From the NCBI RefSeq assembly GCF_022809315.2, contig NZ_JAKZJU020000001.1, positions 682,001 to 746,000 on the forward strand: a stretch of 64,000 nucleotides of DNA. The letters run 5' to 3'. A model generated the notes under the pieces. That model was not told where the DNA came from. It saw only the letters and a list, made by a program, of their open reading frames with translations, and did not search any database. The translations under genes were made by a program, and so were the position numbers. The DNA is from Mesosutterella faecium. Lineage in GTDB: Bacteria; Pseudomonadota; Gammaproteobacteria; Burkholderiales; Burkholderiaceae_F. Within the stretch, counting starts at the first letter, position 1. Every line of letters starts with the position of its first letter. This document shows, piece after piece, positions 1 through 64,000 of the stretch.

Positions 1-504
1 TCGATCCTTCCGGGCCGTAAGCTGAGGATTTTCGGCAACCTTCCCTACAACATCTCAAGTCCGATTCTTTTTGCTCTCGCGGCAGTTGCGGACCGGGTCG
101 AGGACCAGCATTTCATGCTCCAGAGAGAGGTCGTCGAGCGGATGGTATGCCCGCCGGGCAGCAGGACCTACGGGAGGCTCTCTGCCATGCTGCAGCGCAG
201 CTACAGGATGGAGAAGCTTTTCGACGTGCCGCCCGGGGCTTTCACCCCGTCCCCCAAGGTGACATCCTCTGTCGTGCGCATGGTGCCGCTCGCGAGAAAC
301 CCCGGGGTGGACGACGAGCTGTATGCCGAGGTAGTGGCGGCAGCGTTCGGCATGAGGCGGAAGACTCTTCGAAACGCGCTCTCGAAACTGCTGACGGCCG
401 AGCAGATCGAATCCGCAGGAATCGACCCGGGGGCCCGGGCCGAGACTTTGTCAGTCGGCCAGTTCGAGGCGCTCGCCGCTGCTCTTGGGCGGACCAGGGC
501 CTAG
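1..504 (+). CDS. rsmA: 16S rRNA dimethyladenosine transferase, 3' part
   Basis: The frame is open from the first base, so the 5' part of the gene lies outside the window. RsmA (KsgA) uses SAM to dimethylate two adjacent adenines near the 3' end of 16S rRNA. Visible are the catalytic NLPYNIS motif about 13 residues into the fragment, then LQREVVERM and the FxPxPKVxSSVV stretch, and a C-terminal helical domain with [10 protein letters not shown]. All are family hallmarks. The stop codon shares the palindrome CTAG (501-504) with the convergent peptidase gene, so no terminator fits between them. Confidence 0.95.
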
Positions 505-1274
505 GACGGGAGCTGACGCAGCCTCACGCGGGCCAGCTCGCGGCGGGACTGCTCGTAGTTGGGCTTGATCGCCTTCACCTGCTCCCAGAAGGCCCTGCTG
601 TGGTTCATCTCGATCAGGTGGGCGAGCTCATGGGCCGCCACGTAGTCGATCAGGTCATTGCTCAGGTAGATGAGTTTCCAGTTGAGCCTGATCGTGCCGT
701 CGCTTCTGCAGGTTCCCCAGAGTGTCTGGGCTGAGGAAAACCTGAGCGCTCTCGCGCGGCGCGGAGCGAAGCCCTGCATGAAGGCGAATCTTTCGCTGAT
801 CACCCGCTCCGCTTCGGATTTGATCCACTCGAGCGCACAGGCCCGGATCCGCTCTTCGGAGCTGCCGGCGGCAAGAGGAAGTTCGAGCACGCAGGGGCCG
901 CCCGGCTCCTGGGGCGTCTCCATCCGTGCGAACGCGGCGCCAGGCCGGAGGGCAAGGCGTAGCAGCCTGCCGCGGAAAGGGAGCGTTCCCCCGTCCTGGA
1001 AATAGGGTTGCCGCAGGCCGTTGGCGGTCCGCCAGCCGCGCACTTCCTGGAGTTTTCTGTAGATCCAGTCTGCTTTCTGTTCGAGCATGGCCTCAATCTG
1101 CCGCCGCGGCACCCAGGCAGGCGCCGTCACGACCAGCCCGCGCTCGTCCAGCCTGAAGCCAACGCTGCGGCGCCTGCGGCGGATCAGCCTGTAAGCGATC
1201 GCCTCAGCTGCGTCGCCGGAACCGGGCTGGTACAGGCACTCCTGCACGGCGTCGCCCGAAGAAGGCCTGCCCAT
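501..1274 (-). CDS. YgjP-like (M48/DUF45) metallopeptidase domain protein
   Basis: A 257-residue cytoplasmic protein with the zinc motif HELAH at residues 215-219 and a further His at 225 (NHSRAFW). This is the signature of the YgjP/DUF45 family, whose substrates are poorly known. The central segment ([21 protein letters not shown]) matches the family core. It begins 5 bases after the plsC gene and closes a minus-strand run with glyQ, glyS and plsC. The start is the ATG just after plsC. Family assignment is firm; the cellular role is unknown. Confidence 0.85.
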
Positions 1275-1279
1275 GTTCC

Positions 1280-2005
1280 TCAGTTCCTGCCGGAGCGCAG
1301 CAGCCTCGTGCTTTCCGCCTCTATCCAGGCTTCAGCTTCTTCGTTGACTTCCCTGGCCGAGCGGCCGCGGGTTTCAATGGGTCTGCCGATGGAGACGGTG
1401 ACTACGCCGGGGCGTTTGGCGATTGAATTCTTCGGCCACACAAGGCCGGAATTAAGAGCGACAGGGACAACCGGGACGCCGGCCATGACGGCGAGTCTCG
1501 CTCCGCCGCTCTTGTATTTGACATGAGAGCCGGGCGCAACGCGCGTGCCCTCGGGGAAAATGACGACGCCCCAGCCCTGACGCAGGAAGCTCACGCCCTT
1601 GGTCGCGAAGGTTTGGAACGCTCCCCGGCCGTTGCTGCGGTCGATGCCCAGCAGTCCGACGGACCACAGCGCCCAGCCGAAGAAGGGGATCCGGTTGAGG
1701 GACTCCTTGTATACGTACGCGCACCGGAACGGCAGTTCGCAGCCCAGCCAGAAGCATTCCCAGGCCGACTGGTGCTTGCTCAGCACCACGGCGGAGGATG
1801 CAGGGCAGTTCTCCATTCCCAGCACCCGGGTGCTGATGCCGCAGGTTCGACGCAGGACTGTCAGCATCAGGCGGCCCCAGGCGCGGATCATGTCATAGCG
1901 ATCCGCACGGCTGGTGAAGGGGATGGAAAGTAGAAGCAGAAGGGACAGAGGGATCACCGTGAGTCCCAGGACAAAATAAAACAGCAGTCCGCCGGCAAGC
2001 GACAT
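1280..2005 (-). CDS. plsC: 1-acyl-sn-glycerol-3-phosphate acyltransferase
   Basis: A 241-residue membrane-associated acyltransferase that converts lysophosphatidate to phosphatidate. A hydrophobic N-terminal segment (about residues 5-28) anchors it. The catalytic block I reads HQSAWE at residues 78-83, so the usual HX4D is HX4E here. Block III FPEGTR is at 150-155. It lies 27 bases downstream of glyS in the same run. A second, more distant acyltransferase of the same superfamily is at 12576-13385. Confidence 0.88.
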   Translation of the reverse strand: MSLAGGLLFYFVLGLTVIPLSLLLLLSIPFTSRADRYDMIRAWGRLMLTVLRRTCGISTRVLGMENCPASSAVVLSKHQSAWECFWLGCELPFRCAYVYKESLNRIPFFGWALWSVGLLGIDRSNGRGAFQTFATKGVSFLRQGWGVVIFPEGTRVAPGSHVKYKSGGARLAVMAGVPVVPVALNSGLVWPKNSIAKRPGVVTVSIGRPIETRGRSAREVNEEAEAWIEAESTRLLRSGRN

Positions 2006-2032
2006 GACCTCTCCTCCTTTCTGCCCGGGCCT

Positions 2033-4123
2033 TTACTTCGCGAGGCGCGAAAGCTCGGCCACCTGGTTCATCAGCCCGTGGAGCTTCTGCAGCAGGGCGA
2101 GCCTGTTGGAGCGGAGCTGCGGGTCTTCGGCATTGACCATCACCTTCTCGAAGAACTCGTCGACCGGGGCCTTGAGAGCAGCAAGTCTCGAGAGCATTGC
2201 TTCATAGGCTCCGGAGGCGAAGTCTGCCTCGGCTTTGGGCCTGACCTCCTCGATGGCCGCGAAGAGCTTCTTTTCGGCCTCATCGGCCAGCAGCTCCGGG
2301 CGCACCTCGGGGGCGGCGGCGCCCTGCGCCTTCTTCAGGATGTTGCTGATGCGCTTGTTGGCTCCAGCCAGCGCTTCGGCCTCCGGCAGAGCCTCGAAGG
2401 AGCGGACCGCCTTGAGCCGTGCGGGAATATCCATGATCAGGTCGGGCCGCGGTGCGAGCACGGCCTCCAGCTCCTGCGCCGTGTAGCCGGCGTCCTTGAA
2501 CATGACGCGCAGGCGGTCGTAGAAGAAGGACGCGAGCTCGGACCGGAAATCGCCAACTCCCTGTACGTGGCGCTCGACCTCGTAGGTGAGCTCCAGGATC
2601 TTGGTGAGCTTTGCGGGGATCTGTTTTTCGATCAGCATGCGCAGCACACTGATCGCGTGGCGGCGCAGCGCATAGGGATCCTTCTCCCCGGTGGGAGCCT
2701 GCCCGATGCCAAACATGCCTCCCAGGGTGTCGAGCTTGTCGGCCATAGCCACGGCAATCGAGATCGGGGTCGACGGGAGTCTGTCGCCGGCAAAGCGGGG
2801 CAGGTAGTGTTCGCGGATCGCGAGTGCGACCTCCGCGGGCTCGCCGTCGTGCAGCGCGTAGTACTGCCCCATGATGCCCTGCAGCTCGGGGAACTCCCCG
2901 ACCATCTGCGTGCGGAGGTCGGCTTTGGCGAGGTAAGCTGCGCGGGCAGCTTTCTCAGCGTCGGCGTGCAGGAACATAGCGATGAAGCCCGCGATCGCGC
3001 GGACGCGCTCCATACGCTCAAGCTGGCTGCCGAGCTTGGCGTGGTAGACCACGTTGGAAAGTCCGGGGACCCGGCTCGCGAGCGTCTCCTTCTGGTCGGT
3101 TTCATAGAAGAACTTCGCATCGGCCAGGCGGGCGCGCACCACGCGGGCGTTGCCGCTGCTGATTTCCTTGCCGCCGTCGCGGGCGACAAGCTGCGAGACC
3201 AGCAGGAACTGGTTCATAAGACGGCCAGAAGCGTCGCGCAGCGGGAAGTACTTCTGGTTGAGCTGCATGGTGAGAATCAGGCACTCCTCGGGGACGCTGA
3301 GGAATTCCTTCTCGAAGGAGGAGGAATACACCACGGGCCACTCGGTAAGCGCCGTCACCTCGTCGATCAGTCCTTCGGGCATGATGGGGGTGCCGCCGAG
3401 CTCCTTCGCTTTGGCGTGCAGCAGCTCGACGAGCTTCGCCCGGCGCTCTTCGTAGGACACCATCACAAAGGCTTCTCGCATCTGCGAGGCGTAGCTGTCG
3501 GCCGAGGCGATCTCCATCTCCGGAGGAGCCATGAAGCGGTGGCCGCGGGTCGTGCGGCCGCTTTCCAGCCCGAAAAGTGAAATCGGCACGATCTGCTCGC
3601 CGTACAGGGCCGTGAGATAGCGCACCGGCCGCACGAATTCAACCGTTGTCACTCCGTCGGGGAGCTGGTAGCTCATGACTCTCGGGATCGGCAGGTTGCG
3701 GCAGGACTCCCCGACGGCCTTTTCCAGGCCGGCGGCGAGCTCGACGCCGGGCAGCTTCCCTTCGACGTAGAGGAACTCTTTGCCGTTTTCCTGTTTCGTG
3801 CGCAGCGAGGACAGATCCTTGCCAAGGCCGAGGGCTTCCATCTTCTTCAGGAGCGGGGCGGAGGGCTTTCCGTCTGCGGAGAAGCCGATCGCCTTCGGCA
3901 TCAGCTTTTTGCTGAAAGGCTTGTCCTCGGAGCGGGGGAGCACGTCAGTGATGTGCACCGCGAGCCGCCTCGGGGTCGCGTAGATTTCGGAACGGGATCC
4001 CCCGCTGAGCAGCCCCTGACCGCGCAGGCTCTTTTCAATGCCGCGGCCGAAGGCCTCAGAGAGTTTTTTCAGAGCCTTCGGGGGAAGCTCTTCGGTCTGC
4101 AGTTCTACCAGTAAGCTAGTCAT
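2033..4123 (-). CDS. glyS: Glycyl-tRNA synthetase beta subunit
   Basis: A 696-residue beta subunit of the bacterial alpha2beta2 glycyl-tRNA synthetase, needed for tRNA recognition. It begins with the typical LLVELQTEELPPKAL and carries the family blocks TRGHRFM, YHAKLGSQLERMERV and DKLDTLGGMFGIGQAPTG. The C-terminal anticodon-binding part is present and the length is normal. Its start is one base after the stop of glyQ, indicating translational coupling of the two subunits. Confidence 0.97.
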   Translation of the reverse strand: MTSLLVELQTEELPPKALKKLSEAFGRGIEKSLRGQGLLSGGSRSEIYATPRRLAVHITDVLPRSEDKPFSKKLMPKAIGFSADGKPSAPLLKKMEALGLGKDLSSLRTKQENGKEFLYVEGKLPGVELAAGLEKAVGESCRNLPIPRVMSYQLPDGVTTVEFVRPVRYLTALYGEQIVPISLFGLESGRTTRGHRFMAPPEMEIASADSYASQMREAFVMVSYEERRAKLVELLHAKAKELGGTPIMPEGLIDEVTALTEWPVVYSSSFEKEFLSVPEECLILTMQLNQKYFPLRDASGRLMNQFLLVSQLVARDGGKEISSGNARVVRARLADAKFFYETDQKETLASRVPGLSNVVYHAKLGSQLERMERVRAIAGFIAMFLHADAEKAARAAYLAKADLRTQMVGEFPELQGIMGQYYALHDGEPAEVALAIREHYLPRFAGDRLPSTPISIAVAMADKLDTLGGMFGIGQAPTGEKDPYALRRHAISVLRMLIEKQIPAKLTKILELTYEVERHVQGVGDFRSELASFFYDRLRVMFKDAGYTAQELEAVLAPRPDLIMDIPARLKAVRSFEALPEAEALAGANKRISNILKKAQGAAAPEVRPELLADEAEKKLFAAIEEVRPKAEADFASGAYEAMLSRLAALKAPVDEFFEKVMVNAEDPQLRSNRLALLQKLHGLMNQVAELSRLAK

Positions 4124-4124
4124 T

Positions 4125-5042
4125 TCAAGCTTCCTCCTTCTGTGAGTTCTTCTTCAGCATGGGGAAACCCAGCCGTTCGCGGGAGTCGTAGTAGGACTGC
4201 GCCACGGAACGGGAAATGCTGCGGATGCGGGAAATATAGTGTGCGCGCTCGGTAACGGAGATTGCTCCGCGGGCGTCGAGCAGGTTGAAGGTGTGGCCGG
4301 CCTTGAGCACGTGCTCGTAGGCGGGCAGCGCAAGCTGCAGGTCCATCAGGCGCTTGGCCTCGGACTCGAAGTAATCGAAGAGCTTGAGCAGCTTGGAGGC
4401 GTCTGAATACTCGAAAGTGAACTTCGACTGCTCCACTTCGTTCTGGTGGAATACATCTCCGTAAGTGAGCGTGCGCCGGTTCTGCTCCTCGCCCCAGCGC
4501 GTGTAGACCAGATCAAAGACGTTGTCGCAGTTCTGCAGGTACATGCAGAGCCTTTCCAGACCGTAGGTGATTTCTCCGGTGATGGGCTTGCAGGCAAGAC
4601 CGCCCACCTGCTGGAAGTAGGTGAATTGGGTGACTTCCATTCCGTCCATCCAAATTTCCCATCCAAGGCCCCAGGCTCCTAGCGTCGGGTTCTCCCAGTT
4701 GTCTTCCACGAAGCGGATGTCGTGGATCGTGGTGTCGATGCCCAGCGCCCGCAGGCTGCCCAGATACAGGTCAACGATGTTCATCGGCGCGGGCTTGAGG
4801 ACCACCTGGAACTGGTGGTGCTGGTAGAGCCGGTTGGGATTTTCGCCGTAGCGCGCGTCCTTCGGGCGGCGGGAGGGCTGCACGTAGGCGGCCCGCCAGG
4901 GCTCCGGCCCTAGCGCGCGTAGAAACGTGGCCGTATGGGAGGTACCCGCGCCCACTTCAGTGTCGATTGGCTGCAGAAGCGCGCAGCCTTGCTTATTCCA
5001 ATAGTCCTGCAGACGCAGGATCACTTCCTGAAAGGTAATCAT
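4125..5042 (-). CDS. glyQ: Glycyl-tRNA synthetase alpha subunit
   Basis: A 305-residue class II synthetase subunit holding the glycine and ATP site. The N-terminal [19 protein letters not shown], followed by [19 protein letters not shown], and the central [20 protein letters not shown] are diagnostic. It lies directly upstream of glyS and downstream of lnt on the same strand. The short gap to lnt (5043-5120) shows no obvious terminator. Confidence 0.98.
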
Positions 5043-5120
5043 CTTTTTCCATCAGACCCTTGTATGAAGGGATCGGGCAGCCGTCATGCAGCCGCGTTTC
5101 GAACAAACAGGTTTGACATT

Positions 5121-6647
5121 TTAAAGACTTGCGGTCTTTTTGTTTTTTCTGAACCGCTCCCGCAGGGCGAGCCATAGGGCTAGGCCGAGCGCGGCCAGCA
5201 CGGCAGGCAGGCTGCCGAACCGGACATAAGGGGTTTCAGAACCGAGGGCCGGGCTTACGGATACGGCAAGCGAGGCTGCTCCCGGGCCGGCCTCCAGCAG
5301 GATCTCGCCTCGGCTGCCGACCAGGGCCGAGGAGCCGTTGTTGTTGACGGAGACAAGGGGTCTGGCCGTCTCCCGCGCCCTCATCCGGCTGAACTGCAGG
5401 TGCTGGAACTGGATGGAGGGCGAGAACCAGGACAGGTTCGAGGAAACAAGCAGCAGCCCCGGGCCCGGGGCTGTTCGCCAGAACTCACGCAGCTCGGCGC
5501 CGAAGAGGTTTTCGTAGCAGATCATCGGTGCGATTACCATGCCGCCCAAGCGGAAGGCCGGCTGCGAGGCCGCCCCCGGCTTCTGATCGCTCATCGGGAT
5601 GCCCAGTGCGTCGACCAGCCAGTGGAATCCCGCCGGTACGTATTCTCCAAAAGGCACGAGATGGCGTTTGTCGTAGCGCTGCAGCCCCCGGGTTGCTGAG
5701 AACAGGAACAGGGAATTGCTGATCTCCCCGCGGGCCGACTCCGAGAAAGCATTGAAGGCTAGGGACTCCCCGCGCTCGACAAAGGGCTCGAAGAGCCGCT
5801 CGAGCAGTGCGGGCGGGATCCGTTCAAGCGGGGCTGCAACCACTGACTCGGGCCAGACCACGAGCGTGCCCCGCGGGTCGTCCCCGCTTAGTGCGAGCGC
5901 CCTCGACACCCTTGCCCCTAGGCTGAGCGGGGGCGCTCCAGGGACGCCGGCGACCGGAAGATCGGGCTGCACGAGCCTCACCCGCAGGACCTCTCCCGAG
6001 GGCTGGGACCAGGTCAGGCCGTCCGCGAGGCACCCCGCTGCTATAAGAACTGCGGCCGCGGCAAGGCAGCCGAGCCTCCCCTTTGGACTTTGCCGGAAGG
6101 CAGCGGCGGCTAGGCAGCCGAGGATCAGCAGAGCCGCGAGCTCCACCCCGTAGGCCCCGGCAAGCGGGGCGAACCCGGCAAGCGGCGTGTCGGGCAGCGC
6201 GTAGCCGAGCGAAATCCAGGGAAAGGAATTGACGGCTTCCCCGCGGATCCAGTCGGCGAGCAGCAGCAGGGCGGGCAGCCCCGCCGCGCACCGCAGGGCG
6301 GGGGACGGGATCCGAGAGGCGGCCGCAGCGGCCGCTGCGGGGAAAAGCGCGTTCACTGCGCCAAGTGCCAGAAGGGCGGCAAGGGCGAGAGGCGCAGGCA
6401 GCCCCCCGTAGTAGTGGATGCTGTGCCAGACCCAGGACAGCCCGGCGCCATAGGCTGCGAGTCCGAACAAAAAGCCGCAGGCTCCGGCAGCAGCCGCGCC
6501 GCGCGCACGGGAGGCTATGACGAGAAAAAGAGCAGTCCCGAACAGCCCGCAGGGCAGGCCCAGCGCCCCGCAGTCCGGGAAAAAGGCGAGTGCGAAGAGC
6601 CCCCCCGAAGCTGCGGCGGAAACAAGGCGCAGGCAGGAAGCGTTCAT
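5121..6647 (-). CDS. lnt: Apolipoprotein N-acyltransferase
   Basis: A 508-residue inner-membrane enzyme that adds the third acyl chain to the N-terminal cysteine of lipoproteins. The first ~200 residues form several membrane helices. The following nitrilase-like domain has the catalytic triad context: Glu in VWPESVVA, Lys in YDKRHLVPFGEY and Cys in MICYENLFG. A final membrane helix ends in a basic tail. Its ATG overlaps the end of corC by 4 bases; the corC-lnt pair is conserved in proteobacteria. Confidence 0.95.
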   Translation of the reverse strand: MNASCLRLVSAAASGGLFALAFFPDCGALGLPCGLFGTALFLVIASRARGAAAAGACGFLFGLAAYGAGLSWVWHSIHYYGGLPAPLALAALLALGAVNALFPAAAAAAASRIPSPALRCAAGLPALLLLADWIRGEAVNSFPWISLGYALPDTPLAGFAPLAGAYGVELAALLILGCLAAAAFRQSPKGRLGCLAAAAVLIAAGCLADGLTWSQPSGEVLRVRLVQPDLPVAGVPGAPPLSLGARVSRALALSGDDPRGTLVVWPESVVAAPLERIPPALLERLFEPFVERGESLAFNAFSESARGEISNSLFLFSATRGLQRYDKRHLVPFGEYVPAGFHWLVDALGIPMSDQKPGAASQPAFRLGGMVIAPMICYENLFGAELREFWRTAPGPGLLLVSSNLSWFSPSIQFQHLQFSRMRARETARPLVSVNNNGSSALVGSRGEILLEAGPGAASLAVSVSPALGSETPYVRFGSLPAVLAALGLALWLALRERFRKNKKTASL

Positions 6648-7534
6648 TTGCGATCGGGGGCCGGGGGCAGCGCCGGGGCGGACAGCCGCTCGGCCTGCAG
6701 CAGCTTCACCTGGCGATCATTGGCCGAAAGGACCGTGAAGCGGAAGCCTCCGGCCTCTACGCTGTCGCCGCGGCGCGGCATCCGCTCCAGCCGGTCGGCC
6801 ACGATGCCGCCGATGGTCTCGCAGTGCGGGTCCCTGATCGAGGTGTGGAAATATTCGTTGAACTGCTCGAGCAGCGTGACGGCCTTCACGCGCCATCTGT
6901 TCTTCCCCTCGGGAACTATGTTTTTGGCCTCGGAGTCCTCGGTGTCGAACTCGTCGTCGATGTCTCCCACAATCTGCTCGATTACATCCTCGATCGTGAG
7001 CAGCCCGGCTATCTCCCCGAACTCGTCCACCACCAGCGCGAGGTGCTGCTTCTCGGTCTTGAAGTCCTTAAGGATCTGGTTGAGAGCCATCGTCTCGGTG
7101 ACGAACTTGACCGGCCGCAGGTGCTCTCTCGGCTTGTAGTCGGGGTCTAGCAGGGAGTAGAGGAGGTCTTTCGCGTGCAGCAGTCCGATCACGTTGCTGA
7201 AGTCCCCGTCTATCACCGGAAAGCGCGAATGCCCGCTTTCGCGGGCCTCGCGCATCCACTGCTCCCGCGGTTCGTCGAGGTTGATCGCCTTGATGCGGCT
7301 GCGCGGGATCATGATGTCCGAGGCGCAGAGCTCCGAGATCTTGAGCACGCCCTCCATCATGCTGAAAGAGTCCTCGCCTATCACTCCCTTCGCCCGGGCG
7401 TTCTGCATGGCGGACTGAAGCTGCTTGGCAGCGTCGCCGTCCTCGCTCTCGTCACGGAAGAAGGCACCGATCCGGTGAAAAAAGCTGCTGTCCGCGGAGT
7501 CTTCGGGCCCGCGGCCGCCGTTGTCTTGTGTCAT
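6644..7534 (-). CDS. corC: CorC/HlyC-type CBS-domain protein
   Basis: A 296-residue protein with a CBS-domain pair starting at SDIMIPRSRIKAINLDEP and a C-terminal transporter-associated (CorC_HlyC) domain. No transmembrane DUF21 domain is present, so it is the short cytoplasmic CorC type, linked to magnesium and cobalt efflux in enterobacteria. Acidic stretches (DIDDEFDTEDSE) follow the second CBS motif. It overlaps ybeY upstream and lnt downstream by a few bases, giving the common order phoH-ybeY-corC-lnt. Confidence 0.92.
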   Translation of the reverse strand: MTQDNGGRGPEDSADSSFFHRIGAFFRDESEDGDAAKQLQSAMQNARAKGVIGEDSFSMMEGVLKISELCASDIMIPRSRIKAINLDEPREQWMREARESGHSRFPVIDGDFSNVIGLLHAKDLLYSLLDPDYKPREHLRPVKFVTETMALNQILKDFKTEKQHLALVVDEFGEIAGLLTIEDVIEQIVGDIDDEFDTEDSEAKNIVPEGKNRWRVKAVTLLEQFNEYFHTSIRDPHCETIGGIVADRLERMPRRGDSVEAGGFRFTVLSANDRQVKLLQAERLSAPALPPAPDRK

Positions 7535-8013
7535 GGGAGGGGACGCCTCTGAGAGTCTTCCGGTTGTTCGCCGCGGTCCTGATAGGGGTCCTCGAAGCCG
7601 ATCTTCTGGAGAATTCGGATCTCGAGGGGTTCCATGACGTCAGCCTGCTCCTGGGTCACGTGGTCGTAGCCGTGGGCGTGGAGGGTGCCGTGCACGATCA
7701 GGTGGCAGAGATGAGCGAGAAAAGTTTTGCCCTGCTCGCGCGCCTGCCGTACGAGAACCGGCACGCAGATGGCGAGATCCGCCCTCACCACAGGCTCATG
7801 CTCGTAGTCGAAGGTGAGGACGTTGGTAGCGTAATCCTTGTGGCGGTAGCGGCTGTTCAGATCAAACCCCTCAGCCTCGTCGACGAATCGGATGGTGATC
7901 TCCACGTCGCGCTCGGCTGCGGCCGCGACCCAGGCGGTCATTGTCTTCTCATCGGGGAGCTCGGGGAAGAGTTCGCGCTGCTGGAACTCGACGCTCACTC
8001 GGGGCTCAGTCAT
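7531..8013 (-). CDS. ybeY: Endoribonuclease YbeY
   Basis: A zinc-dependent single-strand RNase for 16S rRNA 3' maturation and ribosome quality control. The three-His motif [11 protein letters not shown] is intact in the C-terminal half. The start is the ATG beginning [16 protein letters not shown] (160 residues), the usual YbeY N-terminus. It overlaps the phoH stop by 8 bases. An in-frame ATG at 8034 and a longer frame to 8067 are possible but less typical. Confidence 0.9.
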
Positions 8014-9013
8014 GGTCCTGGTTTTCTCGTTCATGGTCTTTTGAATACTTTTCATATGCCTCGACAATTCGGGCGACCAGCGGGTGCCTCACGACATCCG
8101 CCGCAGTGAAATAGGTAATGGAGATGCCGCGTACGCCGGCGAGCACGTGCTGGGCCTGGATGAGCCCGCTTTTCGTGCCGCGCGGCAGGTCGATCTGCGT
8201 CACGTCTCCGGTAATGACGGCCTTTGAGCCGAAGCCGATGCGCGTGAGGAACATCTTCATCTGCTCCGGGGTCGTGTTCTGCGCCTCGTCCAGGATTACG
8301 AAGGCGTTGTTGAGGGTTCTGCCTCGCATGTAGGCAAGCGGCGCGATTTCGATGGTCTGCCGCTCAATGAATGAACGCGTCTTCTCAAAGCCCAGAAGGT
8401 CAAAAAGGGCGTCGTAGAGGGGGCGCAGGTAAGGGTCGACCTTCTGCGCGAGGTCTCCGGGCAGGAACCCGAGCCGCTCGCCGGCCTCGACCGCCGGGCG
8501 GCACAGGATGATCCTCTCGACCGTGTTGCGCTCGTAAGCGTCCACCGCTGAGGCGACTGCGAGGTAGGTTTTTCCGGTTCCCGCAGGGCCGATCGCAAAG
8601 GATATGTCGTGGGCTTGAATCGCGTCGATATAGTCTTTCTGCCGCGGCGTGCGTCCCTGGAGGTCGCTCCTGCGGGTCTTCAGGACCGCGCCCCGGGCCC
8701 CGCCGCCCTCGGCCTCCGATTTTTCAGAGACGAAGAACAGCTGCAGGTCCTGTACGGACAGTTCCCGGCCTGTCGAGCGCACCTGCGTAAGCAGCCTCTG
8801 CAGAGCGTGCACCGCCCTGCGGGCCCGGTCGGACTCCCCGCTTACACGAAAAAGGCTGCCGCGCCTGCTGATGGCCACATCAAGAATGGTTTCAATCTGG
8901 CGCAGGTTTGAGTCAAGCGGGCCGGTGAGGTTGGCCAGCGACGTGTTGTCCGCGTCTGCAGAGAACTCGATGCGGCGCAGGCCTGCGTTTTTTCCCTTGT
9001 CTTTCGTTTCCAT
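8006..9013 (-). CDS. phoH: PhoH-like ATPase
   Basis: A 335-residue PhoH/YbeZ family protein. It has a KH-like N-terminal region (about 30-110), Walker A GPAGTGKT, Walker B VILDEAQN and the family string [19 protein letters not shown]. It functions with YbeY in RNA metabolism; the two genes overlap here. The start ATG lies 11 bases downstream of miaB. Assignment is firm, though the biochemical role of YbeZ proteins is only partly known. Confidence 0.93.
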
Positions 9014-9024
9014 TGAATCTCTTC

Positions 9025-10368
9025 TTAGGCTCCGGCAGGCTCCCCGGCGAGTTCGCCGGCGAGAGTGTGGACCCGGACCTCCGTCACGAGGACCTCCACC
9101 ATCCTGCCGAGCAGATCGAGGCTCCCCTTGAAATTCACAACGCGGTTGTTGTCCGTCCTCGCGGCGAGCATTCCGCCGCCCTTGCGGCTCATGCCCGTGA
9201 CGAGGACCCGCTGCCGGGTGCCGACCATCGCCTCGGAGATGGCGGCCGCACGAGCGTCGTTTGCCTTCTGGAGCCTCTGCAGCCTCTCGAGCTTCACGCT
9301 CTGGGGCGTGTCGTCCTTCATTGAGGCCGCGGGAGTGCCCGGGCGCGGGCTGTAGACGAAGGAAAAGCTCGCGTCGAATCCAACCCGCTCGACCATTCCC
9401 ATTGTCTGTTCGAAGTCCTCCTCGGTCTCGCCGGGGAACCCCACAATGAAGTCCGAGGTGATGCAGATGCCAGGCCGCGCCTGCCTCAGGCCCTGGACGA
9501 TTTCCTCGAAGCGCTCCGCGGTGTAGCCGCGCTTCATGAGTCCGAGAATGCGGTCGGAACCGGACTGCACGGGCAGGTGTACGTGGCTCACGAGCTTGGG
9601 CAGCCGCCTGAACGCGTCGATCAGCCTCGGGGTGAACTCCGACGGATGGGAGGTCATGAAGCGGATCCGCTCGATGCCGTCAAGCGCGGAGATGAGCTCA
9701 AGCAGCATCGCAAAGTCGATCTCCTCGCCGTCAGGCAGCGTCCCCCGGTAGGCATTGACGTTCTGCCCGAGAAGGGTGATTTCGCAGACGCCCTGGTCGG
9801 CTAGCTCCTTGATTTCCCGGATCACGTCTGAGACCGGGCGGGAGAGCTCCTGGCCGCGCGTGTAGGGAACCACACAGTAGGTGCAGAACTTCGAGCACCC
9901 CTCCATGATGGATACAAAGGCGGCTGCGCCATCGACGTGCGGCCGGGGCAGATAGTCGAATTTCGCGATGCCCGGAAAGCTCACGTCGACCTGAGAGCGG
10001 CGGCAGTGCGCGCACTTGTCGAGCAGTGCGGGCAGGCGGTGCAGGGTCTGCGGCCCGAATACCACGTCCACAAAGGGGGCGCGCTCGATGATTGCACGGC
10101 CCTCTTGGCTTGCGACGCAGCCGCCCACGGCGATCCTGAGACCGGGGTTTTCTTCCTTGAGGTGTCTGATGCGCCCGAGCTCCGAATACACTTTCTGCTG
10201 CGCCTTGTCACGTATCGAGCAGGTATTGAAAACAATGAGGTCGGCGTCCTCCGGGGTTGCAGTCTTCTCATAGCCGCAGCCGCCCGTCATGAGGTCCACG
10301 ATTCGGTTCGAATCGTATTCGTTCATCTGGCAGCCGAAGGATCTGATGTAAATTTTTTTCGCAGTCAC
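9025..10368 (-). CDS. miaB: tRNA-2-methylthio-N6-dimethylallyladenosine synthase
   Basis: A 447-residue radical-SAM methylthiotransferase that thiomethylates i6A37 of tRNAs reading UNN codons. The N-terminal UPF0004 domain has cluster cysteines in [21 protein letters not shown] and GGCVASQEG. The radical-SAM motif is CSKFCTYC, and a TRAM domain ends the protein. It is the first gene of the minus run; an AT-rich divergent promoter region and a GC hairpin lie upstream. Confidence 0.96.
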
Positions 10369-10488
10369 GGTTTTTATCCGGTGGCGGCCGGGCTTCCCGT
10401 CCGGGAGCCCGGTGAAATTGTGGATTTTATAAAAATATATAATTTTAAAGGTTTTAATTATTTAAGGGGAGCCGGAGCGGGCAAATTT
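10369..10488. promoter_or_regulatory. Divergent promoter region between miaB and the radical SAM gene
   Basis: An AT-rich block at 10422-10460 contains TATAAT (10438-10443) for rightward transcription and TATAAA-like hexamers on the other strand for miaB. No good -35 hexamers are visible. A GC hairpin (CCGGGCT...AGCCCGG, about 10388-10413) would sit in the miaB 5' leader. Confidence 0.5.
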
Positions 10489-10539
10489 GTGACACTGACC
10501 CGCGATGGTCGTCTCCCCGGTTCCGGAGCGAGTCCATTC

Positions 10540-11457
10540 ATGCCGGTCAGCTGTACGCTTTGCCCCCGAAAGTGCTGCGTCGACAGGGGAAATCCATCCC
10601 AGATTAAGAGAGCCCTGTGCCGGGCGGGAAACCGGGCGGAAGTCTCACTCGTGTCGCTGCACAAGTGGGAGGAGCCCTGCATTTCGGGCGAGGCTGGCGC
10701 GGGCACGGTGTTTTTCGCCCACTGCAATCTGCGCTGCTGCTTCTGCCAGAACTATGAGATCAGTGCTGAGGGCCGCGGCATCGAGGTTTCCGACGAGCGC
10801 CTCGCGGACATCTTTCTGGAGCAGCAGGACCGCGGGGCCACCTGCCTGGAGCTCGTGACGCCGACACACTATGCGGACAACATCCTGCACGCTTTGCGGA
10901 TCGCCCGCCGCGGCGGTCTGCGGCTGCGAGTGGCCTACAACACGAACGGCTACGACTCGCCCGAAGTCCTTGAGAGGCTGAGGGGCTTCGTCGACATCTT
11001 TATGCCGGATCTTAAGTACTTCGATTCCCGGCTGGGAGAAAGATACTCGGGTGTTCCGCAGTATTTCGAGCGGGCCTCCGAGGCGATCCGCCGGATGTTC
11101 GAAATCACGGGCCCGGCGCGCTTTGACGACAGCGGGCTCATGGCCTCCGGAGTTCTTGTCCGTCACCTGATACTGCCCGGGCACTGGGAGGACAGCTGCA
11201 GGTGTGTCCAGTGGCTTTGGAATGAGTTCGGCGATCAGGTGTACCTGAGCCTGATGAACCAATACATGCCTCTTTACAAGGCGAGCCGCCACCCGGAAAT
11301 CAACCGCAGGCTTCTCACGCTCGAGTACCAGAAGGTGGTGCGCTTCGCCCGGAGCCTGGGGATCAAACACTGCTATATTCAGGTCGGGCACACGGCGGAG
11401 TCCCGGTTCATCCCCGTGTTCGACGGAGCCAATGTCCTGCACGGCCCCCGGTCGTGA
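10540..11457 (+). CDS. Radical SAM protein, PflA-like
   Basis: A 305-residue protein resembling pyruvate formate-lyase activating enzyme relatives (COG1313 type). The N-terminus has a four-cysteine-like CTLCPRKCCVDRG cluster; the SAM cluster motif is CNLRCCFC, followed by QNYEIS. The C-terminal part keeps LKYFDSRLGERYSGVPQYF. The ATG at 10540 follows GGAG by 12 bases. An in-frame GTG at 10489 after AAGGGGAG is an alternative start. The substrate is unknown. Confidence 0.85.
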   Translation: MPVSCTLCPRKCCVDRGNPSQIKRALCRAGNRAEVSLVSLHKWEEPCISGEAGAGTVFFAHCNLRCCFCQNYEISAEGRGIEVSDERLADIFLEQQDRGATCLELVTPTHYADNILHALRIARRGGLRLRVAYNTNGYDSPEVLERLRGFVDIFMPDLKYFDSRLGERYSGVPQYFERASEAIRRMFEITGPARFDDSGLMASGVLVRHLILPGHWEDSCRCVQWLWNEFGDQVYLSLMNQYMPLYKASRHPEINRRLLTLEYQKVVRFARSLGIKHCYIQVGHTAESRFIPVFDGANVLHGPRS

Positions 11458-11561
11458 CAGAGGCGGCCCGCTGCGGGCGGCCCCGGTTATGGTAAAACGG
11501 CATCAGAGTTTTTTAGGCCGCGCTGCGCGCCGGCGCGGCCTTCCGGCAGAGGCTTTCGGAT

Positions 11562-12131
11562 ATGACAGAACAGTCGTTGAAAAACAATTTCCTCGTGGCC
11601 ATGCCTAGTCTTAGAGACCCCAACTTCTCCCAGACCGTGGTCTATGTGCTTGGTCATGATCAGCAGGGGGCCCGGGGAGTGGTTATTAACCGGCCTACGG
11701 GCCTCGCGCTGTCGGAGGTCCTGAAAAAAACGGGAATCCGCGCCAAAGAAGGTGTGGAGATTCCCGACGCGGTCTACATCGGCGGCCCGGTTCAGACGGA
11801 AAGAGGCTGCGTGCTGCACGAGCGGGCCCGCACCTACATGCTCTCCGAGCAGGTGACCGACGGGCTTGTCTTCACGATTTCCAAGGACGTGCTCGAGGAT
11901 ATCGCGCAGGGCAGAGGCCCCGCGAAGCGGCTCTTTTTCCTGGGCTACGCGGGCTGGGAGCCCGGGCAGCTCGAGGCGGAGCTTGTGGCGGGGGACTGGA
12001 TCACGGTGGAGGCGGATCCCGCTGTCATTTTCGACGTGCCGCCGCAGCAGCGCTATGAGGCGGCCCTGAAACTGCTCGGGCTGGACATGCAGGCGCTGCA
12101 GTTCTCCAGCGGAAAGGCCGGCCATGCCTGA
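11562..12131 (+). CDS. YqgE/AlgH family protein
   Basis: A 189-residue protein of the UPF0301 (YqgE/AlgH) family. It is recognised by FLVAMPSLRDPNFSQTVVY near the N-terminus, GVVINRPTG and IGGPVQ, and by FFLGYAGWEPGQLEAEL in the C-terminal half. Function is not settled; AlgH was named for alginate regulation in Pseudomonas. Its last codons overlap the start of ruvX by 8 bases, the usual pairing. The 100 bases upstream hold GC-rich hairpins (GGCCGCGC...GCGCGGCC near 11517-11541). Confidence 0.92.
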   Translation: MTEQSLKNNFLVAMPSLRDPNFSQTVVYVLGHDQQGARGVVINRPTGLALSEVLKKTGIRAKEGVEIPDAVYIGGPVQTERGCVLHERARTYMLSEQVTDGLVFTISKDVLEDIAQGRGPAKRLFFLGYAGWEPGQLEAELVAGDWITVEADPAVIFDVPPQQRYEAALKLLGLDMQALQFSSGKAGHA

Positions 12132-12534
12132 ACAGTGCCCCGCCCTGCCTGCTACCGTGCTCGCCTTCGACTTCGGCCTGGCAAGGATCGGCTCCGCAGT
12201 CGGCAATACTTTCACGGCAACCGTGCAGCCTCTGAAGATCCTTTCCGCCCGGACCAACGCCGAGAAATGGCCCGCGGTGACGCGGCTGATCGAAGAGTGG
12301 CAGCCGGACGCCCTGGTGGTCGGCGTGCCGCTTAAAACGGACGGCTCACGCCAGGAAATGACCCTGCGGGCCGAGCGCTTCGCCCGGCAGCTGGAGGGGC
12401 GGTACCGCCTCCCGGTTTACCGGGTCGACGAGCGCTACTCCTCGGTCGAGGTCGAGCACGGCCGGGAAAAAATCGATGACATGTCGGCCGCCGTCATTCT
12501 GCAGCAGTGGTTCGGCGAGAACGGACTTGTTTAA
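12124..12534 (+). CDS. ruvX: Holliday junction resolvase-like nuclease RuvX/YqgF
   Basis: A 136-residue RNase H-fold protein. The first catalytic Asp is in VLAFDFGLARIG, the second acidic strand is in DALVVGVPL, and the C-terminal VDERYSSVEVE holds the remaining acidic residues. YqgF proteins act in 16S rRNA 5' processing and were proposed as junction resolvases. It overlaps yqgE at its start, and the next gene follows after about 40 bases. Confidence 0.93.
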   Translation: MPEQCPALPATVLAFDFGLARIGSAVGNTFTATVQPLKILSARTNAEKWPAVTRLIEEWQPDALVVGVPLKTDGSRQEMTLRAERFARQLEGRYRLPVYRVDERYSSVEVEHGREKIDDMSAAVILQQWFGENGLV

Positions 12535-12575
12535 TTAAGGGATACAAGATTTCAAGGGCGGGAGCTTGGTTACGA

Positions 12576-13385
12576 ATGAACTACGCAGTGGGACTTTATC
12601 GCTTCATCAGGATGATCCTGATGATTCCCTTCCTGGTGGTGATCGCCGCCTATGTTTTTCCTAGAAAGGACGAGCAGGAATACCGCCGGCTCGTGCAGCT
12701 CTGGAGCCGCAGGCTCCTCGCGAGCATGGGCATCGGGCTGCGCCTGAAGGGGCCTGAGCTCCGCTATGAGGAGCCCGGGGAAACGGGACTGTTGCTGCTG
12801 TGCAACCACACTTCGTTTCTCGATATTTTCGCAGTTGACGCTTTTTTGTGCTCCCGCTTTGTGGCGAAGGCCGAGATCGGCCGCTGGCCGTTCCTTGGCT
12901 CCATCGCGAGGGGCGTCCGGACGATATTCATCGACCGGAAGAACAAGCGGGGCATCCTCGGGATCCTCGAGCAGATGGAGCTCGCGCTTAAAAAAGGCGA
13001 GAATGTGATTTTCTTTCCTGAGGGCACGACAAGCCCCGGCGACAGGCTGCTGCCGCTGCACTCTAATCTGTTCGAGGCGGCGGTCGCCTCGGGGGCGGAC
13101 ATCCAGCCGCTGGTGCTGCGCTATACCGAGCGGGGTGAAAAAACTACCCGCATGGCCTATGTGGGGCAGATGTCCATTTTCCGGTGCCTGTGGCACGTCG
13201 TGACGACGCGGGACGCAGCCATCGAGGTGGAAGTGCTGCCCCGGTTTTCTGTTGACGGGATGAACCGCCATCAGCTCTGCCGCAAGGCCTCCCGAGTGAT
13301 GTCCGAAGGACTGGGCGTTGCCGACCCGGCAGACGGGGCCTCCCTGCCCCTGGAGACGGCGGCGAACTGCAAGGCAGGAGACTAG
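12576..13385 (+). CDS. Lysophospholipid acyltransferase family protein
   Basis: A 269-residue PlsC-superfamily enzyme. A membrane segment (FIRMILMIPFLVVIAAYVF) is followed by block I NHTSFLD (HX4D intact) and block III FPEGTT. The ATG at 12576 is preceded by GGGAG at about 11 bases, and fits the usual N-terminus better than upstream starts. Specific substrate is unknown; 1-acylglycerol-phosphate or ornithine-lipid acylation are both possible. Its TAG shares CTAG (13382-13385) with the convergent apaH. Confidence 0.85.
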   Translation: MNYAVGLYRFIRMILMIPFLVVIAAYVFPRKDEQEYRRLVQLWSRRLLASMGIGLRLKGPELRYEEPGETGLLLLCNHTSFLDIFAVDAFLCSRFVAKAEIGRWPFLGSIARGVRTIFIDRKNKRGILGILEQMELALKKGENVIFFPEGTTSPGDRLLPLHSNLFEAAVASGADIQPLVLRYTERGEKTTRMAYVGQMSIFRCLWHVVTTRDAAIEVEVLPRFSVDGMNRHQLCRKASRVMSEGLGVADPADGASLPLETAANCKAGD

Positions 13386-14227
13386 GCTCCTCCCGGCTTC
13401 CTCCAGAGTGGACTTCTGACGGTGAAAAGCCTCCGGTCCGACATGCGCACCGCCGACAGCGTTCCGCCCCAGAGGCAGCCCGTGTCAACGGCGATCAGCC
13501 GGGGCTTCATCATGAGGCCCAGCATGGACCAGTGGCCGAACACGATGAGCTCGCCGCGCAGTTTCCGGTCCTGCTGCTCGAACCACGGCTCGAGGCTGGC
13601 CGGAGCCTGGGCAAGTCCCTCGCGCACGCTGAAATTGAGCTCCTTGGTCCTGCGGTCAATGAACCTGATCCGGGTAAAGGCATTGAGGATCGCTCTCATG
13701 CGGGCGGTCCCCGCGAGCCCCTCGGACCACTGGGTGTCTCCGTACATGTCCCGCAGGTAGTCCTTCCAGCCCGGTCCCGAAAGCTGCTCCTCCGCCTCTC
13801 GGGCGAGCCCGAGCGTCTGCTCGAGGCTCCAGTCCGGATGGACTCCCGCGTGGACGAACAGGGCGCCCTCGCGGTAGAGGGCGAGGTGCTGGCGACGCAG
13901 CCAGTCAATCAGTGCGCCGCAGTCCGCAGCCTCGAGGATCGGGGCGATGGTGTCGCGCCCGTGCGGCCGGGCGTGGCCCGCGGCGACGCACAGCAGGTGC
14001 AGGTCGTGGTTGCCGAGCAGGCACTGTGCGCGCCCGGACTCCTCGAGTTTTTTGACGAACCGCAGCGTTTCGAGCGACTGCGGCCCCCGGTTGACTAGGT
14101 CGCCGAGGAAAATGAGCTGCGGTCGGCCCGGCAGCTGCGAGAGGAGTTGCTGCAGGCTCTCGAGGCAGCCGTGAAGGTCGCCGACGGCATACAGGCTTTC
14201 GCGGCAAAAAGGCGCCTCGCGGGTCAT
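13382..14227 (-). CDS. apaH: Diadenosine tetraphosphatase (symmetrical)
   Basis: A 281-residue calcineurin-like phosphoesterase that splits Ap4A into two ADP. Metal-binding motifs GDLHGC, GDLVNRGP and GNHD appear in order in the first 80 residues, and VFGHWSM near the C-terminus completes the site. Length is normal. It is the last gene of the ADP-heptose block and overlaps hldE2 by 4 bases. Confidence 0.95.
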   Translation of the reverse strand: MTREAPFCRESLYAVGDLHGCLESLQQLLSQLPGRPQLIFLGDLVNRGPQSLETLRFVKKLEESGRAQCLLGNHDLHLLCVAAGHARPHGRDTIAPILEAADCGALIDWLRRQHLALYREGALFVHAGVHPDWSLEQTLGLAREAEEQLSGPGWKDYLRDMYGDTQWSEGLAGTARMRAILNAFTRIRFIDRRTKELNFSVREGLAQAPASLEPWFEQQDRKLRGELIVFGHWSMLGLMMKPRLIAVDTGCLWGGTLSAVRMSDRRLFTVRSPLWRKPGGA

Positions 14228-14727
14228 TTCTCTGCCCCGCCCCTGATCTTTTTAAGCAGCGCTGTGGTTGAGCGTTCGAATTCGAAGGCGATGGTACAGG
14301 ATCTGCCGCCCCACGAGGCAACGAGACGGGCCTCCGGGAGGTCCTCGACCTCGTAGTCTCCGCCTTTCACGTAGATGTCGGGGCGGACAGCGGCGATCGG
14401 TTCGAGCGGCACCTTATCACTGAATATCGTCACCAGCGAGACGGATTCGAGGGCAGCGAGGACCGCCGCCCGGTCCTCCTCGCGGTTCACCGGCCTGTCA
14501 TCGCCCTTGCCCAGCATCCGCACTGAAGCGTCGGAGTTCACCGCGACGACGAGGCTCGCCCCGAGCGTGGCCGCCTGGGCGAGGTAGGTGACGTGGCCGC
14601 GGTGGAGAATGTCGAAAACGCCGTTTGTCATGACGATGGGGCGGGGAAGCCGCTGCACGGCCTCCCGCAGGCGCTCTCCCGAGACGATTTTTTTCTCAAA
14701 GGACGGCGCGGGAAAATGCTTGCTCAT
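14224..14727 (-). CDS. hldE2: D-glycero-beta-D-manno-heptose 1-phosphate adenylyltransferase
   Basis: A 167-residue nucleotidyltransferase (RfaE domain II) with the cytidylyltransferase motif TNGVFDILHRGHVTYL and a later YVKGGDYE. It activates heptose-1-phosphate to ADP-heptose. The ATG at 14727 overlaps the gmhB stop (ATGA) and is preceded by AAGGA; a longer frame upstream lies within gmhB. It forms a separate protein, unlike enterobacterial HldE where this domain is fused to the kinase found here at 16319-17254. Confidence 0.94.
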   Translation of the reverse strand: MSKHFPAPSFEKKIVSGERLREAVQRLPRPIVMTNGVFDILHRGHVTYLAQAATLGASLVVAVNSDASVRMLGKGDDRPVNREEDRAAVLAALESVSLVTIFSDKVPLEPIAAVRPDIYVKGGDYEVEDLPEARLVASWGGRSCTIAFEFERSTTALLKKIRGGAEK

Positions 14728-15296
14728 GAGGAAATCCTTCTGCAAAACGAATGAAACCAGCTGCTTTGGGCAGCTTCGAGCAGGTTTCTGAAGGACGCGG
14801 TCGCCGGCGCTGCGAGCGCAGGACGCTCGGTCCCGTTTTTCCCGAGCAGCACGCGCTCGGCCAGCCCCGCTGCGCAACCGGCCTGCACATCGGAAAGGCT
14901 GTCGCCGAAGATGACGCTCCTGGCGGGATCAATCCCAAAGTCCCGTATGGCGGCTTCAATCATGCCGGGTGCGGGCTTGCGGCAGCCGCAGACCTTCCTG
15001 TATCGAGGAATCGCGGCCTCGGGGTGATGGGGGCAGAAATAGACCTTTTCAATTTCGGCTCCGGCCCGGGCCATTTCGGCCAGCATCCACTCGGTGAGCT
15101 TCGAGAAGTCCTGCTCGGAAAAATAACCTCGTCCGATGCCTGACTGGTTGGTGACAACGAACAGGCGGAACCCCTGCTGCCGGAACAGCCTGCAGGCGTC
15201 GAGGGTGCCCGGGACAAAGGAAAAGTCCTCTATGCGGTGCACATAGGCTCGGTCCACATTGATGACGCCGTCCCGGTCAAGAAACACTGCCTTCAT
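14724..15296 (-). CDS. gmhB: D-glycero-D-manno-heptose 1,7-bisphosphate 7-phosphatase
   Basis: A 190-residue HAD phosphatase. The nucleophile motif is FLDRDGVIN near residue 5-13, and VFGDSLSDVQAG is the late Asp motif. The zinc-binding loop CPHHPE...CGCRKP is typical of GmhB. It produces heptose-1-phosphate, the substrate of the next gene. It lies between hldD and hldE2 in the ADP-heptose operon. Confidence 0.95.
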   Translation of the reverse strand: MKAVFLDRDGVINVDRAYVHRIEDFSFVPGTLDACRLFRQQGFRLFVVTNQSGIGRGYFSEQDFSKLTEWMLAEMARAGAEIEKVYFCPHHPEAAIPRYRKVCGCRKPAPGMIEAAIRDFGIDPARSVIFGDSLSDVQAGCAAGLAERVLLGKNGTERPALAAPATASFRNLLEAAQSSWFHSFCRRISS

Positions 15297-15314
15297 GGAA
15301 TGCTCCGCAGGCCC

Positions 15315-16322
15315 TTATGGGTTCGGATAGCGCTTCAAAAGGTCCTGCATGTAAAGCGCAGTGCCTTCCTGTACGGACTTGAAGCGCGTGGTGCAGCCCG
15401 CAGCCCGGAGCTTGGTCTGGTCAGCCTGCGTGTAGGCCTGATACTTGCCCTTGAGCGCCTCTGGAAATGCGATGTAGCGGATATAGCCCTTCCCGACTGC
15501 CTCTTCGAGCGAGAGGGGAGCGCTGATTTTGCCTTCGGCCTGCAGCAGTGTGTTCACGACGGTGAGAGAAATGTCGTTGAAGGGCTGGGCCCGCCCGGTT
15601 CCCACGTTGAAGATCCCGGTCGCGGGCTTTTCGAAGAATCCCATGATCGTGGCCACCACGTCGCCCACGTAGACGAAGTCGCGCATCTGCTCACCGTTGC
15701 CGTACCCGAGGCAGCCTTCGAAGAGCTTCACAAAACCATCGCGGCGGAACTGGAAGTACTGGTGGAAGGCGACCGAGGCCATCTTGCCTTTGTGCTGCTC
15801 GTGCGGCCCGTAGACGTTGAAGTAGCGCATGCCGGTCACCGGGGCGGTGATGCGGCCCGCGGCGATATCGCGGCGGAGCACCTGGTCGAAGAGGTACTTG
15901 GAGTAGCCGTAGCAATTAAGCGGCCCCTCGTTGCGCGGATCCTCTACGAAAGTGGTGTGTGCTCCGTAGGTGGCGGCCGAAGAAGCGTAGATGAACGGCA
16001 CCCGCTCCCTCTGGCACCAGTGGTAGAGCTCCAGAGTGTAGCGGTAGTTGTTGTCCATCACGTAGCGGCCGTCGGATGCCATCGTGTCGGAACAGGCCCC
16101 CTGGTGGAATACGGCCTCCGGGCGAGGCATCTTTCCAGCCTTCACGAGGTCAATGAAGTCGTGCTTGTCCATGTAATCGGAGATCTGGCACTCCGAGAGG
16201 TTCAGGAATTTGTCGGCACGGGTCAGGTTGTCGACGGCCAGGATGTCCGTGAAGCCCTTTTTGTTGAGGGCGATGGTGTTGTTGCAGCCAATGAAGCCGG
16301 CGGCTCCTGTGACGATGATCAT
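15315..16322 (-). CDS. hldD: ADP-L-glycero-D-manno-heptose-6-epimerase
   Basis: A 335-residue extended short-chain dehydrogenase. The NAD(P) Rossmann motif TGAAGFIG is at residues 5-12; the catalytic Tyr-Lys pair is in YGYSKYLFDQ. FNVYGPHEQHKGKMASV and the DFVYVGDVV segment are HldD hallmarks. It converts ADP-D,D-heptose to the L,D form used by WaaC. The start overlaps the hldE1 stop by 4 bases. Confidence 0.97.
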   Translation of the reverse strand: MIIVTGAAGFIGCNNTIALNKKGFTDILAVDNLTRADKFLNLSECQISDYMDKHDFIDLVKAGKMPRPEAVFHQGACSDTMASDGRYVMDNNYRYTLELYHWCQRERVPFIYASSAATYGAHTTFVEDPRNEGPLNCYGYSKYLFDQVLRRDIAAGRITAPVTGMRYFNVYGPHEQHKGKMASVAFHQYFQFRRDGFVKLFEGCLGYGNGEQMRDFVYVGDVVATIMGFFEKPATGIFNVGTGRAQPFNDISLTVVNTLLQAEGKISAPLSLEEAVGKGYIRYIAFPEALKGKYQAYTQADQTKLRAAGCTTRFKSVQEGTALYMQDLLKRYPNP

Positions 16323-17254
16323 TCAATGACTCCTTTGGGAAACAGTTCTTGAAAAGAAACGGTTGCGGTGCCCAGTTTGCCCACCACGATCCCGCCCGCC
16401 CTGTTGGCGACCTGCACTGATTTTTCAAGCGGAACGCCGGCCGCCATCAAGGAGGCGAGCACGGCGATGACCGTATCGCCGGCGCCGGAGACGTCGTAGA
16501 CCTCGCGTGCCTGAGCCGGGACGGAAAAGCGCCCCCGCTCCGTAAAGAGCGTCATGCCTTCCTCGCTTCGTGTGAGCAGCAGCGCCTTCAGGCCGAGCTT
16601 TGTACGAAGACCCTGGGCCTTGTCGGTGAGTTCGTCTTCCGAATTCCAGGCACCCACCACCTGCGCGAGCTCCGCCCGGTTCGGCGTAATGATGGAAGCG
16701 CCTTCATAGCGGCTGTAGTCGGAGCCCTTAGGGTCGACGAGCACGGGCTTGCCCATCGCCCGGGCGAGCTCGATCATGCGCTTGATGTGGGAGAGTCCGC
16801 CCTTGCCGTAGTCGGAAAGGAGAACAGCCGCGTGGCCTGGCAGCTCGCGCTCGTATGTCCCGAGATGGGCCAGAAGGATCTCCTCGTGCGGCAGGTTCTC
16901 AAAATCTACCCGCAGCATCTGCTGCTGCCTTGCGATGATGCGCAGCTTCACCGTCGTCTCGAGCCTGGGGTCGAAATGCAGCAGCGGGCGCACGCGGGCC
17001 GCTTCGAGCAGCTTCGCGAGATGTTCGCCCGCCTCGTCGCGGCCCACGACCGTGAGCAGCGATGCTTCTCCGCCCAGGGCAGCGATGTTCCGGGCAACGT
17101 TGGCCGCGCCCCCAAGACGCTCTTCCTTGCGCGCTATCCGGACGACAGGAACCGGCGCTTCCGGTGAAATTCTCGAGGCGTCGCCGAACCAGTACTGGTC
17201 CAGCATGGCGTCTCCGACAACCAGAATTTTCCGAAATCTGACAGGCTCGGCCAC
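16319..17254 (-). CDS. hldE1: D-glycero-beta-D-manno-heptose-7-phosphate kinase
   Basis: A 311-residue PfkB-family kinase (RfaE domain I). ILVVGDAMLDQYW opens the fold, RLGGAANVARNIAALGG binds sugar, and DVSGAGDT is the PfkB anion-hole motif. The start is a GTG at 17254, chosen because GGAGA lies about 6 bases upstream; an in-frame ATG at 17290 lacks any Shine-Dalgarno. It heads the ADP-heptose block hldE1-hldD-gmhB-hldE2-apaH. Confidence 0.94.
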   Translation of the reverse strand: MAEPVRFRKILVVGDAMLDQYWFGDASRISPEAPVPVVRIARKEERLGGAANVARNIAALGGEASLLTVVGRDEAGEHLAKLLEAARVRPLLHFDPRLETTVKLRIIARQQQMLRVDFENLPHEEILLAHLGTYERELPGHAAVLLSDYGKGGLSHIKRMIELARAMGKPVLVDPKGSDYSRYEGASIITPNRAELAQVVGAWNSEDELTDKAQGLRTKLGLKALLLTRSEEGMTLFTERGRFSVPAQAREVYDVSGAGDTVIAVLASLMAAGVPLEKSVQVANRAGGIVVGKLGTATVSFQELFPKGVIE

Positions 17255-17430
17255 AGGGCTCTCCTTTTCTTTAAAACGCGACAGTGCCATTGTAGTGGCA
17301 AGTCCGCGCCGGGCGAAGCGCCTCTTCCCTTTGGCTGGCGAAGGAAAGCGGGCCTGCGGGGGCACTGTGGGCGCCGGCCTCAGGCGTTAAACTTAGCTAC
17401 TCCGGAGAATGGTCTTATAGCGTTTGAATC
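17255..17430. promoter_or_regulatory. Divergent intergenic region between the two LPS blocks
   Basis: These 176 bases separate hldE1 (leftward) from the phosphohexomutase gene (rightward) and must carry both promoters. TTATAG near 17414 is a possible -10 for the rightward gene. No convincing -35 or operator is visible. Confidence 0.4.
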
Positions 17431-18816
17431 ATGAAGAAACTGGATCCGAGCCTTTTCAAGGCGTATGACATCCGCGGCGTTGCGGGCGATAACCTCACTG
17501 CAGAGGTCGTGGAGCAGGTGGGCCTCGTGCTGGGGACCCTGGCTTTTGAACAGGGCGTGCCCGCCCTTTGCGTGGGGCGCGACGGCAGACTTTCGAGCCC
17601 GGAGCTTTCCGAAGCCCTGATCCGCGGCATCGCTGGCGCGGGCACCGATGTGTACGACATCGGCATGGAGCCCACTCCTGTGCTGTATTTCGCCACTCAC
17701 TATTTCAAGACGGGTTCGGGCGTCGCGGTGACCGGCAGCCACAATCCCAGCCGTGACAACGGCCTCAAGATGATGATGGGCGGCAGGACGCTTTTCGGAC
17801 CGATGATCCAGGACATCCGCCGGAGGGTTGAGCTGGAGGACTGGCGCCGCGGCTGCGGGAAGGGCCGTGTGGAGCGAAGGGACGCGGAGACCCCGTACTT
17901 CGAAAAGATTGCGGGAGACATCTCGCTCAGCCGTCCCATGAAGGTCATGCTGGATACCGGCAACGGCGTGACCGGGCCTCTTGCGATGAAGCTCTACAGG
18001 AAGATCGGCTGCAGCGTCACGGGGCTTTTCACCGAAATTGACGGACACTTTCCTCATCACCACCCTGATCCGTCCAAGCCAGCCAATCTTCAGGATCTGA
18101 TCGCAGGGCTTCGGAATTCGGATGCGGAAGTGGGGCTCGCCTTCGACGGGGACGGCGACCGCCTCGGAGTCGTGACCAAGGACGGGGAGATCATATACCC
18201 CGACCGTCAGATGATGCTTTTTTCCGAAGATATCCTGAAAAAGCATCCAGGCAGCCAGATCATCTACGACGTGAAGTGCACCCGCAGGCTTGTCGACTGG
18301 ATCCGGGAGCATGGCGGCAGGCCGGTCATCAGCCGAACGGGACACTCCTTCGTCAAGGCTCGCCTGCACGAGACGAACGCTCCTCTCGCGGGGGAGATGA
18401 GCGGGCACCTGTTCTTCAACGACGGGAGATGGCCGGGGTTCGACGACGGACTTTACGCCGGTGCGAGGCTGCTCGAGATCCTGTCGCGCAGCAGCAATCC
18501 TTCCGCTGTGCTGCACGCCCTGCCGACGGCGCAGAACACCCCGGAGCTTCAGATCCCGATGGCCGAAGGCGAGAATAAGAAATTCGTCCAGAGGATCCAG
18601 GAGGAGCTCCATTTTCCTGATGCCGTTGATGAGATTCGGATTGACGGTCTGCGGGTGGAATGGAAGGACGGATTTGCGCTCGCCCGTGCCTCCAATACGA
18701 CTCCGGTGGTTGTCGTGAGACTCGAGGGCGACACGGTCCAGGCTCTCGACCGGATCAAGAAGGTCTTCGGGGAAGCCCTCAGGCGCATTTCGCCGGACAT
18801 CAAGCTTCCTTTCTAA
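17431..18816 (+). CDS. Phosphomannomutase/phosphoglucomutase
   Basis: A 461-residue alpha-D-phosphohexomutase of the AlgC/ManB type. FKAYDIRGVAGDNL opens the protein, the phosphoserine loop is VTGSHNPSRDNG, the metal loop is AFDGDGDRLG, and the sugar-specificity loop GEMSGHLFFND is typical of PMM/PGM enzymes. It interconverts hexose 6- and 1-phosphates for surface polysaccharide synthesis. pgi follows after about 23 bases in the same direction. Confidence 0.94.
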   Translation: MKKLDPSLFKAYDIRGVAGDNLTAEVVEQVGLVLGTLAFEQGVPALCVGRDGRLSSPELSEALIRGIAGAGTDVYDIGMEPTPVLYFATHYFKTGSGVAVTGSHNPSRDNGLKMMMGGRTLFGPMIQDIRRRVELEDWRRGCGKGRVERRDAETPYFEKIAGDISLSRPMKVMLDTGNGVTGPLAMKLYRKIGCSVTGLFTEIDGHFPHHHPDPSKPANLQDLIAGLRNSDAEVGLAFDGDGDRLGVVTKDGEIIYPDRQMMLFSEDILKKHPGSQIIYDVKCTRRLVDWIREHGGRPVISRTGHSFVKARLHETNAPLAGEMSGHLFFNDGRWPGFDDGLYAGARLLEILSRSSNPSAVLHALPTAQNTPELQIPMAEGENKKFVQRIQEELHFPDAVDEIRIDGLRVEWKDGFALARASNTTPVVVVRLEGDTVQALDRIKKVFGEALRRISPDIKLPF

Positions 18817-18839
18817 ACCTTGAACGGGTGGACACTGCC

Positions 18840-20279
18840 ATGACGGCTGTATCAATGACCATTCTGCCTTTCCTTCGCGACAGCGAGGGAGTGGTCGCTT
18901 TTGAGGCCTGCGGACTGAGGCTCGATATCGGGCGCCAGAGGCTCACCCAGGAGGATCTCCAGAGGCTGATCGCCTTTGCCAAGGACCGCCGGCTGATGGA
19001 GTCGCACCTCGCCATGATGCAGGGCAAAGAGGTGAATACGACTGAGCACCGGGCGGCGCTGCACACGTCGCTGCGTTCGCCGGATCCGTCCGCGCCTCAC
19101 TTCGCCGAAGTGCAGAAGGCCCGTGAAAAAATGTACGCGTTCGCGCGGGGAATCCGCAGCGGAAAGATAACCGGCTGCAGGGGCGATACGTTCACGGACA
19201 TCATCAACGTGGGCATCGGGGGCTCTGAGGTGGGGCCCAAGGCGCTCTACCACGCGTTCCGCGCAGTGAATCCTCCCATTCGGGTTCATTTTCTGCCCGG
19301 CGCCGATGGCATTACGTTTGACCGCATTGTCGGTCCCCTCGATCCTTTCAGGACGCTCATCATTGTTTCGAGCAAGAGCTTCCGCACGCGTGAAACTCTC
19401 GTCAATGCGGCCGAACTCGACAAATGGCTCGCAGGGGCGGGGATTGCTGGGGCAGACCGCGCCCGCCATGTTGTCATCGCCTCGGCAAACGAGCAGGCGC
19501 CCTCGATTCTCGGGCTGCCTGAGGAGAACCTTTTCCCCATGTGGGACTGGGTGGGCGGCCGGTTTTCCGTTTGGGGCTCCGTCGGGCTCGCGGACGTCAT
19601 AGCCCTGGGGCCCGAAGTTTTCAATGAATTTCTGGCCGGAGCCTACGAGATGGACTGCCATGTGGCGCGCACGCCGCTAGAGCGGAACCTCTCGGCACTC
19701 ATATGCCTCATTTCATACTGGAACGCCACCCGGCTCGGCATTATGCTGCAGTGCGTTCTGCCTTACGACGAGCGGCTCCGGGTGTTCGTGGCCTGGGAGC
19801 AGCAGCTGGAGATGGAAAGCCTCGGCAAGACCCGGGCGGCCGACGGCACGCCCATTGTCGGCTATACCGGGCAAGGCGTCTGGGGCGGACACGGCGACGA
19901 GTCCCAGCATTCCTTCTACCAGTGGCTGCGCGAGGGCACCGGCCGTACAAGCGTGGACATGATCTGGTGTGAAAAGCCGGGCCACAAACACATGGAGCAG
20001 CACCGCGTCCTCACGGCTAATGCCCGCGCTCAGGCCGAGGCACTGGTGACACGCGATCCTCTGAGCCCATACTTCAACGGGGTGACGACAATCGCGATCG
20101 ACGAGCTTTCTCCCCGGAGACTTGGGGCCCTGATGGCTATGTATGAACATAAGACGACCATGCTGGGCACGCTTTTCGGCATCAATCCTTTTGATCAGCC
20201 CGGAGTCGAGTATGGAAAGAAGCTTTCACTGGAGGCTGAGGGGATCCTCAGCCGCCGTCCTTCCAGGCTCGCCAAATGA
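18840..20279 (+). CDS. pgi: Glucose-6-phosphate isomerase
   Basis: A 479-residue Pgi, shorter than the ~549 of E. coli because the N-terminal region is reduced. The diagnostic blocks are present: NVGIGGSEVGPK, VSSKSFRTRETLVNA, WVGGRFSVWGSVGL and ESQHSFYQWLREGT with the catalytic His. The start is ATG 18840; an in-frame GTG at 18828 is possible. It overlaps waaC by 4 bases. Confidence 0.93.
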   Translation: MTAVSMTILPFLRDSEGVVAFEACGLRLDIGRQRLTQEDLQRLIAFAKDRRLMESHLAMMQGKEVNTTEHRAALHTSLRSPDPSAPHFAEVQKAREKMYAFARGIRSGKITGCRGDTFTDIINVGIGGSEVGPKALYHAFRAVNPPIRVHFLPGADGITFDRIVGPLDPFRTLIIVSSKSFRTRETLVNAAELDKWLAGAGIAGADRARHVVIASANEQAPSILGLPEENLFPMWDWVGGRFSVWGSVGLADVIALGPEVFNEFLAGAYEMDCHVARTPLERNLSALICLISYWNATRLGIMLQCVLPYDERLRVFVAWEQQLEMESLGKTRAADGTPIVGYTGQGVWGGHGDESQHSFYQWLREGTGRTSVDMIWCEKPGHKHMEQHRVLTANARAQAEALVTRDPLSPYFNGVTTIAIDELSPRRLGALMAMYEHKTTMLGTLFGINPFDQPGVEYGKKLSLEAEGILSRRPSRLAK

Positions 20280-21232
20280 AGCTGCTTGTCATTAAATCCT
20301 CATCAATGGGCGACGTGGTGCATGCGCTGCCGGTTGCCCAGGATATTGCGGAGCATTTTCCCGAAGCCCAGATAGACTGGGTGGTCGAGGAAAGCTTTCG
20401 GGACATCCCGGTGCTCTCGCCCCGGGTGAACAGAATTGTGGTGACTGCTTTCAGGCGCTGGCAGAAGCATCTGCTGGAACGCAGGACTTGGGCGGAAATC
20501 GCGGCGGTCCGTCAGCAGGTGCGAGAAGGTGCCTATGACCTCGTCATCGACCTGCAGGGGCTCATCCGCACGGGGATTGTCGCGCACTGGGCCGGGGCTC
20601 CGGCGGCGGGGTTCTCCTTTCAGACGGTGAGAGAGAAGCCCGCGGCGCTGGCCTACAGTCCTCAGCTTCGTTTTTCCATCCCGGAAACCGTCGGAGCAGT
20701 CAACCGGTACCGCGCGCTGGCGGGAGCCGCTCTCGGCTACAAGCCAGAAGGCAGGCCGAGGTTCGGGCTGAGGACCGCGAGCGAATCTTCGTTCCAAATT
20801 GAAGCTCCGTATGCCGCTCTTGCAGTCAACACAAGCCAGAGCAGAAAACTCTGGCCTGAGCGGCACTGGCTGCAGGTGGGCTCCTATCTGTCCGGACGGG
20901 GGCTGAAGTGCGTCCTGTTCTGGGGCAATGAGGAAGAGCGCCTGCGTGTGAAGCGCCTTTCGGCCGGAATACCCGGCAGCCTTGTGGCCCCGCGACTGGC
21001 CCTCGCGGACCTGGCCGTTGTCCTGCGGGGCGCGGCCATCGTGGTCGGCGTGGATACGGGGCTGTCGCATCTGGGCGCGGCGCTCGGTCGTCCGACGATC
21101 GGCATTTTCGTCCAGACTTCGCTCGAGAAGGTTCCGATTGTCGGCGACGGGCTGTACGTCAATGCAGGCGGGCCGGGGCAGATGCCTCAGCCCGATGAAA
21201 TCATTCGGTATTGTGAGGAGTTTCTTCGGTGA
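20276..21232 (+). CDS. waaC: Lipopolysaccharide heptosyltransferase I
   Basis: A 318-residue GT9 glycosyltransferase that adds the first L,D-heptose to Kdo2-lipid A. The N-terminus KLLVIKSSSMGDVVHALPVAQDI, the EESFRDIP segment and the C-terminal GVDTGLSHLGAALGRPTIGIF are typical of WaaC. It uses the ADP-heptose made by the divergent block. Its end overlaps the GTG start of waaA. Confidence 0.95.
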   Translation: MKLLVIKSSSMGDVVHALPVAQDIAEHFPEAQIDWVVEESFRDIPVLSPRVNRIVVTAFRRWQKHLLERRTWAEIAAVRQQVREGAYDLVIDLQGLIRTGIVAHWAGAPAAGFSFQTVREKPAALAYSPQLRFSIPETVGAVNRYRALAGAALGYKPEGRPRFGLRTASESSFQIEAPYAALAVNTSQSRKLWPERHWLQVGSYLSGRGLKCVLFWGNEEERLRVKRLSAGIPGSLVAPRLALADLAVVLRGAAIVVGVDTGLSHLGAALGRPTIGIFVQTSLEKVPIVGDGLYVNAGGPGQMPQPDEIIRYCEEFLR

Positions 21233-22548
21233 ATATCGGGTTGAACGGCTACAGGGTTCTCACACGGCTTGCGGTGCCCGCCGCGATGGGCTACCTCCTG
21301 TTCAGAAGCCGCAGACAGCCGGCATACCGAAACTACTGGGGAGAAAGGTTCGGTTTGTCTCAGTATCCGGCTCCCAGAGGCTGCCCCAGGGTCTGGATTC
21401 ATGCCGTGAGCGTGGGCGAGACCAATGCCGCGCGACCCCTTGTCGCCTCCATTTTGAAACAGTGGCCTGAGTGCGACATCCTCCTCACGCATATGACTCC
21501 TACAGGGCGTGAAGCCGGCCACAGGATTGTGAACACTGCTCCCGACCGCATCTGCCAGTGCTACCTGCCTTATGACACGCCCGAGGCGATGTCGGCCTTT
21601 TTCCGTGAGACGGAGCCTTCGCTCGGCATTGTGATGGAAACCGAGATCTGGCCCAACATGCTCGCGGAGGCGCAGCGCTGGGGCGTGCCGATGGCTCTCG
21701 TTAATGCCCGGGAATCCATGAAGAGTCTCAGGCAGGCTCTGCGCGTGCCGCGGCTGATGGGCGAGGCGGTCAGGCGGTTTTCCGTCATTCTCGCCCAGTC
21801 TGAGCAGGATGCGGCTAATCTGCAGCGCCTGGGGGCCGAGCGGATCGCAGTGGCGGGAAGCCTGAAGTTCGATATCCGGCCTGATCCCGCGCAGGTGGAG
21901 AAGGCGAAGCGCTGGAAGGCCGCTATAAGGAGGCCTGGCGTGATGCTTGCAAGCACCAGAGAGGGGGAGGAGGCCGCTTTCCTAGAGGCCTATCCCCGTT
22001 ACAGGGAGGCCTTCAGAAAGCACCGGGCGCTTCTGATTCTCGTGCCGCGGCACCCCCAGAGGTTTTCGGCGGTGAAAAAACTCCTTGAGCTCTCGGGAAT
22101 CCGCGTTCAGGCGCGCAGCGCGCTGCATTCACCGGAGGATCTCGGAGCGGACACCGAAGTCCTGCTGGGAGATTCGATGGGGGAGATGTCTTTTTACTGC
22201 GGGCTCGCTGACGAGGCGATCATGGGTGGCAGTTTCCTTGACTTCGGCTGCCAGAACCTGATTGAGCCCTGCGCTCAGTCCGTGCCGGTCATTCTGGGGC
22301 CCAGCGTGTTCAATTTTTCCGAGGCTGCCTCGAACGCTCTGGCGATGCATGCGGCCTGTCAGGTGAAAAACTGTGGTGAGGCGTTTGCAGAGGCTCTTTC
22401 CTGGCTTGACCAGCCGCAGCTTCTAGCGGATCTTTCCGCAAACTCGCTCAAATTCGCCTCGAGATATGTCGGCGCAACCCGGGTCACTATGGGTTATCTG
22501 GACAAATTATGGAAAAAAGAGCCTCTCGGAGAATTCCAAACGTACTGA
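21229..22548 (+). CDS. waaA: 3-deoxy-D-manno-octulosonic acid transferase
   Basis: A 439-residue GT30 Kdo transferase, membrane-anchored by its N-terminus. WIHAVSVGETNAARPLV, LLTHMTPTGREAG, METEIWPNMLAEA and the C-terminal LIEPCAQSVPVILGPS are family landmarks. The start is GTG (GTGA overlap with the waaC stop). The 3' end overlaps thiD by 40 bases. Confidence 0.96.
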   Translation: MNIGLNGYRVLTRLAVPAAMGYLLFRSRRQPAYRNYWGERFGLSQYPAPRGCPRVWIHAVSVGETNAARPLVASILKQWPECDILLTHMTPTGREAGHRIVNTAPDRICQCYLPYDTPEAMSAFFRETEPSLGIVMETEIWPNMLAEAQRWGVPMALVNARESMKSLRQALRVPRLMGEAVRRFSVILAQSEQDAANLQRLGAERIAVAGSLKFDIRPDPAQVEKAKRWKAAIRRPGVMLASTREGEEAAFLEAYPRYREAFRKHRALLILVPRHPQRFSAVKKLLELSGIRVQARSALHSPEDLGADTEVLLGDSMGEMSFYCGLADEAIMGGSFLDFGCQNLIEPCAQSVPVILGPSVFNFSEAASNALAMHAACQVKNCGEAFAEALSWLDQPQLLADLSANSLKFASRYVGATRVTMGYLDKLWKKEPLGEFQTY

Positions 22549-23333
22549 GCCTCGCGGGCGTTGATCCTTCAGGTGGCGCCGGGCTGCTTGCGGATATCAA
22601 AACAATCAGCGCCCTCGGGGCCTATGCCTGCGGCGTGGTGACTGCGCTGACCGCTCAGAACACGCGCGAGGTGAGCGGCATTCAGGATGTTCCGCCGGAC
22701 TTCATCCGGCTGCAGATGGAGACGCTTTTCAGCGACGTCGCCATCGATGCTGTCAAGATCGGAATGCTGAGCCGTACTGAAACGATCCTGGCGGTGGCGC
22801 AGGAGCTGCAAAAATTCTCGCCGCACCATATTGTTCTCGATCCTGTCATGGTGGCAAAAAGCGGGGCATGCCTCCTAAGCAAGTCGGCTGTCCAAGCCCT
22901 CAGAACAGAAATGCTTCCTTTGTGCAGCGTGGTGACCCCGAATCTGCCAGAAGCGATGGTGCTGCTCGGGGAGCAGGCAAACCCGGAAGCGAAAGATATG
23001 CCCGAGATGGCAGGGCGGCTTTGGGAGCTTTGCGGAAGGAAAGCTCTTGTTTATCTCAAGGGCGGACATCTGAACGGATCGCAGGTCACCGACGTTGTTT
23101 TCGACGGCGTTGAAATGAGGCGTTTCGAGGGCGGGCGCATCTGCACGAAAAACACACACGGAACAGGCTGCGCGCTGTCTTCCGCCCTAGCGGCGCTTCT
23201 CCCGCAGTCGGACAGCCCGTGGTCGGCAGCCAGGAAGGCGCACGATTACCTGCGCGAGGCGATCGCCCATTCCGGGAACCTTAGCGTTGGTGAAGGATAC
23301 GGGCCGGTCGATCATTTTTGGAGTTCCCGCTGA
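22509..23333 (+). CDS. thiD: Hydroxymethylpyrimidine/phosphomethylpyrimidine kinase
   Basis: A 274-residue ribokinase-fold enzyme that phosphorylates HMP and HMP-P for thiamine synthesis. LAGVDPSGGAGLLADIKT opens the protein, VLDPVMVAKSG and TPNLPEA follow, and the anion hole is NTHGTGCALS. It begins inside the last 40 bases of waaA. No TPP riboswitch is expected or seen here because the gene is embedded in an LPS operon. Confidence 0.95.
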   Translation: MEKRASRRIPNVLSLAGVDPSGGAGLLADIKTISALGAYACGVVTALTAQNTREVSGIQDVPPDFIRLQMETLFSDVAIDAVKIGMLSRTETILAVAQELQKFSPHHIVLDPVMVAKSGACLLSKSAVQALRTEMLPLCSVVTPNLPEAMVLLGEQANPEAKDMPEMAGRLWELCGRKALVYLKGGHLNGSQVTDVVFDGVEMRRFEGGRICTKNTHGTGCALSSALAALLPQSDSPWSAARKAHDYLREAIAHSGNLSVGEGYGPVDHFWSSR

Positions 23334-23350
23334 GAGGAAAAGAACAGCAC

Positions 23351-23382
23351 TTGACTTTTTATAATTTTCGGCGCAAAATAAT
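23351..23382 (+). promoter_or_regulatory. Probable tRNA-Met promoter
   Basis: TTGACT at 23351-23356 is a near-consensus -35. The AT-rich CAAAATAAT at 23374-23382 supplies a weak -10 at 17-20 bases spacing. The tRNA starts about 10 bases later. Confidence 0.5.
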
Positions 23383-23391
23383 CTCCTCTTT

Positions 23392-23468
23392 GGCGGGTTA
23401 GCTCAGCTGGTTAGAGCAGAGGAATCATAATCCTTGTGTCCGGGGTTCGAGTCCCTGACTCGCCACCA
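23392..23468 (+). tRNA. tRNA-Met (CAT), elongator type
   Basis: A 77-base cloverleaf with encoded CCA. The acceptor GGCGGGT pairs with ACTCGCC, the D-arm contains GCTC...GAGC, and the anticodon loop ATCATAA gives CAT. The TTCGAGT loop is normal. The unpaired first base pair of initiators is absent, so this is the elongator form. The accessory island begins right after it. Confidence 0.96.
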
Positions 23469-23481
23469 AATGCCTCAAAAA

Positions 23482-23514
23482 AGCGTCAAGCGATTCAACA
23501 GCTTGGCGCTTTTT
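23482..23514 (+). terminator. Intrinsic terminator of the tRNA-Met gene
   Basis: The stem AGCGTCAAGC (23482-23491) pairs with GCTTGGCGCT (23501-23510), with one G-T pair and a 9-base loop. A T run follows directly. Confidence 0.85.
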
Positions 23515-23614
23515 GTTTGCCCTCTTGTTTATAACTATTTGATTTTATTGAAATTTATAAATTGCTCCGACTTCCTTGATGTTCCCTGACGTTGCTTGCG
23601 GAGGCTCTGTGGAT

Positions 23615-23636
23615 GGGTATACTTTTTGGTATACCC
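23615..23636. repeat. Perfect inverted repeat between tRNA-Met and the decayed transposase
   Basis: GGGTATAC (23615-23622) and GTATACCC (23629-23636) are separated by TTTTTG. No gene is visible between 23515 and 23762; the stretch is AT-richer than the flank. A second small inverted repeat, GGAAAG...CTTTCC, lies near 23717-23740. These may be ends or regulatory debris of a lost mobile element. Confidence 0.6.
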
Positions 23637-23762
23637 TGTGTTCCGTTAAATAAGAACCATCCCCAGAGGGGTAATCCTTCGTACGTTTGACAGGGCAGGC
23701 AAATTCATGATTTTGGAAAGTTCTTTTATCTTTCCAACAATTTCACCAAATATCTTGTTACC

Positions 23763-24140
23763 CTAGGATTCGTTTCTATAAATGTTATTGAACTTAGCCA
23801 GAAGCTCGTAATCGTTGTCGAAGAGCAGCCTGAATGGGACGCCGCTGCCTCTGACGCGGTTGTAGAACCTGACGCGCGCGCACACCATTTCGCTGATGGC
23901 AGTCGCCAGCATCTGCAGAAAGGGTTTGCCTTCCATGTCTAAGTTGAATGGACTCTGATCCGGTTGCAGGAAAGCCTGGATTCGAGTGTATTGAAGGCAT
24001 ATTCGACTTGATTGCGCTCTTTATAGACCACGCGGTCCTCCACGGCCCTAAATCGCATCGCTCATCAGCATGTACTCGACGGAGAGCCTGGCGGGTAACT
24101 CATTTTGCACAGTGACAAGTATTCGAGGAGCTTCTACTAC
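23763..24140 (-). pseudogene. Decayed transposase remnant
   Basis: Translating the minus strand gives broken transposase-like segments in different frames: LPARLSVEYMLMSDAI, then VEDRVVYKERNQVEYAFNTL, then KPFLQMLATAISEMV ending in FNNIYRNES and a stop at 23763. Frameshifts or stops separate them. The last part resembles the C-terminus of IS1634/IS4-type transposases, but the exact family is uncertain. It abuts the trailer end of the CRISPR array. Confidence 0.55.
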
Positions 24141-24153
24141 TACGGTGTAGTGA

Positions 24154-25512
24154 GAAACATCCCCACGCACGTGGGGAAAAGGTTTTCTGAATGAACGATG
24201 ATTCCACCATTTAGGAAACATCCCCACGCACGTGGGGAAAAGTACGAGAGTAAACGAGCAGTCTGTTTACTCTGTGGAAACATCCCCACGCATGTGGGGA
24301 AAAGCAGGAACGGCGTGACCGATCGGATGTCAGCCGGGGAAACATCCCCACGCACGTGGGGAAAAGAGCTAAAAGCAGACCTAGCGGGCGCGCTTCAAAG
24401 AAACATCCCCACGCACGTGGGGAAAAGCCGCTCTCGAATGAGAAGAACGCTGACAAGCTGGAAACATCCCCACGCACGTGGGGAAAAGAGCTAAAAGCAG
24501 ACCTAGCGGGCGCGCTTCAAAGAAACATCCCCACGCACGTGGGGAAAAGGATCCAAGATGGTCGTCGCAGATTACTCAAATAGAAACATCCCCACGCACG
24601 TGAGGAAAAGCGGCCCACAGATTCCCAAGGCTCTTCCATAGTTGAAACATCCCCACGCACGTGGGGAAAAGTCTCCTGCGTGAACAAGAGCCTGGAGCAG
24701 GGCGGAAACATCCCCACGCACGTGGGGAAAAGGAGTATCGGCGCTTGTCAAAGTGTTCTCTTTTGGAAACATCCCCACGCACGTGGGGAAAAGGGGGCGC
24801 CGGCACCTGGCCGGTGCTGTCGTCCAGAAACATCCCCACGCACGTGGGGAAAAGCGCCTGGCGGCGGTCATCGGCCGAGCCGACAAAGAAACATCCCCAC
24901 GCACGTGGGGAAAAGCTTCCAAACTCGTGAATGAATCCGAGCTCATGGGAAACATCCCCACGCACGTGGGGAAAAGAGCGCTGTCATTTACGGTCGCAGA
25001 CCTATGCCAGAAACATCCCCACGCACGTGGGGAAAAGCTTCTTTCCTGGACTCAACCGACAGAATGGAGGGAAACATCCCCACGCACGTGGGGAAAAGCT
25101 GTGCGCGTACTGCGTCCACGAGGCTGACGAGGAAACATCCCCACGCACGTGGGGAAAAGGGCTTTGTCTCGGGCCGCCAGCGCATCAGCCAGGAAACATC
25201 CCCACGCACGTGGGGAAAAGCCTCTGCCTTTCTCGTTCCTGCCTACCCATGCGGAAACATCCCCACGCACGTGGGGAAAAGTGCAATTTACGGTTGTGCA
25301 GTTCACGGTCGTACAGAAACATCCCCACGCACGTGGGGAAAAGTGATCTTCCTCGTCGCTGTCGACGTCCTCGGGGGAAACATCCCCACGCACGTGGGGA
25401 AAAGTCCGTCAAAAGAGAACCATCAGTGGCTGCCAGAGAAACATCCCCACGCACGTGGGGAAAAGCTGTCGGGCCGCCATATCTCTGGCGGACAAGTAGA
25501 AACATCCCCACG
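24154..25512 (-). CRISPR. Type I-E CRISPR array, leader-distal part (orphaned)
   Basis: There are 22 full repeats of 28 bp and a truncated 23rd (25499-25512), with 22 spacers, mostly 33 bp and a few of 34. On the plus strand the repeat begins GAAACATCCCCACG and ends CACGTGGGGAAAAG; its crRNA-sense reading is the complement. Variant repeats occur at 24277 (T at 24293) and 24583 (A at 24603), toward the leader-distal end. The spacer at 24367-24399 is repeated at 24489-24521. The array is cut off from its leader by the IS21-family element. Confidence 0.97.
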
Positions 25513-25580
25513 TGTCAATATTGAAAACTAAGCACCCCCCAAAAAAGTGAAAACTTGGGGACCACCCCGACGTACGATGA

Positions 25581-26273
25581 TCAGCTGGTTTGAGTGTTTT
25601 CTGCCCCCACCTCCTTTGCTTTAGTTTTCTTAAATTTCCGCATCCTGCCTTCGTGGATCCTGTAGCTCTCGCCTTTAATTGCGATGGCGGTGCAGTGATG
25701 GAGCAGCCGATCCAGGATTGCGTTTGAGGCCGCTTTGTCCCCCATGAACAGCTCCCACTGGCCGGCTGGCCGGTTGCTGGTCACAATGACGCTCTTCTTT
25801 TCGTATCTCAGAGCCACCAGGTGGTACAGCAGCTGCGTCTGCACCGGCGACAGCGGCGTATAGCCGAGTTCATCGATGATCAGCAGCCTGGACTTGTTGA
25901 TTTCCTTGAGTTTGTTTTCAAAAACGCCTTCGCTGTAGGCCTTTGAAAGAACTTCAATTAAATCCTTGGCACTGAAGAAACGAACCGTCATGCCGGCGCG
26001 AACGGCGCTGACTCCCAGACCGATGGCCAGATGCGTCTTCCCCACTCCCGGAGGCCCGACCAGGACGACATTTTCCCCGTTGCCGACCCATTCCAGGCTG
26101 CACATTTCACGAAAAAGGCCAGGGTCGATGGACGGCTGAAATGTCAGATCAAAATCCCTCAGTTCCTTAATGACCGGAAAATGAGCGCCGCTCATCCAGA
26201 GCGAGCAACGGTTGGCATTGCGCCGCCTGATTTCCTCTCCGAACAGAAACGCAAGGGCCTCCCTGACCGTCAT
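25581..26273 (-). pseudogene. istB: IstB-like ATPase, 3' part (gene split by IS110 element)
   Basis: This holds 230 codons with Walker A GPPGVGKTH, Walker B LLIIDELGYTPLS, sensor VTSNRP and the C-terminal HHCTAIAIKGESYRIHE. IstB helps the IstA transposase capture targets. About 35 N-terminal codons lie on the far side of the IS110 element (27988-28092). Translation from the internal ATG at 26273 could still give a nearly complete ATPase domain, but the normal coupling to istA is lost. Confidence 0.88.
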
Positions 26274-26429
26274 TAATGAGATGGTCAGCCCCCTACAGCG
26301 GGGCCTTACTCGCGGTGACCGTCCATCATGAAAACCGTAGCTGAAAACAAAAAGAGCGCCCTTGCTTCTCAGAACATAACCCCGCCCGGGGCTATAACTG
26401 AGGTATACCCAACCAAGGAGCGCTCCGCC

Positions 26430-27509
26430 ATGAATTCTACCCTCTCAAACAATCCCGCTGTTGTCATCGGCATCGACCTTGCCAAAACTCAGTGTGATGT
26501 TGTTGGTTTTGACAAAGATCGGAAGATAGCCCTGAAGCTGCCCCGCATTTCGAAGGAAAAGCTGCTGGAAAGGCTTGCGAACATGCCCCGGGCCTCCGTT
26601 CTGATGGAGGCCTGCGGCGGAAGCCACTGCTTCGTCCGCAAGGTGAAAGCGCTGGGGCACGACGGACGCCTCCTGAACCCCGGGGATGTGAAGCGCATAC
26701 GGTGCGGGCATCAGAAGAACAACATGCTTGACGCCGCCTACATCGCCTGGGCCTGGTACATTCCAGGCATCAGCTATGTGGTCCCGAAAACCCAGGCGCA
26801 GCAGGATCTCCAGTCCCTGCAGCGCATCTATCAGGGCTACATGAAGACCCGCATAGAATTCGGAAACAGAATTCACGCCCTGCTGCTCGAATATGGTTTA
26901 AGCAGTCCTCAAACAAGCCGGTTCATAGCCGAACAGCTGCCGGAGTTCATAGAGACGCATACGAAGGATCTGACGCCTTTGGCAGGGGAAGCCCTCCTGA
27001 TGCTACGGGACTCCTGGCTCGAGGCCTCTGAATGGGAGAAAAAGGCCGGACAGAAATATGACGAACTCGTGCGTGCAAACGAGGCCTCGAAGCGTCTGAT
27101 GACAATTCCGGGCATTGGCCCCAAATGCGCCGGCGCTCTCCTCACGCACTGCGGGGAAGCCTCCCGCTTCCGCGACAGCCGGCAGTTTGCGGCTTCTCTC
27201 GGCCTTGTGCCCCGCCAGAACTCGACTGGAGACAGGGACACCCTGGGCCACATTACGAAGAGAGGACCGAAACACCCCAGATCCATGTTAGTTCAGGGGG
27301 CCTCGGCTTTGATGATCATGGCTGACAGGCTCGAGGGAGCTCTTGGCGAATGGGTCCGGAAGATCAAGGCGTCCGGAAAGAAATACGGCGTCAAGGTCTG
27401 CGCCATCGCGGCAAAGCTCGCCCGCATCGCCTGGAGAATACTCTGTGAGAAAGGCATGGAATACAGACCTCAGCCCATCAAAGCCGGCAGATCGAGGGCT
27501 GCGGCTTAA
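26430..27509 (+). CDS. IS110-family transposase
   Basis: A 359-residue recombinase. The N-terminal RuvC-like DEDD domain starts with VVIGIDLAKTQCDVVG. The C-terminal Transposase_20 domain contains LMTIPGIGPKCAGALL and GLVPRQNSTGDRDTLGHITK, where the Ser of NSTG is the likely catalytic serine. ATG 26430 is preceded by AAGGAG at about 9 bases; a longer frame to 26328 lacks one. A basic C-terminus ends in RSRAAA. The gene looks intact. Confidence 0.93.
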   Translation: MNSTLSNNPAVVIGIDLAKTQCDVVGFDKDRKIALKLPRISKEKLLERLANMPRASVLMEACGGSHCFVRKVKALGHDGRLLNPGDVKRIRCGHQKNNMLDAAYIAWAWYIPGISYVVPKTQAQQDLQSLQRIYQGYMKTRIEFGNRIHALLLEYGLSSPQTSRFIAEQLPEFIETHTKDLTPLAGEALLMLRDSWLEASEWEKKAGQKYDELVRANEASKRLMTIPGIGPKCAGALLTHCGEASRFRDSRQFAASLGLVPRQNSTGDRDTLGHITKRGPKHPRSMLVQGASALMIMADRLEGALGEWVRKIKASGKKYGVKVCAIAAKLARIAWRILCEKGMEYRPQPIKAGRSRAAA

Positions 27510-27987
27510 ACCGGAGAACAGCTAAGAATATTTTCTCAGGACCACGAAGGCCAATGATGTAGTGACGATCCGGCTCAAGGCGGCGGGAAAACGCAGGTGA
27601 ATACAATAGTTTAAGTTTATGAAACTGCGACGTTTATAGTGCGATCCCGCCGCACCCGAATATCACTAGGCGGCGAGGAAGAGAAAACCTTCCTCATGAC
27701 GACCGCGGACGTATTGCTGTGAAGCCTCCTCATCACACGAAGAGCTGGCGCTACAAGTGCATCGGCAGGGATGGTTATGAGAATCAGGTTGTGGCGGCAG
27801 ATGGAATTCGGTGCTCGCCGCCGCAATAATGGGCGCGCGCAAGTGTTTTGATCATGCGCGCGCTGGTGCGGCGGCTCGATGCTGATTCTTCGATTTGAGC
27901 TTTTTAATTGAGATTTTTAAAGTTGGGGCATGCTTGCGCATGCCCCGTTAGGGAAACTACGCCTCAACAGTTTGGGCTGACCACGTA
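27510..27987 (+). other. IS110 3' noncoding end, candidate bridge-RNA region
   Basis: These 478 bases follow the transposase with no credible gene. They contain strong hairpins: GCGCGCGCA (27833-27841) with TGCGCGCGC (27855-27863), and GGGGCATGC (27925-27933) with GCATGCCCC (27938-27946). IS110-family elements are known to express a structured bridge RNA from a noncoding end, and in the IS1111 group it is on the transposase 3' side. Its presence here is inferred from position and hairpins only. Confidence 0.4.
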
Positions 27988-28092
27988 TTTGTTTTCAGTG
28001 GCGCTCTTGAGCAGGTCTTCAAGATTGTCCCGAATGAACGTCAGCTTCAAGCGGGCCGCACAGGCCTTAAGCTCTTTGTCTGTTTCCCTCAT
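27988..28092 (-). pseudogene. istB: istB, 5' fragment
   Basis: From the ATG at 28092 the minus strand reads MRETDKELKACAARLKLTF and continues to LLKSATENK, the usual IstB N-terminal helix region, before running into IS110 sequence. The ATG overlaps the istA stop (ATGA), the standard IS21 arrangement. The rest of the gene is at 25581-26273. Confidence 0.85.
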
Positions 28093-29366
28093 GGCCGAAC
28101 TCCTTCGGGTTCAGCCCCAACAAAAAGCAGGTTGTATTGCGCAGAGTTTCCCGGCATGCCCGCACCAGCTGCCTGATACGCCTGATAAACGGGATCTTTC
28201 TGAAGGATTTTTTTTTCTTCCTCAAAGGCTTTTGCAGCGTTCCTCGGGGTTGACAACGGCTGCTGGCGAGGCGAATATGCATCTGCGGTTTTATCCAGGC
28301 AGATGATCCGTTTCTGTCCACAGTACACCTCGAGGTTTTGTGAGCTTACATGGAGTCGGACCTCTTGCAGCCGACAGGCATCGGGGAGTCGATAGCAGCG
28401 GTTTTCCAAATGGATGAAACCGCATTTGTCTGCCTTTCTCGTCACCCAGATCGCTGAATACTGAGGACCGCACGGCAGCGGCCTCAGCGCTTTCTTTTCT
28501 TCGGGCCAGCGCTCCAGGGGCGTGTGCTGGAAACTGGCCAGCACACGCCGGTCGGCCGTCTGGCCGCACCAGGCCCGCAGGTTCATGTTCAGCTGTTCAA
28601 AAGATTTATAGCGCACCCCCACCAGTGCATTGTGCTTGACGTATCCGACGCTGCGCTCAACCTTGCCTTTGGACCGGGGCTTGCGGACGGCAGTGGCGAC
28701 AGGGGTGAAATCGTACTGGTCTGCCAGAAACTGGTACCGGTCAGTGAAGCGAACCTCACCCCGGCGTTGGTGGAAAGCCACCAGCGAGGCTGCGTTGTCG
28801 CTGATCACCTGCCTAGGAACTCCTTGAAAATAAATAAACGCCTGCTCTATGCCCTGCAGCCAGGCCTCCTGGGTCTCTCTTTCAAACGCCATGGCGAAAA
28901 TGCGCCTCGAATAGCCCAAAATGGCGACAAAAACATGCACATGCGTCATCTGGCCTGCAATTTCAACGTCTTTTTCGCCAAAATCAATCTGCATCTGGTC
29001 GCCTGGCTGGGGCTCAAACCTGTCGGGCGAAGGCATGTTCTGAAGCTTGACCTGATGCCGGAAGCCTCTGATGAAGCGGTTGAAGACGTCCTGCCGCACT
29101 TCCACTCCATATTTTTCCTGGATCAGCCGGATGGTCACCGGGCCGCTGCATTCTGCCCTGAGAAAAAGTGCCTGGGCATCTTCAGTATGGGCCTGGAGGA
29201 AGGCAAGGCTGGGGCCGGGACGCCGGCCGACTTTCAGTGGAACAACGCCCTTGATGTACCGCCTGATGGCCTTGCGGGACACGCGCAGCGTGCGATGGAT
29301 GTACCTGATGCTCTGCCCTTGCTCATGCAGAGCCAGAATGCTTTGCTGAATTGATTTTGAGAGCAT
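28089..29366 (-). CDS. istA: IS21-family transposase IstA
   Basis: A 425-residue DDE integrase. The N-terminal helix-turn-helix is QSIRYIHRTLRVSRKAIRRY. The core has Asp in QMQIDFGEKD, Asp in VISDNAASL and Glu in KGKVERSVGY. ATG 29366 follows AAAGG by 9 bases; an extension to 29426 is possible. The gene appears uninterrupted. The C-terminal end overlaps the istB start. Confidence 0.92.
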   Translation of the reverse strand: MLSKSIQQSILALHEQGQSIRYIHRTLRVSRKAIRRYIKGVVPLKVGRRPGPSLAFLQAHTEDAQALFLRAECSGPVTIRLIQEKYGVEVRQDVFNRFIRGFRHQVKLQNMPSPDRFEPQPGDQMQIDFGEKDVEIAGQMTHVHVFVAILGYSRRIFAMAFERETQEAWLQGIEQAFIYFQGVPRQVISDNAASLVAFHQRRGEVRFTDRYQFLADQYDFTPVATAVRKPRSKGKVERSVGYVKHNALVGVRYKSFEQLNMNLRAWCGQTADRRVLASFQHTPLERWPEEKKALRPLPCGPQYSAIWVTRKADKCGFIHLENRCYRLPDACRLQEVRLHVSSQNLEVYCGQKRIICLDKTADAYSPRQQPLSTPRNAAKAFEEEKKILQKDPVYQAYQAAGAGMPGNSAQYNLLFVGAEPEGVRP

Positions 29367-29512
29367 GAAGTCGGACCTTTCATAATGTGACTTTCTGCTC
29401 TGATGTTTTAACGAATTGCGATCCACAACGGAACCCTCTCATAAAAAAAATTGGGAGGGGTGGTCTCTTGGTTCTGAATAATTTGGTGGGTACTTTATTT
29501 CAATTCACGACA

Positions 29513-31608
29513 CCCACGCACGTGGGGAAAAGGAAAGCTCGATCGTGTAATCGACACGGTACCCGGAAACATCCCCACGCACGTGGGGAAAAGCGGCTGC
29601 TGTGGCAAAAGTGAAGCGCGAACTGGAGAAACATCCCCACGCACGTGGGGAAAAGTACTGGAACTACCACGGACACGAACTGCCGTGGGAAACATCCCCA
29701 CGCACGTGGGGAAAAGGGCGACTGAGCGCGTGTACACGATTGCGCAGGGGAAACATCCCCACGCACGTGGGGAAAAGGCAACGGCGCCCGCGTCCTCGCG
29801 CGAGCCCACAGAAACATCCCCACGCACGTGGGGAAAAGCTGCATGCCGTCGTCCTGATACGCCATACGCTTGAAACATCCCCACGCACGTGGGGAAAAGT
29901 CTTTGACCCAAGCGTGGCCCGCCCCGTAGGGGGAAACATCCCCACGCACGTGGGGAAAAGGGGGTCGTCCTTGACATCGGACTTTGGCTGCTGGAAACAT
30001 CCCCACGCACGTGGGGAAAAGGCGTCGCAGGTCGTCTCAAATACCGAGCAGGCGGAAACATCCCCACGCACGTGGGGAAAAGCCCTTGAACCCCAAGCTA
30101 GCCAGAGCATTGGCAGAAACATCCCCACGCACGTGGGGAAAAGCGGCAAGGAAATACCGCCCATCGGCGCTTGTGAGAAACATCCCCACGCACGTGGGGA
30201 AAAGCCAGAAACAGAGGCTGTGGTCTCGGACCACTCGGAAACATCCCCACGCACGTGGGGAAAAGTTCCTGCATAAGCGAAGCAAGAACATCTTTAAGGA
30301 AACATCCCCACGCACGTGGGGAAAAGCCTGCCGATCGACTTCCGCGAGCCGCCGATGTAGAAACATCCCCACGCACGTGGGGAAAAGCTCGAAGATCGAG
30401 ACACGCTCCACTTCCTCGGGGAAACATCCCCACGCACGTGGGGAAAAGCGTGCTTCTTTGCCGGTCGATCAAACTGCTGCAGAAACATCCCCACGCACGT
30501 GGGGAAAAGCCGGTTGGCTTCAAGCAATGCTGAGAGGTGAGAGAAACATCCCCACGCACGTGGGGAAAAGCCAGGCGAGCGCCTCGTTCACCGGCCCCAG
30601 CGTGGAAACATCCCCACGCACGTGGGGAAAAGTACGCAGGCGCAGGGCGGGCCAGTTCCCTTGCTGAAACATCCCCACGCACGTGGGGAAAAGCCTCCCG
30701 GATCGTGTCGACCTGTCGGCGCAGCGGAAACATCCCCACGCACGTGGGGAAAAGCCTCTTGGGCTTTATCCCCGCCACTTTTCGTTAGAAACATCCCCAC
30801 GCACGTGGGGAAAAGCAAACCGAGATCGATAAGTTCCCGTATTGCCTTGAAACATCCCCACGCACGTGGGGAAAAGGCAGCCTGGGGCAGGTCGGGGATC
30901 CCCCAGCGGGAAACATCCCCACGCACGTGGGGAAAAGGACGTGGAAACCAATGTCCGGCGTGAAGTAACGGAAACATCCCCACGCACGTGGGGAAAAGCA
31001 GTCAAGTCTCTGGTCGATCCTGATCTTCTGAGAAACATCCCCACGCACGTGGGGAAAAGACCTTTTCTGACCTTTCAGGGTCGAGCCTTCTGGAAACATC
31101 CCCACGCACGTGGGGAAAAGACAGGGGAGATGGAGGAGAGGAAATGACAGAGGGAAACATCCCCACGCACGTGGGGAAAAGCCGCCTTAGGGCGGCTTTT
31201 CTTTTATCTATTTGGAAACATCCCCACGCACGTGGGGAAAAGTGCTCGTCGAGGCTGCGCGCCAGGCCAGGGAGAGAAACATCCCCACGCACGTGGGGAA
31301 AAGGGGCTGAGATCGGCAGGTGGACGAAGCTATGCAGAAACATCCCCACGCACGTGGGGAAAAGGCTGTCAATGGCCGTTGGAGCTAACGGTGAATAGAA
31401 ACATCCCCACGCACGTGGGGAAAAGCCGACGCGCTCGCGCTCACCTTCGCTACAGATGGAAACATCCCCACGCACGTGGGGAAAAGTTACTCACCAGAAG
31501 GTCGCCGACGCGCTCGGCGGAAACATCCCCACGCACGTGGGGAAAAGCTTCCGCGGCTTCGTCACCGACTACCAGTGGAAGAAACATCCCCACGCACGTG
31601 GGGAAAAG
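29513..31608 (-). CRISPR. Type I-E CRISPR array, leader-proximal part
   Basis: A truncated repeat (29513-29532) is followed by 34 full 28-bp repeats and 34 spacers (33 bp, two of 34 bp). Repeats are identical to those of the distal part. cas2e and the leader lie to the right, so new spacers enter near 31608 and transcription runs leftward, giving the sense repeat CTTTTCCCCACG...GGGGATGTTTC with a 7-bp stem. With the distal part, the array originally held about 57 repeats and 56 spacers. Confidence 0.97.
31177..31200. terminator. Terminator-like hairpin formed by a spacer with its repeat
   Basis: The last bases of a repeat plus spacer 31182-31214 read AAAAGCCGCC-TTAG-GGCGGCTTTT, a perfect 10-bp stem followed by CTTTT on the plus strand. 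On the array's sense strand the same hairpin ends in TTTT before CCCC. The spacer probably copies a foreign intrinsic terminator. Confidence 0.7.
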
Positions 31609-31680
31609 TTCAAAATGTTGTATAAAGTGCAAGATATTAAATCAATATTTAGTGGTCCCAGTTGTTAAAGAGCTCAAGGA
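31609..31680 (-). promoter_or_regulatory. CRISPR leader
   Basis: This 72-bp AT-rich stretch lies between the cas2e stop and the first repeat. It contains AATCAATATTTAG at 31640-31652, one mismatch from the IHF consensus WATCAANNNNTTR, 32-44 bases from the array; type I-E integration in E. coli needs IHF in the leader. Leftward -35/-10-like hexamers (TTGATT, TATACA) exist but with short spacing. Confidence 0.7.
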
Positions 31681-31965
31681 TTACGTGCCGGCCTTTTCTA
31701 AAACAAGTTGCAGACCATTAAAGTCAACCACTTTCTTTGAAGGAATCCCTAAGGTATACAGCCTGTAAAAGGGAGGTTTAGAAAGATCCTTAAATATGAT
31801 TAAACCGGACTCTGGCGGACAATTTTGCAGAAGATAACTAATAACCTTGTCTGCCACATAATCTGTGATTCCTGAAACAAACACATTAGCTCTTGGTTCT
31901 GTAAACCACAGTTTCAGTCTCCCCCTTATTTTCATGGGAAGGTCATTTGCTACCAATACAACCAC
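31681..31965 (-). CDS. cas2e: CRISPR-associated endonuclease Cas2, type I-E
   Basis: A 94-residue protein. VVLVANDLPMKIRGRLKLWF and EPRANVFVSGI are characteristic of Cas2e (CT1978 type). It bridges two Cas1 dimers in spacer acquisition. The start is GTG at 31965 with AGGAGG 5 bases upstream, and it overlaps cas1e by 23 bases. It is the last cas gene before the leader and array. Confidence 0.93.
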   Translation of the reverse strand: MVVLVANDLPMKIRGRLKLWFTEPRANVFVSGITDYVADKVISYLLQNCPPESGLIIFKDLSKPPFYRLYTLGIPSKKVVDFNGLQLVLEKAGT

Positions 31966-32818
31966 TGCGTCCTCCTAAAACTTTAGGTATATCGGTGCAC
32001 ATCTTCTGCAAAAGGTTCATATCAATAACTCTTTGCCTGAAATTATTGAGGACTTTAATTCGGTCATATTCACCTCCCAGCAGTTTAGTCAATGAAAAGG
32101 CTAAGTCGATAGACACATCAGCTTTGTAAAGATCGGAGATGTCGTATACAAAAGGAAGAGGAGAGCCTGAATGGATGAAACCTATATGAGGCGAATAGCC
32201 TAAAGCGTGAATTACTGATGAAGTAATTCCGTAAAGAGCCGCATTGCAAGCAGTTAAAATCTTATTAGTGGTATCAGAAAAACAAAATTTTTCAGGAACA
32301 AAAGACCGCCCTTTCCAACCGACGTGATATTCCATCGCCTTTGCAATATAAAGCGCTTTAACTCTCTTTCCCTCCATCCCTCTGAGTTCACTAAGACTTC
32401 TCCCGTCAAGATCCGCCTCCGGGAAGCGTTCCCTCAACATATTCACCGCAACCGCAAGTCTTTTTTGAGGGTTGGCGGCGAGTTCCATTTGGAGGCGAAA
32501 TTGTTTCGTATCGGCTGTGGGGGTATCTCCGAATGCGTAAAACAAAAGAGAATCTTCTCCTGCCCAGCACAGCATACAGTTCGAAGCTGCACAGACCTTC
32601 ACAGCTTCATGGGTGACGGAAGTGCCAGGGCCTAGAATCAAGCAGCTGATAGTGGCTACAGGAATGCGCACGAGATTATTGTCACTATCAATCCATTTGA
32701 TGCTGCTGTCATCAACCACTACTCTGCCGTGTTCCAGATATAAAAAGGGAAATTTATCTCGAACTTTGGGCAGAGTATCTCGCGTTATTTTGACGAAAAT
32801 TCTAGGGCCGGCGGTCAT
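31943..32818 (-). CDS. cas1e: CRISPR-associated integrase Cas1, type I-E
   Basis: A 291-residue Cas1e. The metal ligands correspond to Glu149 (RGMEG), His216 (GFIHSG) and Asp229 (YDISDLYKAD), all present and spaced as in E. coli Cas1. It integrates prespacers at the leader end together with Cas2. Nothing suggests disruption, so spacer acquisition could still be possible if expressed. Confidence 0.95.
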   Translation of the reverse strand: MTAGPRIFVKITRDTLPKVRDKFPFLYLEHGRVVVDDSSIKWIDSDNNLVRIPVATISCLILGPGTSVTHEAVKVCAASNCMLCWAGEDSLLFYAFGDTPTADTKQFRLQMELAANPQKRLAVAVNMLRERFPEADLDGRSLSELRGMEGKRVKALYIAKAMEYHVGWKGRSFVPEKFCFSDTTNKILTACNAALYGITSSVIHALGYSPHIGFIHSGSPLPFVYDISDLYKADVSIDLAFSLTKLLGGEYDRIKVLNNFRQRVIDMNLLQKMCTDIPKVLGGRSGCIGSK

Positions 32819-32832
32819 GGCTATTTCCTGAT

Positions 32833-33534
32833 CTACTCCTGTACCCTGTTTAAGGTGACATACCGACTCTGATAAATTTTTTTTATTCCGAATGAAACCG
32901 GTACATCCTTAAGAAGGAACACTTCCCCAGAGTCAGGGTGCGCCCCTTCAATTACTTGGAACAGAAGCTGACGCCCTTTTTCTTTTGCTATTTCGTCTGC
33001 TTTTGCTTTTGCGTCTTTTACAGATCCAAAAATCCCTTGGAAAATCAACTCAGATGGGACACAACTTCTTCGACCTAAAGATAAAGGCCAAGTAGGTTGT
33101 TGAAGTGCCTCGGCAAGTTTTTCAACAAAGGTGTCTTCCTCATAGGTAAGAAAAACAGCAAAGGCTCCCGACTGCAGAAAATAGCGGTACGTTAATTTTG
33201 ATCCTGTGACTCCTGTTGGCTTTTTCCCATTGCTAGTTTTGGGTATAAATAAAGTGAGCCATGGATTATTAGAGGGATACCCACTCCCCACCATTTGGAA
33301 ATCGCAGAGCTGAGGGGGTTGCCGGTGGGCGTCACCGTATGAAAAAGCCTCCCATTTTCCAACGGTAAGTTTTTTTAGAAAGTCCTTCTGGGGGCCTCCC
33401 AGCCCTAACGCGGCGCAAAGGATCCCGCATACTCCGGAAAGGGTGGGAAAGGGCAACGTTTCCCGGCGATCAAATCGAGAGTTATATCCCCAGCTCTGCA
33501 GTGGCCCTTCTAGCCATAGGAATAAGGTTTTCAT
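32833..33534 (-). CDS. cas5e: Cascade subunit Cas5e (CasD)
   Basis: A 233-residue RAMP protein. The N-terminus TLFLWLEGPLQSWGYNSRFDRR followed by PTLSGVCGILCAALG is the classic Cas5e signature, and the C-terminal VPVSFG...YQSRYVTLNRV agrees. It caps the 5' handle of crRNA within Cascade. It starts 8 bases after cas7e. Confidence 0.94.
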   Translation of the reverse strand: MKTLFLWLEGPLQSWGYNSRFDRRETLPFPTLSGVCGILCAALGLGGPQKDFLKKLTVGKWEAFSYGDAHRQPPQLCDFQMVGSGYPSNNPWLTLFIPKTSNGKKPTGVTGSKLTYRYFLQSGAFAVFLTYEEDTFVEKLAEALQQPTWPLSLGRRSCVPSELIFQGIFGSVKDAKAKADEIAKEKGRQLLFQVIEGAHPDSGEVFLLKDVPVSFGIKKIYQSRYVTLNRVQE

Positions 33535-33542
33535 AACTCGCC

Positions 33543-34604
33543 TTATAAATTCTTCTGGAGGTCAGAAATTAGATCGTCGATCGAGTAATCGGCGTTTTCT
33601 CCCCATTCAAATTCGGCTTTTTTCCCAAACAAAGTACCGGCCATTTTTTCCTTTTTTGCAAGGTTGTTTTTCAGGCTTTCAATGCTAGGTTTAAGGAAAC
33701 CGTCTTTTGACTTAACGGGTTGCTCGAAAGAAAGCTGCATTCTTTGTCCTTTGCGGATATACACCTTGGCAAAGTCCCATGGGCAGGCTCCAGATTGGGT
33801 GCTTTGCCGTGCTGCGGGGACAGCAATGAAAAGCGCTTTTACAAAAGCCTCGACAGCTTTCCCCATCAAACCATTAGAGTTGTCTTCGAGGCCCAAGGTA
33901 TTCGCGAGAAGTCCAAGATCCAGACTGATATATCGATAGTATGTTGCGGAAGAAAATTCGAGCGTGCCCATGTGAGCACCGCCTCTTTCTCCCTCTTCGG
34001 GCAGGTCGTCGAGCGCGGTAAAGAAGTCAATTTCCGGTGATGATTTATGGGTGGAAATCGCATGGGAGAAACTGGCAGCAGCCTGAACGTCGATTTCTGG
34101 AGCCTGTGCAACCATGCGGCCAAAAAGAGCTATGTCCAATGCATCGAAATTTTTATTGAGGATTTTTTTCGAAATTGCAGACAAACTTTTTATTAAGTTT
34201 TTATCCTCTTTGATGTCAAAATTCTGTTCTTTTGCAAACTTTGCGAAAGCTTCACATTCTGCCGGGCTTATAAAAAGCAAAGTGTCCTTCGTTAATGCAT
34301 CCCCAATGATCTGTCCGCATTTATCGGCTTTGTCCTGAGTTGCTCCCAGGTTGCAGCACGCAGCAGAAATCAGTTCATTAACATGTTTAGTCCTTACGCC
34401 AAGGTGGATGCCCAGTTCCTTTTGCTGGTCATGAAGTGCCATTCGAACTTGACGTTTCCAGCACTGAGAGCTGACGCGGGCTCTTTGAACTCCGCCTATG
34501 ATGGCAGTTTTCGGGCTGCCAACGTCATCTCGATTAAGGCATGTAACAGGAAAACTTTGAAGGATGTGGAATTCGATAATTTCACCAGCGTACTTATTAT
34601 TCAT
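33543..34604 (-). CDS. cas7e: Cascade backbone subunit Cas7e (CasC)
   Basis: A 353-residue Cas7e. EFHILQSFPVTCLNRDDVGSPKTA and GGVQRARVSSQCWKRQVR are hallmark sequences, and the central FFTALDD and MGTLEFSSATYYRY match the family. Six copies would coat the crRNA spacer. Its GC content is clearly lower than the flanking chromosome. Confidence 0.95.
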   Translation of the reverse strand: MNNKYAGEIIEFHILQSFPVTCLNRDDVGSPKTAIIGGVQRARVSSQCWKRQVRMALHDQQKELGIHLGVRTKHVNELISAACCNLGATQDKADKCGQIIGDALTKDTLLFISPAECEAFAKFAKEQNFDIKEDKNLIKSLSAISKKILNKNFDALDIALFGRMVAQAPEIDVQAAASFSHAISTHKSSPEIDFFTALDDLPEEGERGGAHMGTLEFSSATYYRYISLDLGLLANTLGLEDNSNGLMGKAVEAFVKALFIAVPAARQSTQSGACPWDFAKVYIRKGQRMQLSFEQPVKSKDGFLKPSIESLKNNLAKKEKMAGTLFGKKAEFEWGENADYSIDDLISDLQKNL

Positions 34605-34616
34605 AATGAACCTCGT

Positions 34617-35258
34617 TTAAAAATTAGAAACCGGGACAATTTGAAGAAGGCCGCATCCAAAAGCTTTGCCTCGACCAATTCCAGAATAAAAAGCTCTTGA
34701 GAATGCGGTTCGATCAGTTACTTTTAAAGCTCCAGAAAGGTCTGCCTGGAAAATGGTGACTTGACCATCTTTTTTATGAGGAAAAGTCACGACTCTGCGT
34801 GGGCCGATTTCAATCCGAAGCGGGTCTACTTCAAACCCCCAACGGGGGCTCTTTTTCACAAACCAGGAACGAATGTCATCGTTGGAGGTTACAGGTCGGA
34901 TCTTTCCAGATTTTTGAGGGTTCCCTGCGTTTCGGGATCTTACGGTTGGATTGATTCGAACTGTAAATCGGTAGAAATCATAACTAAGGAAATCTTCGGG
35001 AATTTCTTTAGTGTCAACTTGTCCTAATTGCTTTTCGGGAAGTCTGTCAGAGAGCAGAAGGATGCGAACCCCTACTTGCGGCTTGTATCCAACCACTCGC
35101 CAAAGAATTCCACCGTTAATTGGGTCATCAGGATTTCGCTCGTTTGGATAAAAAATACTGCAGACGATACGGTGTAGGCTGTAGGCGTCCGTAACTTTCA
35201 GCCACGCGCAGTCAACGGGACTCAGTGAAACGAGGCTGATGTAATGCTTAAGAGCCAT
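34617..35258 (-). CDS. cas6e: CRISPR RNA endonuclease Cas6e (CasE)
   Basis: A 213-residue RAMP nuclease that cuts repeat hairpins. A candidate catalytic His is residue 29 (YSLHRIV). The glycine-rich C-terminal GIGRGKAFGCGLLQI is the Cas6 motif. It overlaps cse2 by 11 bases. Its position between cse2 and cas7e differs from the E. coli order, where it follows cas5. Confidence 0.93.
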   Translation of the reverse strand: MALKHYISLVSLSPVDCAWLKVTDAYSLHRIVCSIFYPNERNPDDPINGGILWRVVGYKPQVGVRILLLSDRLPEKQLGQVDTKEIPEDFLSYDFYRFTVRINPTVRSRNAGNPQKSGKIRPVTSNDDIRSWFVKKSPRWGFEVDPLRIEIGPRRVVTFPHKKDGQVTIFQADLSGALKVTDRTAFSRAFYSGIGRGKAFGCGLLQIVPVSNF

Positions 35259-35784
35259 TTGACTTTGTCTCCTCTTTTTTGCGAGTATCTTCTCCGTAAA
35301 AGCTATACGCCCAGATCTCCTTTACTCGATCACGGTATGCATCAGACTGGAATAGTTTCAAATCCCAAAGAAGTCGACTATAAGAAAGACTCGCTTTCTC
35401 TCGGCTTTGAATTAAATGAATGATTGGGCGGACAATCTGACAGGCTTCGTCTACAGTGTCACACGAGAGAAGTCGACGAAGTCGCGGTTCCCCCTGATTT
35501 TCACTATCTTTGTCAAAGCTTGCCCTGAGAGCTTCACCAAGATTCTGAGTTCCGTCTTCCTGTACTTTGCCGCGCGCTAGGGCTGCTGCAATGACAAAAT
35601 AGGCGTCTCGATCAGGTCGCCGGATGTCAATTCCTCCACGAATTAGGGTCGGCCACGCCTTGTAAGAGGTGACAGGGTTGTCGGCTTGGCGGAGATCGGC
35701 AGCAATACCTTTATCAGAAATGCGTTTAATCAGGTATTTGACAGTATCTTCGCACTGTTGCTGGAGAGACTTTTTTCCTTCCAT
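35248..35784 (-). CDS. cse2: Cascade small subunit Cse2 (CasB)
   Basis: A 178-residue all-alpha protein. RADLRQ near residue 30 and GKVQEDGTQNLGEALR followed by RLRRLLSCDTVDEACQIVRPII fit the Cse2 family, and YSRLLWDLKLF is its usual C-terminal block. Two copies stabilise the R-loop. It lies 16 bases after cse1. Confidence 0.92.
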   Translation of the reverse strand: MEGKKSLQQQCEDTVKYLIKRISDKGIAADLRQADNPVTSYKAWPTLIRGGIDIRRPDRDAYFVIAAALARGKVQEDGTQNLGEALRASFDKDSENQGEPRLRRLLSCDTVDEACQIVRPIIHLIQSREKASLSYSRLLWDLKLFQSDAYRDRVKEIWAYSFYGEDTRKKEETKSNGS

Positions 35785-35800
35785 TGTTCAACTCCAAAAA

Positions 35801-37255
35801 TCATTTAAAAAAACGTGACAAATTAGGCCGGCACTGAGCCCAGGCTACGATCTGGCGCGCCGTATTGGAAGGGCAGGCTTCGTTATAAGACTGCATAAGG
35901 AAACGCGAAACCCGTTGCTTTATTTCCTTTAATAAGTCGGGATCATCACAGTGATCAATAATCATCTGCTTCAGAGGATCGCATTTTTCCCAGAAATTCC
36001 TTTCGGCCCGAGCAGCAAATGAACTATCCTGTATACCTAATTTTTTAAAATAACCGTTCGTGCAGCCATAAAGAATTTTCCCCATGGCTTCGAAATCCTG
36101 CATGGCAACCTTGTATGCATTAAACCAGTCCTCATTTGGCTCTATCGTGACCGATGATTCTACGGAGTCATTGGAGGCTGAAACCTTCTGCTCACCTGTT
36201 GAATTGGTAACTCTAAGCCCGCCAGACCAGATGCCAATTTCTTCTCGGCTGAACCCTAATTTTGATAAGCAGACGGAAATCTGTTGACAGTCAGTGTCAT
36301 GCCCGCTTTGCGAGTCTAGGAATGAAGTGATGGCTGTCAGATCACGCCAGGGTTTTCTATCTGGATTCGTCCAGCGCAGCTTGATGCCATCAGGCTGCTT
36401 GAGTGTGAGCATTGATGGATCAAATCCTGCTTCTTTAAATCCGGGATATCTGATGCCCTCAGTAAAGTGAACCTCGTCCTTCTTTTCAAAAAGGCAGAAG
36501 CGACTGAGCGGGACTAGGCGTCCCATCAAAGAAGATTTCAGATCTTTTGCTACAGAGTCATCTTCACCAGAAGGCATTTTTTCCCAAGGGGGTACTCCGA
36601 GTCCCTTAGGAAATTGAGGCAGCCGTGCTATGTCTTCTAAAGTAAATGTGTTCAGCCAAATGGTTTCGAGAAGAGAAGTCCCGAAACAAAAGCTGTGCAA
36701 CGCCCCCATGAAATCCATTCCTGGCCCCGGTTTCGCAGATTTCTTTATGTAACCAGGGGTTAAGCATATAGTCTTGTCCGGCCGTTTTCCTGCAAGCGCC
36801 ATACTTTGCTGAATGATTAATATCAGGGCCTTTTCTGCGTCGGAGTGGGGCGGGTGATCCACCTGAATTTGTGTCAGTCGGGCATTATTTCCCATGGCGA
36901 TTTCGGGAATTAGCACCCCGACGGGTTTTGCGGCTGCTTTTATGACGGACGGAAACTGCAGAAAGGGGCGGTCCCCGTAGAGAAAAAAAGTGTCCCTCCA
37001 CCGGTTCAGATACTTCAGGCAGTTTTCTCCGAATTGGTCCAAATGTTTCCCTTCCAACAGCCACTCTTCCGTATTCGCAGGCGTGTGAGCTGCCTGTGAA
37101 ATTGCTTGGAGTAATTTCATCAGTGCAATGTTCTCGACAGGGGTGCCTGCGAGATGCTTAAGGGACAAATCCGAGAAAACATCACGCAAAGATACAAGGC
37201 CGCGGTATGCAGTCGGTATCCAAGGGTCATCAATAAGGCAAAAATTATTTCGCAT
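35801..37255 (-). CDS. cse1: Cascade large subunit Cse1 (CasA)
   Basis: A 484-residue large subunit that recognises the PAM and recruits Cas3. NFCLIDDPWIPTAYRG at the N-terminus, WLLEGKHLDQFGENCLKYLNRW, GDRPFLQFP and MDFMGALHSFCFGTSLLETIWLN match the family. The start is the ATG at 37255, which overlaps the cas3 3' end by 11 bases. It appears intact. Confidence 0.93.
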   Translation of the reverse strand: MRNNFCLIDDPWIPTAYRGLVSLRDVFSDLSLKHLAGTPVENIALMKLLQAISQAAHTPANTEEWLLEGKHLDQFGENCLKYLNRWRDTFFLYGDRPFLQFPSVIKAAAKPVGVLIPEIAMGNNARLTQIQVDHPPHSDAEKALILIIQQSMALAGKRPDKTICLTPGYIKKSAKPGPGMDFMGALHSFCFGTSLLETIWLNTFTLEDIARLPQFPKGLGVPPWEKMPSGEDDSVAKDLKSSLMGRLVPLSRFCLFEKKDEVHFTEGIRYPGFKEAGFDPSMLTLKQPDGIKLRWTNPDRKPWRDLTAITSFLDSQSGHDTDCQQISVCLSKLGFSREEIGIWSGGLRVTNSTGEQKVSASNDSVESSVTIEPNEDWFNAYKVAMQDFEAMGKILYGCTNGYFKKLGIQDSSFAARAERNFWEKCDPLKQMIIDHCDDPDLLKEIKQRVSRFLMQSYNEACPSNTARQIVAWAQCRPNLSRFFK

Positions 37256-38168
37256 TGCTTTCCTTACACCGGTACCAACCGATTTTTGATGAATAAATTG
37301 TATCATGCTTAAGACACGTTTTCAATCCTGTTGTGACAGTCCCGGTCTTTTGGCAAAGAGCCAGATAAAGGCCCCCTGCTTTGTCATCAGCAGCCAGATA
37401 AATAAAGTTCCCAAACCCCAATTTTTTTGCTATTTCTGATGGAATTTTTAATTCTTGAGCCTGCGATAGCGGAAGTTTTACTGTACAGTTTCGCGTTTCG
37501 GAAGCAGTTTTGCACCATTCCCTTGGCGTTTGGCTGTCATATTTCCATGGGAATTTAATTTTTTCCCCGTCTAAGGTGTAAAGGATGGTCGACGAACATT
37601 GTTTAACTGGCTCTACTTCTTTCACCAGAAGGACATCGACTGTTGGCATGTCCGAGTAGCGTGTTTGGGCCGCAGAATCGTCAATGTTGGAAAATTCGGG
37701 ATTCTCTACCTGTAGCGATGCGCGATTAATGAGTTCGCGGATGCCGATTCGGTGGTGACATTTGTCCCCATTTTCCAGTTCATTTTTCCTAACGGAAAAT
37801 AAACCGGTTTCATTACGCTCCCCCAACGCAGATTCAATCATTACAGGAATATCGGATGGGATGTTCAGTCCAGATCTATCTTTGAACACTTCGATTGTCC
37901 GGCAGAGGATATAAGGGCTGTATACGTAGGCTGAAGCGCCAAAAGCCTGATAGGGCTTTTCTAAAGCATCTTGCAGATTAGGAGAAAGTATCCATATTTC
38001 TGCTCGAGCAGCCGCAGATCGAATCGTGTCCCTGTGTCTCCACAGCCGCCCCAGTCTTTGAAACAGCAAGTCGGCCGGTGCAACTCTAGAAATCATGAAA
38101 TCAGCATCTAAATCTAAGCTTTGCTCTAAAATCTGCGTCCCAATTAAAACTCTTCCTTTTTCATTTCT
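37245..38168 (-). pseudogene. cas3: cas3, 3' part (split by IS256 element)
   Basis: In frame from the insertion point the minus strand reads GRVLIGTQILEQSLDLDADF, then VAPADLLFQRLGRLWRH, which are helicase motifs V and VI of Cas3, followed by the C-terminal domain. Joined to 39510-41260 it would give a Cas3 of roughly 890 residues, the normal size. Translation could restart at the ATG at 38096, but that would lack the HD and first RecA domains. Confidence 0.92.
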
Positions 38169-39509
38169 GAGGGTATGGAAATTCTTGTGGGCGCCCCCTT
38201 TAGGTTAATCGAAGAAAGGTGCGATCCTGTCTCCGAACTCAATGGTTAATTCTCGCATGGCAGTTTTCCAATAAGGTGATGGCCTCACCCATCTCCTCTC
38301 CACCTTTCGGATCGCCAGGTAAAGCAGCTTCAGCGCAGCGGTCTCGCTTGGGAAAGAAGCTCTTGTCTTGACAACCTTTCGCAGGTCCCGGTTCAAGCTT
38401 TCAATGGCGTTGGTGGTGTAGATCAACCGCCTGACGGCGGGTGAGAACTCAAAGAAAGGAATCACGCGATCCCATGCGTCCAGCCAGATTTTTTCGATGT
38501 AGGAATATTTTTTCCCAAGTTCCGACTGGGCAAAATCGTTCAGCGCCTGACGTGCTTCCTCGGCGTTGACAGCACGGTAAACAGGCTTCAGCGCAGCAAC
38601 AACCGCCTTGTAATCCTTGTAGTTGACCATTTTGAGGCTGTTGCGGATCAAATGGACGATGCAGGTCTGCAGCATCGTTTTCGGAAAAGCCGTCTCCAAA
38701 GCCTCCTGCATCCCTTTAAGCCCGTCCGTGACGGCGATAAGAATGTCGTTGACGCCTCGATTCTTCAGCTCGTTAAAGACTTTAAGCCAGTATTTGGCAC
38801 TTTCATTTTCGGCCATCCAAAGACCCAGGACATCCTTCTTTCCATCGGTATCCACGCCCAGGGCGATATGGACTGCCCGGGGAGTGACCACCCCGTTTTC
38901 GCCCCTTGTCTTGATCCTGATGGCGTCAAAGAAAATCACCGGATAGACAGGGCTGAGAGGACGGTCCTGCCATTTCTGAAGCTCGGGAAGTATGGCGTCG
39001 GTCACATCGCTGATGAACTCGGCGCTGGTTTCCATCCCATATTCGTCGTAAAGATAGCCCTGGATTTCCCGTGTCGTCAGGCCTCGGGCATAAAGGGCCA
39101 AAATTTTTTCGTCGAACCCATCCAGCGTCCTTTTGTGCTTCGGAACAATCCGGGGTGTGAAGCGGCCTTTGCGGTCCCGGGGTACGTCCACATGGATGGT
39201 TCCAAGCTTGGGAGACTTCAGGGTTTTGGAGCTGTGGCCATTGCGCTCATTGTCACCCGGACGTGCCTGGCCCTTTTCATAACCCAGATGATGGGTCATT
39301 TCGCCCTCCAGCATTTTCGTCAGCAGCCGCCCCAGCAGGTGGGCCATGAAATCATCCGCTTCCCCGGAGGATTTGATTTCCCGGCCGGACTTCTTCAGGT
39401 CTTCCAGAATCTGTTCCGCGAGTTTGTCAAAAGGATCAGGTGTGCGTCTCATATTTAGGCTCTCCAAGAAGCATTATCTCAGAGCGCCCACAAAATTCTT
39501 TACACCCTC
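38169..39509 (-). mobile_element. IS256-family element inserted in cas3
   Basis: The terminal inverted repeats begin GAGGGTATGGAAATTC on the left and, on the complement, GAGGGTGTAAAGAATT on the right, and both continue TTGTGGGCGC. Perfect 8-bp duplications TCATTTCT flank it at 38161-38168 and 39510-39517. The 1341-bp element holds one transposase gene. The exact duplications suggest a recent insertion. Confidence 0.95.
38205..39467 (-). CDS. IS256-family (mutator) transposase
   Basis: A 420-residue DDE transposase. The catalytic residues lie in VIFFDAIRIK (Asp), AVTDGLKGM (Asp) and TTNAIESLNR (Glu). HLGYEKGQ and GNDERNGHS-like N-terminal blocks (here HHLGYEKGQARPGDNERNGH) and QTCIVHLIRNSLK are typical. 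It is intact and in the same orientation as cas3. A start at the second ATG (MRRTPDPF) is equally possible. Confidence 0.94.
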   Translation of the reverse strand: MESLNMRRTPDPFDKLAEQILEDLKKSGREIKSSGEADDFMAHLLGRLLTKMLEGEMTHHLGYEKGQARPGDNERNGHSSKTLKSPKLGTIHVDVPRDRKGRFTPRIVPKHKRTLDGFDEKILALYARGLTTREIQGYLYDEYGMETSAEFISDVTDAILPELQKWQDRPLSPVYPVIFFDAIRIKTRGENGVVTPRAVHIALGVDTDGKKDVLGLWMAENESAKYWLKVFNELKNRGVNDILIAVTDGLKGMQEALETAFPKTMLQTCIVHLIRNSLKMVNYKDYKAVVAALKPVYRAVNAEEARQALNDFAQSELGKKYSYIEKIWLDAWDRVIPFFEFSPAVRRLIYTTNAIESLNRDLRKVVKTRASFPSETAALKLLYLAIRKVERRWVRPSPYWKTAMRELTIEFGDRIAPFFD

Positions 39510-41260
39510 TCATTTCTGTCTCGTCTGCCTGATTTGTCAAAATAGGAAACCCATTTATTTTCTATTTTCTGGCGATCGGAAAAAGTGAATCGCGAATGCA
39601 AAAGGCCGCAGTCACAATGGAGTTCAGCGCAACGAGCCGCAAGCTCCATATATATCCTTTGACTGGAAGCGACATCGTTTTCTATCCAAATGATCTGTTG
39701 CCCTTCACTGGCTCGTACAAGAACTTCATCAATTGCTGTCTGCTCCGCATTTTTCGTACTAAGAAAAGATATTTTTATGGTTCTATCTTTCAGAGCAGGA
39801 AGGCTGATATGGTTAGTTTCCCCAGAATGCCGCCGGTAGGAAATTTGAGGGTAGCTCGCAGCCTCGATTTTGGCTCCTCGCAGCAGCGATGTCCTAGTTT
39901 TGGAAGTTAAGGTTGCAGAAAGAAGAACAACTGTGCAACAGAGGCTGTCGAGGGTTTCAATTAATTTTTGCAGGAGGTAGCCGGTATATGCATCGTAGCT
40001 GTGCACTTCATCGATAATGACAACTTTTCCTGCCAGTCCGAAAGTACGCACAAAGTTATGCTTGACTCCCATAATTGAAAGAAGGGCTTGGTCTAAGGTC
40101 CCTACAGCAAAGGGGGCTAGTAGCCCTCGTTTTTTTCCTGAAAACCAGCTTCCACCAGGAGCCGTTTCTCCTCTGCCCATGTTTCGACTTTCAAAAAATG
40201 CGTCAGCTCCAGCAAACAGTAGTCGTGGAAGTGATGATCCAGGGACGGCAAAATTTAGAAACGAACAGAACCTTTCATATATTTTTGTAGCAGTAAGCTG
40301 AGTTGGCAGAGCAAAATAAATGCCTCTGGCTCTTCCAGTGGATAAAGCTAAATAGGCAGCAAAAAGAGCTGCTTCTGTTTTGCCGGCCCCCATCGGAGCC
40401 TCAAGAATATAAACACCAGGCGAAGAGGCTATGCCTGCCAGCGCTTTTTGTGTTTTTGTAGGCTCATATTTGGTGCCATTTATGTCGCTGAAAAGATCGC
40501 CGAAGGCCAAACCTTTTGTGATGATCGGGGATATAAATCCAGCCTCTTGAATACTTGCCGAGACCAAAGGTTTCCAGTTTCTCGAAGGGTCGTCAAAAAA
40601 AGCGCCGGATCCAAGCCAATCAGCGACGGTTGTTAGGCCAGATAGCAGTTGCATCTGACTTATCGAAATACTTTCTGGAAATTGCGTCCGGAAAATATTT
40701 TCTAGCTCTTCAACTAGCCTTTCCCTCTCTTTTTCCCATAGCGGTCCGCCAAAATCTTTTTGATCAGGATTTTGGCTTTCAAGAGATTTAGGCAGATAGC
40801 CATGGTGCTGCCCGACAATAATGGCCAGCCTCTTTTGGCCAGTCATTTTTTTGACAGTTGCGTAGCTGACTCCAGGGTGCCCACCCCATCCTGCAGATTC
40901 GTAATCGCGAATAGCCAGCGGAGATTTTGGGAAACCCGTTTCGTTGAGAAGTTGGTTGGCGCTGGTTGCGAGTCTTTGGCTCTTTGTTTGAAGGGCGATT
41001 CTTAGGAAAAAAGACGGGCTGAGTTTGCCAATATCGTGAGTTGCCGCAATGAGATCTGCACCGTCGGGAAATAAATTCCTTAGCCGCGGCGGAAATAGCT
41101 GTATGAGTTCTTTCGCTATTGCGCCAACTATTAGACAGTGATCTTTCACAGATCTGCCGGGTAGAACTTCTCCGGCCGAAACCCATGTTTTTGCTGGGCA
41201 GTCCTCAGCTGGTATGTCGACGGTTATCATGAAGCTGCGGGCTTGTTTTGTGCGTTTCAT
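39510..41260 (-). pseudogene. cas3: cas3, 5' part (HD and first helicase domain)
   Basis: From ATG 41260 the frame holds about 583 codons: HD nuclease THDIGKLS (His75-Asp76), QHHG (151-154), Walker A APMGAGKTE (288-296), DEVH (417-420) and motif III LLSATL. It ends at the IS256 insertion, reading about 10 bases into the element to a stop. The nuclease is present but the second RecA lobe is missing, so processive unwinding and degradation should be lost. Confidence 0.93.
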
Positions 41261-41334
41261 GATCTTTGTTTGAAAGCCGTTGCTGTAAACTTCGACGCAG
41301 TCAAGATAACATCAAACAAGGGTAATTACTAGCG

Positions 41335-41426
41335 CGTTTCCCCTTCATCTCCAAGGGGGTGTTCCCGTGTCATAAGCCTGCAGAGTATGCGACTTGGGTG
41401 TTTCCCCACCGTTGTGGGGGTGTGTT
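41335..41426 (+). CRISPR. Solitary degenerate repeat-spacer-repeat unit upstream of cas3 (crRNA-like candidate)
   Basis: Two sequences match the sense form of the array repeat but in the opposite orientation. Repeat A (41335-41365) has CCCCTT...AAGGGG then GTGTTCC; repeat B (41399-41426) has CCCCAC-CGTT-GTGGGG then GTGTGTT. Each keeps a 6-bp stem in spite of base changes. The spacer between them (41366-41398) is exactly 33 bases, the array's spacer length. Either a relic of another array or a crRNA-like regulatory RNA. The rest of 41261-41693 has no gene and no further repeat. Confidence 0.6.
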
Positions 41427-41693
41427 TTGGCTAAAACTTATCCTTCTTCAAAACAGGAAAGTTGAGCAGCTTGAACTTTGGTTGGCGTACGCGTCAGAGC
41501 TGATCTCACAAATCGCGAGCAATCCTCTGATTAATCGCATAATCGTGAAAAGTAGGGGCCGTCAAGGACGTTGATGCTTAAAAAATAAAAAGAGAATTTC
41601 GGTTTCTAAAATTAAGCTTTTCCCGTTGGGCGCGGAAGCTTGCCAAAAGGTTCGCTAATGCTTGTATACCAAAGGTAAGGGGATTTAGATTTT

Positions 41694-44108
41694 TTACAGA
41701 TATTTTCCTGTAAGGCTTTGCGGAAGGGATTTGATATAGGACGGCGTTCCCTCCCCGGCCAGCCAACCTCCCTCTGGCCCCCGTCCGCCGAGATCAATTA
41801 CCCAGTCGCAAGAGGCGATGATCTGTGGTTCGTGTTCAGTCAGCACGACGGTGTTGCCCGCGTCGCAGAGTTTTTGAAATATGTTTGAAAGCACTGCAAT
41901 GTCCGACATATGGAGCCCTGCTGTGGGTTCGTCAAAAATGTAGAGAGTCCGCCCAACGTCCGGCCGGGCCAGTTCCGCGGCGATTTTGATTCTCTGACAC
42001 TCTCCGCCGGAAAGTGTGTGGGAAGGCTGGCCCAGATGGATATAGCTCAGCCCGACTTCGGCCAGAGCCCGGAGTTTTCTCATGATGGCGGGCCTGGCCT
42101 TGAAGTGCTCCATGGCCTGCTCAACGGTGAGGTCCAGCACTTCAGCAATGTTCAAACCCTTGTAGCGTACTTCAAGCGTCTCACTGTTGTAACGGGTTCC
42201 GTGGCAGGTGTCGCAGGGAACGAACACATCGGGCAGCAGCTGCATTTTGATTTGTCGTATGCCCTCGCCCTGGCAGGTTTCGCACCGCCCGCCCGGAATG
42301 TTGAAACTGAACCGACCGGCTGTATATCCGCGCTCCTTCGCCAGAGGCATTTCCGCAAACACTTCGCGGATGAGCTGGAAAAGGCCAAGGTACGATGCAG
42401 GGATTGAACGAGGCGTTCGTCCTATTGGAGACTGATCGACCATGAGGACCCGGCTGAAATTTTCAAGTCCCTCGATGCCTGTGCAGGCGACCGGGTCCGC
42501 GCCATCGGCATGGTTGAGCATCCGGGAAGCGGCCTTGTATAGAACGTTGTTGACCAGAGAAGATTTTCCGGATCCGGACAGCCCGGTGACTGCTGTGACG
42601 CAGCCCTCGGGGATCCGCACACTGATGCCCTTCAGGTTATTTGCTCGGGCTTCGCGGATGGTGATCCAGGTCTTGCCCGGGACACGGGGCTTGACCGGGA
42701 GCGGCATTTTTTTTCTGCCCGACAGGAAGGCTCCGGTAAGGGACGCAGGTGAGGCCATGACCTCCTTGAGTGTCCCGGCCGCACAGACCATGCCTCCGTG
42801 CTCTCCGGCTCCGGGGCCCATATCCACCAGATAGTCTGCCGCCTTCATGGTTTCTTCCCTGTGTTCCACCACGATGACGGTGTTGCCCTGGCCTCGCAGG
42901 CTGAGCAGCGTGTTAATCAGCCGGTCGTTTTCAGCGGGATGAAGGCCCGCGGAGGGTTCGTCCAGAACATAAGTGACGCCGGAGAGCCGAGTGCTCAGCT
43001 GCGCGGCCAGGCGTATGCGCTGAGTTTCGCCTCCCGAAAGTGTGTCCAGCGTTCTTGAGAGCGAAAGGTAGCCGAGGCCCGCTTGAATGAGGAATCCTGC
43101 CCTAGCCTTTATTTCCTGAAGCACGGGGTCGGCGATGGCGGCCCGCGCATCTTCAAACTTCAAAGTTTCAAAGAAAGCCCCGAAATCTGACAGGGTACGG
43201 GACAGTAAAGCGGGGTAGTTCGGGCCTTTCGGGGAGCCAAGGAAAACGTGCAGCGCGGCCTCTCGATCCCCTGCGTCCGATTCTGCCGGAGCCGCTTGAG
43301 GGCTCAGCGAAGAAAAGAGGGAAGGCTCGAGCCTGGAGAAGGAGAAGTCGCATTCCGGGCAGCTGTAATTCGTGGAAAAGCGCAGCTCTTCGCCCGTCCT
43401 GTAGTGCATGACTCCGACTTTGCCGCCCGAGAGGCTGGCGGCGAGCTCCAGGCTCTCACTCAGCCTATCCCGGGAGCCCGGACGGAGTTTGAGGCGGTCG
43501 ACGACAATGTCCAAGCGGCCGGGAGGCGACGCGGTGAGGCTTTCAGGGTTGATTTCGTCAAGGAGCATGATGGCGCTGCCAACGCGGAATCGCTGAAAGC
43601 CAAGTGAAGCCATGCGGCGGAAAAACTCTGAAAAATCGAAGCCGGTACCGAAGGTGACCGGCGAGAGTACAAGCACCGGCGTTTCCTGAGGCCATTCGAG
43701 AATGCTGGAGGCCATGGAGGAAATCGGAGTGGCCTTAAGTTCTATGCCGTGGATCGGGCAGCACGGGGTTCCGGCCCTGGCAAAAAGCAGCCTCAGGAGT
43801 TCCGCGATTCCCGTGGAGGTTGCGACGCTTGACAAGGGGGAGCCTCCCCTGGTGAGCTGCCGCACAGCGATTGTGGGCGAGAGCCCATCGATGGAGTCGA
43901 CATCGGGTCGTGGCAGCAGCGTGAGAAACTGCCTGGCGAATCCCGTGACCCCTTCTAGAAAGCGCCTCTGCCCTTCGGCGTAAATCGTGTCAAAGGCCAG
44001 TGAGCTCTTTCCGGAGCCTGAGGGGCCCGTGATGACGATGAGCCGGCCCTGAGGCAGGCCGAGGGAGATGTTCTTGAGGTTGTGGGTTCTGGCGCCGGAA
44101 ATCTGCAT
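41694..44108 (-). CDS. UvrA-like ABC ATPase (paralogue, shortened)
   Basis: An 804-residue protein related to excinuclease subunit UvrA (~940). The first Walker A is GPSGSGKSS (28-36), the first signature LSGGETQRIRLA, the second Walker A GLSGSGKSS, the second zinc module CETC...CDTC is complete and the second signature is LSGGECQRIKIA. The first zinc module keeps only CPEC; its partner CxxC and about 130 residues of the insertion domain are gone. Located divergent from ssb with clcA between. It may be a UvrA2-type paralogue rather than the main repair protein. Confidence 0.8.
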   Translation of the reverse strand: MQISGARTHNLKNISLGLPQGRLIVITGPSGSGKSSLAFDTIYAEGQRRFLEGVTGFARQFLTLLPRPDVDSIDGLSPTIAVRQLTRGGSPLSSVATSTGIAELLRLLFARAGTPCCPIHGIELKATPISSMASSILEWPQETPVLVLSPVTFGTGFDFSEFFRRMASLGFQRFRVGSAIMLLDEINPESLTASPPGRLDIVVDRLKLRPGSRDRLSESLELAASLSGGKVGVMHYRTGEELRFSTNYSCPECDFSFSRLEPSLFSSLSPQAAPAESDAGDREAALHVFLGSPKGPNYPALLSRTLSDFGAFFETLKFEDARAAIADPVLQEIKARAGFLIQAGLGYLSLSRTLDTLSGGETQRIRLAAQLSTRLSGVTYVLDEPSAGLHPAENDRLINTLLSLRGQGNTVIVVEHREETMKAADYLVDMGPGAGEHGGMVCAAGTLKEVMASPASLTGAFLSGRKKMPLPVKPRVPGKTWITIREARANNLKGISVRIPEGCVTAVTGLSGSGKSSLVNNVLYKAASRMLNHADGADPVACTGIEGLENFSRVLMVDQSPIGRTPRSIPASYLGLFQLIREVFAEMPLAKERGYTAGRFSFNIPGGRCETCQGEGIRQIKMQLLPDVFVPCDTCHGTRYNSETLEVRYKGLNIAEVLDLTVEQAMEHFKARPAIMRKLRALAEVGLSYIHLGQPSHTLSGGECQRIKIAAELARPDVGRTLYIFDEPTAGLHMSDIAVLSNIFQKLCDAGNTVVLTEHEPQIIASCDWVIDLGGRGPEGGWLAGEGTPSYIKSLPQSLTGKYL

Positions 44109-44114
44109 GGACGT

Positions 44115-45482
44115 TCAAGCCTCCCGGGTTCTGGCCTGCCGCTCGAGGATCCGGTTGCGCAGGCATTCATAAACAGGCCGCGTGCCGGTCGCGTCCGCGA
44201 TCCAGCCGGAGATGAGCGATGCGGCCACAATGACGGGGAAGCTCGACCAAGCTCCGGTCATCTCCAGCAGCAGCGCCGCTGCGCAAAGCGGCGTCCTTAC
44301 GACGGCGGAAAAAAATCCCGCGATGCAGGCCGCCATTACGGTTCCGTATTGGGGTTCTGAAATGAGCCCGAAAAACAGAAGCGCCTTGGCGCAGGCAGAG
44401 CCCGCGACGGCCCCCGCCATGAGAATGGGCATCAGGATGCCGCCTGAAACCCCGGAGGCGAAGCTCAGGCAGGAAAAAGCCGATTTGACGAGAAAGAGGA
44501 CGGCAAGCGAGGCAAGGGTGAGGCTGGTCATTTCAAGCCCAACCTGCGACGGCCCGAAGCCGACGAGGACCGTGGGGTAGGCGTAGAGAAGGGCACCGGA
44601 GAAGAAAAAAGGCAGGGCGAGGCGTTTCCAGCCGGTGAGCCGTGCGCAGCGGTCCTCCCACAGGGTGCAGCCGATCAGCGCCCGGCTGTACGCGGCGCCC
44701 AGCGCTCCCATGAGGCAGGCCGCAGGCAGGATGATCCAGGCCTGGCCCAGGGTGAGGATTTCAAGCCGTGAGAAAGGCATGACCAGGGGCAGGTGCAGAA
44801 TGCCGCTCACAGAAGCCCAGGCCGTCAGGGCGGTGATGGCCAGAAACAGGAACATTCGCCGGTCAAGCACGATGCGCATGTCTTCGATCGCGAAGAGCAC
44901 GCCCGCGATCGGGGAGGAGAAGGCAGAGGTCATGCCGGCCACGGCCCCGCCGCTGAGATAGCGGTGCATGTCCTGGGCGTGCCGGCCGTGGAAGAAGCTG
45001 CCTACTCCGACGCCTATGGCTGCTCCCATCTGAATGCAGGGCCCTTCCCTGCCCACCGACAATCCGGCCGTGAGCGAAGTAAGCGTGGCGAGAAATTTGG
45101 CCGCGAGCACGCGGTACCAGATCATGGGGGGGTACTTTCCCGCCTGGGCGAGCTCCACCTGGGGGATGCCACTGCCTCCGATCATGGGTTCAATCCGAAG
45201 CAGCAGGCCGGAAAGCAGGCAAAGCGCCGCGAGGCACGCCGTGATGATGGCCAGTCCTCTCCATCCCATGAGGAGCCACTGCGAGGCCCTGAAGACGGAG
45301 GTGGCGTTAAGGGCCGAATATGCGAGTCTGAAGACCCCGATGGTGAGGCCCGAGAAGAGCCCGATCGCTATGGCCTGAAGGACAAGCCCTGCGGCTCCGA
45401 CTGCGCCGAGCAGCTGAGATTCTCGGAACTGGTGCCGTAGCTCTGCGGTGAGTTGCGTGCGTTCGGGTGGGATGGGTTTCAT
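44115..45482 (-). CDS. ClC-type chloride channel/antiporter
   Basis: A 455-residue polytopic membrane protein of the ClC family. The selectivity-filter motifs are GSGIPQ, GREGPCIQMGAA and GGILMPILMAGA. The typical proton-pathway glutamate lies in GREGP. Bacterial ClcA exchanges chloride for protons in acid resistance. It overlaps nothing and is 6 bases upstream of the uvrA-like gene on the same strand. Confidence 0.92.
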   Translation of the reverse strand: MKPIPPERTQLTAELRHQFRESQLLGAVGAAGLVLQAIAIGLFSGLTIGVFRLAYSALNATSVFRASQWLLMGWRGLAIITACLAALCLLSGLLLRIEPMIGGSGIPQVELAQAGKYPPMIWYRVLAAKFLATLTSLTAGLSVGREGPCIQMGAAIGVGVGSFFHGRHAQDMHRYLSGGAVAGMTSAFSSPIAGVLFAIEDMRIVLDRRMFLFLAITALTAWASVSGILHLPLVMPFSRLEILTLGQAWIILPAACLMGALGAAYSRALIGCTLWEDRCARLTGWKRLALPFFFSGALLYAYPTVLVGFGPSQVGLEMTSLTLASLAVLFLVKSAFSCLSFASGVSGGILMPILMAGAVAGSACAKALLFFGLISEPQYGTVMAACIAGFFSAVVRTPLCAAALLLEMTGAWSSFPVIVAASLISGWIADATGTRPVYECLRNRILERQARTREA

Positions 45483-45548
45483 GGGGAAAAGTTGACGGCG
45501 GCCTCAGAGCAGGGATGATAAGGCAGCCGCTTCCGGGGCGAAAGGACG

Positions 45549-45576
45549 GCGGTTTAAAAATCGATTTTTAAACCGC
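45549..45576. promoter_or_regulatory. 28-bp perfect palindrome upstream of ssb
   Basis: The half-site GCGGTTTAAAAATC is followed by its exact complement GATTTTTAAACCGC. It lies 23 bases upstream of TATAAT (45599-45604), the likely ssb -10, so it covers or borders the -35 region. It does not match the LexA box CTGTN8ACAG. It could be an operator or a bidirectional terminator between clcA and ssb. Confidence 0.6.
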
Positions 45577-45676
45577 GGGATTTTCCTTGCAACGCTCATA
45601 TAATTCCCTGCATGGCTCTCCCCGGGCGAACGCAGGGCGGCCTCCTTATTTTTATCACGTGTACGAGAGAAAAAAC

Positions 45677-46165
45677 ATGGCATCAGTCAACAAAGTCATT
45701 CTGCTAGGCCGCCTTGGCCGGGATCCCGAGACGCGCTACGCCTCTGAGGGCGGCACTCCCATTTGCCATCTGGCCGTCGCTACTTCCCGGCGCTACAAGG
45801 ACCGCGACGGAAACCGCAGGGAGGAAACCGAATGGCACAACGTCGTGCTCTTCGGCCGGTCGGCAGAAATCGCGCAGCAGTACCTCCAGAAAGGCAGCGA
45901 AGTTTACATTGAGGGCCGGCTGCGCACCCGCAGCTATGAAAAGGACGGCGTTAAAAAATATTCGACCGAGATTATCGGAGAGTCCATGCAGCTTGGCGCT
46001 CGCGCCAACGCCGGCTCGGCGCCTTCGCAGAGCGATGCGCCCGCGGGATTCGAGTCCGCACAGCGCCAGAACCTGAATCAGCCGCACGCGGCCCCTGCTG
46101 CTGCGCCGAAGCCCGCGGCTCCGGCCAGTGATGTGGACAGCCTGGAAGAGGACATCCCCTTCTAA
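45677..46165 (+). CDS. ssb: Single-stranded DNA-binding protein
   Basis: A 162-residue SSB. The OB fold begins [18 protein letters not shown] and includes [10 protein letters not shown] and [16 protein letters not shown] Gly/Pro/Ala-rich linker follows, and the acidic tip ends EEDIPF, which docks partner proteins. The ATG at 45677 is the conserved SSB start; an upstream extension to 45587 is unlikely. A structured GC-rich region follows (46200-46260). Confidence 0.97.
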
Positions 46166-46320
46166 GGAAAGAAGTTTCTCCGCGGCAAATACACCCCCGT
46201 CTGGCCGCGGGGCGGCTTCCGGCTGCAGCTTCCTGCAGAGCGGAACGCCCCGCCGGATCAGGACGGGGGGAATTTTTTTCCTGCGCCCGCCGCCGGGAGC
46301 GGGCGGCAGGCATTAGGGGC

Positions 46321-47244
46321 TCAGGCCGCGTCGGGGGTTGTGGAATCCCCGGCCCGGATGATGAGCAGCGGCACGTTGCCTTCGGCAGCGATATGGGTGG
46401 CGGTGGAGCCCATGACGGCCGATTTGAACCGGGTGTAGCCGTGGGAGCCCATCACCAGGATGTCCAGCTTGCTCTTCTTGGCGTAAGCCGCGATCTCATC
46501 GCTCGGGTTGCCGACCAGGCAGACCTCCTTGGGCTTGATGCCCGCATTAGCAAACAGCGGGCGTAGCGGCGAAACAGTCTCGGCGAATTCTTTTTTCTGC
46601 AGCTCGAGGATCTCGTCCTCGGAAAGCGCGGGCAGGGCCATGCCGGCCATGTCGGGCATGACGGCACCCGCATAGTCGTTCACCACGTTGATCAGGAAAA
46701 AGCTCGCATCTTTGCCGAACAGTGCACGGTCCTTGAGGACGTGGTCGACTGCAGCCTGGCCGTATTTGGAGCCGTCGACGGCGATGCCGACTCTCAGGGC
46801 ATCGGTGGTCGGAGATTCTTTGCCGCGCAGCAGCAGCACGGGGCACTTGGTGCGGGCGAGCACGCCTGTGGTGACCGAGCCGAGGAAGAGCCCCTTGAGG
46901 GGCGTGAGACCGCGAGAACCCATTACGATAAGGTCGGCGCCGAGCTTTTCAGCTTCGGCTGCAATCTTTTCGTCCGGCGCTCCGACGGCGAAATTCTCCG
47001 CCACTTCGATGCCGTTGCGCTTAAGGGATTTCTTCGCGACTTCAAAAACCTTGTCAGCCTCTTCCTTGTAGTACTTGTCCAGTGCCTCGCGGCCCACCAG
47101 GCGGCTTGCCCGGGCCGGCAGAGGCACCTGCACGTTCAGAAGCTCGATTTTGGGATTGGTCCCAAGAAGCGTTGTGCGTGAAGCGACGAAGTCGATGGCG
47201 TTTTTGCTGTACTCGCTGCCATCAATCGGGAGCAGGATCTTCAT
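46321..47244 (-). CDS. Universal stress protein, tandem UspA domains
   Basis: A 307-residue protein with two UspA domains. The ATP-binding G-2X-G-9X-G(S/T) signature appears in both: GSRGLTPLKGLFLGS in the first and GSHGYTRFKSAVMGS in the second. It is cytoplasmic with an unknown partner. A hairpin CGCAACT...AGTTGCG (47354-47373) lies upstream, between it and tcdA. Confidence 0.92.
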   Translation of the reverse strand: MKILLPIDGSEYSKNAIDFVASRTTLLGTNPKIELLNVQVPLPARASRLVGREALDKYYKEEADKVFEVAKKSLKRNGIEVAENFAVGAPDEKIAAEAEKLGADLIVMGSRGLTPLKGLFLGSVTTGVLARTKCPVLLLRGKESPTTDALRVGIAVDGSKYGQAAVDHVLKDRALFGKDASFFLINVVNDYAGAVMPDMAGMALPALSEDEILELQKKEFAETVSPLRPLFANAGIKPKEVCLVGNPSDEIAAYAKKSKLDILVMGSHGYTRFKSAVMGSTATHIAAEGNVPLLIIRAGDSTTPDAA

Positions 47245-47436
47245 AAGTGGCCTCTTTAATCTGTCTGCGGGATCCGTAAAAGGAGCCCGGTAAAGAACAG
47301 AACCCGGCCTTAAATCCCTTGCAGCGCCGGGTTCAGGCTTAATATCACTTTACCGCAACTAAAAGCAGTTGCGCTACATTTCTTCCGGCTGCTTTCCGTC
47401 CCGGAACGGCATGCCGGCAGCCACAGGAACGAACCC

Positions 47437-48225
47437 ATGGGAACAACAACAGACAAGAGGCGGTTCGGCGGCATCGAAAGGGTGTACGGCCCCGCAGCCG
47501 CTCATTATTTTCAGCAGGCGCACGTCATCGTAGTCGGCATGGGCGGCGTCGGATCCTGGGCGACCGAAGCGCTGGCGAGGGCCGGCGTCGGCCGCCTTAC
47601 CCTGGTCGACGGCGACGTAAGCGAGGAGAGCAACACGAACCGCCAGTGCCACGCTCTCGACGGGGCCTACGGACGACCCAAGGCGGAGCTGATGGCCGAG
47701 CGCGTCCGGCTGATCAACCCGGACTGCCGGGTGCAGGGACTCTGCACGGTGCTTGAAGCGGAGCGCATTGATGAGCAACTGCCTCAGGCCGACGGACTGA
47801 TTGATGCCATCGACTCTCTGCGCGCCAAGGCCGCCCTGATCGCCTGGGGCCACGGCAGGGGACTTTTCACGGTGACGAGCGGGGGAGGGGCGGGCCGGGT
47901 TGATCCCGGGAAAATCCAGGCGGCCGATGTGGCAGACGTCAGGTCCGACCCCCTTATCGCGGCGTTAAGGCGCGAGCTGCGGTCGCGGTACGGCTTTCCC
48001 CGGGGAAGCGCTAAGGGCCGCTCCGAGCGCTTTCACGTCACGGCGGTTTATTCCACAGAGCCCCTGCGCAGGCTTCCGCCGGAGGAGGCGGCGAAGCTTC
48101 CTCAGGGCGCTGGCCTGGGCACCGTCATGACGGTGACGGCCAGTTTCGGACTGAGGCTTGCCTCCCTGGTGCTTGGTGAACTGGCGGCCCGGGCGCGCGC
48201 CGGGGCGCCCCGGAACCAGGTCTGA
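47437..48225 (+). CDS. tcdA: tRNA threonylcarbamoyladenosine dehydratase
   Basis: A 262-residue E1-like ThiF-family protein. The nucleotide-binding GMGGVGSWATEALARAGVG, TLVDGD and the conserved TNRQ (NTNRQCHAL) segment identify TcdA/CsdL. It cyclises t6A37 to ct6A with ATP. The C-terminus has the usual basic-hydrophobic ending. usp follows with a strong Shine-Dalgarno. Confidence 0.93.
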   Translation: MGTTTDKRRFGGIERVYGPAAAHYFQQAHVIVVGMGGVGSWATEALARAGVGRLTLVDGDVSEESNTNRQCHALDGAYGRPKAELMAERVRLINPDCRVQGLCTVLEAERIDEQLPQADGLIDAIDSLRAKAALIAWGHGRGLFTVTSGGGAGRVDPGKIQAADVADVRSDPLIAALRRELRSRYGFPRGSAKGRSERFHVTAVYSTEPLRRLPPEEAAKLPQGAGLGTVMTVTASFGLRLASLVLGELAARARAGAPRNQV

Positions 48226-48242
48226 GAAGGAGGAAAAACAAT

Positions 48243-48677
48243 ATGTTTAAAAAAATTCTTGCGACAACGGACGGCTCGGAGCTTGCCCAGAAGGGCATCG
48301 ACCAGGCTATGAAGCTGGCGAAGCAGCTTGGGGCGCAGCTTTTGGTGGTTTCGGCCGAGGAACCCTATTCGTATGCGAACGTAACGGCTTATAGGCCCGA
48401 GAGCTTCGAGTCCTACAACGACCGCGTGAAGGCAGAGACCACAGAAAGGCTCGAGGAGGCCAAGCGACTTGCGGAGCGCAACGGCATGACCGCGGAGTTC
48501 CTGCCGGTTAAAGGCAATACGCCTGCCGAGGCTATTCTGGAGGCGTGCCGCAGCCGCGGCTGCGACCTCATCGTCATGGCGACCCACGGGCGAAGCGGGC
48601 TGTCGGCTGTGCTCCTGGGCAGCGTGACGGCCAGGGTCATCAAGGAGTCTCCGGTGCCCGTCCTCGTCGTCCGCTGA
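48243..48677 (+). CDS. Universal stress protein, single UspA domain
   Basis: A 144-residue UspA protein. FKKILATTDGSELAQKGIDQA opens the domain and the ATP signature is GRSGLSAVLLGSVTARV. Preceded by AGGAGG at about 7 bases. It lies 17 bases after tcdA and probably shares its transcript. This is the second Usp within 2 kb; the other has two domains and is on the opposite strand. Confidence 0.93.
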   Translation: MFKKILATTDGSELAQKGIDQAMKLAKQLGAQLLVVSAEEPYSYANVTAYRPESFESYNDRVKAETTERLEEAKRLAERNGMTAEFLPVKGNTPAEAILEACRSRGCDLIVMATHGRSGLSAVLLGSVTARVIKESPVPVLVVR

Positions 48678-48823
48678 AAGTCCCGCCGGCCGGCCCGGCG
48701 GATGTGCGGGTGCTTCGCCGCGCGCCGAGCTCCTCGGCTGAATGTGGGATAATGTAAGCTTTGCGCTACAGGGCCTTTCCTTTAGCTGAGGGGCCTCTTT
48801 TAACAGAAAGGATGAAAGAGAAC

Positions 48824-49225
48824 ATGGCGGATTTGAGCGGACTCAAGGCAGAGATGGATGCCGGCAACCTTTTCGAGGAAAAAATCATTTCTGACCGCAA
48901 GGTAGGAACGATTCGCGTGCTGACGCCCGTCAAGGCTGACGGCACGGCCGACGCCTCGAGGACTCCGGTTTTCATGGGTGAGGTTCAGATCATGACCCAC
49001 ATGGGGGCGCTGCCGATCAGCTTCGAGATCAAGGCCGGCACGCTCGCCGAGGCCGTGGCGTCCTACGGGGAGGCCGCCAAGCAGGGCGTCGAGGACACGC
49101 TCAAGAGACTTGAGGATCTTCGCGAGCAGGCCGCGCACCGCATCGTGACTCCCGGTACGGAGGGCTTCCAGGTTCCTCCTCAGGGCGGCAGCGGCATCTC
49201 CGGCAGCGGCCTGGTTGGCCTCTGA
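48824..49225 (+). CDS. Conserved-looking protein of unknown function
   Basis: A 133-residue soluble protein beginning MADLSGLKAEMDAGNLFEEK and ending in a Gly/Ser-rich tail (GGSGISGSGLVGL). No signal peptide or membrane segment is visible. Charged residues and a segment EVQIMTHMGALPISFEIKAGTL suggest a compact alpha/beta fold. I do not recognise the family. Starts at 48812 or 48761 are also possible. The kinase-like gene follows 7 bases later, so the two may be co-expressed. Confidence 0.75.
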   Translation: MADLSGLKAEMDAGNLFEEKIISDRKVGTIRVLTPVKADGTADASRTPVFMGEVQIMTHMGALPISFEIKAGTLAEAVASYGEAAKQGVEDTLKRLEDLREQAAHRIVTPGTEGFQVPPQGGSGISGSGLVGL

Positions 49226-49232
49226 TCGCTGA

Positions 49233-49907
49233 ATGCTTTCGCAGCAGCCTTCCGGCGGCCGCGCCTTTACAAGGGCGGAGATGGAAGCCGGGCCCCTGAA
49301 GCTGCTCCGGGAGGGGCATGCGGCCAACGCGCGCGTGTCCCTTTTTTCCTGCCGAGGCAGGGACTGGACGGTGAAGGATTTTTCAAGCCGCTCTTTTCCT
49401 GTCCGTGTGTTCCTCGCCCCGTTTCTTTTCTGGCGCGAGTTGAGGGCGATACGGATTCTGAAGGGCGTCGACGGCGTGCCCTCCGAAGGTTTCAGGATCG
49501 ACCGCAGCGCCATCGCAGTTTCCTTCGTGCCGGGCGAGTCGCTCTCCCGGGTGCTCGCGCGCGAGCCCGAGCGGATGACTGTGGCATTCCTGAAGGCCAT
49601 GGAAGACCTGATGGAGAGGGTGCACCGGGCAGGACTCGTCCACCTCGACGCCCGCGGAACCGGCAACTGGGTTGTCCGGCCTGATGGAACGCCGGGACTC
49701 ATTGATTTCCAGGCGGCCGTGAGCACCCGTTGGCTGCCCCGCGGGCTGCGCCGCATTCTCGAGGACATCGACATGAGCGGCGTGCTGAAAAAGTGGCAGG
49801 AATGCCACCCCGAGGCCATGGGGCCGGAGCGGCTGGCGCGGCTTCGCCGCGGCAACCACCTGCGCAGCCTCTGGCGCATCAAGGGCTACCTTGGGCTTCG
49901 CAAGTAG
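49233..49907 (+). CDS. Protein kinase-fold protein, LPS-kinase-like
   Basis: A 224-residue protein with kinase-like motifs: ATP lysine in WTVKDF (Lys48), catalytic loop HLDARGTGN (137-145) and metal motif IDFQ (157-160). It resembles the WaaP/Kdo-kinase and RIO-type superfamily that phosphorylates LPS core sugars. A basic C-terminus (RRGNHLRSLWRIKGYLGLRK) could contact membrane or LPS. The substrate is unknown; a role in core phosphorylation is only an inference. Confidence 0.75.
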   Translation: MLSQQPSGGRAFTRAEMEAGPLKLLREGHAANARVSLFSCRGRDWTVKDFSSRSFPVRVFLAPFLFWRELRAIRILKGVDGVPSEGFRIDRSAIAVSFVPGESLSRVLAREPERMTVAFLKAMEDLMERVHRAGLVHLDARGTGNWVVRPDGTPGLIDFQAAVSTRWLPRGLRRILEDIDMSGVLKKWQECHPEAMGPERLARLRRGNHLRSLWRIKGYLGLRK

Positions 49908-49979
49908 GACCGCGGCAACGGGCGCCTGCCGCCCGCTTCAAGGCAGGACCTTCTTTTTACAGTTAGTGAGAGACACCGT

Positions 49980-51644
49980 ATGCCTCAGTATGTTTTTTCC
50001 CTGAATCGTGTTGGGAAGATCGTTCCTCCCAAAAAACAGATTCTGAAGGATATTTCCCTGTCCTTTTTCCCGGGGGCGAAGATCGGCGTGCTCGGCCTGA
50101 ACGGAGCGGGCAAGTCCACGCTCCTCAAGATCATGGCCGGAGTCGACAAGGACTTCGAGGGCGAAGCCATTCCCCAGAAGGGGCTCAAGATCGGCTATCT
50201 GCCTCAGGAGCCGGAGCTCGATCCCGAGGCGACGGTGCGCGAGGCGGTCGAAGCCGGCATGGGCGAGGTGATGCAGGCGAGAAAGAGGCTCGAAGAGGTA
50301 TACGCCGAATATGCTGATCCGGACGCGGATTTTGACAAGCTGGCCGCCGAGCAGGCGCAGCTTGAGGCTGTCATTGCCGCGGCGGGAACCAACGCCGAGA
50401 CTCAGATGGAAATCGCCGCCGACGCGCTGAGGCTGCCGCCCTGGGACGCCCGCATCGGCAATCTCTCGGGAGGCGAGCGCCGCCGGGTGGCGCTTTGCCG
50501 GCTGCTGCTCTCCCAGCCCGAGATGCTGCTGCTTGATGAGCCTACCAACCACCTCGACGCGGAAAGCGTCGAGTGGCTGGAGCAGTACCTGCACCGCTTC
50601 CCCGGAACTGTTGTGGCCGTCACCCACGACCGCTATTTCCTTGACAACGCAGCTGAATGGATTCTCGAGCTCGACCGCGGCGAAGGCATTCCCTGGAAGG
50701 GCAACTACTCTTCCTGGCTCGACCAGAAGGAGAAGCGGCTGGAAGTCGAGCGGCGGCAGAACGAGGCGCGCAGCAAGGCAATCGCCCGCGAGCTCGAGTG
50801 GGTGCGTCAGAACCCCAAGGGCCGGCAGGCGAAAAGCAAGGCCCGTCTCGCCCGGTTTGAGGAGCTGTCCTCCTACGAGTATCAGGAGCGCAACGAAACC
50901 AACGAGATTTTCATCCCTGTGGCGGACCGGCTGGGCAAGTCCGTGATCGAGTTCGATCATGTGAGCAAGGGCTTCGGCGACAGGCTGCTGATCGACGACC
51001 TGTCGTTTGTCATTCCCCCGGGGGCTATCGTCGGTGTGATCGGTCCGAACGGCGCGGGCAAGTCCACGCTCTTTCGGATGATCACCGGCAAGCAGCAGCC
51101 CGATTCGGGCCAGATCCGCATCGGGCCGACCGTGAAAATTGCGGCCGTGGACCAGCTGCGCACGGCGCTGCCCAACGACAAGACCGTTTTCGAAGCCGTG
51201 AGCGGCGGACTCGACGTGATCCAGGTGGGCAAGTTCGAGATGCCTTCGCGCGCTTATCTCGGCCGCTTCAATTTCAAGGGCCAGGACCAGCAGAAACGGG
51301 TGGGGGACCTTTCGGGCGGAGAGCGCGGCAGGCTGCACCTGGCGAAGACCCTGCTTGCGGGCGGCAACGTGCTGCTGCTCGACGAGCCGTCGAACGATCT
51401 CGACGTGGAGACTCTGCGGGCGCTGGAAGACGCGCTGCTCGAGTTCCCGGGCTGCGCGATGGTGACCTCCCACGACCGGTGGTTCCTCGACAGGATCGCC
51501 ACCCACATTCTCGCCTTCGAGGGGGATTCCAAAGTGGTCTTTTTCTCGGGCAACTTCCACGAGTACGAAGCCGACAAGGTCCGCCGCCTGGGCGAGGAGG
51601 CGGCGCGGCCGCACCGCATCCGCTTCAAGCCGCTCAAGCACTGA
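49980..51644 (+). CDS. ettA: Energy-dependent translational throttle protein, ABC-F ATPase
   Basis: A 554-residue ABC-F protein with two ATPase domains: GLNGAGKSTLLKIM, LSGGERRRVAL and LLLDEPTNHLDAESV, then GPNGAGKSTLF, LSGGERGRLHLAK and LLLDEPSNDLD. The arm and linker (QNPKGRQAKSKARLARFEEL) match EttA. It gates the first peptide bond on the ribosome according to the ATP/ADP ratio. Length is normal. Confidence 0.96.
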   Translation: MPQYVFSLNRVGKIVPPKKQILKDISLSFFPGAKIGVLGLNGAGKSTLLKIMAGVDKDFEGEAIPQKGLKIGYLPQEPELDPEATVREAVEAGMGEVMQARKRLEEVYAEYADPDADFDKLAAEQAQLEAVIAAAGTNAETQMEIAADALRLPPWDARIGNLSGGERRRVALCRLLLSQPEMLLLDEPTNHLDAESVEWLEQYLHRFPGTVVAVTHDRYFLDNAAEWILELDRGEGIPWKGNYSSWLDQKEKRLEVERRQNEARSKAIARELEWVRQNPKGRQAKSKARLARFEELSSYEYQERNETNEIFIPVADRLGKSVIEFDHVSKGFGDRLLIDDLSFVIPPGAIVGVIGPNGAGKSTLFRMITGKQQPDSGQIRIGPTVKIAAVDQLRTALPNDKTVFEAVSGGLDVIQVGKFEMPSRAYLGRFNFKGQDQQKRVGDLSGGERGRLHLAKTLLAGGNVLLLDEPSNDLDVETLRALEDALLEFPGCAMVTSHDRWFLDRIATHILAFEGDSKVVFFSGNFHEYEADKVRRLGEEAARPHRIRFKPLKH

Positions 51645-51786
51645 GAAGAGGGCTCTCCTTCATTCTTTGGGACCGGAATCGGGGCCGTCCGGATTCCGGT
51701 TGGCGGCTTTTTTACGCGAAATGCGCTAAAGTGGCGGCTTTCACGGGAGGACCGCGTGCGCCCGCCCGGTCAGCGGATTTCTGAAA

Positions 51787-52605
51787 ATGGACGTTTTTTA
51801 TCTCTTCCAGGTTGTCATGATGGGCATCGTCGAGGGGCTCACGGAGTTTCTCCCCATCTCGTCGACCGGGCACCTGATCGTGGCAGCGGGAGTCCTCGGC
51901 TTCCGTCCGCCCGACAAGGACACTTTCATCGTTTCCATTCAGGCTGGGGCGATCCTCGCCGTCTGCTGGCATTACCGCAGCAGAATACTGCTGGTTCTGG
52001 AAAACCTCTTTCGTCCGGGCATCCAGCGCAACCTCGCCGTGAACACGGTGGTCGCCTTCCTGCCCGCGGCCCTGGCGGGCGTTCTGCTGGCCGGGTTTAT
52101 CCAGAGCAGGCTCTTTAACCCCGTCACGGTGTCCTCGGCGCTGGTGGTTGGCGGCGTCATCATTCTCTGGGTGGAAAACAGGATCAAGCGGCTCGGAATC
52201 CGCCCGCGCGTTGCCGCCATGGACGATATGACGTGGCGCGATGCGCTGAAAGTGGGCTGCATGCAGTGTTTCGCGCTCATTCCCGGCATGAGCCGCTCCG
52301 GGGCCACGATCATCGGAGGCATGCTCTGCGGCTTGTCGCGGCAGGCCGCGACGGAGTTCTCTTTTTTTCTGGCCATTCCCACGATTTTCGGGGCGACGGT
52401 CTACGATCTGTGGAAGAGCCGCGCCGATCTGGTGGAGGTCAACTTGCTGGGGCTTTCCATAGGCTTTGCAGTGTCCTTCCTGTCGGCTCTCGTTGTAGTG
52501 AAGTGGCTCCTGAGGTTCGTCGCCCACAACAACTTCCGGGGCTTCGGCTGGTACCGCATCGTTTTCGGGCTGGTGGTGCTGGGCTACTGCGCCTTCCTGC
52601 CCTGA
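51787..52605 (+). CDS. uppP: Undecaprenyl-diphosphatase
   Basis: A 272-residue membrane enzyme (BacA family) that recycles the peptidoglycan lipid carrier. The catalytic motifs EGLTEFLPISSTGHL (near residue 17) and PGMSRSGATI are both present, with several transmembrane helices between. Loss of it gives bacitracin sensitivity in other species. It stands alone after ettA. Confidence 0.96.
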   Translation: MDVFYLFQVVMMGIVEGLTEFLPISSTGHLIVAAGVLGFRPPDKDTFIVSIQAGAILAVCWHYRSRILLVLENLFRPGIQRNLAVNTVVAFLPAALAGVLLAGFIQSRLFNPVTVSSALVVGGVIILWVENRIKRLGIRPRVAAMDDMTWRDALKVGCMQCFALIPGMSRSGATIIGGMLCGLSRQAATEFSFFLAIPTIFGATVYDLWKSRADLVEVNLLGLSIGFAVSFLSALVVVKWLLRFVAHNNFRGFGWYRIVFGLVVLGYCAFLP

Positions 52606-52669
52606 CGGGGCCCGCGCCGGAGACGCGGGGCCGCCCTGCCTTTTGTGCAGGGGCGCCGCCCCCGCCGTC

Positions 52670-53392
52670 TCAGGGCCTGCGGATGTAGACGAGGTCCCAG
52701 ATTCCGTGGCCCAGCCGCTCGCCGCGCTGCTGGAACTTGGTGCTCGGGCGCTCGCACAGGGGGTTGGCCATCACCGGACAGTAGCCGCATCCCTTCCAGT
52801 CCTGCAGCGCCGGCTCGTGCGAGAGCACGTCGAGCATCTGCTCGGCGTAGTTCTCCCAGTCCGTCGCACAGTGCAGGTAGCCGCCCGGCGCAATGCGGCT
52901 GCAAAGCTTCGAGATGAAGGGCTGGGCTACCAGGCGGCGCTTGTGGTGCCGGGCCTTGCGCCAGGGATCGGGAAAGAAAATGTGGACGCCGGCAAGGGAG
53001 TCTTCCGGAATCATTTTCTCGACCACGTCAACCGCATCATGGCGGATGATCCGCACGTTGGTGAGTGACATCTCGCTCAGCCGCTTGGCAAGAGCCCCGA
53101 CGCCCGGCGGGAACACTTCGCAGCCGAGGAAGTTGATCTCGGGGTGGGCCTGCGCGATGGCGGCCGTGGTCTCTCCCATGCCGCAGCCGATTTCAAAGAC
53201 AAGCGGCGCCTTGCGGCCGAAAATCGTCTCGAAGTCGGCCGGACGTTCCTCATAGGCGACTTCATAGAGCGGGAAGAGTTCGTCGAGGGAGCGGCGCTGG
53301 GCGTTGCTGATGTGCCCGCGGCGCATGCTGAAGCTGCGGATGTGGCGCTTTTTCAGCTCCTCGAGCTGCTCCGGAGTGAGGTCTGTGCTCAT
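52670..53392 (-). CDS. trmB: tRNA (guanine-N7)-methyltransferase
   Basis: A 240-residue SAM enzyme making m7G46. Motif I is FEIGCGMGETTA, and FFPDPWRKARHHKRRLV is the TrmB signature. The C-terminal LCERPSTKFQQRGERLGHGIWDLVY is also diagnostic. The ATG at 53392 is used; the frame stays open much further upstream through the tRNA-Gly gene, but only by chance. Confidence 0.95.
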   Translation of the reverse strand: MSTDLTPEQLEELKKRHIRSFSMRRGHISNAQRRSLDELFPLYEVAYEERPADFETIFGRKAPLVFEIGCGMGETTAAIAQAHPEINFLGCEVFPPGVGALAKRLSEMSLTNVRIIRHDAVDVVEKMIPEDSLAGVHIFFPDPWRKARHHKRRLVAQPFISKLCSRIAPGGYLHCATDWENYAEQMLDVLSHEPALQDWKGCGYCPVMANPLCERPSTKFQQRGERLGHGIWDLVYIRRP

Positions 53393-53459
53393 GGCTCGAA
53401 GTTTTCCTTTGTCAGACGAAAAAACCGACGCGTTCAATCTGGCGCGTCGGTTTCGAAAC

Positions 53460-53533
53460 TGGAGCGGGTGAAGGGAATCGAACCCTCGTAGGTAGCTTGG
53501 GAAGCTACAGCTCTGCCATTGAGCTACACCCGC
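53460..53533 (-). tRNA. tRNA-Gly (CCC)
   Basis: A 74-base cloverleaf with encoded CCA. The acceptor GCGGGTG pairs with CACCCGC. The anticodon stem GTAGC/GCTAC encloses the loop TTCCCAA, giving anticodon CCC. The T-loop TTCGATT is normal. It lies between metI and trmB on the same strand. Confidence 0.95.
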
Positions 53534-53551
53534 ATGAGTCCCTAATGATAT

Positions 53552-53580
53552 CAGGGATTGGACATTTTTGCCAATCCCTG
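53552..53580. terminator. Hairpin between metI and tRNA-Gly
   Basis: CAGGGATTGG (53552-53561) and CCAATCCCTG (53571-53580) form a perfect 10-bp stem with a 9-base loop. No T run follows on the minus strand, so it may be a processing site or weak terminator. Confidence 0.55.
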
Positions 53581-53598
53581 ACAGGCCGGGCGGGCATC

Positions 53599-54258
53599 TC
53601 AGCGGTGCGAGACCTTTCGGACGGTCCAGTCGCCGAGCGACTGCATGCCCTGCACGAAGAGGATCAGCACGATCACGACGGTGTACATGATCTCGGGCAT
53701 GAAGCGCTGGTAGCCGTAGCGGATGGCGAGATCGCCCAGGCCCCCTCCGCCGATCGCGCCGGCCATGGCCGAGGCGCCCACCAGCGAAACCAGAGCGATG
53801 GTGATGCCGGCGATGATGCCGGGCAGCGCCTCGGGCAGCAGCACCTTGCTCACGATCTGCAGGTCGGTCGCTCCCATGGAGAGGGCCGCCTCGACCAGGC
53901 CCCTGTCGACTTCCCGCAGGCTCGACTCGACCAGCCTCGAAATCATGGGGGCTGCGGCGATCGTAAGCGGCACGAGGGCAGCGGCGGTGCCGATCGAGGT
54001 GCCCACGATGAGGCGCGTGAGGGGCTGGATCGCCACCAGCAGGATGATGAACGGGGTCGAGCGGATGGCGTTGACGATGATGCCCGTGACGCGGTTGAAG
54101 GCTCCGGCGGGGCGGATGCCCTTCGGGGAGGTTGAGAACAGCAGCACCCCGAGCGGGATGCCGATGGCCGCCCCGATGCAGCCCGCGATCGCCACCATCT
54201 CGAGCGTCTCCAGGAACGAGTCGAACAGCATCTTCCACATTTCAGGCGACAACAGCAT
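53599..54258 (-). CDS. metI: Methionine ABC transporter permease
   Basis: A 219-residue inner-membrane permease with about five helices. The EAA loop is ESSLREVDRGLVEAALSMGATD, followed by LLPEALPGIIAG, and VGASAMAGAIGGGGLGDLA is the MetI hallmark. It overlaps metN by 17 bases. No metQ lipoprotein gene follows it in the window, so the binding protein must be elsewhere. Confidence 0.94.
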   Translation of the reverse strand: MLLSPEMWKMLFDSFLETLEMVAIAGCIGAAIGIPLGVLLFSTSPKGIRPAGAFNRVTGIIVNAIRSTPFIILLVAIQPLTRLIVGTSIGTAAALVPLTIAAAPMISRLVESSLREVDRGLVEAALSMGATDLQIVSKVLLPEALPGIIAGITIALVSLVGASAMAGAIGGGGLGDLAIRYGYQRFMPEIMYTVVIVLILFVQGMQSLGDWTVRKVSHR

Positions 54259-55297
54259 CGTTTAACTCCTCAATCTGAATATGGTTGGCCAGGAGAAAGG
54301 CGTGGACCCGATCGTAGGCTTCCGGCGAGCAGGAGGCCACCACGGTGAGGCTGCCGAAGGTTTTTTCCTGGATTTCGGAAATCTGCCCGGCAAGAATGTT
54401 GAAGTTGACCCCGTAGTCCGTCGCGCAGGTGGAGATGACAGGCTGCGTGGCCTCCTCGCCGACGAAAGTGAGCCGCAGGGCCTTGTTGCACTGCCCCGGG
54501 TGGGCGGCGAATTCGGCGCGGATCTTTTCAAGCACGCTGGGCGGCAGCTCCGTGCAGAGGATGCCGCTCAGCATGCTGCGGGTCGTGGGGTGCTTCGGGC
54601 TGCGGAAGACATCGAGCACGGACCCCCGTTCGATGATCTCGCCGTGATCCATGACGACGATGCGTTCGCAGATCTGCTTCACCACCTCCATCTGGTGGGT
54701 GATCATCACGATGGTGACCCCGAGCTCCCGGTTGATCCTGCGCAGCAGCGCGAGCGTCGAGACGGTCGTCTCCGGGTCGAGGGCCGAGGTGGCCTCGTCA
54801 GAGAGGAGCACCTTCGGGTCGTTGGCGAGCGCTCGGGCGATGCCCACGCGCTGCTTTTGTCCGCCTGAGAGCTGCGAGGGGTACTTGTCGCGGTGCTCCG
54901 TGAGCCCGACGAGCTTGAGAAGCGGCTCCACCTTCTGCCGGATCTTGTCCTTCGGCATTCCGGTCAGCTCGAGCGGCAGGGCGACGTTGCCGTAAACAGT
55001 CCTCGAGGAGAGGAGGTTGAAATGCTGGAAAATCATGCCGATCTTGTGGCGCACGGTCCGCAGCTGCGCGTCGTCCAGGGCGAGAAGATCCTGGCCGTCG
55101 ACCAGAACTTTGCCGCGCGTCGGGCGGTTCAGCAGGTTGATGCAGCGCACCAAAGTGGATTTTCCGGCTCCGCTCCTGCCGAGGACGCCGAAGATCTCTC
55201 CGTCCTCGATCGTGACGGAGACGTCCTTCACGGCATCCAGGGTGCCCTTGCCGTCCGGGGAGGGATAGGTCTGCCAAATGTGTTGTAGTTCAATCAT
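54242..55297 (-). CDS. metN: Methionine ABC transporter ATP-binding protein
   Basis: A 351-residue ATPase. Walker A GRSGAGKST, signature LSGGQKQRVGIARALA and Walker B VLLSDEATSALDPET are intact. A C-terminal NIL domain (about the last 90 residues) senses methionine for feedback inhibition. The ATG at 55297 begins MIELQHIWQTYPS, the usual start, with AGGAAG upstream; the longer frame to 55324 is less likely. No SAM-type riboswitch is evident upstream. Confidence 0.94.
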   Translation of the reverse strand: MIELQHIWQTYPSPDGKGTLDAVKDVSVTIEDGEIFGVLGRSGAGKSTLVRCINLLNRPTRGKVLVDGQDLLALDDAQLRTVRHKIGMIFQHFNLLSSRTVYGNVALPLELTGMPKDKIRQKVEPLLKLVGLTEHRDKYPSQLSGGQKQRVGIARALANDPKVLLSDEATSALDPETTVSTLALLRRINRELGVTIVMITHQMEVVKQICERIVVMDHGEIIERGSVLDVFRSPKHPTTRSMLSGILCTELPPSVLEKIRAEFAAHPGQCNKALRLTFVGEEATQPVISTCATDYGVNFNILAGQISEIQEKTFGSLTVVASCSPEAYDRVHAFLLANHIQIEELNDAVVA

Positions 55298-55478
55298 GTC
55301 TTTTTTCTTCCTGAACCGCCGCATGCCGCGTTCCCTTTGACGGGGCGGCCTCGAGTCTGCAAGTTTAAAGGCTGCGGGCGGGCCGCGGGGCGGCCGTGGA
55401 GAAGGCTTTTGCCGTATTACCCGGTGGTCCGGGGGAGAAGCGCGGAAAAGTCCGGCGAAAAAGGCGCCGTATGCCCGG

Positions 55479-56381
55479 CTAATGGACCGGGGCGAGGAAA
55501 AAGCCGCAGCGTTCGTGCGAGCCGTCGTCCGAATTCATCCGGGCATGCATGAGAAGCACCATCTGCATGGATCCACGCAGTCTGAGCCCCAGCGCCTTGA
55601 TTTGCTTCAGGGCAAAGCGCGAGCGCTCTTCAAGCACATCCTCCCAGTCTCCGCGGTCCGGCTCCGAGAAGTGCAGCAGGAAGGCTCTGCCGGGCGGAAT
55701 GCGCGTGACGGCTTCGTTCAGAGGGATGCCGTAGCGGTGCGCATCGGACTCCTTCACGATGAGCCCCCAGCTCAAGGCCAGCTCCTGTGAGCCAGTTCCT
55801 GCGGGGGCGCCTTCGGCCGGAGGTTCGATTGAAAGAGAGGATTTGACAACGGGCATCCAGTCGATCCACCGGGGCAGAATGCCGCGGATCCTGGGATCGT
55901 CGAGAAAGGACAGCCCGGTGGAGTGCGGCAGGTACAGCCAGGCCTGAGTTTCGCGGACCTCCCAGTCGCTGCCCCAGCGGGGCCTGCCCGCCGCCTCGGC
56001 GGCCCGGGCGGCGTCCCTGCGCCCTGCAAACCAGGCCTTCAGGCGCTCGTGCTCGGCCACGACCGCACTGTCGCGTTCGATCCTGCGGCGAAGAGCCTGC
56101 GTTTTCAGGTCGAGCTGCTCAAGAGCCTCCTCGGCCGGAAGTTCGTCGATGAGGGGGCGCATCTCCCGGACGGTGACGCCGTAATTCCGAAGCCTCATGC
56201 ACTCGAGGATGACGGGAGACTGGTGGAAGGCGTAGAAGCGGTAGCCCCCGCCCCGCTGCTTCGAATAGAGCAGCCCGTTCTCCTCGTAGTGCTTCAGAAA
56301 GTCGGGTGTAACACCCATGCTGCGGGCGTATTCGCCGATTCTGTAGATGTCCTGCCCAGAGCTTTTGTCCCTTCCTTCCAT
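55479..56381 (-). CDS. MerR-family transcriptional regulator with effector domain
   Basis: A 300-residue regulator. The winged helix reads YRIGEYARSMGVTPDFLKHYEENGL, then RFYAFHQSPVILECMRLRNYGVTVREM. A coiled dimerisation helix (about 85-130) and a C-terminal domain of GyrI/BmrR-like character follow. AAGGA precedes the ATG. It is divergent from the flavin reductase gene, so control of that gene is plausible but unproven. The inducer is unknown. Confidence 0.85.
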   Translation of the reverse strand: MEGRDKSSGQDIYRIGEYARSMGVTPDFLKHYEENGLLYSKQRGGGYRFYAFHQSPVILECMRLRNYGVTVREMRPLIDELPAEEALEQLDLKTQALRRRIERDSAVVAEHERLKAWFAGRRDAARAAEAAGRPRWGSDWEVRETQAWLYLPHSTGLSFLDDPRIRGILPRWIDWMPVVKSSLSIEPPAEGAPAGTGSQELALSWGLIVKESDAHRYGIPLNEAVTRIPPGRAFLLHFSEPDRGDWEDVLEERSRFALKQIKALGLRLRGSMQMVLLMHARMNSDDGSHERCGFFLAPVH

Positions 56382-56694
56382 TGCAGCGTCCTTCGTGTTT
56401 TATAAAACGCTTTGATTTTATTTTTATTTTATTTATGCCACGCCAGGACCGGGCCAATGGGCCAGAAGAAGAATAACGGCTTGGGCCGGTGTCATAAGTG
56501 GAAACCCTCATTCAAACGGCGGCCCGGGGCTTCGAGTGCGCAGCGGCGGGGCTTTCGGGTAGTCCGGTAGAAGTGCCGAGCCTTGTCATCCCGACCTAGT
56601 CCTTTCGTTGACTTGCGTCCTGCACCCGGGTTCAAGATGCCTGTAAAGAATTCAAGCCCCAGCGGCTTGAGATGAACAACCACAGGAGCATAGC
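56382..56694. promoter_or_regulatory. Divergent control region of merR-type gene and flavin reductase
   Basis: These 313 bases carry no gene. GTTTTATAAAAC (about 56397-56408) is a dyad next to the regulator's start. An A/T tract follows (56411-56435). For the reductase, TTGACT near 56609 is a candidate -35 with no clear -10. GGTTCAAG and CTTGAGATGAAC (56630-56685) form an imperfect inverted pair. Confidence 0.45.
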
Positions 56695-58674
56695 ATGGAC
56701 AAGATCGTTTCCCGAAGGAGTTTCCTGCGCAGCAGCCTTTTCACCGGAGCGGCCGCCGCGGTGCCCTCCGTAGCCTCCGCCAGGGGCCTGTACAAGCCCG
56801 GGGTTTATTCCGCCAAGGCTTCGGGCATCGGCGATGTCATCGTCACGATGACCTTCAGCGAGGACCGCATCACGGACGTGGTGCTCGACGTCTCCCATGA
56901 GACTCCTTCAATTGGACAGGCCGCCGGAGCGCGCCTGAAGGCGAACCTTCTGAAGGCCCAGTCCGCAAAAATCGATGCCGTCTCCGGAGCGTCCATCACC
57001 TCCAAGGCTGTGAGCCAGGCTGCAGCGAAGTGCATCGCGCAGGCAAAGGGCGAGATTCCGGTCGAGGTGATCACGAAGGGCGAGTCCTCCGACAGCGGCG
57101 ACTGGCTCGGCAAGCCCCCCGAGATTGCCGAGAAGGACATCGCCGCGACCTATGACACGAACGTCCTCGTAGTGGGCTGCGGCACGGGCGGCATGTTCGC
57201 CGTGGCCGCCGCCGCGGAGGAGGGCGAAAAGGTGATTGGCATCGACCGCTTCCCCACCGGCACCGGCATCCGCGATGATCTTGGCGCCATCAATTCCAGG
57301 TATCAGAAGGCCTACGGCACGAAAATTGACAAGTTCGACTTCGTCACCGCCGCCACCCAGTACGCCGCCGGGCACCTCAGCCAGGACCTGGTCAAGCTCT
57401 GGTGCGACCGCTCGGGCGAGGCGATCGACTGGTACGGCGACCGGCTCGCGGAGCGCGGCATCAAGCTCGTGCACGAATCCGGCGACAAGGTGGACCAGTC
57501 CCGCTACCATCATTTCCCGACCGGGCACTCGCCTGCCTGGCCCTATTCCATCGGCGGCGGCAAGATCCAGTCCGCTTCCAAGGGACCGGTTCTTACGGGC
57601 AACATCATCCTTCACGACTATGCGGTGAAAAAGGGCGCGCGCTTCGACTACGAGACCACGATGGTGAAGCTCGAAAGGAAGGGCGGCCGCGTGACGGGAT
57701 GCATCGCGAGGAACTCCGAGGGCAAATACGTCCGGTACAACGCCCGCAAGGGCGTCGTGGTCGCCACCGGCGGCTACTCCCAGAACTATCCGATGATGGA
57801 GGCCCTCCAGCCCTGGAACCTGCGCATCATCGGCCGCAACGGCTCCATGCCCGGCGCCCGCGGCGACGGCATCCGGGCCTGTCTCTGGGTCGGCGCCAAA
57901 ATGGATGAGACGCACAGCATGATGATGTTTGACCGCTGCGCGCTGCGTCCCGACCAGAAGGTGGGTGTGGAGACCGCCAAATCCGGCGACAACGGCTTTT
58001 TCTGGATGGGCTCCCAGCCCTGGCTCAAGGTGAACGCCGACGGCCACCGCTTTTTCAACGAATCGGGCACCTACGAGGGCATTCTGCACGCCGACGAGTA
58101 TCAGAAAGGCCACTGCCACTACACCCTTTTTGACAGCAACTGGACCCGCTACGTCCAGCAGTTCAAGCAGCACGGCTGCTCGCGCCTGTATCCGTTCGAG
58201 AACGGCGCCGCGCCCAACATTCCGTGGCAGACCGTCGAGAAGATGCTGCCCGGGCTGATCGAGAAGGGGTTCCTCATCAAGGCGGACACGATCGAAGACC
58301 TGGCGAGGGGTCTGAAGCTGCCGCCCGAGGAGCTGAAGAAAACTGTTGCCCGCTACAACGAGCTTGTCAGAAAGGGCAAGGACGAGGACTACGGGAAAGA
58401 GCCTTTCCGTCTGTCTCCCGTCGACAAGCCCCCGTTCTATGGAGCGAAGAACTGCGGCTACATCCTCTGCACGATGGACGGCATCCAGATTGACACTCAC
58501 ATGAATGCGATCGACACGGAGGGCAATCCGATTCCCGGCCTCTATGTCGTAGGAAATGACTCGGGCTCTTATTTCGCCAATACCTACCCGAATCTCGTGA
58601 CCGGCATGGCCTGCGGCCGCACGGTGACTTTCGGACGCCTGGTCGGCAAGTACCTTGCCCGGCGCAAGGCCTGA
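56695..58674 (+). CDS. Tat-exported FAD/FMN-dependent reductase (fumarate/urocanate reductase-like)
   Basis: A 659-residue flavoprotein. A Tat signal SRRSFLR (6-12) with cleavage after ASA (near 29) targets it to the periplasm. An FMN-binding domain follows with the flavinylation-type motif SGASIT (97-102). The FAD_binding_2 domain starts at VLVVGCGTGGMFA (about 155). No haem CxxCH is present, unlike classical flavocytochrome c. The family reduces fumarate, urocanate or other enoates using quinol-derived electrons; the substrate cannot be told. Confidence 0.88.
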   Translation: MDKIVSRRSFLRSSLFTGAAAAVPSVASARGLYKPGVYSAKASGIGDVIVTMTFSEDRITDVVLDVSHETPSIGQAAGARLKANLLKAQSAKIDAVSGASITSKAVSQAAAKCIAQAKGEIPVEVITKGESSDSGDWLGKPPEIAEKDIAATYDTNVLVVGCGTGGMFAVAAAAEEGEKVIGIDRFPTGTGIRDDLGAINSRYQKAYGTKIDKFDFVTAATQYAAGHLSQDLVKLWCDRSGEAIDWYGDRLAERGIKLVHESGDKVDQSRYHHFPTGHSPAWPYSIGGGKIQSASKGPVLTGNIILHDYAVKKGARFDYETTMVKLERKGGRVTGCIARNSEGKYVRYNARKGVVVATGGYSQNYPMMEALQPWNLRIIGRNGSMPGARGDGIRACLWVGAKMDETHSMMMFDRCALRPDQKVGVETAKSGDNGFFWMGSQPWLKVNADGHRFFNESGTYEGILHADEYQKGHCHYTLFDSNWTRYVQQFKQHGCSRLYPFENGAAPNIPWQTVEKMLPGLIEKGFLIKADTIEDLARGLKLPPEELKKTVARYNELVRKGKDEDYGKEPFRLSPVDKPPFYGAKNCGYILCTMDGIQIDTHMNAIDTEGNPIPGLYVVGNDSGSYFANTYPNLVTGMACGRTVTFGRLVGKYLARRKA

Positions 58675-58886
58675 GAGCCGCCGGCAGACAGGGCCGCGGC
58701 CCGCTCTCCCTACCCCGCGTGCCCCGTTCTGAAGCCTTCTCTCCATGCGCCCGCGCACCGTCCTCGAAAGGGGCGGGGCGCGGGTGATTTTCTGCCCGGT
58801 CCTCTCCCAGGGGCGGCTTTGCCGCGGAAAACACCGCCTGAAGGCGGCCAGCAGGGAACCGGGAAGGCGGGAAAATGCATAAGAAA

Positions 58887-58916
58887 AAGGGTAGAACGCA
58901 GTTGCGTTCTACCCTT
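58887..58916 (-). terminator. Intrinsic terminator of the tRNA-Lys cluster
   Basis: On the minus strand AAGGGTAGAACGCA pairs with TGCGTTCTACCCTT across a 2-base loop and is followed by TTTCTT. It lies just downstream of the last tRNA. The rest of 58675-58886 is GC-rich noncoding sequence without a recognisable gene. Confidence 0.85.
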
Positions 58917-58921
58917 CGAAT

Positions 58922-58997
58922 TGGTGGGTGCGCAGGGGCTCGAACCCTGGACCGACGGATTAAGGGTCCGCTGCTCTACCAACTGAGCTACGCGCCC
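58922..58997 (-). tRNA. tRNA-Lys (CTT) copy with C33
   Basis: A 76-base cloverleaf with encoded CCA, nearly identical to the next copy at 59033-59108. The anticodon loop reads CCCTTAA instead of CTCTTAA, so the normally invariant U33 is C. The stem GCGGA/TCCGT and T-arm are unchanged. It may be a decaying duplicate. Confidence 0.9.
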
Positions 58998-59032
58998 AAA
59001 TCGAAAAGCCTTACGGCTTTTTCTTTGAATTA

Positions 59033-59108
59033 TGGTGGGTGCGCAGGGGCTCGAACCCTGGACCGACGGATTAAGAGTCCGCTGCTCTACCAACTGAGCT
59101 ACGCGCCC
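59033..59108 (-). tRNA. tRNA-Lys (CTT)
   Basis: A 76-base tRNA with encoded CCA. Acceptor GGGCGCG pairs with CGCACCC (one mismatch-tolerant pair), and the loop CTCTTAA gives anticodon CTT with normal U33. Confidence 0.95.
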
Positions 59109-59134
59109 ATAATTCCTTTGCAAGCCGCCCATCG

Positions 59135-59210
59135 TGGTGGGTCGTGCGAGGCTCGAACTCGCGACCAACGGATTAAAAGTCCGCTGCTCTACCAACTGAG
59201 CTAACGACCC
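59135..59210 (-). tRNA. tRNA-Lys (TTT)
   Basis: A 76-base tRNA with encoded CCA. Acceptor GGGTCGT pairs with ACGACCC. The anticodon loop CTTTTAA gives TTT. It is the first gene of the minus-strand cluster, with the two CTT copies downstream. Confidence 0.96.
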
Positions 59211-59534
59211 AAATCCAAGCTCGTCAAGCTTCACGTTTCGGCTAGCTAGGCCAAGAATTTTAGTACTTTTTATTTGCTTTTGTCAAGAGAAAAAATCAAC
59301 GGGGGAATCGCCGGCTGTTTTTTTAAAAACTCAGGTCTCGTTTATTAGGGTAACCTCTAATAAAAATGAAATTTTAAAAAACTGATCCCCTTCAGAAATA
59401 AGGGCAAGATATAGAAAAAGGCACAGGCGGGATGCGCGGCCTGGAGAAAAAAGAACAAAGGCGGCGTGTTTCGCACGAATCGATTTCATTAACGCAGCAG
59501 GGGCCCTTCGGGAGCCCCTTCGGAGAACACTGAT
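59211..59534. promoter_or_regulatory. Divergent region between tRNA-Lys cluster and recA
   Basis: An AT-rich 324-base stretch without a gene. It holds the dyad TTTATTAG (59341-59348) and CTAATAAA (59357-59364) around GGTAACCT. No LexA box of the CTGTN8ACAG type is visible. A hairpin GGGGCCCTTCGGGAGCCCC-like segment (about 59500-59520) lies just before the recA start. Confidence 0.5.
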
Positions 59535-60821
59535 ATGGCAGCAGACAAGAAAAACAAGGACAAGGCGTCGACCCGCGCGGTCCGGATCGTGGAGAAGGAA
59601 GAGCGCCAGAAGGCGCTGAATGCGACTCTTTCCCTCATTGAAAAGCAGTTCGGGAAAGGCTCCATCATGCGGATGGACAGCAGCAGCGTGAACCAGGACA
59701 TCAGCGTCGTCTCGACGGGTTCGCTCGGGCTGGACATCGCGCTTGGAGTCGGCGGGCTGCCCCGGGGCCGCGTGATTGAAGTCTTCGGCCCCGAGTCTTC
59801 AGGCAAGACGACGCTCACCCTCCAGGTTGTCGCGGAGATGCAGAAAACGGGAGGCACCTGCGCGTTCATCGACGCTGAGCATGCGCTCGACCCGCAGTAC
59901 GCGGAGCGCATCGGGGTGGACCTGCAGAAGCTGCTGATCTCCCAGCCTGACAACGGCGAGCAGGCGCTCGACATCTGCGATGCCCTCGTGCGCTCCGGCG
60001 CGGTGGACCTCATCGTGGTGGACTCGGTGGCGGCCCTCACCCCCAAGGCCGAAATCGAGGGCGAGATGGGCGACGCGCTTCCCGGCCTGCAGGCCCGCCT
60101 GATGAGCCAGGCCCTGCGAAAGCTCACGGCTTCCATCAACCGCACGCAGTGCATGGTGATCTTCATCAACCAGATCCGCATGAAAATCGGCGTTTCCTAC
60201 GGCAACCCCGAGGTGACGACCGGCGGGAACGCCCTCAAGTTCTACAGCTCCGTGCGAATCGAGATCCGCCGCAGCGGCTCGATCAAGAAGGGCGATGACA
60301 TCATCGGTTCGGAGACCCGCGTCAAGGTGGTGAAGAACAAGGTGGCCCCGCCGTTCCGCACTGCGGTTTTCGACATTCTGTACGGCGAGGGCATTTCCCG
60401 TGAGAGCGAGATTCTCACGATCGGGGCAGACCTCGACATCGTCGACAAGGCTGGCGCCTGGTACAGCTACGCGGGCGAAAAGATCGGCCAGGGCAAGGAC
60501 AAGGCCTGCGAGTACCTGAAGGCCCACCCGCAGGTGGCCCGCGAAATTGAAAACAAGATCCGCGCGATCAAGGGCATCCGCAGCCTCGACGCTCAGGGCT
60601 CCGGGACGGCCGCGGGCGAAGCGGCGGCCGCAAAGCCCGAGGCTCCGGCCAAGGATGCGGACAAGCCCGCCGAAAAGCCCGAAGCGAAGGAGGAGAAGGC
60701 CGGAGGAGCAGAAGACTCCGGCGCGAAAGCGAAGGAAAAGGAGAAGGAGAAGGAGGAGCCCGCTGAGTCGACCGTGGTGCTCGATCCCGAGGAAGACTTT
60801 TCGCCTGAAGAGTTCCTGTGA
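59535..60821 (+). CDS. recA: Recombinase RecA with extended acidic tail
   Basis: A 428-residue RecA, against 353 in E. coli. Walker A is GPESSGKT (85-92); [22 protein letters not shown] and the L2 region [26 protein letters not shown] are standard. The core ends near residue 350. The last ~75 residues are low-complexity Ala/Lys/Glu sequence ending [15 protein letters not shown]. The stop overlaps the recX start. Confidence 0.97.
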
Positions 60822-61348
60822 TGCGCAAAGAGGAGAGCGGGGCCCCCGAAGACGCCCTGCGGCAGACCCGGTCTGGGAAAGGGAAGACCCCGTCGAGGCG
60901 CGGCAGTCTCCTTGCGGAGGCCGTGGCGGCCCTCGCCCGCAGGGAGTATGCGCGGGCGGAACTGCGGCGGAAGCTTCGCCGCCGCTTCCCCGACAGCGCG
61001 GAGCCGGAGCTCGAGGCGGTGCTCGACCGGCTCGAGTCGCTGGGTTATCTCTCGGACGAGCGCTTTGCTGAGAAATTCGTGCGTCAGAAAGGCGGCCGCC
61101 TCGGGGCGGCGCGCCTGCGCATGGAGCTCAGACAGCGGGGAGTCCCGGCAGAGGCGGCGGAGGCGGCTCTCTCGCAGCTCGGCGGTACCGAGGAGGAGCG
61201 GGCCTATCAGGTCTGGTCGAAGAAGTTCGGCAACCTGCCCGAGGACGAGCGGGAGCGGGGGCGGCAGATTCGCTTCCTTCTGTCCAGAGGATTCGGGTAT
61301 TCTATTATCCGCGACGTCTTCGACCGCGCGCGCCGCGGTCTAGACTAA
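60821..61348 (+). CDS. recX: Regulatory protein RecX
   Basis: A 175-residue three-helix repeat protein that inhibits RecA filaments. Family segments are LARREYARAELRRKL, LESLGYLSDERFAEKFVRQKGG, RLRMELRQRGV and FLLSRGFGYSIIRDVF. The ATG overlaps the recA stop (TGATG), showing coupling; GTG at 60818 is an alternative start. A basic 30-residue N-terminal extension precedes the conserved part. Confidence 0.94.
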   Translation: MRKEESGAPEDALRQTRSGKGKTPSRRGSLLAEAVAALARREYARAELRRKLRRRFPDSAEPELEAVLDRLESLGYLSDERFAEKFVRQKGGRLGAARLRMELRQRGVPAEAAEAALSQLGGTEEERAYQVWSKKFGNLPEDERERGRQIRFLLSRGFGYSIIRDVFDRARRGLD

Positions 61349-61443
61349 AAACCTTTAGGCAGGGTTTTGAAATAATTTCATATTTTGCAGCACAACCTCC
61401 GTCTCCGTCCGCGAATCCGTGCGGCGCGAAATGATTTCTTCTT

Positions 61444-62619
61444 ATGAAAGTTTACGAATATCAGGCCAAATCAATTTTGGCTAAATACGGTGTCCCGCTG
61501 CTGCGGGGCGTTCCTGTGTTCGAGGCCGGGGCCGCGGCGCAGGCGGCTGAAGGTCTGAGCGCTTCCGGCCCCTGGGTGGTCAAGGCTCAGGTTCACGCCG
61601 GCGGGCGCGGCAAGGCGGGCGGTGTGAAAATCGCGCGCAGTCTGCAGGAAGTGACCGACATCTCGCGCGCCATGCTGGGCTCGAAGCTGGTCACACGTCA
61701 GACCGGACCGGCGGGGATTGCGGTGCACAGGCTCTATATTGAAGAGGCCTGCGACATTGCCCGCGAGCTCTACGCCGCCATTCTTATTGACCGTTCGAGC
61801 CAGAAAATCTGCGTGCTCGCCTCAGCCGAGGGCGGCATGGAGATTGAGGAGCTTGCCGAGAAGCGCCCCGAGGCGATCCGGCGCATGCTGATTGATCCCC
61901 TGCAGGCTCCCGGAGCCGGCGCTTTCGAGACCTTCGCCTCTGAGCTCGGACTTGAGGACGGGGTGCACGAGCGCTTCGGGGCCGCGCTTCTGAAGCTCTA
62001 CGAGGCTTTTGTCCACGAGGATGCGTCGCTGCTCGAAATCAACCCCATGGTGATCACCCGCGGCGGCGAGGTGATTGCCCTTGACGCGAAGCTGATCGTC
62101 GATGACAACGCGCTGTTCCGTCATCCCGAGACGGCTGTGATGCTCGACCCCCAGGCCGAGGACAGGCTGGAGCTGCTCGCAAGGAAGTCGAATCTCAGCT
62201 ACATCGATCTCGACGGGGACATCGCCTGCATGGTGAACGGCGCGGGCCTGGCCATGGCGACCATGGACATCATCAAGCTCTACGGGGGCAGCCCCGCCAA
62301 TTTCCTCGATGTCGGCGGCAGCGCCACGGTCGAGAGAATCACGGCTGCATTCCGCATCATGCTCGAGAATCCCAACATCCATGCGATTCTGATCAACATC
62401 TTCGGCGGAATCATGCAGTGCGATATCGTCGCTCAGGGGCTGGTGGAGGCCTCCAGGACGCTCAATCTCAAGCTGCCCATGGTGGTGAGGATGCACGGCA
62501 CCCATGAGGAGGAAGGCCATCGGATCCTCAGGGAGTCGGGCCTGAGCTTTATTTCGGCTGAAACAATGTCTGATGCGGCGGAGAAGGCCGTCAGAGCGGC
62601 AAGGGAGGCGGCGCAATGA
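61444..62619 (+). CDS. sucC: Succinyl-CoA synthetase beta subunit
   Basis: A 391-residue ADP-forming ligase subunit. [20 protein letters not shown] starts the ATP-grasp domain; [26 protein letters not shown] and [15 protein letters not shown] are hallmarks. It acts in the TCA cycle with sucD, which starts 4 bases before its stop. The gap to recX has an AT-rich stretch that may hold a promoter. Confidence 0.97.
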
Positions 62620-63515
62620 GCATTCTTGTCAATGAAAACACCCGCGTGATCACGCAGGGCATCACCGGGCACGCCGGGCAGTTCCATACCCGCGCCTGCC
62701 GGGCCTACGCCAACGCGGCCGACCGCTTTGTCGCGGGCGTGAACCCCCGCAAGGCCGGCCAGCAGATGGACGGCATTCCGATTTTCGCGACAGTGCGCGA
62801 GGCAAAGGAGCAGACCGGCGGCAACGCGAGCGTGATCTACGTCCCGCCGGCGTTCGCCGCGGGGGCGATCCTGGAGGCGGTCGACGCCGATCTGGATCTC
62901 GTGGTCTGCATCACGGAGGGCATCCCGGTGCAGGACATGCTGCGGGTGCGGAACTACATGAAGGACCGCAAGAGCCACACGCTGCTGCTTGGGCCGAACT
63001 GCCCGGGGCTGCTGGTGCCGGGGCTGCTCAAGCTGGGCATCATGCCGGCGAGCATCCACCGCCCGGGGCGCATCGGCGTGGTCTCCCGCTCGGGCACGCT
63101 CACCTACGAAGCGGTGGATCAGATTACGGCCTGCGGCCTGGGGCAGTCAGCTGCGGTTGGCATCGGCGGCGACCCGATCAACGGGCTCAAGCACATCGAC
63201 CTGCTGAGGATGTTCGAGGAAGATCCGGGCACGGACGCCGTCGTGATGATCGGCGAGATCGGCGGCAGCGATGAGGTGGAGGCCGCCCGCTGGGCCCGCG
63301 ACCACATGACCAAGCCCGTCGTGGGCTTCATCGCCGGGATCACCGCCCCTGCGGGGCGCCGCATGGGCCACGCGGGGGCGATCATCGCCGCGGGCGTGGA
63401 CACGGCCGAAAGCAAGATCCGCATCCTTGAGGAGTGCGGCATTCCCGTGGCGAGGAATCCCGCGGAGATGGGCAGCCTGCTGCTTTCCGTTCTGAAGAAG
63501 AAGGGAATCTGCTGA
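62616..63515 (+). CDS. sucD: Succinyl-CoA synthetase alpha subunit
   Basis: A 299-residue CoA-binding subunit. ITQGITGHAGQFHTRAC and GVNPRKAGQ bind CoA; LGPNCPG is conserved; the phosphorylated His lies in RRMGHAGAIIA near residue 248. Length is normal. The start overlaps sucC (ATGA). Confidence 0.97.
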   Translation: MSILVNENTRVITQGITGHAGQFHTRACRAYANAADRFVAGVNPRKAGQQMDGIPIFATVREAKEQTGGNASVIYVPPAFAAGAILEAVDADLDLVVCITEGIPVQDMLRVRNYMKDRKSHTLLLGPNCPGLLVPGLLKLGIMPASIHRPGRIGVVSRSGTLTYEAVDQITACGLGQSAAVGIGGDPINGLKHIDLLRMFEEDPGTDAVVMIGEIGGSDEVEAARWARDHMTKPVVGFIAGITAPAGRRMGHAGAIIAAGVDTAESKIRILEECGIPVARNPAEMGSLLLSVLKKKGIC

Positions 63516-63539
63516 CTTTTTTGACCGGAGCCGACTCAA

Positions 63540-64000
63540 TTGATTGACTGGATTGTTGACGTATTTACGACCATGCACTGGGCGGCCGTGGGCCAGATCA
63601 TCCTGATCGACGTGCTGCTGGGCGGCGACAACGCCGTGGTGATCGCGCTCGCCTGCCGGAACCTGCCGCACAGCCAGAGGGCGAAGGGCATCTTCTGGGG
63701 CACGGCCGGCGCCATCACGCTGCGCGTCATCCTGATTACATTCGCCGTGATGCTGCTCAACATTCCGGGACTGAAGCTGGCGGGCGGCCTCATCCTCCTT
63801 TGGATCGGCTACAAGCTGCTGCTGCCCGACGACGGCAAGCCCGAGGAGGTCGAGGGCAGCACGAAGCTGCTCGGAGCGATCAAGACCATCATCGTGGCCG
63901 ACCTGATTATGTCCATCGACAACGTGATCGGCATCGCAGGGGCGGCGCAGCAGGCCCACGAGGCGCACCAGACCATGCTCGTCATTTTCGGCCTGCTGGT
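63540..64000 (+). CDS. TerC-family membrane protein, 5' part
   Basis: The frame runs off the window's right edge. It reads GQIILIDVLLGGDNAVVIAL, then ACRNLPHSQRAKGIFWGT, and later LIMSIDNVIGIAG: the two (G/S)xDN motifs that mark TerC/YjbE proteins, thought to handle manganese or tellurite. A TTG start at 63540 is proposed because GGAG lies 9 bases upstream and the resulting N-terminus (IDWIVDVFTT) fits the family; the first ATG is 63573. Confidence 0.85.
   Translation, partial: MIDWIVDVFTTMHWAAVGQIILIDVLLGGDNAVVIALACRNLPHSQRAKGIFWGTAGAITLRVILITFAVMLLNIPGLKLAGGLILLWIGYKLLLPDDGKPEEVEGSTKLLGAIKTIIVADLIMSIDNVIGIAGAAQQAHEAHQTMLVIFGLL

What the first reader, a model, noticed from the sequence alone, without database searches (positions are those of the whole stretch)
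41335..41426. Solitary degenerate CRISPR unit upstream of cas3, inverted relative to the main array
Seen directly: two repeat-like sequences, each with a 6-bp stem kept by paired changes (CCCCTT/AAGGGG and CCCCAC/GTGGGG), a handle-like GTGTTCC or GTGTGTT tail, and a spacer of exactly 33 bases, the array's own spacer length. Known: degenerate repeat-spacer units near cas promoters of several type I and V systems encode crRNA-like RNAs that guide the effector to repress cas genes or toxins by partial matching. Inference: this may be such a guide in an I-E system. I found no seed match in the adjacent cas3 promoter region (41261-41334), so the target is unknown.
Basis: partly seen in the sequence, partly recalled or inferred. 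Interest (0 to 1): 0.85.

Follow-up and report, generated by a model that had tools for sequence, protein, structure and literature searches.

The report
CRISPR guide that silences its Cascade

Summary
The unit is real: two degenerate type I-E repeats (41335-41366, 41399-41427) around a 32-nt guide, on the strand opposite to the arrays. A strict repeat pattern occurs in the 2.6-Mb genome only at these two places.

The target lies 4 kb away. Guide positions 1-5, 7-11, 13 and 14 match the minus strand at 37317-37304; the mismatches in those 14 are at 6 and 12, which do not pair in Cascade. The site has an AAC PAM and covers the spacer, -10 and start region of the best sigma-70-like site of the cas region, inside the 3' end of cas3 and about 40 bp before cas8e. 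It is the genome's only seed-plus-AAN site. Arrays with a near-identical handle use AAY PAMs in 9 of 10 phage protospacers checked. A distant proteobacterium (L023) has a similar unit with the same match pattern and AAC PAM at its cas8e start.

Best reading: a CreR-type crRNA-like repressor of the Cascade operon, a new member of a known kind. Expression and repression are untested, and such units are rare among the relatives scanned. cas3 is split by a recent insertion sequence.

The parts
41335..41366 (+). upstream degenerate repeat (R1), stem CCCCTT/AAGGGG with 7-nt loop; last 8 bases 41359-41366 (GTGTTCCC) = predicted 5' handle
41367..41398 (+). 32-nt guide GTGTCATAAGCCTGCAGAGTATGCGACTTGGG; seed = positions 1-11
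41399..41427 (+). downstream degenerate repeat (R2), stem CCCCAC/GTGGGG with 4-nt loop; also scored as terminator-like
37286..37317 (-). predicted Cascade target (non-target strand shown); seed match 37317-37304, mismatches in that stretch only at guide positions 6 and 12
37318..37320 (-). PAM AAC next to the target
   Evidence: AAY PAM of relatives' arrays
37297..37325 (-). promoter-like site TTGAAA-17-TACAAT with TG before the -10, for cas8e and probably the Cascade genes after it
   Evidence: best of 10 sites in 31400-41700
35801..37255 (-). cas8e (cse1), start ATG at 37255 (chosen by its RBS and by homologues; the ORF caller gives 37306)
31681..35784 (-). cas11 (cse2), cas6e, cas7, cas5, cas1, cas2, all open (cas2 by position and length only)
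37245..41260 (-). cas3, split into 39500-41260 (HD, DEAD and the start of the Cas3 C-terminal domain) and 37245-38096 (C-terminal part)
38169..39510 (-). insertion sequence with a Mutator-family transposase inside cas3, identical over 1342 bp to another genomic copy
29505..31608 (-). main CRISPR array beside cas2 (a second stretch lies at 24154-25512)

Best explanation
The unit is a creR-type gene. Transcribed on the + strand away from cas3, it would be cut by Cas6e after the two stems into a crRNA-like RNA: 8-nt handle, 32-nt guide, 3' stem. Loaded into Cascade, it recognises an AAC PAM and pairs through its seed only (1-5, 7-11, plus 13-14) with the promoter inside the end of cas3 that drives cas8e and, by inference, cas11-cas6e-cas7-cas5-cas1-cas2. 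The R-loop would cover the promoter spacer, -10 and start site and block RNA polymerase. With only 3 of 18 matches beyond position 14, Cas3 cutting is not expected. The result is negative feedback on Cascade, relieved when array crRNAs or anti-CRISPRs occupy Cascade. Shown: unit, seed match, PAM, promoter-like site, uniqueness in the genome. Inferred: transcription, processing, loading, co-transcription, repression, relief.
For: Seed-plus-PAM pattern AANGTGTCNTAAGC has 1 match in the whole genome, 0 for the reversed control, and it is this site. The site is in the best promoter-like sequence of the 10.3-kb cas region. The mismatches in the first 14 fall at 6 and 12, positions that mutation showed to be free in a type I-B CreA (PMC8501985 passages). 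PAM AAY for arrays with the near-identical GTGTTTC handle: AAT 6, AAC 3, GGT 1 of 10 protospacers, third base equal to the 29th repeat base in 10 of 10. Chance: 5 of 53,600 shuffled seeds hit the cas3 or cas8e start windows with an AA PAM. Of 151 non-array guides in the window and relatives only 2 had a full seed plus AA PAM, the window's and L023's, against 0 in five shuffled sets and 0 reversed. L023 is a second case: unit between cas3 and cas8e, 12 of 12 pairing positions of the first 14 matched, AAC, target over the cas8e start.
Against: No RNA data. No sigma-70-like site for the unit itself was found on the + strand in 41261-41334. Without the PAM condition, seed matches of the 151 guides are hardly above controls: 11 against 5, 6, 9, 4, 8 shuffled and 7 reversed; and 10 of 1899 array spacers also have a full seed plus AA PAM somewhere in their locus. 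R1 has a 7-nt loop, which could weaken Cas6e binding. Fold energies are ordinary. The unit is rare: it is in 1 of 5 genomes of the genus, the same-genus G003 has cas genes but no unit upstream of cas3, and among 85 loci with cas3 and cas8e only L023 shows a clear repeat-like pair. A look-alike unit before cas8e in G511 has no exact seed target in its 82%-complete assembly, where 12 one-mismatch sites occur against 4 for the reversed control. The PAM was not measured for this array (no protospacer). No second strain of the species was seen, so conservation is untested.
Confidence: 0.84

Rival explanations
1. It is the decayed remnant of an old array or a stray repeat pair left by rearrangement, and the seed match is chance.
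For: Repeats are worn; relatives mostly lack the unit (1 of 85 loci with a clear pair); a same-genus genome without the cas locus keeps one stray array repeat at the corresponding edge; cas3 is broken.
Against: About 1 in 10,000 chance per guide of a full seed plus AA PAM in the cas3 and cas8e start windows; the mismatches of the first 14 only at non-pairing positions; PAM of the AAY kind; site in the best promoter-like sequence. Both stems are kept by paired changes and the spacing is exactly 32.
Confidence: 0.1
2. CreTA-type: the guide is an antitoxin that represses a small toxin gene.
For: A putative type I-E CreTA module lies between cas3 and casA in Citrobacter rodentium (PMC12055562 passages).
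Against: The only genomic seed-plus-PAM site stands before cas8e; only about 35 bases separate the expected start site from the cas8e start codon, with an RBS and no room for a small gene.
Confidence: 0.03
3. An ordinary self-targeting spacer taken up from the cas locus, later decayed.
For: Guide and target share a PAM-flanked match.
Against: The match stops at 14; positions 15-32 match in 3 of 18, chance level. The unit stands alone with worn repeats.
Confidence: 0.03

Closest known systems
CreR, cas-regulating RNAs (Liu et al. 2023, Cell Host Microbe; paper not held; known here only from review passages)
   Same: crRNA-like guide, partial match to the promoter of its own cas operon, autorepression; the mLife review passage names types I-B, I-E and V-A.
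   Different: Here the unit faces away from cas3 and the target is 4 kb off, in a promoter-like site inside cas3 that would drive Cascade but not cas3. Whether published I-E CreRs do this could not be read.
CreA of CreTA in haloarchaeal type I-B (PMC8501985, passages)
   Same: Two degenerate repeats around a guide; base pairing at 1-5 and 7-11; target in a promoter next to a PAM; 6 and 12 free.
   Different: Subtype I-E; no toxin; target is the effector operon.
Putative CreTA of the Citrobacter rodentium I-E system (PMC12055562, passages)
   Same: Type I-E, crRNA-like guide in the cas locus, partial match beside a PAM at a promoter.
   Different: There a toxin ORF in the cas3-casA gap is repressed and the PAM is ATG; here cas8e itself and an AAC PAM.
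Unit in L023, uncultured proteobacterium LJ-3-4m_bin-0427
   Same: Two repeats, 32-nt guide, 12 of 12 pairing positions in the first 14 matched, AAC PAM, guide A against target T at position 6, target at cas8e.
   Different: Lies between cas3 and cas8e on the cas strand; target covers the cas8e start; different seed; 8 of 18 matches beyond position 14.

Membership tests
CreR (cas-regulating crRNA-like RNA) | solitary, degenerate repeat-spacer unit outside the array, near cas genes | tested here: met
CreR (cas-regulating crRNA-like RNA) | partial, seed-type match (1-5, 7-11) to a cas promoter | tested here: met
   the promoter is predicted
CreR (cas-regulating crRNA-like RNA) | PAM of the system beside the target | tested here: met
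   AAC; AAY in 9 of 10 protospacers of two Edwardsiella arrays whose handle is GTGTTTC (the window's is ATGTTTC). No protospacer found for the window's own array, so the PAM is carried over from relatives; its 29th base C/T fits
CreR (cas-regulating crRNA-like RNA) | no linked toxin gene | tested here: met
   target promoter leads straight into cas8e; single genomic site; small genes elsewhere near the unit were not searched for
CreR (cas-regulating crRNA-like RNA) | RNA made and cut by Cas6 | not testable with these tools
   needs small-RNA sequencing
CreR (cas-regulating crRNA-like RNA) | represses cas expression through the effector | not testable with these tools
   needs a reporter or deletion
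CreTA | target promoter drives a toxin | tested here: not met
Ordinary I-E CRISPR array | near-identical repeats, same as the cas-linked array | tested here: not met
   R1 and R2 differ from each other and from the array repeat

The most novel reading that the evidence does not exclude
The guide separates control of Cascade from control of cas3. It shuts a promoter embedded in cas3's own coding end, so feedback sets the amount of effector complex while cas3 keeps another promoter. Now that an insertion sequence has split cas3, the surviving Cascade would serve as a nuclease-free, self-limiting repressor. The shared A-to-T difference at position 6 here and in L023 may be a selected feature rather than drift.
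Probability: 0.25. Interest if true: 0.68.

Novelty: new member of a known kind. Interest (0 to 1): 0.56.

Why it matters
It turns a target-unknown curiosity into a precise prediction: ten base pairs, a PAM and a promoter, testable with one reporter. It would extend CreR-like control to the lineage around Parasutterella. With the case in L023 it suggests that such guides can arise more than once to restrain Cascade rather than cas3. It also warns that the target of such a unit need not be the neighbouring promoter.

Tried and rejected
Cas3 promoter as target: no full seed match there (which scanned the whole window, which scanned the cas3 start region for seed plus AA PAM; one search left out sites within 70 bases of the unit and so does not count for this). 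Other seed-like hits in the window (21547-21579, 57127-57159) lack the PAM. L045 (Serratia sp. Ag1) gave a third hit, but its PAM is AAG, not AAY, and its hairpin does not resemble the repeat: set aside. Rfam: no match in 41200-41700 up to E 1. Window array against phages: no match; against plasmids: 24 records with weak matches (60-80% identity), which I take to be other arrays and did not follow. Class-wide search with the L023 Cas8e: 3 of 369 genomes matched, one of them the window's own; one (G511) has a look-alike unit and no exact target. Weak paired hairpins in L043, L055, L061, L067, L083, L086 and L124 do not look like the repeat and were not counted.

Full report
WHAT IS THERE. The window holds a type I-E cas locus on the - strand (cas3, cas8e, cas11, cas6e, cas7, cas5, cas1; cas2 by position, a 94-aa ORF) and arrays whose repeats read on the - strand (57 places). 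Upstream of cas3, on the + strand, stand two degenerate repeats around a 32-nt guide. R1 is 41335-41366, R2 41399-41427, the guide 41367-41398. The 29th repeat base in the arrays is C 30, T 22, A 5, G 0, so I count it with the handle, as in E. coli I-E (recalled). R1 and R2 carry GTGT after the stem, like most of the relatives' arrays listed, whereas the window's own array has ATGT. The pattern TTTCCCC-N6..12-GGGGGTGT is found in the genome only at R1 and R2. One pair of repeat-like hairpins at the right spacing is found in the window with arrays cut out, none in 100 shuffles. The 93-nt unit folds with both hairpins, but its energy is not exceptional. The scan also lists R2 as terminator-like, so it may end the transcript; it lists no + strand promoter in 41261-41334.

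THE TARGET. Scanning the window with the guide showed a match on the - strand at 37317-37304, extended as 37286-37317 with PAM AAC at 37320-37318. Guide GTGTCATAAGCCTG against GTGTCTTAAGCATG: all twelve positions other than 6 and 12 match; of positions 15-32, 3 of 18 match. In Cascade every sixth guide base is flipped out and does not pair (recalled for I-E; for a type I-B CreA, positions 6 and 12 were shown by mutation not to matter and 1-5 plus 7-11 to be required: PMC8501985, passages seen). In the whole genome AANGTGTCNTAAGC occurs once, here; reversed control 0. The site lies within TTGAAA-17-TACAAT with a TG before the -10, the best of 10 promoter-like sites in 31400-41700 (the number of sites there is no more than shuffles give, mean 12.2). 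The cas8e start with its RBS follows at 37255. The site is inside the 3' coding end of cas3.

THE PAM. The window's array has no protospacer in the phage collection. Two Edwardsiella arrays with the GTGTTTC handle do. From 8 hits that I picked by hand, against 29 spacers of the two arrays, 10 distinct protospacers gave AAT 6, AAC 3, GGT 1, the last a poorer match of 28 of 32; the third base equals the 29th repeat base in 10 of 10. AAC therefore fits; it is carried over from relatives, not measured in this strain.

CHANCE AND CONTROLS. In the window and the longer relative loci then held (the 12 short loci L001-L006 and L010-L015 left out), 151 guides behind non-array repeat-like hairpins were tested: 11 had a 10/10 seed match somewhere in their locus, 2 with an AA PAM (window, L023). 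Five shuffled sets gave 5, 6, 9, 4 and 8 without the PAM condition and 0 with it; the reversed set 7 and 0; array spacers 109 and 10 of 1899. So it is seed plus PAM, and the place of the hit, that carries weight. In a narrower test on 94 loci, 268 candidate guides (overlapping hairpins included) against the cas3 and cas8e start regions gave three distinct hits against 0.025 expected from 5 of 53,600 shuffled seeds. The third, L045, has an AAG PAM and no repeat-like hairpin and I set it aside. At least four records are in these sets twice, judged by equal contig lengths (L008/L101, L027/L127, L060/L126, L093/L121), so the numbers of loci are slightly high.

RELATIVES. The window's family includes Parasutterella secunda: G011 and L101 lie on contigs of the same length, 77,081 bases. 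A related cas8e is in 10 of 67 genomes of the family and 11 of 399 of the order, the window's own counted. Of 5 genomes of the genus only the window's own matches the unit itself. The same-genus G003 has cas3 to cas1 but no unit before cas3. The same-genus G004 has no related cas8e and no cas gene between flanks 92-96% alike; its flank resumes at window 41460, just after the unit, and a single array repeat remains there. So the unit is absent where the locus is absent. L023 carries a unit between cas3 and cas8e, guide ATGAGATTTAGTTT against ATGAGTTTTAGTTT, AAC PAM, over the cas8e start. G511 carries a look-alike unit before cas8e without an exact target in an 82%-complete assembly. Among 85 loci with cas3 and cas8e (window and G511 not in the set) only L023 has a clear repeat-like pair upstream of cas3 or between the genes (weaker pairs listed under tried and rejected). 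Such units are thus rare among the relatives scanned.

CAS3. cas3 is split by an insertion sequence with a Mutator-family transposase, identical over 1342 bp to another genomic copy, with four copies of identical protein in the genome, hence probably recent. Interference is probably lost now, while the Cascade genes are open and the guide and its target are in place. Whether the feedback still matters cannot be told.

KNOWN OR NEW. The review passages I saw say that CreRs repress cas operons by promoter binding, widely in types I and V-A and by partial promoter match in I-B, I-E and V-A; the primary paper is not held. A putative type I-E CreTA module is described for Citrobacter rodentium (passages). 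This unit therefore works like a CreR and meets the features that could be tested here. I file it as a new member of a known kind. I make no claim that it is absent from print: the five paper searches cover open-licence papers only.

Noticed in passing
38169-39510: Insertion sequence with a Mutator-family transposase inside cas3, with an apparent 8-bp TCATTTCT duplication read by eye in the flanks printed; four copies of identical protein in the genome.
   Followed up: partly
24154-25512 and 29505-31608: The repeats form two stretches about 4 kb apart; the first repeat of the second stretch is cut short at its end, as if the array had been interrupted.
   Followed up: no
L120:10778-10806: Same-genus genome G004 has no cas genes here and keeps one lone array repeat at the edge, beside what look by eye like transposase fragments.
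   Followed up: partly
window 37312, L023 target position 6: In both supported pairs the guide has A and the target T at non-pairing position 6; two cases only. The set-aside L045 hit shows the same difference.
   Followed up: no
L141 (G511 contig C81), about 180-275: A two-repeat mini-array stands directly before cas8e; guide TTATCGTGGTG..., no exact target in the incomplete genome.
   Followed up: partly
arrays of L043 and L055 (Edwardsiella): I-E arrays with the GTGTTTC handle use an AAY PAM (9 of 10 protospacers) with the third base kept as the 29th repeat base.
   Followed up: yes
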